Origin: Baffinella frigidus
Taxonomy: Eukaryota > Cryptophyceae > Cryptomonadales > Baffinellaceae
Length of the DNA stretch: 23,991 bases
Direction of reading: 5' to 3'
Assembly (NCBI GenBank): GCA_026770585.1
Contig: MU647044.1
Coordinates: forward strand, 13,734-37,724
Shown here: positions 1 to 23,991 of the stretch, in pieces
How positions within the stretch are numbered: position 1 is the stretch's first letter
Layout of the letters: each line of letters begins with the position of its first letter
Position numbers and translations under genes: made by a program
The notes under the pieces: model-generated
Seen by the model: only the letters and a program-made list of their open reading frames with translations
Database searches by the model: none
Told to the model about the DNA's origin: nothing

Positions 1-21
1 TGACCCCCCCCCCCTCTGCAG

Positions 22-856
22 TTGGTGGGCGCAGAGTTCGGAGGGTCGACGGTGGGCAACTGGGTCTCGGCCTGCTGTTTCTTCACCCTCTGGCTCCTCT
101 TCGTCATCCTCTTCTCCCTCCAGGTCAGAGAGACACCTTTATTCGTCCCTTCATTGGTCCCCTTATGACTATTACTATTACAATTACTATTACAGTTACT
201 ATTACTATTACTACCAACGCAAGTCCCGTTATTACAAATAGGCCCCTTTATTACCATCACTACCGAAGCAAGTCCCTTTATCACCAGCACATGTCCCGAA
301 ACCCTGCACCCTGATCCCGAAACGCTGCACCTGGACCTTCAATCCCGGAACCTTAGATCCTGCACCCTACAGGGGTACCTCGCTCATAAGAAACCGCGCC
401 CCCCGAGGACCCTACAGTAGGCCTATGCCCAGGGCCCTATGGTGGTCCTATGGGTGGGGGCGGTTTCTTATGAGCGAGGTACCCCTGTAATCACCAGAAA
501 GTAAACCGTGGAGGTCGAGGGTGGGCAACTGGGTCTCGGCCTGCTGCTTTCTTCACCCGCTGCTTCCTCTTCGTCATCCTCTTTTGTCTCCAGGTCCCGA
601 ACCCCAAACCCTAAACGCTAAACGCTAAACCCTGGAACCCTAAACCCTAAATACGAGACCCAAAATCCTAAGCCCTAAACCCTAAGCCCTAAACCCTAAA
701 CTCTAAACCCTAAACCCTACACCCCGAGCCCTACACCCTAAACCCTAAACCCTAATCCCTAAACCCTACACCCCAAACCCCAAACCCTAAACCCCAAAAC
801 TCAAACCCGAAACCCCGATGCAGGCCTACGACCACATCCCGAACCCCTTCGTGTAG
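22..856 (+). CDS. 3' end of an unidentified membrane-protein gene (two exons, partial)
   Basis: Two exons join in phase 0: 22-123 (34 codons) and 824-856 (10 codons plus TAG). The first follows a C-rich tract ending CTCTGCAG and ends CAG|GTCAGA; the second follows GATGCAG. The first exon encodes a glycine-rich turn (GAEFGGSTVGNW) and then a long hydrophobic stretch (VSACCFFTLWLLFVILFSLQ), which is a clear transmembrane helix. The second adds the tail AYDHIPNPFV and a stop, so this is the C-terminus of a membrane protein whose earlier exons lie left of the window. An MBOAT-type C-terminus crossed my mind because of the GNW...YD pattern, but this is too weak to name it. The 700-bp intron holds a microsatellite, MITE A1, a broken copy of the first exon and a CCCTAAA array running almost up to the acceptor. 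The gene converges on the aquaporin gene far downstream. Exon structure and membrane nature are seen in the sequence; identity is unknown. Confidence 0.6.
142..300. repeat. ATT/ACT-rich microsatellite-like intron segment
   Basis: Irregular repeats of attactatta and attacaattac type, followed by a duplicated motif (aagtccc..ttatta) at about 221-296. No coding signal. Confidence 0.6.
370..487. mobile_element. MITE family A, copy A1 (full length, 118 bp)
   Basis: Perfect terminal inverted repeats of about 28 bp, beginning CAGGGGTACCTCGCTCATAA, flanked by TA at 368-369 and 488-489. The centre carries CCTA/TAGG palindromes. It is far too short to encode a transposase, so it is non-autonomous. The TA target resembles Tc1/mariner-type insertion. 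Confidence 0.9.
494..593 (+). pseudogene. Degenerate copy of the 22-123 exon inside its own downstream intron
   Basis: Bases 518-593 match the exon at 22-123 (GTGGGCAACTGGGTCTCGGC shared exactly), including the CTCCAG|GT donor edge. An extra base near 547 shifts the frame and the 5' third has diverged. This is a donor-side exon copy downstream of the original, the pattern seen throughout the aquaporin gene. Confidence 0.75.
599..815. repeat. Interstitial telomere-like array (CCCTAAA type)
   Basis: About 30 imperfect copies of CCCTAAA with variants (CCCCAAA, CCCTACA). It sits immediately 5' of the acceptor of the 824-856 exon, C-rich on the sense strand, where it can serve as a pyrimidine-rich tract. 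Confidence 0.85.
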
Positions 857-1080
857 GACACGTGGGACCACGCCATGTTCTTTGAAGGGTCGCCAAAAGT
901 CAATCCCCCGGAAGGACTAACGGGAAATTATCTTACTTTTGGGATAGTTGGAACGCCAAATTTAGCGTTCGGACAGAGCCGAACCCCCACGACCAATCTG
1001 GCGTGGTGGGAGGGTGGGTGGCGAACGAGTCGGTCCTGTGCAGGAGAGCCAAGGGTACAGGGGCTCTAGGCATAGGCCAG

Positions 1081-1197
1081 CAGGGGTACCTCGCTCATAA
1101 GAAACCGCACCCCACCTAGGACCACCATAAGGCCCTAAGCATAGGGCTACTGTAGGGTCATAGGGGGATGCGTTTTCTTATGAGCGAGGTACCCCTG
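1081..1197. mobile_element. MITE family A, copy A2 (117 bp)
   Basis: Family A TIRs at both ends. TA follows at 1198-1199 but the left flank is AG, so the duplication is not intact. The interior is the CCTAGG-rich core in the opposite orientation to A1. Confidence 0.85.
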
Positions 1198-1547
1198 TAT
1201 TGAAGGAGGGGACATGCCCTGTTGATCTGGGGATAAATCCCTTGTAGGTTATCCCCAGAGTTGAAGGAGGGGTAGCCTCGGCGGGAGTGTGAATAATGGG
1301 GGGCAGGGTGTGTCGTATTCGGCAAGCGCGGGTTGGGAAAGGATGAATGGTGAAAGCGGTGACGGGCTGTTAAATGAAAGTATGCCAAGTGTTCCCCGCG
1401 CGGGCAAACATGCTTTCTCTGCAGATCCCTTCTACGGAACGGCGTGTCGTTGGCATATGTTGGGAGTTTTAAAAACCTAGAGGACCTAAAGGGCGTGTCT
1501 GCGGCTGCAGTGGAAAAGTAATCTTAAGACCGGTCTGCTGCATGTAC
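1198..1547. other. Non-coding stretch with a small hairpin and GGAGGGG repeats
   Basis: No gene seen. TTGAAGGAGGGG occurs at about 1199 and 1261 and related GGAGGGGGCATGGCC motifs recur near 1925. GGGGATA...TATCCCC at about 1229-1257 is a short hairpin. The short open frames here lack any recognisable domain. Confidence 0.4.
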
Positions 1548-1710
1548 CCACACAGCGGACTTCGAGGGGATTTTGAAGAACCCCTACGCGATAAGACCTA
1601 GGACCCTGCGGTAGGCAACCTGTAGGGACATAGGGGGGTTCCCAGGGATCAGGTAACGGGAAATCGGCCCGTTTTGGGCCGAAAATCCCTTCGTAGCCCG
1701 CGCTGCGTAG
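1548..1710. mobile_element. Family F element, copy F1
   Basis: The left TIR CCACACAGCGGACTTCGA (1548 on) pairs with a right end of type CCCTTCGTAGCCCGC. The interior has ACCTAGGACCCTGCGGTAGG and the marker GGTAACGGGAAAT, as in F2. Its right end abuts MITE A3. Confidence 0.65.
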
Positions 1711-1832
1711 AGGGGTACCGCGCTCATAAGAAAGCGTCTCCTTCCAGGACCCTACAGTAGGCCTATGCCTAGGGTCCTACGGTGTTCCTGGGTGGGGGCG
1801 CGCCTTCTAATGAGCGAGGTACAGTACCCCTG
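1710..1832. mobile_element. MITE family A, copy A3 (diverged)
   Basis: TIRs GAGGGGTACC..CTCATAAGAAA and ..GAGCGAGGTACAGTACCCCTG, flanked by TA at 1708-1709 and 1833-1834. The right TIR has a small internal duplication (GGTACAGTACC). It sits at the very end of F1. Confidence 0.8.
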
Positions 1833-1962
1833 TACTTCCACTTGAGCCCGGTGTGAATGGGGTGAGAGAGCTCTGTTGGAGGAGGGCGAAGCGCTGAACA
1901 TGGAGGGGGGGGGGCGCTCTTCAAGGAGGGGGCATGGCCTGTGTGCAGGGGTATCACTGCTA

Positions 1963-2063
1963 TCCCTTGAGTGGCCAGTAGGCCCGTACGCCGTACCGTA
2001 GGGCCCTAGGACCTGCCTAGGACCTCTTGGCGGTCAAATTTGACCGCCTGGCCACTTAAGGAA
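1963..2063. mobile_element. MITE family B, copy B1
   Basis: Left end TCCCTTGAGTGGCCAGTAGG, right end GCCACTTAAGGAA, TA on both sides. The core is TAGGGCCCTAGGACCTGCC. The tail GGTCAAATTTGACC forms its own hairpin and is shared with B5. Confidence 0.8.
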
Positions 2064-2299
2064 TAAGAACACGGTTGCTCCGACATCGGTCGGTGTCTGT
2101 TTTCTTAAATTTGTACCAGAGTCTTTTATCATAGCCTTGTAAGGAGGGGCAATGCGCGGTTGTAAAGCGCTGTGAAAAGAGGGGGAAGTCTTGGAAAGCC
2201 CTTCGGACCCTCTACACGGGCATCCTCAATTGTTTGGAGGTGCAACGGGGGGAAAGCGAGGTTTAATAAATTTTCAAACATAACCGCTAGGCCTACACG

Positions 2300-2450
2300 C
2301 CTGAACCCTAAACCCTAAACCCTAAACCCTAAACCCTAAACCCTAAACCCTAAACCCTAAACCCCAAACCCTAAACCCTAAACCCTAAACCCTAAAAACT
2401 GCACCCGAACCCGTAAACCCTAACCCCTAACGCCTAACGCCTACGAGCTC
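2300..2450. repeat. Interstitial telomere-like array (CCCTAAA)
   Basis: A run of about 13 nearly perfect CCCTAAA units (about 2304-2395), then degenerate units (CCCCTAACGCCTAACGCC). Confidence 0.9.
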
Positions 2451-2489
2451 GTAACCCCTACTCGTCCTCGGGAAAAGCGAGGTTCAATA

Positions 2490-2670
2490 GAGCGATGGTG
2501 GTAATTGTTGGCCGCTTTTCGGGTTGCCGGTTTGCCGGTTTGCCGGTTTTACAAGTCCCTGTGGGGTTTTAAGTTTTGAAATCGGCTTTAAAACCCCACA
2601 GGGACTTGTAAAACCGGCAAACCGGCAAACCGGCAACCCGAAAAGCGGCCAACAATTACCACCATCGCTC
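2490..2670. mobile_element. 181-bp near-perfect palindrome C1 (foldback element, TA-flanked)
   Basis: Two arms of about 80 bp, starting GAGCGATGGTGG and ending CCACCATCGCTC, are almost fully complementary and include a CCGGTTTG tandem. The loop is short. TA flanks at 2488-2489 and 2671-2672. The related segment at about 3888-3945 has the same flanks without the palindrome, so this is an insertion. Confidence 0.9.
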
Positions 2671-2739
2671 TAAGTTGACAAACACGACCGCTGCACGCCA
2701 CGTGGAGAGGTAGGCCGAGGCGCAGGGCTCCAACGCCCA

Positions 2740-2839
2740 TCCCTTAAGTGGCGAGTAGGCTCATACGCCCTACGGTAGGGCCCTAGGACCTGCCTCGGGC
2801 GAGTTAGGGTGAATATTCGCCCGTCCGCCACTTAAGGGA
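2740..2839. mobile_element. MITE family B, copy B2
   Basis: Ends TCCCTTAAGTGGCGAGTAGG and CGCCACTTAAGGGA, standard family B core, tail of the GGGCGAGTTAGG..ATTCGCCC type. The uninterrupted version of its flanks (AACGCCCATAACCACCC) lies at about 3006-3022. Confidence 0.85.
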
Positions 2840-2887
2840 TAACCACCCCCAAGGGGTGGATCGTTCAATGGACCGTCTCGCCCACTA

Positions 2888-3004
2888 CAGGGGTACCTCG
2901 CTCATAAGAAACGCCCCCCCCCCTAGGACCACCGTAGGGCCCTAGGCATAGTCCTACTGTAGGGTCCTAGGGGGGTGCTGTTTCTTATGAGCGAGGTGCC
3001 CCTG
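2888..3004. mobile_element. MITE family A, copy A4
   Basis: Full family A TIRs, TA at 2886-2887 and 3005-3006. It is inserted at the end of CGTTCAATGGACCGTCTCGC, a sequence that recurs without the element at about 3610-3629. Confidence 0.9.
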
Positions 3005-3200
3005 TAACGCCCATAACCACCCCTAAGGGGTGGATCGTTCTGATTACTGATTACTGAATTTATTAAAGAGGGTTCGCCGTTATTGCCAAACCCGTGCCAT
3101 TACCAGACTATGATCGGTCCATTTTATACCCCGCTCAGTCTGTCTCCGAGGGATGCTCCCCGAAGATTGGCGCGGATGAAGTAAACGACGAAGGAGAGGT

Positions 3201-3635
3201 TTGGTAGGTCCACGAGTTTTGACAGACTTAACAGCCCGGTCTCATCGATATAGACCTATCATTCCGGGCGGGGTCGGGTTCTTGAAAAAGGGAGGAGTTG
3301 TATTGGTTAACCGCTCATCCGATCGGTTAGCCAATCCAACTCAGGTCGGCTCCTTCAGGGAGCCGACTCCTCCATCCGGCTGTATGTGGTTGAATTTACC
3401 CCGTGGCTATTCCGCGATGGTTGTACCACATTTGACCTTCCAAGACTCATGCCTCCCCCATTTAAGCTTGTTTATTCGGACCGACAGGAACAACACTGAC
3501 GGGCGGAAGCCGCTTAACAAGCTATCCCAAAGTCGGACCCCGGCTGTCCTGTACCTACTTACGTCCGGGGCCAACCCCCCAATTTCACACCGTGGCTTGG
3601 TGCTAGACCGTTCAATGGACCGTCTCGCCCACTAG
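3201..3635 (+). CDS. Doubtful 144-codon open frame in a mostly non-repetitive stretch
   Basis: An uninterrupted frame lies in one of the few parts of the left half not obviously built from repeats (about 3040-3850). I recognise no domain, no transmembrane segment and no familiar motif. Its last codons overlap the duplicated CGTTCAATGGACCGTCTCGC sequence that also precedes A4, which argues against a conserved protein end. I found no convincing splice-site context. It may be a decayed exon, a repeat-derived frame or chance. The surrounding 3636-3880 shows nothing I can identify. Confidence 0.15.
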   Translation: MVGPRVLTDLTARSHRYRPIIPGGVGFLKKGGVVLVNRSSDRLANPTQVGSFREPTPPSGCMWLNLPRGYSAMVVPHLTFQDSCLPHLSLFIRTDRNNTDGRKPLNKLSQSRTPAVLYLLTSGANPPISHRGLVLDRSMDRLAH

Positions 3636-3880
3636 GAGGGCTACCTAGGAGTGCGGGCAAGAACCAACTCCCGGGGCAAGGCCGAGCCCAGGCGTAGCAC
3701 ATCCATGCCCCAACCCACGCTTTGATGAGGCACGGGCCCCCCTCCCAGGGCGAAACCTTTAGGTCCTTTAGGTTTTAAATGCTCCCGACATATAATATGC
3801 CAACGACACGCCCTTCCGTAGAAAGGACTGCAGGGAAAGCATTTTTGCTTTCGGATCGCGTTTAGCTCTCCAGGAAGGGG

Positions 3881-4240
3881 GGAAAGCGAGGTTTAATAAG
3901 ATGACAAACAGGACCGCTGCACGCCACATGGAGAGGTAGGACGAGACGTAGGGGCTCTAGCCCAAGTACACCCCGAGGCGTGTATGTAGGTGGAAACCGT
4001 CACGTCCGCTAGGACAAGCTACGAGCTCGTACAGGGACATTGGACAGATTTGTCGAAACGCCGGGAGGCTGGACATGAACTTCCTTCGACGTTGCGTGGA
4101 TTTAAATTTCATCCTTTTTGCCCCCCCAAAAAACGACAAGGTTACGAGCCCGTACCCGTGCCACTCAAACTTGGTAAGGTTACGAGCCCGTTCCAAATCC
4201 AAAATTGCTAAGGTTACGAGAAGAAACACATACATCTAAA
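3881..4240. other. Non-coding stretch with empty-site paralogue and GGTTACGAG repeats
   Basis: 3885-3945 is the uninterrupted counterpart of the C1 flanks. AAGGTTACGAG occurs three times (about 4138, 4177, 4210), a small imperfect tandem. No gene seen. Confidence 0.5.
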
Positions 4241-4265
4241 AGGGCTCTTTGACAAAGGGGGCCTA

Positions 4266-4395
4266 AAAGAGCTCAAAAAGGGACTCGTGGGGCAAAAAGA
4301 GGGGCTCCTATGGCAAAAAGAGGGGCTCTTTGTGCAAAAAAGGGGCAAAAGGAGGGGCTCTTTTTGCAAAAATGAGTCCCAAGGGCAAAAAAGGA
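4266..4395. repeat. GGCAAAAAGAGGGGCTC tandem/inverted repeat beside the tRNA
   Basis: Several direct copies of GGCAAAAAGAGGGGCTC-like units. The outer parts (GGGACTC.. at about 4281 and ..GAGTCCC at about 4380) are inverted, so the block can fold. Confidence 0.6.
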
Positions 4396-4396
4396 G

Positions 4397-4469
4397 TGGA
4401 GAAGCCGGGTATCGATCCCGGTGCCTGTCGCATGCGAAGCGACCGCTCTACCAAGTGAGCTACTCCCCC
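4397..4469 (-). tRNA. tRNA-Ala (anticodon CGC)
   Basis: A 73-nt cloverleaf with no intron. The acceptor stem GGGGGAG pairs with CTTCTCC, including G3:U70, the classical alanine identity pair. The D arm is GCTC/GAGC, the anticodon arm GTCGC-TTCGCAT-GCGAC puts CGC at 34-36, and the T arm is CCGGG-ATCGATA-CCCGG with the B-box core GGATCGATACC. The discriminator is A73 and CCA is not encoded. On the minus strand a run of six T (4387-4392) lies a few bases past the 3' end, as expected for a Pol III terminator. It stands alone between repeats. Confidence 0.95.
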
Positions 4470-4489
4470 ACGGAACGGCCGTAAACAAG

Positions 4490-5280
4490 CCATTTCATGA
4501 GGTCAGATGTTATTTTGAGTCTTTTTATACCATCGAACCTGCTCATGCACCCATTTGACCATCAAATTATCTCGATTTCTCCATAATTTATGGTGTTCTT
4601 TTGAGCTAGGACCCCTACCGCCCGTGCATGGGAATGCTGTGTGCAGCACCGCTTCAGTTGGAACGAGGCGGCGGCGCCGGGCCGCCCCGCTCCCCCCGGC
4701 TCCGGCGCGCGCCCTTTGCCCGCTGGGCCTGCTGGGCCTGCCTGCTGGGCCTGCCTGCTGGACCCGGGGGCCGCGTGGCACCCGACGCGAGCGTGGCCCC
4801 CCCGCCCCATTCCAACCTTCCGCTGTCAGCGGGCACCTCTGCCGCAACACCGCACCAGCCTGACCGGCCAGGCTCGCTGTGCCCTTGCCTGACGGATCCC
4901 CTGGCCCCCTCTGAGGCCCCGCGTGTGTATGGCCCCCGACGGATCTGAAGCCTTGGGTCCAGGGTGGCGGATCGCCTCCAGCGCTCGGAGGGACGAGCGG
5001 GCCTTCTTGCCGTCGGGGTCCGTTGATCTACACGCCAGCAGGAAACGATCAAGAAGACAGCAGGGCGGGGAGGCGCCATGCTTCGATCTCTCCCTTGCCG
5101 CCGAAGCAACTGGTGCCTCCCTCGGGACCCCCTCCCACCAGCCCTCGTCCCCTGAACCCTCAACCCTCAACCCTGAACCCTGGACATCCTACACCCCAAA
5201 CCTGATGCAAGAACGAGACTGGTCTGTCCCAGACGTCCCGCGCCCCCCTGACCTAGTGTTGTGAACCCCGCTAGGAAGGT
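4490..5280. other. GC-rich stretch with overlapping open frames on both strands, no gene called
   Basis: Long frames appear on both strands in 4503-5264 because the sequence is GC-rich. The frames are low-complexity (A/P/R/G-rich) and include an imperfect CTGGGCCTGCTGG tandem at about 4720-4760. A short CCCTCAA/CCCTGAA run sits at about 5155-5183. No splice-bounded exon or domain stands out. Confidence 0.4.
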
Positions 5281-5285
5281 AGATA

Positions 5286-5385
5286 TCCCTCAAGTGGCCT
5301 GTAGGCCCATACGCCCTACCGTAGGGCCCTAGGACCTGCCTAGGGCGAGTTGGGAAGGATATTCACCCTATGGTTACTTAAGGGA
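5286..5385. mobile_element. MITE family B, copy B3
   Basis: TCCCTCAAGTGGCC at the left, GGTTACTTAAGGGA at the right, TA at 5284-5285 and 5386-5387. Core TAGGGCCCTAGGACCTGCC; tail GGGCGAGTTGGG..ATTCACCC. Confidence 0.85.
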
Positions 5386-5488
5386 TAAGGCTGCCTGGGA
5401 AAGGGAATTCAAACTCCCATGGATCCGGACCAGTTGGTCGTCAATAAGGAACTCTCTCTCGTGTGAGCCCCGAGCCTTACCTCCTTCT

Positions 5489-5624
5489 ACCAGCCCTCGT
5501 CGTTTCGCAGATCGCCTTTTTCAATCCCCTCGATTCGTACTGGAGGTCGCCGGGTTCCGGTGATCTATGGTACAAATCAGGGGGCTCGACAAAGAGGGTT
5601 TGCTCCCACTCTGAGGGCTGGTGG
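5489..5624. mobile_element. Family E element, copy E2 (ACCAGCCCTC ends)
   Basis: Ends ACCAGCCCTC and GAGGGCTGGT are inverted repeats. The interior shares CAGATCGCCTTTTTC-like and TTGTACTGGAG-like words with the sequence at about 22385-22430. Dispersed, non-coding. Confidence 0.5.
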
Positions 5625-5682
5625 TCTCAAGCCCTCCGAAGTAGACCACCTCGATCGTTAAGATTCCCCGGATTTGTACCAG

Positions 5683-5822
5683 CTAGCTCTGCCTCAGTCG
5701 GCTTGAGGGACTATTCTCAAGTTGACATCCCACGTTTACGGTACAAACCCGTCAACTTCCGAGAGAAAAAGGGCCCGGTCGCACCAAAATGGTGAGGCCA
5801 GATCAGATTGAGACAGAGCTAG
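5683..5822. mobile_element. Family D element, copy D1 (140 bp)
   Basis: Ends CTAGCTCTGCCTCAGTCG and TTGAGACAGAGCTAG are inverted. The diagnostic interior is GACTATTCTCAAGTTGACAT...CGGTACAAAC..GTCAACTTC. It provides the uninterrupted version of the site occupied by A6. Confidence 0.75.
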
Positions 5823-5829
5823 GATTTCA

Positions 5830-5967
5830 TCTCGGAACATACCAGAATCTGTCCACACAAAAAAGGCGTAAGACAGCATGATTGTATGCCTAAAATAGCA
5901 TATACACCCTTATCTTCCGCGTCGGAAGCCTAAGATAGCGGGACAGAATCTGTCTTGTTCCGAAATT
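5830..5967. mobile_element. Family J element, copy J1
   Basis: Inverted ends TCTCGGAACATACCAGAATC and ..GGACAGAATCTGTCTTG..TTCCGAAAT. J2 at 22984-23125 is the same element reversed (shared interior GCTATTTTAGGC, CTTA-rich). Confidence 0.65.
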
Positions 5968-6136
5968 AGATTTGTACCACAGGGCTATCCCCGCGTGATC
6001 TGAGAAAAGAAGTTATCAAAAGGATTAAGAGGAATTGGAACTCCGCCTGGATTTCCCGGGTTTGGACCAGGGTCTAGAGAGTGGTGCAAATCTGGTGGGT
6101 TGGTGCATGATGAGAACACGCCAGATTGGAGGGCTA

Positions 6137-6253
6137 CAGGGATACCTCGCTCATAAGAAACTGCTTCCCCCTAGGACCCTACAGTAGGACTAAGCCGTGG
6201 GCCCTACGGTGGTCCTAGGGGGGGGGCAGTTTCTTATGAGCGAGGTATCCCTG
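6137..6253. mobile_element. MITE family A, copy A5 (TIR variant)
   Basis: Full length, TA-flanked (6135-6136, 6254-6255). Both TIRs carry the same change relative to the family: CAGGGATACC and GGTATCCCTG, so pairing is kept. Confidence 0.9.
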
Positions 6254-6290
6254 TAGTGGGTGCACGCAGCCCAGTTCAGTACAAGAGATC

Positions 6291-6480
6291 CTAGCTCTGC
6301 CTCCGTCGGCTTGACCGACTACAGGGGTACCTCGCTCATAAGAAAGCGCTCCCCCCCCTAGGACCAGCATGGGGCCCTAAGCATAGGCCTACTGTAGGGT
6401 CCTGAGAGGAGGCGCTTTCTTGTGAGCGAGGTACCCCTGTATGCTCAAGTTGACATTTCCCGGATTGGTACCAGGTGGGG
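6291..6480. mobile_element. Family D element, copy D6, split by MITE A6
   Basis: CTAGCTCTGCCTCCGTCGGC begins at 6291. The sequence is interrupted after GACTA (6321) by A6 and resumes at 6442 with GCTCAAGTTGACAT. The right end is not recognisable, so the boundary is approximate. Confidence 0.6.
6322..6439. mobile_element. MITE family A, copy A6, nested in D6
   Basis: Full-length family A element with TA at 6320-6321 and 6440-6441, inserted into the TA of the family D word GACTATTCTCAAG (intact in D1 at about 5710). Confidence 0.9.
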
Positions 6481-6519
6481 TGTCACCACCCGCCTGGATT
6501 CCCCGGATTTGTATCATGG

Positions 6520-6645
6520 TGTGAGCCTCGGTCGGACAGGTGACGAGCCTCGGTGGTTGACTGATAATGAAGGTATCTTCGATCTCGCTTGTGCGTCGGG
6601 GCTTGGCCTCTGCGTCCTCTCTCCTCCCACGCGGGGTCTCACATG
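6520..6645 (+). repeat. Dispersed repeat L, copy 1
   Basis: GTGTGAGCCTCGGTCGGACA ... TGAAGGTA ... CTCGCTTGTGCGTCGGG. Same unit at 7757-7875 and, reversed, at 10455-10585. In one frame it reads SLGRTGDEPRWLT in all three copies. Confidence 0.65.
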
Positions 6646-6730
6646 GTGGTGCAAATCTGGGGGTTGCAGCCCCATCAGAAACCTTGAGTTTGGAGGGCTG
6701 TAGGGACGAAGCAGCCACCAGCCCTCAGTA

Positions 6731-6853
6731 CAGGGGTACATGTACCTCGCTCATAAGAAACTGCCCCCCCCTAGGACCCTACAGTAGGCCTATGCCTAGG
6801 GCCCGATGGTGGTCCTGGGGTGGGGGCGGTTTCTTATGAGCGAGGTACCCCTG
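6731..6853. mobile_element. MITE family A, copy A7
   Basis: Full length, TA-flanked (6729-6730, 6854-6855). The left TIR has a small insertion (GGGGTACATGTACC). Inserted in an E-like segment (CCACCAGCCCTCAG). Confidence 0.9.
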
Positions 6854-7137
6854 TAGAGGGACTCAGGCAGAACCCTCTAGCGAAAGACGGGGGGGGGGGG
6901 GCGGGCGCGGAGGGGGGGGGTAGGTACCCCTGCAGGAGTTCTGCACAAGGGTGTCTCTGGGTGCCCAGTGCTGCACTCTGGGGAGGGCACGAGTGACCTG
7001 TCTCTACGCCCTCTGTGGGGGGAAATGCATGGCGCCCGTGTTGGTACATGTAATGAAAATCGGCAATCTCTCGTGAGATTCACGAGCAGTTTCTCTCTCA
7101 CCACGCCGTAGGATTCACAAGTTGGTCGATATGCCTA

Positions 7138-7256
7138 CAGGGGTACCTCGCTCACAAGAAACTGCCCCCCCCTAGGACCCCACAGTAGGACCATGCCTGG
7201 GGCCCTATGGTGGTCCTAGGGGGGGGGGGCGGTTTCTGATGAGCGAGGTACCCCTG
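7138..7256. mobile_element. MITE family A, copy A8
   Basis: Full length, TA-flanked (7136-7137, 7257-7258). The motif CCACCACGCCGTAGGA lies on both sides (about 7101 and 7289), so it sits in a small local duplication. Confidence 0.9.
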
Positions 7257-7353
7257 TACAGGGGTTACATGTACTCGAAAATAAGGCCCACCACGCCGTA
7301 GGAGCCTACCTGTATGCACCCCCACCGAGGCTGTGTCAGAGCTGGTCCCGTGA

Positions 7354-7680
7354 GTGGCGCGGGTGCCTCCAGTAAATATCTCCGAAGCGGCCACCTCAAA
7401 ACAACTCTCTTCTCGATGGTTCGTTCCAGCTATCCTCATCTTTATTACAGCTATCCTCTTATTACACTCACGAACAACCTCACCACTCCTCTCCCCGTGC
7501 ACTCGAGTCTCTACAGGGGTACCTCGCGCACAAGAAAGCTGTCTTATGAGCGAGGTACCTCTGTACTCGAACGCAACGCGGGCGCGCCCTAGCATAGGGC
7601 GCATCTCCTCCTTTCCTGAACCCTTCGGGGTTCTCGGGCTAGTGCCCCGCACAGCCCATGCACCTCTCGTGCCCTGGTGA
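7354..7680 (+). CDS. Possible exon with a transmembrane helix, running through minimal MITE A9
   Basis: An open frame (first codon GTG) encodes a hydrophilic stretch, then WFVPAILIFITAILLL, a convincing membrane helix. It then reads through the 50-bp A9 element and continues to PRTAHAPLVPW and a stop. A possible acceptor (GGTGCCTCCAG) lies at about 7361-7371. If A9 and one TA are removed the frame hits a stop soon after. No family is recognised and no second exon was tied to it. It could be a gene remnant or chance; the helix is the only positive sign. Confidence 0.25.
   Translation: MARVPPVNISEAATSKQLSSRWFVPAILIFITAILLLHSRTTSPLLSPCTRVSTGVPRAQESCLMSEVPLYSNATRARPSIGRISSFPEPFGVLGLVPRTAHAPLVPW
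7514..7563. mobile_element. MITE family A, minimal copy A9 (50 bp)
   Basis: Only the two TIRs remain (CAGGGGTACCTCGCGC..AAGAAAG and CTTATGAGCGAGGTACCTCT G), with TA at 7512-7513 and 7564-7565. The whole CCTAGG core is missing. Confidence 0.85.
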
Positions 7681-7756
7681 ATCTTGACGCTGTCGTGTCT
7701 TGATGTTCGTGTCAACAAAGAGTTGTTCTCTCTTCCACACCCGCCCACCCTAAAGT

Positions 7757-7875
7757 GTGAGCCTTGGTCGGACAGGTGATGAGCCTCAATGGTTGACTAA
7801 TGAAGGTAAGTTCTCTCTCGCTTGTGTGTCGGGCCTTGGCAGGCGCGGCCTCTCTCCTCCCAAGCGGGGTCACAT
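7757..7875 (+). repeat. Dispersed repeat L, copy 2
   Basis: Same unit as 6520-6645, ending GGGGTCACA. It contains GAAGGTAAGTTC, which is a textbook 5' splice-site sequence. Confidence 0.65.
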
Positions 7876-8031
7876 CTGGTAGCGAAGGTCGTTCCGGGGC
7901 TCTGTTCCCCGGAACGATCAACGGATGGCAGAAAAAACGGCGGGCGGAGCGCTCGCGAACCGGCCCTCTGGGGCTGAGGAGGCTAGGGCGTGCCCGTGAC
8001 CCAGGCCCTGCTGCGTGCGCCATCGCGCCTA

Positions 8032-8130
8032 TCCCTCAAGTGGCCAGTAGGCCCATACGCCCTGCCGTAGGGCCCCAGGACCTGCCTAGGGCTTCCACAG
8101 GCGATTATTCGCCCGTTGGTCACTTAAGGG
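8032..8130. mobile_element. MITE family B, copy B4
   Basis: TCCCTCAAGTGGCCAGTAGG to GGTCACTTAAGGG, TA on both sides (8030-8031, 8131-8132). Tail type GCGATTATTCGCC. Confidence 0.85.
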
Positions 8131-8232
8131 TAGGCTATGACCTTGAGGCTTGATCCAATCCCGCCATAGCCGGTCACCTGACCCTTCCGTGGAAAGTCCC
8201 GGTAGGCCCATCTACGGGATGGTTTATAGGTA

Positions 8233-8325
8233 CAGGGGTACCTCGCTCATAAGGAACCGCCGCCCCCTAGGACCCTGCGGTGGTCCTTGGCTCGGGGGCG
8301 GTTTCTTATGGGCGAGGTACCCCTG
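8233..8325. mobile_element. MITE family A, copy A10 (93 bp, shortened core)
   Basis: Both family A TIRs, TA at 8231-8232 and 8326-8327, core shortened. Its right TA is also the left flank of B5. Confidence 0.88.
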
Positions 8326-8327
8326 TA

Positions 8328-8428
8328 TCCCTTCAGTGGCCAGTAGGCGCATACGCCCTACCGTAGGGCCCCAGGACCTGCCTAGGACCTCTTGGCCGTC
8401 AAATTTGACTGCCTGGCCAGTCAAGGGA
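8328..8428. mobile_element. MITE family B, copy B5, abutting A10
   Basis: TCCCTTCAGTGGCCAGTAGG to GGCCAGTCAAGGGA. The tail CGTCAAATTTGAC matches B1. The left TA is shared with A10; the right flank is TG, so the TA duplication is not kept. Confidence 0.82.
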
Positions 8429-8605
8429 TGCCTTCGCGCGGGCGGCCGCAGGGGAGCCTGACGGCTGTATTCTAAAAGATATCCTCTCAACACATAAGCT
8501 ATGCTCTCAAAGATATCTCGCTCACTCCTATGCGATGTCCTCGGCGAGTCTTTGCAGAAAGGCTGCCACCGACCCATACGCCAACACCATCCTGGCGCCG
8601 GGGGG

Positions 8606-8717
8606 GTTTAGGGTTTAGGGTTCAGGGTTTAGGGTTCAGGGTTTAGGGTTCAGGGTTGAGGGTTGAGGGTTGAGGGTTTTAGGGTTTAGGGTTAGGGTTT
8701 AGGGTTAAGGGTTGAGG
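8606..8717. repeat. Interstitial telomere-like array (TTTAGGG/TTCAGGG)
   Basis: About 15 units of TTTAGGG with TTCAGGG, TTGAGGG variants. A shorter patch follows at about 8934-8955. Confidence 0.9.
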
Positions 8718-8959
8718 GTCTTTCAGAGTCTAGAGCTGCCCTGTGCAAGCGTGTTGCCGCTGAAAAGTTGCTCGCGTGCAGGCTTGCACGACTTTCTCAC
8801 GTCATTCGCCAAGCACACACAGTCCACGCCAGGCCACACCAGGCCACACGTCCAAACGCAACGTGTCATGCTAAAAGCGTTTCGTGGTACAGCTGAGCTG
8901 TTGCCACGCGCGAAAAAAAATCGTCTGTTTCGGGGGTTAGGGTGTAGGGTTTAGGGACC

Positions 8960-9390
8960 GGCGGCACCTCCCCGACGAACTCCCATCGACTCTTTCCCCC
9001 TGCGGCCTTATCCTGAAAGCCACTCCCCTTAAAAAAGGCTACACTAAAAAAGATAAGCTACCCTCTCAAAAAATAAGCCACCCTCTGAAAAAATACGCGC
9101 CTAAAAAAATAAGCGTTCAGGGTTAGGGCTTCAAGGTTCGGGGTGCGGGGTGAGGGGTTGGGGTTTCGGGGTTCGGGTTTGGATGAAGCGCACACGCTTC
9201 AGCCAGATGAACCAAATCGACTTTTTCAACTTGGCCCCTGCACGTTCCGGGGCGCGGGGTTAGGGCTGAGGGTTTCGGGGTTAGGGGTTAGGTAAAGCAC
9301 CGTGCGCACGCTTCATAAGAACACCCCCCCCCCTCCCGCAGACATCTAGCAGGGTGGAGGACGCGTGGTTGCGGGGTACGGAGGAGTGAA
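8960..9390. other. Non-coding stretch with an AAAAAATAAGC(C/T)ACCCTCT tandem
   Basis: Four imperfect units of about 20-25 bp at 9028-9113 (AAAAAATAAGCCACCCTCTG type), then degenerate GGGTT-rich patches at about 9117-9180 and 9252-9292. No gene seen. Confidence 0.5.
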
Positions 9391-9531
9391 GAATGCCAAG
9401 AATGCCACGGGACGGTGATCATGCCCCCTCTCAACCCCTATCCCTTGCTCTTTCCCTTTTTTCGCGCGCCCCCCTCCCCCCTCCCCCCTTCCCCCCCCCC
9501 TTCCTTTTTTCTATTTATTGTCGTTGTTGTG

Positions 9532-9614
9532 ACTGTTGTGACAAAAAGTGCAAGTGTGGAGACGGAGAGTTCACGATACCACGTCTCCACACATGCACTT
9601 TTTGTCACAACAGT
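9532..9614. repeat. Palindrome with about 33-bp arms
   Basis: ACTGTTGTGACAAAAAGTGC.. pairs with ..GCACTTTTTGTCACAACAGT with one mismatch; loop about 17 nt. It lies about 210 bp past the nearest candidate stop of the aquaporin gene. A 3'-end processing role is possible but not shown. Confidence 0.8.
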
Positions 9615-9645
9615 TTGAGGAGTTGTTATTTTGCGGGGTGTGTCA

Positions 9646-9765
9646 TGTGTTTTCCGGGCGAAGGGCGGAAAAAAAATGAGGGGTTACCGGGATGGTGTTT
9701 TCCGGGCGAAGGGCGGAAAAATTGGGGGGTTACCGGGTTGTTCTTTTCCGCGCGGAAAACCGAAA
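9646..9765 (+). repeat. Tandem repeat of about 45 bp (TTTTCCGGGCGAAGGGCGGAAA)
   Basis: Two and a half copies of a unit built on TTTTCCGGGCGAAGGGCGGA followed by GGGGTTACCGGG. Each unit is itself partly self-complementary. Confidence 0.7.
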
Positions 9766-9824
9766 TAAAGGGGCTCAAAATGACGATGTGGTCGGAGTTC
9801 CCAACGGAATTTGGGAGCCGATCT

Positions 9825-9883
9825 CTAAGATCCCGACCCTTGGCAGTTGTGGGACAGCGAGGAGGCGCGCCGTTGGAGCTGCT
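9825..9883 (-). CDS. Alternative terminal exon of the aquaporin-like gene (exon 13')
   Basis: A second copy of the exon 13 acceptor edge, CGCAG|AG CAG CTC CAA, keeps the same phase and reads QLQRRASSLSHNCQGSGS then TAG. The 60 bp upstream also match the intron before exon 13. Everywhere else in this gene acceptor-edge copies lie upstream of the true exon, so by that rule this distal copy could be the original and 9963-10060 the duplicate. Confidence 0.4.
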
Positions 9884-9962
9884 CTGCGCGTCGCCAGTCC
9901 ACCGTACCCCCAGGTGTGATCCCAGGACCCCGGAGCAGCGCTGCTGCCCTCCCGCGCTGCTT

Positions 9963-10060
9963 TCAGGGCAGGTCTAATTTTGGAGAGTCCGTTGAAGAAA
10001 GGCTGGAGAAAATTGCCGAAATCGGCAGGTTCAGCGGGGAGGCGCGCCGTTGAAGCTGCT
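9963..10060 (-). CDS. Aquaporin exon 13 (terminal exon)
   Basis: 31 codons plus TGA after GACGCGCAG|: EQLQRRASPLNLPISAIFS.. ending KLDLP. The phase fits exon 12. A competing terminal exon lies at 9825-9883. Confidence 0.5.
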
Positions 10061-12740
10061 CTGCGCGTCGTCAGTCCACCGTGCCCCCAGGTGCGAGCCC
10101 AGGCATTGACGAGGCTGGAGTCCTGATTAAACTCATCAACCCGCGCTTCCCCCACCCTCTCTCGCCACTCACCCCCCCACCTACTCTCGCCTCCCACCCT
10201 CACCCGCGATGCTGGCACGCCGCACCCCCCTGGGACCACCTTAGGGCCCTAGGCATAGGCCTACTGTAGGGTCCTAGGGGGGGGCGGTTTCTTATGAGCG
10301 AGGTACCCCTGCAGTGCTCATGACCTCTCTCGGCGCCCCTACTCAGAGACAGAGCCTCGGTGGGGGTGCATACGTGGCGGCCGTGTGGGTAGTAATCAAG
10401 GTCTCACGCTCCACGGCTCTAATTTGCAACACGGCGGCCATGTTAGCTGCGATGCGAGAAATCGCGGATTTAGGAGGGGCGAGGCCGCGCCGGCCAAGGC
10501 CCGACACACAAGCGAGAGAGAACTTACCTTCATTAGTCAACCATCGAGGCTCATCACCTGTCCGACCGAGGCTCACACTTCCTTACAACATGCACATTTA
10601 TGATCACACACCAGACCTACAGCAGCACATTCATCGGCCTGGCCTCCTCCCCCCCTTGATGCAGCGTCTGATACGCCCCACCAGAAGCCCCTGTTGACAC
10701 GCAGGAAGTCAAAGATAATCCGAGGACATGTTTAATTTAAAAGAAAATGGATCCCTATGTGTTGATAGGAGTTGGAAGAAGATTAATTAGGGCCCTGAGT
10801 CAATTCAATCAGGGCAGAATCCGGTTTGATAGTCCGTTTTCTTTTAAATTAAACATGTTCCAGGATGAAAGCCTCATTCGACTCCAAGGAACCCAGCGGT
10901 TTGTACCACAGAGGGGTCGGATTCCGGCGCCCCGTGGTACAAAATGCCGTCTCGAAAAGCCTTCGAGAGGGAAATGCGCGGGGGAGAAGCTTCGTTGAAG
11001 GAGGTCTAGCTCTGTCGCAGTCTATTTCGTCTCACCAATTTGGCGAGCTCGGGCTCTTTCCCGCTCCAAAGTCGACGGATTTGTACCACGCACCAAGAAC
11101 GTCAACTTGAGAATAGTCAGACAACTCGACTGAGGCAGAGCCTAGCTCTGTCCCAGTAAATTTGGGCTCGCCATTATTTCGCCCCCCCAAAATTTCACAG
11201 GTGAATTTCGACCCCCCCCATGAAATTCACCTGTGAAATTTCAAGGGGGGCGAAATAATGAAATTTCAAGGGGGGCGAAATAATGGCGAGCCCAAATCTA
11301 AGCGGGACAGAGCTAGAGAGCGAGGGGTTCGTCAGGTTATGTACCTCGGCGGTCACTTGAGCCATTGTCCATCTCGGAGAGGAGCAGCGCGGCGTGCGGG
11401 CGGGACACGATCGTCAGCGCCACGTACGCTACGGCCGTGCCGCCCGGGTGCCTGCAGTTGTAAAATAATTATCCCCTAAGTGGCGAACGGGCAAACATTC
11501 GCCCTAACTCGCCCTAGGCAGGTCCTAGGGCCCTACCGTAGGGCGTATGAGCCTACTCGCCACTTGAGGGATAAGATTTTTTTACCGAATTGTAACAGTA
11601 ACCCAATTATAAGAAGACGCTACCGCCGTGCCGCCCGCGTGCCTGCAGTTGTAAAAAAACAAACCGAATGGTAAGAACCCAATTAACCGAATTGTAAGAA
11701 CCCAATTAGAAGCGAATTGTAAGAACCCAAATAACCGAATTGTAAGAACCGAATTATAAGAAGACGTAACGGCCGTGCCGCCCTCGTGCCTGCAGGTGTA
11801 AAATGATTATCCCTCAAGTGGCGAGTAGGCTAATACACCCTACCGTAGGGCCCTAGGACCTGCCTAGGACCTGTAGGGGGTCCTTTAAGACCCCCTCGCC
11901 ACTTAACGGATAAGATTTTTTTACCGAATTGTAAGAGTAACCCAATTATAAGAGGACGCAACGGTCGTGCCGCCCGCGTGCCTGCAGTTAAAATATTAAT
12001 AATAAGAATTCCATGTTTAAAATCACAAGAGTGTCATGTCAAAACTCAGGAGATTCCCATGACAAAAAATCGTTGTGTTGTGAGCGAGGCACCCCTGAGA
12101 AACCTTTTCCGCTGGAATCCATCAGGGAATACATGCCGCCAGGTCAAAAAGTGGGATATCACTTACAAGTCTCATTGTTAATTTGATACGGCGCGGACGT
12201 GGAAAGGAAGATTTTGGGTTAAGCGTGGACGTGGAGATGACGAAAGGTTGCGTGTCCCAAGTTCTTGACACACTCATTTGTAGCACGAAACGAAACATTG
12301 CGTTCTGAAATTCCTACTTATGATCTGGCGTGGTAAACGGGTATCTCGAACACACGTCCCTGCTGACACCTATGCTCTCTTGTAAACTGCACCCCTCCCG
12401 CAAACCGCACCCCTCACTGGGACCGCCGCATGGAAATTACCCTGAAATCGAAGAGTTCTCCGCCTGAAGTCTAGCGCTGCCTCAGTCTATTTGGCCTCAC
12501 CACTTTGGCGAGCCCGGGCTGTTATCCGCTCCAAAGTTAACGGATTCGTGCAGCAAGCGCAGCATGTCAACTTGAGAATAGTTTTGTCCGCTCCAAAGTT
12601 GATGGATTCGTAGTTTGAGAAGTCGGTCAACCCGAGTGAGGCAGCGCTGGACCTGGTGGTGAAGTGCTTTCATGGCGAGTACAATGTTACTCAGGCAGAG
12701 CTAGGAAGGGTCGGTGGGGTTGGCACCTAGGGTGCACTCC

Positions 12741-12828
<88 letters not shown>

Positions 12829-15800
12829 ACCCGGAGAGACACAGAGGTTGACCTTTGCACGCCGGAGATATGCCTACAGTAGGGCTATGCCTAGGGCCCT
12901 ATGGTGGTCCTGGGGGGGGGACAGTTTCTTGTGAGCGAGGTACCCCTGTAGGGGTTGGCACCTTTGCACGCCGGAGATATGCTGTGGGTATCTAGGATCT
13001 AAGGGCATATCAGGACGCAAGGTTATGAGGACGCCTAGGTAGATTCACTGAGGCCTCCGAAGTAGATTCACTGAAGAGAGTTGACTGGAAACTTCGGTCC
13101 TTCTAAGAGTGTCCGGCATCTGCCCGGCAATCTCGAGCCCACTTTACCCCGATAAATTTCAGTTCTCAACCTTGTACGAAACCTGTCTTTTCATTTCTCA
13201 TCCTTCTATCAGGGGCCATGTTGGGGGCCGTGCTGTACCGAAGCGTGTTCCTGGGGGGGGGCACGGGGACCTTGCAGGCGGGGGCAGTCTTCAGAGCTAG
13301 GGCCACCCAGCGGATTTCGAAGGGATTTCGAATAACCCCTAAGCGATAAGACCTGGGACCCTACGGTAGGCAATCCGTAGGTACATAGGGGGGGTTCCTA
13401 CGGATAAGGTAACGGGAAATGGCCTAGATTTGAACATATTTTCCCTTCGTAGCCCACTGTGTGGGTTTAGATTTGAACACATTTTCCCTTCGTAGCCCGC
13501 TGTGTGGGTTTATATTTGAACATATTTTCCCTTCGTAGCCCGCTGTGTGGGTCGGCACCTTTGCACATATTTTCCCTTCGTAGCCCACTGTGTGGATTTA
13601 CATTTGAACCTATTTCCACTTCGTACCCCGCTGTGAGGGTTGGCACCTTTGTACGCCAGAGAATGAAGCAACTCTCTCTCTCACTCTCTCCCTCTCCCTG
13701 CCTCTCTCTCTCTCTCCCTCTCTCTCTCCCTCTCTCACCTTTGCACGCCGGAGATATGCCCGCTGTCCTTCATCTGTCCGGCAATCTCCGACCCGGCAAA
13801 CGGCCCTGGGGTTTTGGGTTTTGGGTTTTGGGTTTTGGGTTTTGGGTTTTGGGTTTGGGTTTTTGGGTTTTGGGTTTTGGGTTTCGGGTTTTGGGGTTGC
13901 GGGCGAGAGGTTCAGAGTTTCGGGTCGCACCGGCACTCTCCGAGAGTTTCAGCGACTTCCCATCCTGCGAAACGGTGCCTTCTAGGGACGCGACCGCGTG
14001 TCGGACCTCCGGATACCACACGCGTCCGGACACGCTGCGCCCAACCGTCGCGGTTTTGAGTCAGAAAAGACGCGGTTTCGCGTCAGCCAGCCCCAAAGGT
14101 GGCGATTTTTCGCGCCAGCAAGAGCCAGAGGTGGCGAGTTCAGTGTGCCGGACCTCCGGATACCGTACGCACCCGGACACGCTGCGCCCAACCGTTGCGA
14201 GTTCCGTTGACGGGCGGTGTGGGTTTAGGGTTCAGGGTTGAGGGGCTTTGGATTAGGGTTCAGGGTTTCGGGTTTCGGGGTTATGGTTGGGGGCGTACCG
14301 AAGAAGGAACGCGTCGGTAGCGTCCACCTCGACCTTATCCACAGAGAGCACCACCCGATACTCCTGCGGCGCCCCACTAGCCCCCTGCGGTTTGCATGAT
14401 AACGCGTCAGCAATGTGACACGTCAGCATTGCTGACGCCACAACGCGTCAGCACCGTGTCCGTGCACGTGCCCAACACACTGCATGTCCGTGCTGCACAC
14501 ACCCTCCGAGCTTCCCCAACACACCCCTATCGAGAGCACCACCCTGTACTCCTGGGGCGCCCCCGCCGGCCCCTGCGGGATGACGCGTCAGCAATCAGCC
14601 TGGTTAACCCGGGAACAAGTATTTTTCTTTTAAAACCGTGGCAACAAAAATTACTACACATAAGTCACGTCCCGAAGCATTTGTGTAGTAATTTTCGTGC
14701 AAATGTTTAAAAGAAAAATACTTGTTCCCGGATGATGATGGTACTCAACACACTGCATGACCGTGCTCTACACACCCTAGGGTGTCCAACACACTGCATG
14801 CCCGAGGACCCTTATCCACAGACAGCACCACCCGACACTCCTGCGGCGCTCCCAGTGGCCCCTGCGGCGTGCAGGATTCAGGAGTGTAGGGGTTAGGGAT
14901 AAGGCCCCACTAACCGCATGGTCATCATGTCAGCAAGCGACAGTCGTGATGACGCACACCGCGTCAGCACCGTGTCCGTGCAGCGTGTCCAGCACACTGC
15001 ACGTCTGTGCAAACCGCAACGGTTGGGTGCAGCGTGTCCGGACGCGACTGGTACACCCTAGGGTGTGCAACACATTACATTATGGCCGTGCATACCCTCC
15101 TGTCTACAGAGAGCACCACCCTCCCTGTACTCGAGTACAGGCCGTAGGGCCCTAGGGACGGTCCTATGAAACATAGGTCCTAGGAGCCCTACCCTAGGGA
15201 GGGTCCTATGAAACATAGGTCCTAGGAGCCCTACGGCCTCCCGTAGGCAATACCGTGCCCCCACTGGCCCCTGCGGCGTGCGGCGTTTCGGGGGTGAGGG
15301 TTTAGGGGTTTGGGGTTTGGGGTTTGGGGTTTGGGGTATGGGGTTTGGGGTTTGGGGTTCGGGGGTTTATGCGCCCCTGCGGGCCCCTGAGGCGTGGGGG
15401 GTTTCGAGTTTCGGGTTTCGGCGTTAGGGTTTTAGGGTTTCGGGTTTCGGGGAAAAGGTCCCGGACACACCACCTCGGTCTGTCGTCTCACGCCCTCGAA
15501 GACCGCCCCCGCCTGCAAGGTCCCCGTGCATGAACCATCGCTACAAGCCTACAGTGGGCCATCCGTAGGGACCCGGACACACCTCCGACTGGCGTCGAAC
15601 GCCCTCGAAGACGCAGCCTACATCGTCCCCGTGGAGCCCCCCAGGAACACGCTTCGATTGCCGGACTATTCTCAAGTCGACATCCTGGGTCTGCGGTACA
15701 ACGCCGTCAACTTCGGAGCGGACAAGAGCCCGGGCTGAACACACCTCGGTCTGTCTTCGAACGCCCTCGAAGACCGCCCCCGCCTGCAAGGTCCCCGTGC

Positions 15801-18800
15801 CTCCCCCCAGGAACACGCTTCGGTACAGCACGGCCCCCAACACAGCCCCTGATAGAAGGATGAGAAATGAAAAGACAGGTTTCGTACAAGGTTGAGAACT
15901 GAAATTTATCGGGGGATCAGATCCATTTTTATTATTATCTGAAGGTGGAAGATGCTGTCTGAAATGGCCCTGTGACCCCCCCCAGGAACATGCTTCGGTA
16001 CAGCACGGCCCCCAACACGGCCCTTGGATTTAACGGGAAATCACATTCAACTGTCCACACACATTCGAGCTCTGTGGGGGCTGTGCACAGCCTCGGTGGG
16101 GGTGCCAGGAAAAGCTCAAATGTGAGCGTGGATAGGGTGGTCGTAGTAATAAGGGTCTCTGTCATTTAGTAGCTTTGGGTGGTTAGCTCTTTGTGCGTTG
16201 GCAGCTTTGTGCGGTACCTAGTTAGTTTATGGTTAGACAGTTAGCGAGTCACTTCAAAAGGACATGCCCCGCAGAACCCTTGGTCGGATAGCGAGGGGGC
16301 AAACGGATCTTTTTAATTCGGGTACGAATTACGATTCGTCTCGAACTTGTGGGCGCTGAAACTCCAAATCGGAGTTTCAGCCCTCACAAGTTGGACACGA
16401 CCAAAAAAATACCCGATCCATTTGCCCCCTCGCTATCCGAGCATGGCTCACCTCGGCATGTCTTCTTCTATGAGTTGTAGTATATGTACGTATATACGTG
16501 AATCAAGGTTACCTTATGTACGTATATACGTGTATACAGGTTACCTTACATGTGGACATGCCCCGCAGAACTCATCTCCGCGTAGTTAGCAAGTTGACCC
16601 CTTTCCAATAGGTTAGGACCTGTCTACAGGGAGTTGAAGAGGTTAATAAAGAAGGAGGAGGAGGAGAAGAAGAAGCCCCGCAGAACGCACCCGCAAATGT
16701 CGCGAACTACAGGTTGGTGACATTCCCGTTCATTTCGTTTTCGGGTCTCTCTTGGTTAGTAGATTGTTATGTTAGCTACTCAGTTCATTTCGTTTTCGGC
16801 CACTTAGCAGCCACCGGGGGCTTCACGGATACAGCCCCTCTAAACGATTTGTACTAGAATCTTATCCATTGTCTCAGAACCTAACCGAAATTTCACCTTG
16901 AATTCAAGGTGAAAAGGTCCTCGGTCGCTGCTGAGTGGTTGGAACGCACCTGAAAATGTCGACAGGAGATACGCCCACAAGTTGATCACGTTCCCGCGCA
17001 CCACCTGGTTTGAGGTTTGGGGTTTGGGGTTTAGGGTTTGGGGGTTGGGGTTTAGGGTTTGGGGTTTGGGGTTTAGGGTTGAAGGTTTAGGGTTTAGGGT
17101 TCCGGGTTCCGGGTTCCGGGTTTGGGGTTTGGGGTTTGGGTTTTGGGGTTTGGGTTTTGGGGTCTCGGATTTAGTGTTTCAGGTTTCGGGTTTCGGGTTT
17201 CGGGTCTCGGGTCTCGGATTTAGGGTTTAGGGTGTAGGGTTTAGGGTTTAGGGTTTAGGGTGTAGGGTTTAGAGTTTAGGGTTTAGGGTTTAGGGTGTAG
17301 GATGTTGGGTTCAGGGTTTCGGGCATCACCGCCGCTGCGAACCCCGCCGCAGGGTTCATTGCTCCTCCGCATAACACACCACGCGCCAGGATGCCTACTG
17401 TCACGGCGAGGCCCCCTGTTTGTGTGAAGGGGGGGGGATGAGCACGGTGTGCGAGAGAGTGGGGATGAGAGAGGGAGAGGGAGAGAGAGAGGGAGGGAGA
17501 GAGGGAGGGAGAGGGAGAGGGAGAGGGAGAGAGAGAGAAGTGCCGCGAATAGCGCCCCGCGTGCGAGATTACCCACGGTGACTGCGAGCCCTCCTGCGTG
17601 TGTGCGAGAGAATGAGAATGCGCCGTGTGTTAATAGGGTAATGGACTAAAAATGGGGTAGTCAGGCCTACGGCATTGCCTAGGACCTCCTACTGTAGGGC
17701 AAAATCCTAGGAATTTTTGGTCATAGGAGCCCTACGGCCTACGGTAGGCAATTCCGTAGGCATAACTACCCCCATTTTTAGTCCGTTAGCCTATGAGTGT
17801 GTGCGAGAGAACGCGAATGAGAGTGGGAGAGGGAGAGGGTGAGAGAGAGGGAGCGGGAGAGGGAGAGGAAGAGGGAGAGGGGGAGGGAGAGGGAGAGGGA
17901 GAGAGATAGAGAATCTCAATCACCTCGTTGCTATCTTACGGGTGGGGTTTCATGCTATGGTAAAGCTACGTCGAGGCCAAGATAGCAAATTCCACCCTTA
18001 AGATAACACAAAACGGAGTTGAAAATTGAATCGGATTCCTTATCAAATCTGGAGGACCTGCCAGAGGGGAGAAGGGGCGGGTGTAGGCGCGGTCGTGCAC
18101 GTCGACGGCCGTCGCAAGAATCTCAACGCCAGAAACAGGCTTCCTCTTTGCTATCTTAGGGGTGAATTTCATGTTTTTTTAAAGCTAAGCCAAGGCCAAG
18201 ATAGCATATCCCACCCTTAAACACGAAAAAAATCGTGTTTTAATCTAGTAAATAACCGGGTTTCGCGAGAAATGTGGGCGACCGGCGAGGGGCGAGAAGG
18301 GGCGGGTGTAGGCGCGGTTGTGCACGTCGACGGCCGTCGCCAGGATCGTCAACGCCAGGGAAAACGTCAGGACAGCTTCACGCAGCGATGCGCCCGCGAG
18401 ATCCCCGAGGTCCTGGTTTAGGGGTTTGGGGGTTTAGGGGCTTAGGGGTTTAGGGGTTTAGGGGTTAGGGTTTAGGGTTCAGGATGGCGAAGGGGTTGGG
18501 AGTAAGGGGTTAGGGTTTAGGGTTCAGGAGGGCGAAGGGGTTAGGGGTAAGGGTTTAGGGTTTAGGGTTCAGGGTGAGCTGCTAGCTGTCTTCAGATGCC
18601 CAACCCCCCCTGACACCCTAACCCAGAAGCCCTATGCCCTAACCCCTAACCTGTAAACCCTAACCCTTACACCCCCACACCCGAAACCCTAAACGCCCTA
18701 AACCTTGTACACACGTGCCTGATTTTTCCCAAGCTGCCTTAACCCCTAGACCCCAAGTCCTGTACCGTATACCTCCTAAACTCGAAACGATATACCCGCG

Positions 18801-21465
18801 AGCGCACCTGGTAGTTTTCGAGGTGGTAGGGCGGCGCCGGCGCCCTAAATCCTAAACCCTTTACGTCCTAAGCCATATACGCCATACGTCCTCAATCCCA
18901 AACCCTATACATCCTGAGATCTAACCCCTGTACCCGCACACACACCTGGTAGTTTTCGAGGTGGTAGGGCAGTGCCGGTGCGTACTCCTCGAACCTTTCC
19001 GGCGTGCAACCCGTCCAGAGCAGGAATCCTACCAACGCGCCTGCGGGGGGGGGGGGAGGGGGGTTGAGGGAGGGTTGTGTGTGTGGATGAGCGCTCACGT
19101 GGGGGAAGCAGGGTGGGTTTCCGCTCGCACTCCAGAGGATGGATCCGAGCAACGCGCCTGTTGCTTCGGTGTTTAGGGTGTAGGGTGTAGGGTGTAGGGT
19201 TCTGAAGACGGCTATGGCAGGGTTGAGGTTTTAGGGTTTAGGGTGGAGGGGGGTTGTGGAGGTCCAGAGAAGGAGAGTCTGAGGAGCGCGCCTGCGGGGG
19301 GAGGGAAATGTGTGGAGGTTTACGGGGGGGGGGGGCAATGGGCGTCGCACTCGACGCGCGCCATGCATCGCTCTCAGAGAGTGACACAGTCTACACACCT
19401 ATGTAAAATATTTATTTCTACAAAAAAAATCCTCAGCATTCATGGGAAACCATCGCTATGCCCCCCCGTGTGGGACCCTAGTTCACTGCGAGCCAGGATA
19501 TTTTACCTCAAGTCAACAAAGCTGATCCTCGACAGTAAGTTGCCATTTCGTTTAGATGGACCTGCTCTGGGAGCAGGCATTTGACTTAAGGCGCTGGCTT
19601 TCAGGGGGAGTGAACTTAGGCGAAATGTTCTGGCTCCGAGTGTAGTTCGGGAACGGCACCTGAAAACTGAGCGGCGAGCTCGGCAGCGAAGACGTCAACC
19701 TATCCGTAGGAGCCCCCCTATGTCCCTACGGGTTGCCTACCGTAGGGTCCTAGGTCTGATCGATTAGGGGTTATTCGAAATTCCTTCGAAGTCCGCTGTG
19801 TGGTTCGGTAACGGCACGTGAGAACTGAGCGGCGAGCTCGGCAGCGAAGACGTCACCCTCAATGGCGCGCGCTACTAACAGCGCCGTCGACACCGCTGGG
19901 TTCAGCTGGAGGCAACCCAGGGGCAAATCTTAAGTCAATCTCCCACAGATGCACTCGGATCCCGAGTGCATTTGTATGGGAGTTGACTTAAGAAACCATC
20001 GATTTGCCCTCAAGTTGCCTTCAGGGTGGGTAGTTCGGGGGCGGCACCTGAGAACTGAGCGGCGAGCTCAGCAGCGAAGACGTCACCCTCAATAGCGCGC
20101 GCCACAAAGAGGGCCGTCGACACTGCCGGGTTCAGTTTCGCCCCGCTCCCGTTCCCGCCTGCAGGTGGGAAAACATGTTGTTCAGCCACACACACCTTTT
20201 GTCCTCGATGGCCCAAACAGACTGAGCCAGAGAGAGCGCCCCGCTCCCGTTTCCCCTTGCTTGTCTTGCTGTTAGAGAGAGATTTTGTTGAGGTCAGGTG
20301 CGTCGTCGAGCGGCGGGTTCCACCAGCCCTCCGAGGCGGACCAAATCGAGGCTGGAGCATGCGCCAATTCCTCGGGCGGCACCTTCGAAAACGAATATGC
20401 CACCAGAGGAAATGGCTCCAAACAATCGTCGATTTGGTCCGCTTCGCAGGGCTGGTGGTTGTATGCTTTCCTGCGTGGAAGTGCATGTGGTGTCCTCTGC
20501 GGAGGTGGGGAGGAGACTTTGATCTGGCCGAGGGACTCGAGCGGAACCTGTCGCCACTAAATTTCTTGTACCATCAGTTGCCCAAACGTGCACAATATTT
20601 CACTCGGAGTGATAGAGAATTTGTAGCGTAGGTTCCACACTACGCTTGAGCTGAGGGTGGTCCATCGCAAAAGTCAACTCATCAGTAGGCTAGAGTTTGG
20701 CATTCTGCCAAAAGTTTTGGCAGAATGTACAGGATCCTGTACATTATCCCTCTGTGTCAACTTGTGATTGCTCCCGATCACGTCTTAAGTAGCCAGAGAA
20801 TCGGCCAGCTCAAGGGGGCGGGAGAGAAACTAGCTCTGTCTCAGTCTATTTGGGCTCACCAAGTTGGTGCTCCCGGGCTCTTTTCCGCTCCAAAGTTGAC
20901 AGATTCGTACCGCACACACAGCATGTTTGAGAACAGTGTGACCGTCAAAGAGTGCGGCAGAGGGAGAGAGCACCGGCAGTGGCGTAGAGTAGCGCGGCGT
21001 ACGCAAAGCCGCCCCCCAGCGCTGCGATCACCACGCCCCCCCCATTGCCGTGGTGGTCTGCGAACCTGCGCATGGAACGGTTGAGTTCGCGAAAGGGGGA
21101 TTTCAGCTCGCGGAAGGGCAGATTTGGGTTGAGAGTCGGTGAGCTGCGCTATCTGTCGCGGAAAAGCGACGCTTGCCCCCCCACCCCGCCTCCTCCCTCG
21201 CCACCGTTGCCAAGCGCTGAGGGGTGGGTGGTTACCCCGCACCGGCGTTGGTGGCGTCTGCAGCTTGCGCCAAAGCACCAGCCGAGAGAAAGTGGAGCAT
21301 CGTTGACCCGATGAATTCCGCGCTCAAGTGCTTCTTCGCGGACCCCGAGGGGTACCACCGCGTGTTCTGGAAGAGGTTCTCCCAGAACTTGGGCGCAAGA
21401 GATTCGCCCGAGGAGCGCAGGCCGCCACCCAGCGTGACGCCCACCGCTGAGGAGCGCATCGCCAT
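9963..21465 (-). CDS. Aquaporin-family channel (MIP) with long C-terminal extension, 13 exons
   Basis: Spliced minus-strand gene, 449 codons. Exons: 21243-21465, 20974-21057, 20048-20158, 18946-19040, 18283-18412, 17330-17415, 16950-17004, 15745-15848, 14299-14384, 13931-14034, 13739-13805, 11345-11451, 9963-10060. All introns are CAG acceptor/G|GT donor and every junction agrees in phase. The family predicts a six-helix membrane channel for water or small neutral solutes. Seen: AEFIG in helix 1 (Glu50), SGAKLNPAV (NPA 112-114), E183xxxT in helix 4, SPLAGGLAVTVGILA leading into GGAMNPAAGF (NPA 235-237), and GAVLGAVLYRSVF closing helix 6. Residue 238, normally the selectivity-filter Arg, is Ala. 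Residues from about 275 on match nothing I recognise. The start ATG has CAACCATGG context and an in-frame TGA 15 nt upstream. Family assignment is strong; expression is unproven, and exons 9-13 rest on phase and open frame only. Confidence 0.82.
10222..10311. mobile_element. MITE family A, truncated copy A11
   Basis: Core and right TIR (..CTTATGAGCGAGGTACCCCTG) present; the left TIR is missing. Lies in intron 12. Confidence 0.8.
10340..10415. repeat. Dispersed repeat M, copy 1
   Basis: AGCCTCGGTGGGGGTGC...GTAGTAATCAAGGTCTC, matching 16071-16165; a fragment is reversed at about 7315-7335. Minus-strand reading APPPRLC and ETLITT in both. Confidence 0.5.
10455..10585 (-). repeat. Dispersed repeat L, copy 3 (reversed)
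   Basis: Reverse complement of the units at 6520 and 7757, including GAACTTACCTTCATTAG (the GGTAAGT word on the minus strand). In intron 12. Confidence 0.65.
10726..10858. mobile_element. Inverted-repeat element with 22-bp perfect ends
   Basis: ACATGTTTAATTTAAAAGAA.. at 10726 is perfectly inverted at 10837-10858. The AT-rich ends contrast with the GC-rich surroundings. The interior has a CCCTGA..TCAGGG hairpin. Single copy in the window. Confidence 0.7.
11006..11145. mobile_element. Family D element, copy D2 (reverse of D1)
   Basis: CTAGCTCTGTCGCAGTCTAT ... CCGCTCCAAAGTCGACGG ... CAACTTGAGAATAGTC ... CTGAGGCAGAGCCTAG; 140 bp. Its right end overlaps the foldback element at 11143. Confidence 0.75.
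11143..11315. mobile_element. Foldback element C4 built from a family D end
   Basis: TAGCTCTGTCCCAGTAAATT..GGGCTCGCC is repeated inverted at the right end (GGCGAGCCCAAAT..GGGACAGAGCTA). Inner arms AAATTTCACAGGTGAATTT also pair. The right arm has an extra tandem copy of a 24-25 bp unit (GGGGGGCGAAATAATG). Confidence 0.8.
11345..11451 (-). CDS. Aquaporin exon 12 (C-terminal extension)
   Basis: 35 codons between CAACTGCAG| and CGAG|GTACAT: HPGGTAVAYVALTIVSRPHA.. then a polar SEMDNGSSDRR. Three acceptor-edge copies lie upstream. Confidence 0.68.
11472..11571. mobile_element. MITE family B, copy B6 (reversed)
   Basis: TCCCCTAAGTGGCG to GCCACTTGAGGGA, TA at 11470-11471 and 11572-11573. The core reads in the opposite direction to B7. 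It sits just upstream of exon 12, within about 20 bp of its acceptor. Confidence 0.88.
11620..11642 (-). pseudogene. Acceptor-edge copy of exon 12 (copy 1)
   Basis: CTGCAG|G CAC GCG GGC GGC ACG, reading HAGGTAVA against HPGGTAVA in exon 12; then it diverges. Confidence 0.75.
11658..11760 (+). repeat. Minisatellite CCGAATTGTAAGAACCCAATTA
   Basis: About five imperfect copies of a 22-bp unit. Single copies also flank the exon 12 edge copies (about 11584 and 11923). Confidence 0.8.
11767..11789 (-). pseudogene. Acceptor-edge copy of exon 12 (copy 2)
   Basis: CTGCAG|G CAC GAG GGC GGC ACG GCC, reading HEGGTAV. Confidence 0.75.
11810..11910. mobile_element. MITE family B, copy B7
   Basis: TCCCTCAAGTGGCGAGTAGG to CGCCACTTAACGGA, TA at 11808-11809 and 11911-11912. 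Tail hairpin GGGGGTCCTTTAAGACCCCC. Same target position as B6 in a duplicated unit, opposite orientation. Confidence 0.88.
11959..11981 (-). pseudogene. Acceptor-edge copy of exon 12 (copy 3)
   Basis: CTGCAG|G CAC GCG GGC GGC ACG ACC, reading HAGGTTVA. Confidence 0.75.
11990..12470. other. Intron 11 stretch without identified gene
   Basis: Mostly unique sequence. TGTGAGCGAGGCACCCCTGA at 12080-12099 is a decayed family A TIR. No open frame with recognisable content. Confidence 0.4.
12471..12650. mobile_element. Family D element, copy D3 (with internal duplication)
   Basis: CTAGCGCTGCCTCAGTCTAT to GAGTGAGGCAGCGCTGG. Both ends carry the same change (CTCTG to CGCTG). CCGCTCCAAAGTTGATGGAT occurs twice, lengthening it to 180 bp. 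Confidence 0.7.
12738..12832 (+). repeat. Perfect 7-bp array (CCCTCAA)
   Basis: About 13-14 uninterrupted copies of CCCTCAA, a telomere-heptamer variant, so expansion or homogenisation looks recent. Confidence 0.95.
12853..12982 (-). pseudogene. Two donor-edge copies of exon 11 around a truncated MITE
   Basis: CTTTGCACGCCGGAGATATG (plus strand) at 12853-12873 and again at 12962-12982; on the minus strand this is the CATATCTCCGGCGTGCAAAG| end of exon 11 followed by GT. A12 separates them. Confidence 0.75.
12874..12948. mobile_element. MITE family A, truncated copy A12
   Basis: Core (CTACAGTAGGGCTATGCC..) and right TIR (..GTGAGCGAGGTACCCCTG) without the left TIR. TA follows at 12949-12950. 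Confidence 0.8.
13151..13292 (+). pseudogene. Inverted copy of aquaporin exon 8 with upstream intron
   Basis: Plus-strand copy nearly identical to the reverse complement of 15772-15915: intron end CTTCTATCAG| then the coding part GAMLGAVLYRSVFLGGG and TLQAGAVF. It is cut off where F2 begins. Orientation is opposite to the gene, so it cannot be spliced into it. Confidence 0.8.
13303..13467. mobile_element. Family F element, copy F2
   Basis: CCACCCAGCGGATTTCGAAG to CCCTTCGTAGCCCACTGTGT; interior ACCCTACGGTAGGCAATCCG and GGTAACGGGAAAT. Its right end has been amplified in tandem just downstream. Confidence 0.7.
13426..13640 (+). repeat. Tandem array of the family F right end (about 43-bp period)
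   Basis: Five copies of GATTTGAACATATTTTCCC-TTCGTAGCCCGCTGTGTGGG; starts of the CCCTTCG word at about 13443, 13486, 13529, 13574 and 13616. Exon 11 donor-edge words (GGCACCTTTGCAC) are mixed in at 13559 and 13647. Confidence 0.85.
13673..13738 (+). repeat. CT-rich microsatellite
   Basis: (CTCTCTCC)n run ending directly at the exon 11 donor, so on the sense strand a GA-rich tract follows |GTGAGAG. Confidence 0.85.
13739..13805 (-). CDS. Aquaporin exon 11 (C-terminal extension)
   Basis: 21 codons: PFAGSEIAGQMKDSGHIS ending GVQ. Acceptor AACCCCAG| is the edge of a 7-bp array; donor CAAAG|GTGAGA. Several donor-side copies (CGCCGGAGATATGC on the plus strand) follow downstream. Confidence 0.62.
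13806..13930. repeat. Intron 10: telomere-like array from splice site to splice site
   Basis: About 13 units of GGGTTTT (plus strand) then degenerate units. The array starts at the exon 11 acceptor and runs to near the exon 10 donor, so the 125-bp intron is essentially all repeat. Confidence 0.85.
13931..14034 (-). CDS. Aquaporin exon 10 (C-terminal extension)
   Basis: 34 codons between TTGGGCGCAG| and AGTGCCG|GTGCGA: VSGRVWYPEVRHAVASL followed by EGTVSQDGKSLKLSESA. The joined Arg codon with exon 9 is in frame. Confidence 0.68.
14146..14181 (-). pseudogene. Acceptor-edge copy of exon 10
   Basis: GGGCGCAG|C GTG TCC GGG TGC GTA CGG TAT.., reading VSGCVRYPEVRH against VSGRVWYPEVRH. About 140-150 bp of exon edge plus intron appears duplicated. 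A plus-strand fragment of the same edge lies at 15017-15049. Confidence 0.75.
14221..14298. repeat. Telomere-like array at the donor of exon 9
   Basis: Degenerate TTTAGGG/TTCAGGG/TTTCGGG units running right up to the exon 9 donor. Confidence 0.7.
14299..14384 (-). CDS. Aquaporin exon 9 (C-terminal extension)
   Basis: 28 codons, phase 0 in: GASGAPQEYRVVLSV.., alternating hydrophobic/polar and likely beta-rich. Four or more partial acceptor-edge copies lie upstream. Confidence 0.68.
14530..14861 (-). pseudogene. Two acceptor-edge copies of exon 9
   Basis: 14530-14572: CCCGCAG| then GPAGAPQEYRVVLS. 14809-14861: GCCGCAG| then GPLGAPQECRVVLSVDK. Both keep the AG acceptor and phase before diverging. 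The palindrome at 14609-14731 separates them. Confidence 0.8.
14609..14731. mobile_element. Inverted-repeat element H (AT-rich, 123 bp)
   Basis: CCGGGAACAAGTATTTTTCT is inverted at the right end. A second pair AAAATTACTACACA / TGTGTAGTAATTTT is internal. Single copy here. Confidence 0.85.
15104..15386 (-). pseudogene. Further short edge copies of exon 9
   Basis: 15104-15131 (EYR..VVLSV-like, rearranged), 15254-15270 (CCGCAG|GGGCCAGTGGGGGC, GPVGA) and 15369-15386 (CCTCAG|GGGCCCGCAGGGGC, GPAGA). Each keeps an AG before the duplicated exon start. Confidence 0.6.
15141..15240. mobile_element. Unclassified palindromic element with a doubled unit
   Basis: GGTCCTATGAAACATAGGTC is present twice, bounded by GGCCGTAGGGC and GCCCTACGGCC. 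Same CCTAGG/CCCTAC vocabulary as families A, B, F and I. Confidence 0.7.
15297..15455. repeat. Telomere-like arrays (GGGTTTGG, TTTCGGG types)
   Basis: 15297-15366 GGGGTTT units; 15400-15455 TTTCGGG/TTTAGGG units, separated by an exon 9 edge copy. Confidence 0.8.
15474..15656 (-). pseudogene. Two donor-edge copies of exon 8
   Basis: 15474-15529 reads TGTLQAGAVFEGVRRQTEV then GTGTGT; 15583-15656 reads GGLHGDDVGCVFEGVRRQSE then |GTGTGT. Both lie downstream of exon 8 and keep the donor. Confidence 0.8.
15660..15737. mobile_element. Family D fragment, copy D7 (no ends)
   Basis: GGACTATTCTCAAGTCGACA..GTACAACGCCGTCAACTTCG..AAGAGCCCGGGC matches the D interior; terminal CTAGCTCTG words are missing. 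It abuts the exon 8 donor. Confidence 0.65.
15745..15848 (-). CDS. Aquaporin exon 8 (second half of helix 6, start of tail)
   Basis: 34 codons after CTATCAG|: GAVLGAVLYRSVFLGGG finishes helix 6, then TLQAGAVFEGVRRQTE begins the soluble tail. Donor ACCGAG|GTGTGT. The exon and about 65 bp of its upstream intron also occur inverted at 13151-13292. Confidence 0.8.
15979..16023 (-). pseudogene. Acceptor-side copy of exon 8 without a usable acceptor
   Basis: Reads AVLGAVLYRSMFLGG, but an AG at the required position is absent (CCAA|GG), so it cannot replace exon 8 in frame. Lies upstream of exon 8. Confidence 0.75.
16071..16165. repeat. Dispersed repeat M, copy 2
   Basis: CAGCCTCGGTGGGGGTGCCA...GTAGTAATAAGGGTCTC, as at 10340-10415. 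Confidence 0.5.
16284..16440. mobile_element. Inverted-repeat element, 157 bp
   Basis: TCGGATAGCGAGGGGGCAAA is inverted at the right end (TTTGCCCCCTCGCTATCCGA). A second hairpin is nested (CTGAAACTCC..GGAGTTTCAG inside AACTTGTG..CACAAGTT). Confidence 0.85.
16484..16556 (+). repeat. Tandem TGTACGTATATACGTG / GGTTACCTTA
   Basis: Two copies of about 35 bp; each contains the palindrome GTACGTATATACGT-like core. Confidence 0.75.
16553..16732 (-). pseudogene. Degenerate copies of the exon 7 donor edge
   Basis: 16691-16732 reads NGNVTNL, stop, FATFAG then |GTGCGTTC, a decayed exon 7 with an in-frame TAG. The following intron word GTTCTGCGGGGC recurs at about 16677, 16560 and 16266. Confidence 0.65.
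16891..16914. repeat. 24-bp perfect palindrome
   Basis: TTTCACCTTGAATTCAAGGT GAAA, 35 bp downstream of the exon 7 donor in intron 7. Confidence 0.8.
16950..17004 (-). CDS. Aquaporin exon 7 (first half of helix 6)
   Basis: 18 codons, phase 0 in: VVRGNVINLWAYLLSTFS. It matches the family region between NPA2 and helix 6 in length and character. The acceptor CAAACCAG| is the edge of intron 6, which is wholly telomere-like. Confidence 0.8.
17005..17329. repeat. Intron 6: telomere-like array filling the whole intron
   Basis: From the exon 7 acceptor to the exon 6 donor the 325 bp are TTTAGGG, TTTGGGG, TTCCGGG, TTTCGGG units with almost nothing else. The sense strand is C-rich. Confidence 0.9.
17330..17415 (-). 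CDS. Aquaporin exon 6 (helix 5, second NPA box)
   Basis: 28 codons. GLAVTVGILARG is helix 5 and GGAMNPAAGFAAA is loop E. NPA is followed by Ala, not the usual Arg. Donor GCGGCG|GTGATG. Confidence 0.9.
17451..17540 (+). repeat. GA-rich microsatellite
   Basis: GAGAGGGAGAGGGAGAGAGA-type run in intron 5. Confidence 0.85.
17537..17593 (-). pseudogene. Acceptor-edge copy of exon 6
   Basis: CACGCAG| then GLAVTVGNLARGALFAALL against GLAVTVGILARGVLCGG in exon 6; diverges before the NPA box. Upstream of the true exon, acceptor kept. Confidence 0.85.
17633..17794. mobile_element. Family I element, copy I1 (162 bp)
   Basis: ATAGGGTAATGGACTAAAAA is inverted at the right end (TTTTTAGTCCGTTAGCCTAT). Core CCTAGG / CCCTACGGCCTACGG. 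Second copy at 23398-23550. Confidence 0.85.
17815..17911 (+). repeat. GA-rich microsatellite
   Basis: GAGAGGGAGAGG-type run; the same GTGTGCGAGAGAA words flank I1 on both sides. Confidence 0.8.
17929..18007. mobile_element. Family K element, copy K1
   Basis: TGCTATCTTACGGGTGGGGT ... AAGGCCAAGATAGC-like ... CCACCCTTAAGATAAC; closely related to K2 at 18149-18222. Confidence 0.6.
18058..18130 (-). pseudogene. Donor-side copy of exon 5
   Basis: Reads EILATAVDVHDRAYTRPF then SPLA and |GTCCTCC in the same phase as exon 5 (one-residue difference, D for N). The 5' part of the exon is missing and K2 lies just beyond. Confidence 0.85.
18149..18222. mobile_element. Family K element, copy K2
   Basis: TGCTATCTTAGGGGTGAATT ... 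GCCAAGGCCAAGATAGCATA ... CCACCCTTAA. Confidence 0.6.
18283..18412 (-). CDS. Aquaporin exon 5 (helix 4)
   Basis: 43 codons in phase 0. REAVLTFSLALTILATAV carries the helix-4 glutamate and ExxxT motif; the exon ends in TRPFSPLA, which matches the family aPla word before helix 5. The acceptor CTAAACCAG| emerges directly from a telomere-like array. Confidence 0.88.
18413..18580. repeat. Telomere-like array starting at the exon 5 acceptor
   Basis: TTTAGGGG/TTTAGGG units from the splice site onward, with a roughly 60-bp higher-order repeat (TTCAGGA..GGCGAAGGGGTTAGGG). Confidence 0.9.
18604..18935. repeat. Telomere-like sequence in the opposite orientation, with an exon 4 donor-edge copy
   Basis: Degenerate CCCTAA/CCCTAAAC units on the plus strand up to the exon 4 donor. 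18808-18842 is a copy of the exon 4 end (APALPYHLENYQ then |GTGCGC). Confidence 0.75.
18946..19040 (-). CDS. Aquaporin exon 4 (helix 3 and loop C)
   Basis: 31 codons; GALVGFLLWTG completes helix 3 after the split Gly codon, then a polar loop PERFEEYAPALPYHLENYQ. Acceptor C-rich..CCGCAG|, donor TACCAG|GTGTGT. Confidence 0.85.
19132..19291 (-). pseudogene. Two acceptor-edge copies of exon 4
   Basis: 19132-19157: CAACAG| then GALLGSILW; 19265-19291: CCGCAG| then GALLRLSFSG, against GALVGFLLW in exon 4. Telomere-like units (19168-19245) lie between them. Confidence 0.75.
19660..19908 (-). pseudogene. Two donor-side copies of exon 3, split by F3
   Basis: 19818-19908 reads LNPAVSTALLVARAIEG.. and FAAELAAQFS, but the donor-edge G is C. 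19660-19697 keeps DVFAAELAAQFS then |GTGCCG. F3 occupies 19698-19803. Confidence 0.88.
19698..19803. mobile_element. Family F element, copy F3 (truncated, reversed)
   Basis: TATCCGTAGGAGCCCCCCTA..GGGTTGCCTACCGTAGGGTC..TCGAAGTCCGCTGTGTGG; one end keeps the F TIR, the other is lost. Confidence 0.7.
19911..20019. mobile_element. Inverted-repeat element G (109 bp)
   Basis: GGCAACCCAGGGGCAAATCT pairs with ATTTGCCCTCAAGTTGCC; inner arms CTTAAGTCAA..CTCCCA and TGGGAGTTGACTTAAG; centre GCACTCGGATCCCGAGTGC. It lies between exon 3 and its first copy. Confidence 0.8.
20048..20158 (-). CDS. Aquaporin exon 3 (first NPA box, start of helix 3)
   Basis: 36 codons between CACCTGCAG| and TTCTCAG|GTGCCG. Reads GNGSGAKLNPAVSTALFVA, the classical loop B, then FAAELAAQFS entering helix 3. 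Two donor-side partial copies follow downstream. Confidence 0.9.
20320..20458. mobile_element. Family E element, copy E1 (139 bp)
   Basis: CCACCAGCCCTCCGAGGCGG ..ACCAAATCGA is inverted at the right end (TCGATTTGGTCCGC..GGGCTGGTGG). In intron 2. Confidence 0.8.
20701..20741. repeat. Two adjoining perfect palindromes
   Basis: A 27-bp hairpin (CATTCTGCCAAAA-G-TTTTGGCAGAATG) is followed directly by the 14-bp palindrome TACAGGATCCTGTA. Confidence 0.85.
20830..20965. mobile_element. Family D element, copy D4
   Basis: CTAGCTCTGTCTCAGTCTAT..CCGCTCCAAAGTTGACAG..; the right end is decayed (GTGCGGCAGAGG). It ends about 10 bp short of the exon 2 donor. Confidence 0.65.
20974..21057 (-). CDS. Aquaporin exon 2 (helix 2)
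   Basis: 27 codons between TTCGCAG| and GCCG|GTGCTC. GGGVVIAALGGGFAYAALLY is helix 2. The frame is also open upstream for another 42 codons or so, but only this acceptor gives the phase exon 1 needs. Confidence 0.82.
21243..21465 (-). CDS. Aquaporin exon 1 (N-terminus and helix 1)
   Basis: 74 codons plus one base. Residues 1-45 are a polar N-terminus; HLSAEFIGSTMLHFLSAGAL is helix 1 with the family AExxG signature. Donor AACGCCG|GTGCGG. Confidence 0.85.
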
Positions 21466-21850
21466 GGTTGTCGCGGCTCACCCACCAGCAGCAATGAACC
21501 ACCGGTCACACGCTTGCGGGTCCGCTGTGAAAATGGGCGCGCGCCTCCCCGCAGCCCGCAGCGACTTCTCAGACGCCTGCTTATGTGCTCTGAAGGAGTA
21601 GCGGGCCGGTCAGGTACCCCGAGCGCCTCAGACAACCCGAAGTAGAAACGAAAAATAATTTAATTCGGAAAATGAAAATATAAATCAGTCGCTTTACTTT
21701 GAAGTGTGTCCCTCAAAAGTGGCCGATCTGAGGTAAGTTGCGACCCGAGCCTCATGACCTGCAGGTTTCGGTCCCCGCGACTTCCCGAGGAGACGGACAG
21801 CGGAGCGCGCCACAGCCCCACGTTGGTGCAACCTCTACACCCTCCGGCAT
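21466..21850 (-). promoter_or_regulatory. 5' flank of the aquaporin gene (candidate promoter/5' UTR)
   Basis: No exon is assigned here. The AT-rich patch 21645-21705, unusual for this window, includes a TTTATATTTT-like word on the minus strand about 215 bp upstream of the ATG. This is an inference from composition and position only. Confidence 0.3.
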
Positions 21851-21958
21851 GGAGAAAATCTACTTCCCGGGCACCCCCGGCTCTGGCGACCCGCGGTGAG
21901 CCTCCAAGAGCCAGCCCAGCCCCTCCCCCATCGCCGTTGACCCCCTGGACCCCCTGGT

Positions 21959-22009
21959 CTAGCCGCCAAGCAAGTACCGCCCCACAGCTTTCTGTAACAC
22001 CTGGAAGTG
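21959..22009 (-). CDS. Possible terminal exon of an unidentified upstream gene
   Basis: After a C-rich tract and CACCCAG|, 16 codons HFQVLQKAVGRYLLGG and a TAG. Phase 0, which fits 22293-22354. It lies 494 bp upstream of the aquaporin ATG in the same orientation. Confidence 0.4.
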   Translation of the reverse strand, partial: HFQVLQKAVGRYLLGG

Positions 22010-22292
22010 CTGGGTGGGGGGGGCGGTGTCAAGAGCGGCTTCACCGGACCCGTACGCATGGTTTCCTCTCCCGATGGGTGTGCGGACAGTTGCTCCCGCT
22101 CCCTGCGACCCTGGGATTTTGGGGGTTCTCCCAGGGCCTGCTTTTCTTGCCTGCGACCCACCGCTGGATTGCCCATACATGTCACGCCCCCGGCCAGCAT
22201 CACCCAGCATTGTTCAGGCACCTCTGCACGGGTTTCTCCTCCCCTCGGGAATAGAGCCCCGCGGACTCAGCTCCAGCATGTGTTCCTCCCAC

Positions 22293-22354
22293 CCTGACGT
22301 CTCGCACCACCCATGGCGTGCGGCGATGCACTTGGGTCCCTTGGCGCGCCCCGA
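22293..22354 (-). CDS. Possible internal exon of the same unidentified gene
   Basis: 20 codons between GTCCGCAG| and GTCAGG|GTGGGA: GARQGTQVHRRTPWVVRDVR. The phase matches both neighbours. No family recognised. Confidence 0.38.
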
Positions 22355-22364
22355 CTGCGGACCA

Positions 22365-22480
22365 CCATCCCTCAGAGGAGGGCCAGATCGCGTTTTTCGG
22401 GTCCGTTGATTTTGTACTGGAGCCCGTCAATATCCTAGCTCTGTCCACGCAGGATCCTTCCACCAGCCCTCACGGCTTGA
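22365..22480. repeat. Mosaic of E-like and D-like fragments
   Basis: CCACCATCCCTCAGAGGAGG, TTGTACTGGAGCCCGTCAA, CTAGCTCTGTCCACGCAGGA and TTCCACCAGCCCTCACGG are pieces of families E and D in rearranged order. Confidence 0.5.
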
Positions 22481-22764
22481 GCAATTGGGAAATTGCGTAC
22501 CAGTTTTAAAACTCTAAACACCCTGCTTTTGGCGTTTTAAAATAACCGACGCCGGAATCCGGCGGTCTCCAAGGGCATTACGTGCCGCCAAATTCGACCA
22601 TTTGCCCAACCGTGAGGGTTGGTGGTTGGGGGGGGTATTCCAGGGTCGTCTGGGTCGCACTTGGAACCGTGATTTCGATCTTTGATAGGGTTGAACAGGA
22701 GAAATTAGTTAGGGCGTAGTCATCTTAGTTAGGACTCCTAATTAGATGAGATAACCCCCCAACA

Positions 22765-22906
22765 GTCCTGCGTGGTCTCAGTCTATTTGGTCTCACCAGT
22801 TTGGTGAGACCAGGCTCTTTCCCGCTCCCAAGTTGATGAATTTGTACTGCAAATTCCAGCACATCAACTTCAGAGTAGTCAGCCAACCCGACTGAGGCAG
22901 AGCTAG
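22765..22906. mobile_element. Family D element, copy D5
   Basis: Left end decayed (CCTGCGTGGTCTCAGTCTAT), interior CCGCTCCCAAGTTGATGAAT, right end CGACTGAGGCAGAGCTAG intact. Confidence 0.7.
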
Positions 22907-22983
22907 ATATCCGGAATCCACCGGTGGTGCAATTTCGAGCTCTGGGGTGTCGTGTCCTCATTGGATTTAAACCCGTAGGGATT

Positions 22984-23125
22984 TAATTTCGGAACAAGAC
23001 AGAATCTGTCCCGCTTCGTAAGGCTTCTAACACTGAACATAAGGGTAGATACGCTATTTTAGGCGTAAAAAAAAGGGCTTAAAATCGCATGAACTAGGAC
23101 AGATTCTGGTATGTTCCGAGATGAG
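22984..23125. mobile_element. Family J element, copy J2 (reverse of J1)
   Basis: TTTCGGAACAAGACAGAATC..GTCCCGC to ..GGACAGATTCTGGTATGTTC..CGAGATGAG; the interior matches J1 reversed. Confidence 0.65.
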
Positions 23126-23161
23126 ATTAGTTTCTTCAGGCAGGTCTTGTCCTCATTCGAT

Positions 23162-23228
23162 CCAAACCCCATACCCCAACCCCCAACCCCCAAACCCCAG
23201 ACTAGGAACCCCAAACCCTCAACCCCGA
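23162..23228. repeat. Telomere-like array (CCCCAAA/CCCCAAC)
   Basis: Degenerate C-rich heptamers. They are followed by GGCGGGCGGCAGGGGCCCCG, a partial copy of the exon at 23865-23908. Confidence 0.75.
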
Positions 23229-23397
23229 TCGCAGGCGGGCGGCAGGGGCCCCGCAGGCTGCAAGCCACCTTAATACTTTTGAGGAGATGAACCTAAGCCA
23301 GCCGCGGCTGATGCCGACGGCTTCGTGCTCCTCGCACTACAGCCTAACACTCAACACTGCGGGATACGCTCTCCTCTGTTCCCTCCACCCAACACTA

Positions 23398-23550
23398 ATA
23401 GGGTAACGGACTGAAAACGGGGTAGTTAGGGCTACGGTATTACCTACGGTAGGCCGTAGGTTTTTTCGTAGGAGCCCCCCCTAGGCCCCTACGGCCTACC
23501 GTGGTCAATACCGTAGGCCCAACTACCCTATTTTCAGTCCGTTATCCTAT
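23398..23550. mobile_element. Family I element, copy I2 (153 bp)
   Basis: ATAGGGTAACGGACTGAAAA is inverted at the right end (TTTTCAGTCCGTTATCCTAT). Core CCTACGGTAGGCCGTAGG and CCCCTAGGCCCCTACGGCC. Confidence 0.85.
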
Positions 23551-23663
23551 GAACCTGCGGGTCTTGGCCGCTAAACCCTAACCACGCAAGATTGTAGGGC
23601 TGACTGCCTTACGAGAAAGGGCAGAAATGGGCCCTCTTGAAAGTTCACAAGTAAACCATTCCT

Positions 23664-23823
23664 GGGACCCTACGGTAGGAAATCCCTAGGCACCTAAGAA
23701 TTTCCTATGGGGTGTGCATACATGGCGAGGTCAGCCCAAGAATCTTACGTGGAAACCCCAAACCCTAACCCTAAACCGTAAACCCGATTTGGGCCGAAAC
23801 CCCCTTCGTAGCCCGCTGTGTGG
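23664..23823. mobile_element. Family F fragment, copy F4, with internal telomere-like units
   Basis: CCTGGGACCCTACGGTAGGA at the left and GGGCCG..CCCTTCGTAGCCCGCTGTGT at the right; CCCTAAC/CCCTAAA units at about 23755-23785 replace part of the interior. Confidence 0.55.
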
Positions 23824-23864
23824 AGTTGACTGAACGCGTGGAGTTGACTGAACGCTCTGAACAC

Positions 23865-23908
23865 CGTCAAGCAGGCGGTCGTCAGGGGCCCCGTTGGCTG
23901 CGAGCAAC
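23865..23908 (-). CDS. Possible exon of the unidentified upstream gene
   Basis: 14 codons between CCACCCGCAG| and CTTGACG|GTGTTC: LLAANGAPDDRLLD. The phase fits 22293-22354 (joined Val codon). Partial copies lie at about 23228-23265 and 23552-23570, the same edge-duplication style as the aquaporin gene. Confidence 0.4.
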
Positions 23909-23941
23909 CTGCGGGTGGGCAATGACCCCGAGATGGACAAG

Positions 23942-23991
23942 GTTGCCCCCCCCCCCTCCCCTCTCTCTCACACACACACACACTCTCTCTC
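23942..23991 (+). repeat. Pyrimidine-rich and CA microsatellite at the window edge
   Basis: Poly-C, CTCTCT and CACACA runs to the end of the window. Confidence 0.85.

What the first reader, a model, noticed from the sequence alone, without database searches (positions are those of the whole stretch)
9825..20158. Exon edges duplicated into the neighbouring introns with a strict polarity
Nearly every boundary has truncated copies nearby. Copies of the acceptor edge (AG plus exon start) lie upstream of exons 4, 6, 8, 9, 10 and 12; copies of the donor edge (exon end plus GT) lie downstream of exons 3, 4, 5, 7, 8 and 11. The gene at 22-856 shows the same (494-593). I infer repeated tandem duplication of segments that straddle splice sites, so introns grow by swallowing pieces of exon and leave rows of decoy splice sites. 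The polarity is what such duplication predicts. Exon 13 is the one ambiguous case. I know of no description of this as a gene-wide habit.
Basis: partly seen in the sequence, partly recalled or inferred. Interest (0 to 1): 0.9.

Follow-up and report, generated by a model that had tools for sequence, protein, structure and literature searches.

The report
Splice-site edges copied into algal introns
In the genes examined of a large alga genome (probably a cryptophyte), short pieces of DNA spanning the borders between coding exons and introns have repeatedly been copied into the neighbouring intron, nearly always on the side that leaves the protein unharmed, so that real splice sites sit beside rows of similar decoys.

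Summary
The minus-strand gene (21465 to about 9825) encodes an aquaporin-type channel (Pfam MIP). My 12-exon model agrees with a spliced alignment to an environmental homologue at 20 of 23 splice borders. Edge copies lie in the predicted adjacent intron at 12 of 23 edges. Over six genes (this one, three TCP-1 chaperonin genes, two HSP70 genes) the count is 25 of 87 edges, against 2 of 84 on the opposite side and 1 of 171 inverted. The host is probably a cryptophyte: its HSP70 is 88-90% identical to Guillardia theta, Hanusia phi and Hemiselmis tepida.

Best reading: frequent local duplications span a splice site. Some arrays are head-to-tail tandem units; in many other pairs 40-390 bp of other DNA, often broken mobile-element or telomere-like repeats, lies between short copies. 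Selection on coding sequence removes other arrangements, so the polarity is forced. Ten literature searches brought up no description as a genome-wide habit. The copies differ from exons mostly at synonymous sites, more than a neutral copy should; I cannot fully explain that.

The parts
21236..21465 (-). exon 1 (donor GCGGG|GTAACC)
20974..21065 (-). exon 2
20048..20158 (-). exon 3 (first NPA motif)
18946..19040 (-). exon 4
18283..18412 (-). exon 5
17330..17415 (-). exon 6 (second NPA motif)
16950..17004 (-). exon 7
15745..15848 (-). exon 8 (donor uncertain by 2 nt)
14299..14384 (-). exon 9 (acceptor uncertain by 8 nt)
13931..14034 (-). exon 10
13739..13805 (-). exon 11
11345..11451 (-). exon 12 (donor uncertain)
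20237..20260 (-). acceptor-edge copy of exon 3 (24 nt, 87.5%)
19797..19905 (-). donor-edge copy of exon 3 (109 nt, 87%)
19640..19701 (-). second donor-edge copy of exon 3 (92%)
19702..19797 (-). part of a dispersed repeat between two donor-edge copies, ending at the copy border
19262..19305 (-). acceptor-edge copy of exon 4 (77%)
19131..19160 (-). acceptor-edge copy of exon 4 (83%)
18764..18843 (-). donor-edge copy of exon 4 (79%)
17923..18132 (-). donor-edge copy of exon 5 with duplicated intron (221 columns, 76%), 10 bp from the first unit: a tandem unit
17541..17596 (-). acceptor-edge copy of exon 6; not significant as DNA, clear as protein
16683..16702 (-). donor-edge copy of exon 7 (12 exon nt, 8 intron nt)
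15959..16026 (-). acceptor-edge copy of exon 8 (87%)
15577..15656 (-). donor-edge copy of exon 8 (81%)
15471..15529 (-). donor-edge copy of exon 8 (95%)
14810..14877 (-). acceptor-edge copy of exon 9 (87%)
14532..14595 (-). acceptor-edge copy of exon 9 (77%)
14145..14199 (-). acceptor-edge copy of exon 10 (89%)
13644..13662 (-). donor-edge copy of exon 11 (89%), at the edge of a head-to-tail array at 13425-13654
12959..12982 (-). donor-edge copy of exon 11 (24 nt, 100%)
12851..12874 (-). donor-edge copy of exon 11 (24 nt, 100%)
12874..12949 (-). truncated MITE between two exon 11 donor-edge copies, abutting both
11956..11995 (-). acceptor-edge copy of exon 12 (88%)
11769..11824 (-). acceptor-edge copy of exon 12 (89%)
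11617..11659 (-). acceptor-edge copy of exon 12 (93%)
10032..10103 (-). copy of 9855-9926 (92%), possibly the acceptor edge of the unplaced last exon
13147..13292 (+). exception: inverted 97% copy of the exon 8 start and preceding intron, in intron 11
15029..15053 (+). exception: inverted 25-nt copy of the exon 10 start, in intron 8
513..596 (+). its donor-edge copy downstream (90%), a MITE between them at 367-490

Best explanation
This genome suffers frequent short local duplications. In some arrays a unit of about 90-350 bp stands head to tail or nearly so; in many other pairs a short piece (about 20-110 bp) stands on both sides of other DNA, as when a staggered break is filled in and rejoined, often with a broken MITE or telomere-like repeat in the joint. 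Duplications fall anywhere, but only those whose piece spans a splice site (or lies wholly in non-coding DNA) leave the protein intact: the exon keeps its innermost acceptor and donor, and the spare edge with its AG or GT is spliced out with the intron. Selection thus yields the polarity, and exon constraint keeps one partner recognisable. Shown: the copies, the polarity, recurrence in six genes, tandem units in some arrays, repeats in 13 of 22 inserts. Inferred: break repair with fill-in, the selection filter, and that the spliceosome uses the innermost sites.
For: Polarity in six genes: 25 of 87 edges predicted side, 2 of 84 opposite side, 0 of 87 and 1 of 84 inverted. By eye, an exon in L008 has 3 acceptor-edge copies upstream and 3 donor-edge copies downstream. 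An HSP70 exon in L040 has 4 upstream and 3 downstream. TCP-1 delta edges are copied, and one exon in L038 has five acceptor-edge copies. Tandem units with a gap of 10 bp or none: E5, 13425-13654, L040 3696-4270, L041 5284-5479; longer units with gaps at E12 and L038 and L008 (by eye). Inserts in 22 picked pairs: 13 hold some repeat shared with another contig, 6 are at least 85% repeat, 4 touch both copies; some elements are cut at the copy border (by eye). Fill-in at staggered breaks makes small tandem duplications in mammalian cells (PMC8355091, passages seen).
Against: Differences are synonymous-biased (pN/pS 0.23; copy-against-copy differences 18, 21 and 54 at codon positions 1, 2, 3), which does not fit copies that are neutral from birth. 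Insert repeat coverage exceeds the intron average in three loci (MIP 0.44 against 0.23, L037 0.49 against 0.23, L038 0.82 against 0.05) but is lower in two (L040 0.15 against 0.29, L036 0.09 against 0.39), so coupling to repeats is not general. Three of 255 control edge tests also scored. Only six genes, chosen because Pfam found them in unmasked contigs, were tested; the L041 HSP70 gene shows few copies (2 of 35 edges). No young event was compared with an empty site.
Confidence: 0.66

Rival explanations
1. Plain head-to-tail tandem duplication of longer units (90-400 bp, exon edge plus intron) explains all of it; later MITE insertions and decay hide the intron half.
For: Four arrays with units a gap of 10 bp or less apart: E5, 13425-13654, L040, L041; longer units with gaps at E12 and L038 and L008.
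Against: At a mean exon identity of 0.90-0.92 the intron half should still align in the other pairs, yet homology ends a median 12-13 nt past the site; in 4 of 22 picked pairs a repeat touches both copies.
Confidence: 0.35
2. Mobile elements make the duplications: a MITE or introner-like element inserts with an unusually long target-site duplication, or its hairpin breaks and is repaired.
For: Some repeat in 13 of 22 inserts, at least 85% in 6; pieces of palindromic elements at 19702-19797 and 12874-12949 end at a copy.
Against: 9 of 22 inserts show no repeat within the 117 kb at hand, and coverage is below the intron average in L040 and L036; one insert is a telomere-like array; tandem units without an element exist.
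Confidence: 0.22
3. The copies are kept for a use: alternative exons, splice-site buffers or recursive-splicing stations.
For: Synonymous-biased differences; the exon 6 copy differs at 12 of 18 codons synonymously and at 5 in residue; donor copies keep GT or GC in 17 of 17.
Against: Extending an exon to a decoy gives a stop codon in 17 of 20 MIP cases; 35 of 39 dinucleotides kept is near what about 0.91 identity predicts; decoys have fewer pyrimidines before the AG (0.57 against 0.67).
Confidence: 0.1
4. Assembly artefact.
For: Repeat-rich genome.
Against: Copies mostly differ from each other by several per cent, have distinct spacers, and occur on several contigs of an assembly of 382 Mb in 1364 contigs. 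Raw reads were not available.
Confidence: 0.02

Closest known systems
Intron change by tandem duplication across an exon-intron border (potato RdRp gene, PMC4974935, abstract read)
   Same: A duplication crosses an intron-exon border and supplies duplicated splice signals.
   Different: There one event made a new intron; here the exon-intron structure fits homologues and edges are duplicated repeatedly in all six genes examined.
Small tandem duplications from fill-in at staggered breaks (PMC8355091, passages read)
   Same: Duplicated tracts of tens of bp from overhanging break ends; the paper says surveys of insertions in humans and plants hint at the same model.
   Different: Shown in mouse and human cells at nuclease breaks; the passages seen make no link to splice sites.
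Introners and transposon-made introns (PMC9860276, search listing only)
   Same: Mobile repeats and introns are linked.
   Different: Here the elements lie inside introns and the flanking duplications are tens of bp of exon edge.
Direct repeats near splice sites (PMC11782384, abstract read)
   Same: Reports direct repeats at intron borders.
   Different: Those repeats are 4-30 bp and compare the two ends of an intron; here an edge is paired with a copy inside the intron.

Membership tests
Major intrinsic protein (aquaporin) family, for the host gene | Match to the MIP profile over its length, two NPA motifs | tested here: met
   PF00230, 7e-29, profile 7-222 of 222 (exons 1-8); NPA in exons 3 and 6
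Tandem duplication | Same-strand copies in a local array | tested here: met
Tandem duplication | Copies directly adjacent, whole unit duplicated | tested here: inconclusive
   met, or within 10 bp, in four arrays (E5, 13425-13654, L040, L041); in 20 of the 22 picked pairs 40-386 bp remain between copies
Intron gain by tandem duplication (AGGT model) | A new intron arises between two copies | tested here: not met
   the copies lie inside introns whose flanking exons align in order to homologues
Introner elements | Intron ends coincide with the ends of one repeated element | tested here: not met
   in the MIP gene the repeats found lie inside introns and do not end at the true splice sites; other genes not checked for this
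Fill-in repair of staggered breaks | Duplicated tract equals the overhang, made in one repair event | not testable with these tools
   no relatives or mutation lines at hand
Cryptophyte host | Conserved proteins nearest to cryptophytes among named organisms | tested here: met
   HSP70 of the same genome: Guillardia theta 90%, Hanusia phi 88%, Hemiselmis tepida 88%, H. andersenii 85%, Baffinella frigidus (partial) 80%; 120 of 7991 hits listed; one protein only

The most novel reading that the evidence does not exclude
Each copy is a dated snapshot of its exon edge: the genome keeps pasting splice borders into introns, often together with repeat DNA, so introns are archives of the exon's past synonymous states (hence the codon-position-3 bias between copies), and the genes are natural competition tests in which the splicing machinery takes the innermost pair of near-equal sites, i.e. 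strict exon definition in a single-celled alga. A stronger form, that some copies were or are read as protein (exon 6), is not excluded.
Probability: 0.25. Interest if true: 0.88.

Novelty: new variant of a known kind. Interest (0 to 1): 0.72.

Why it matters
How introns lengthen, and how the splicing machinery chooses among near-equal sites, are old questions usually studied one artificial gene at a time. Here a genome appears to run the experiment in all six genes examined: similar donors downstream and acceptors upstream of exons, with the innermost ones coding. If cDNA confirms the choice, it would point to exon definition in an alga and give many natural decoys of graded age. The copies also record duplication events that selection hides elsewhere, so duplication size, insert type and rate could be read directly from the genome.

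Tried and rejected
Looking for the same repeats elsewhere gave nothing: MITE core in viral contigs 0 and genome contigs 0, plasmids no match for 336 bases at the gene's low end. No COX1 match in the assembly, so taxonomy rests on HSP70. Tile control over the window: 30 of 59 exon tiles have a same-strand copy within 1.5 kb, against 89 of 213 intron and 64 of 295 intergenic tiles; tiles overlapping exon borders (6 of 17), MITE-like (43 of 85 intron, 71 of 115 intergenic) and low-complexity tiles (85 of 103) were counted apart. Many intron hits are the copies themselves, so the test is weak and I relied. Idea that copies end exactly at the splice site (as from RNA): rejected, because GT or GC and some intron bases are copied in 17 of 17 donor copies with an aligned junction. 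Idea that decoy sites are specially preserved: not supported, retention is near expectation. Idea that a paralogue supplied the exon 6 copy: two short pieces of the only other MIP gene listed (L042, L043) do not match it; most of that gene could not be fetched. Exon 13 could not be placed; the spliced alignment chose 9742-9711, which I do not believe. The exon 10 donor hit (z 4.6) fell below the cut and is dropped. Three of 42 copies have no aligned junction and are left out of dinucleotide counts; acceptor copies without AG were moved to an AG within 2 nt where there was one, which favours retention there, so I quote. Copies with fewer than 15 exon nt were left out. One chaperonin exon (L037 exon 5) has no placed donor, so for L037 exon 6 the predicted side is a 1.5-kb stretch that includes exon 5. 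While checking this report I corrected three facts: four arrays are head-to-tail units (I had written that no copies were adjacent), 6 and not 7 inserts are at least 85% repeat, and repeat coverage is below the intron average in two loci. I therefore moved the plain-tandem rival from 0.30 to 0.35, the element rival from 0.25 to 0.22 and the main reading from 0.68 to 0.66.

Full report
WHAT THE WINDOW IS. The window lies in a eukaryotic genome of 382,457,362 bases in 1364 contigs, at C708:13734-37724. The HSP70 of the same genome (L039) is 90% identical to that of Guillardia theta, 88% to Hanusia phi and Hemiselmis tepida, 85% to H. andersenii and 80% to a partial Baffinella sequence (120 of 7991 hits listed), so the host is probably a cryptophyte alga; this rests on one protein. 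The gene in question is on the minus strand. Twelve exons join into one 422-residue frame. An earlier version of exons 1-8 matches Pfam MIP at 7e-29, solved aquaporins at up to 1.9e-15 and environmental proteins at up to 71% identity. The alignment to the homologues served to correct the 1/2 and 9/10 borders. A spliced alignment with homologue P0002 gave the same position at 20 of 23 splice borders; the 8/9 junction may lie 2 and 8 nt further, which would fit the homologue without a gap. The last exon is not placed.

THE OBSERVATION. Self-comparison shows local, same-strand duplicates of exon borders. To test chance I compared 46-nt edges (38 exon, 8 intron) with the adjacent introns and with 100 randomised versions of each. 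With the cut 'none of 100, z over 4.5' the MIP gene has a copy in the predicted intron at 6 of 11 acceptor edges and 6 of 12 donor edges, and 1 of 22 on the opposite side (the exon 11 mid-piece). An earlier run with another shuffling and z over 4 gave 13 of 23 predicted, 1 of 22 opposite, 0 of 23 and 1 of 22 inverted. The neighbouring plus-strand gene shows a donor-side duplicate too (44-126 and 513-596, 90%).

BEYOND THE GENE. I located other genes of this genome with Pfam (PF00118; PF00012), fetched some of them and fixed exons by homology. The exon lists are partial: MIP 12 exons without the last; L041 (HSP70) 18 exons covering residues 169-614 of the homologue; L036 4, L037 7 (one without a donor), L038 3, L040 3. 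Over the six genes 25 of 87 edges have a copy on the predicted side, 2 of 84 on the opposite side, 0 of 87 and 1 of 84 inverted. Each of the six genes has at least two such edges. The density varies: L041 has 2 of 35 edges, L037 5 of 11. An open stretch taken without regard to genes (L008) contains what looks like an exon, recognised only by its repeated borders: three upstream copies begin at its acceptor and stop at different points, and three downstream copies end at its donor and start at different points (by eye). A second MIP gene, of which two short pieces were fetched (L042, L043), appears to have both kinds too, judged by eye on the translation.

ANATOMY OF THE COPIES. A junction-anchored search lists 42 copies in the six genes (24 acceptor, 18 donor), 39 with an aligned junction. 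Exon parts reach a median 35.5 nt (acceptor) and 43 nt (donor) with mean identity 0.904 and 0.915; intron parts reach a median 13 and 12 nt; the median distance to the true site is 205.5 and 236 nt. The splice dinucleotide is kept in 18 of 22 acceptor copies and 17 of 17 donor copies, near what the overall identity predicts. One chaperonin exon has a GC donor, and its copy has GC as well. If a decoy were used in the MIP gene the extended exon would contain a stop in 17 of 20 cases. Decoy acceptors have fewer pyrimidines before the AG than the true ones (0.57 against 0.67).

WHAT LIES BETWEEN THE COPIES. Some arrays are real tandem units: E5 (221 columns, 10 bp between units), the array at 13425-13654 that carries an exon 11 donor copy (period 88), L040 3696-4270 (period 192, 69%), and L041 5284-5479 (period 88). 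Longer units with a gap occur at E12 (227 columns) and L038 (288 columns), and by eye in L008. Besides these I picked 22 pairs and delimited them by their high-identity core: 20 exon-edge pairs (some copy against copy) from five of the six genes, one from the plus-strand gene, and one 98% pair in L038 whose coding status I did not settle. Between the cores lie 40-386 bp; for two of them (E5 and L040 donor) the weaker homology closes the gap. Using 117 kb of open sequence as reference, 13 of 22 inserts contain a repeat shared with another contig, 6 are at least 85% repeat, and in four the repeat touches both copies (recounted). Coverage is above the intron average in MIP (0.44 against 0.23), L037 (0.49 against 0.23) and L038 (0.82 against 0.05, one of its pairs lying outside the exons placed), and below it in L040 (0.15 against 0.29) and L036 (0.09 against 0.39). 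Some inserts are pieces of palindromic elements that end at the copy (12874-12949; 19702-19797), and one (L038 5575/5811) is a telomere-like array.

MECHANISM. The simplest account is frequent local duplication followed by selection. A duplicated piece inside an exon breaks the protein; one inside an intron fades because neither copy is constrained; one across a splice site is harmless if the exon body stays joined to the innermost site. This predicts the observed polarity, and exon constraint keeps one partner recognisable. Where the form is 'piece - other DNA - piece', fill-in of staggered ends with captured DNA would give it; small tandem duplications by fill-in are established in mammalian cells (PMC8355091, passages). 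This repair step is inferred, not shown. A corollary, also inferred, is that splicing here takes the innermost acceptor and donor, as under exon definition, although similar sites lie outside; picking the nearest sites across the intron would use the decoys.

WHAT DOES NOT FIT. Differences between exons and copies are 68 synonymous and 45 non-synonymous over 342 and 978 sites, pN/pS 0.23; a neutral copy of a constrained exon should give about 0.5. Copies compared with one another also differ mostly at codon position 3 (18 of 260, 21 of 260, 54 of 258). Copies of one exon are not independent and mutation bias was not modelled, so I give no probability. Copies taken at different times from a slowly changing exon, copying from the other allele, or past coding use would each help. 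The exon 6 copy (12 of 18 codons changed synonymously, 5 changed in residue, 1 the same) is the extreme case. Against strict polarity stand the inverted exon 8 copy in intron 11 (97% over 146 nt), the inverted exon 10 piece, and the two opposite-side hits (the exon 11 mid-piece and a 15-nt match in L041).

NOVELTY. Ten searches of the open-access library brought up a single case of duplication across a splice border, introners, direct repeats at intron ends and repair-made duplications. None of the listed titles and abstract openings reports exon-edge duplication as a genome-wide habit. I read abstracts of two papers (PMC11782384, PMC4974935) and passages of two (PMC12220804; PMC8355091); subscription papers are mostly not in that library. 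The components are known; their combination and density are not known to me, hence 'new variant of a known kind'.

Noticed in passing
window 367-490, 1081-1199, 1708-1822, 2885-3007, 6134-6255, 6319-6441, 6742-6856, 7135-7258, 8231-8327: A palindromic element of about 120 bp (ends TACAGGGGTACCTCGCTCATAAGAAA) recurs many times in both orientations; several other palindromic families share the window.
   Followed up: partly
window 600-815, 2300-2430, 8604-8719, 17014-17323 and others: Degenerate telomere-like arrays (CCCTAAA and variants) are scattered through introns and intergenic DNA.
   Followed up: no
window 4396-4469: A tRNA-Ala (CGC) gene on the minus strand between the two protein genes.
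   Followed up: no
window 17541-17596: The upstream copy of exon 6 differs from the exon mostly synonymously (12 of 18 codons, 5 in residue), so it may have been coding for a time after the duplication or come from a diverged source.
   Followed up: partly
L039 and C709:130108-134621: Two HSP70 genes open over the whole profile, in opposite orientation and with identical scores, beside HSP70 genes with introns elsewhere in the genome.
   Followed up: no
L038 1471-1531 and 1902-1962 (oriented): A 61-bp duplication, 98% identical, with MITE-like elements between the copies: one of the youngest events seen.
   Followed up: partly
window 13147-13292 against 15769-15914: A 146-bp inverted copy at 97% of the intron 7 end and exon 8 start, placed in intron 11: recent and against the rule.
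   Followed up: partly
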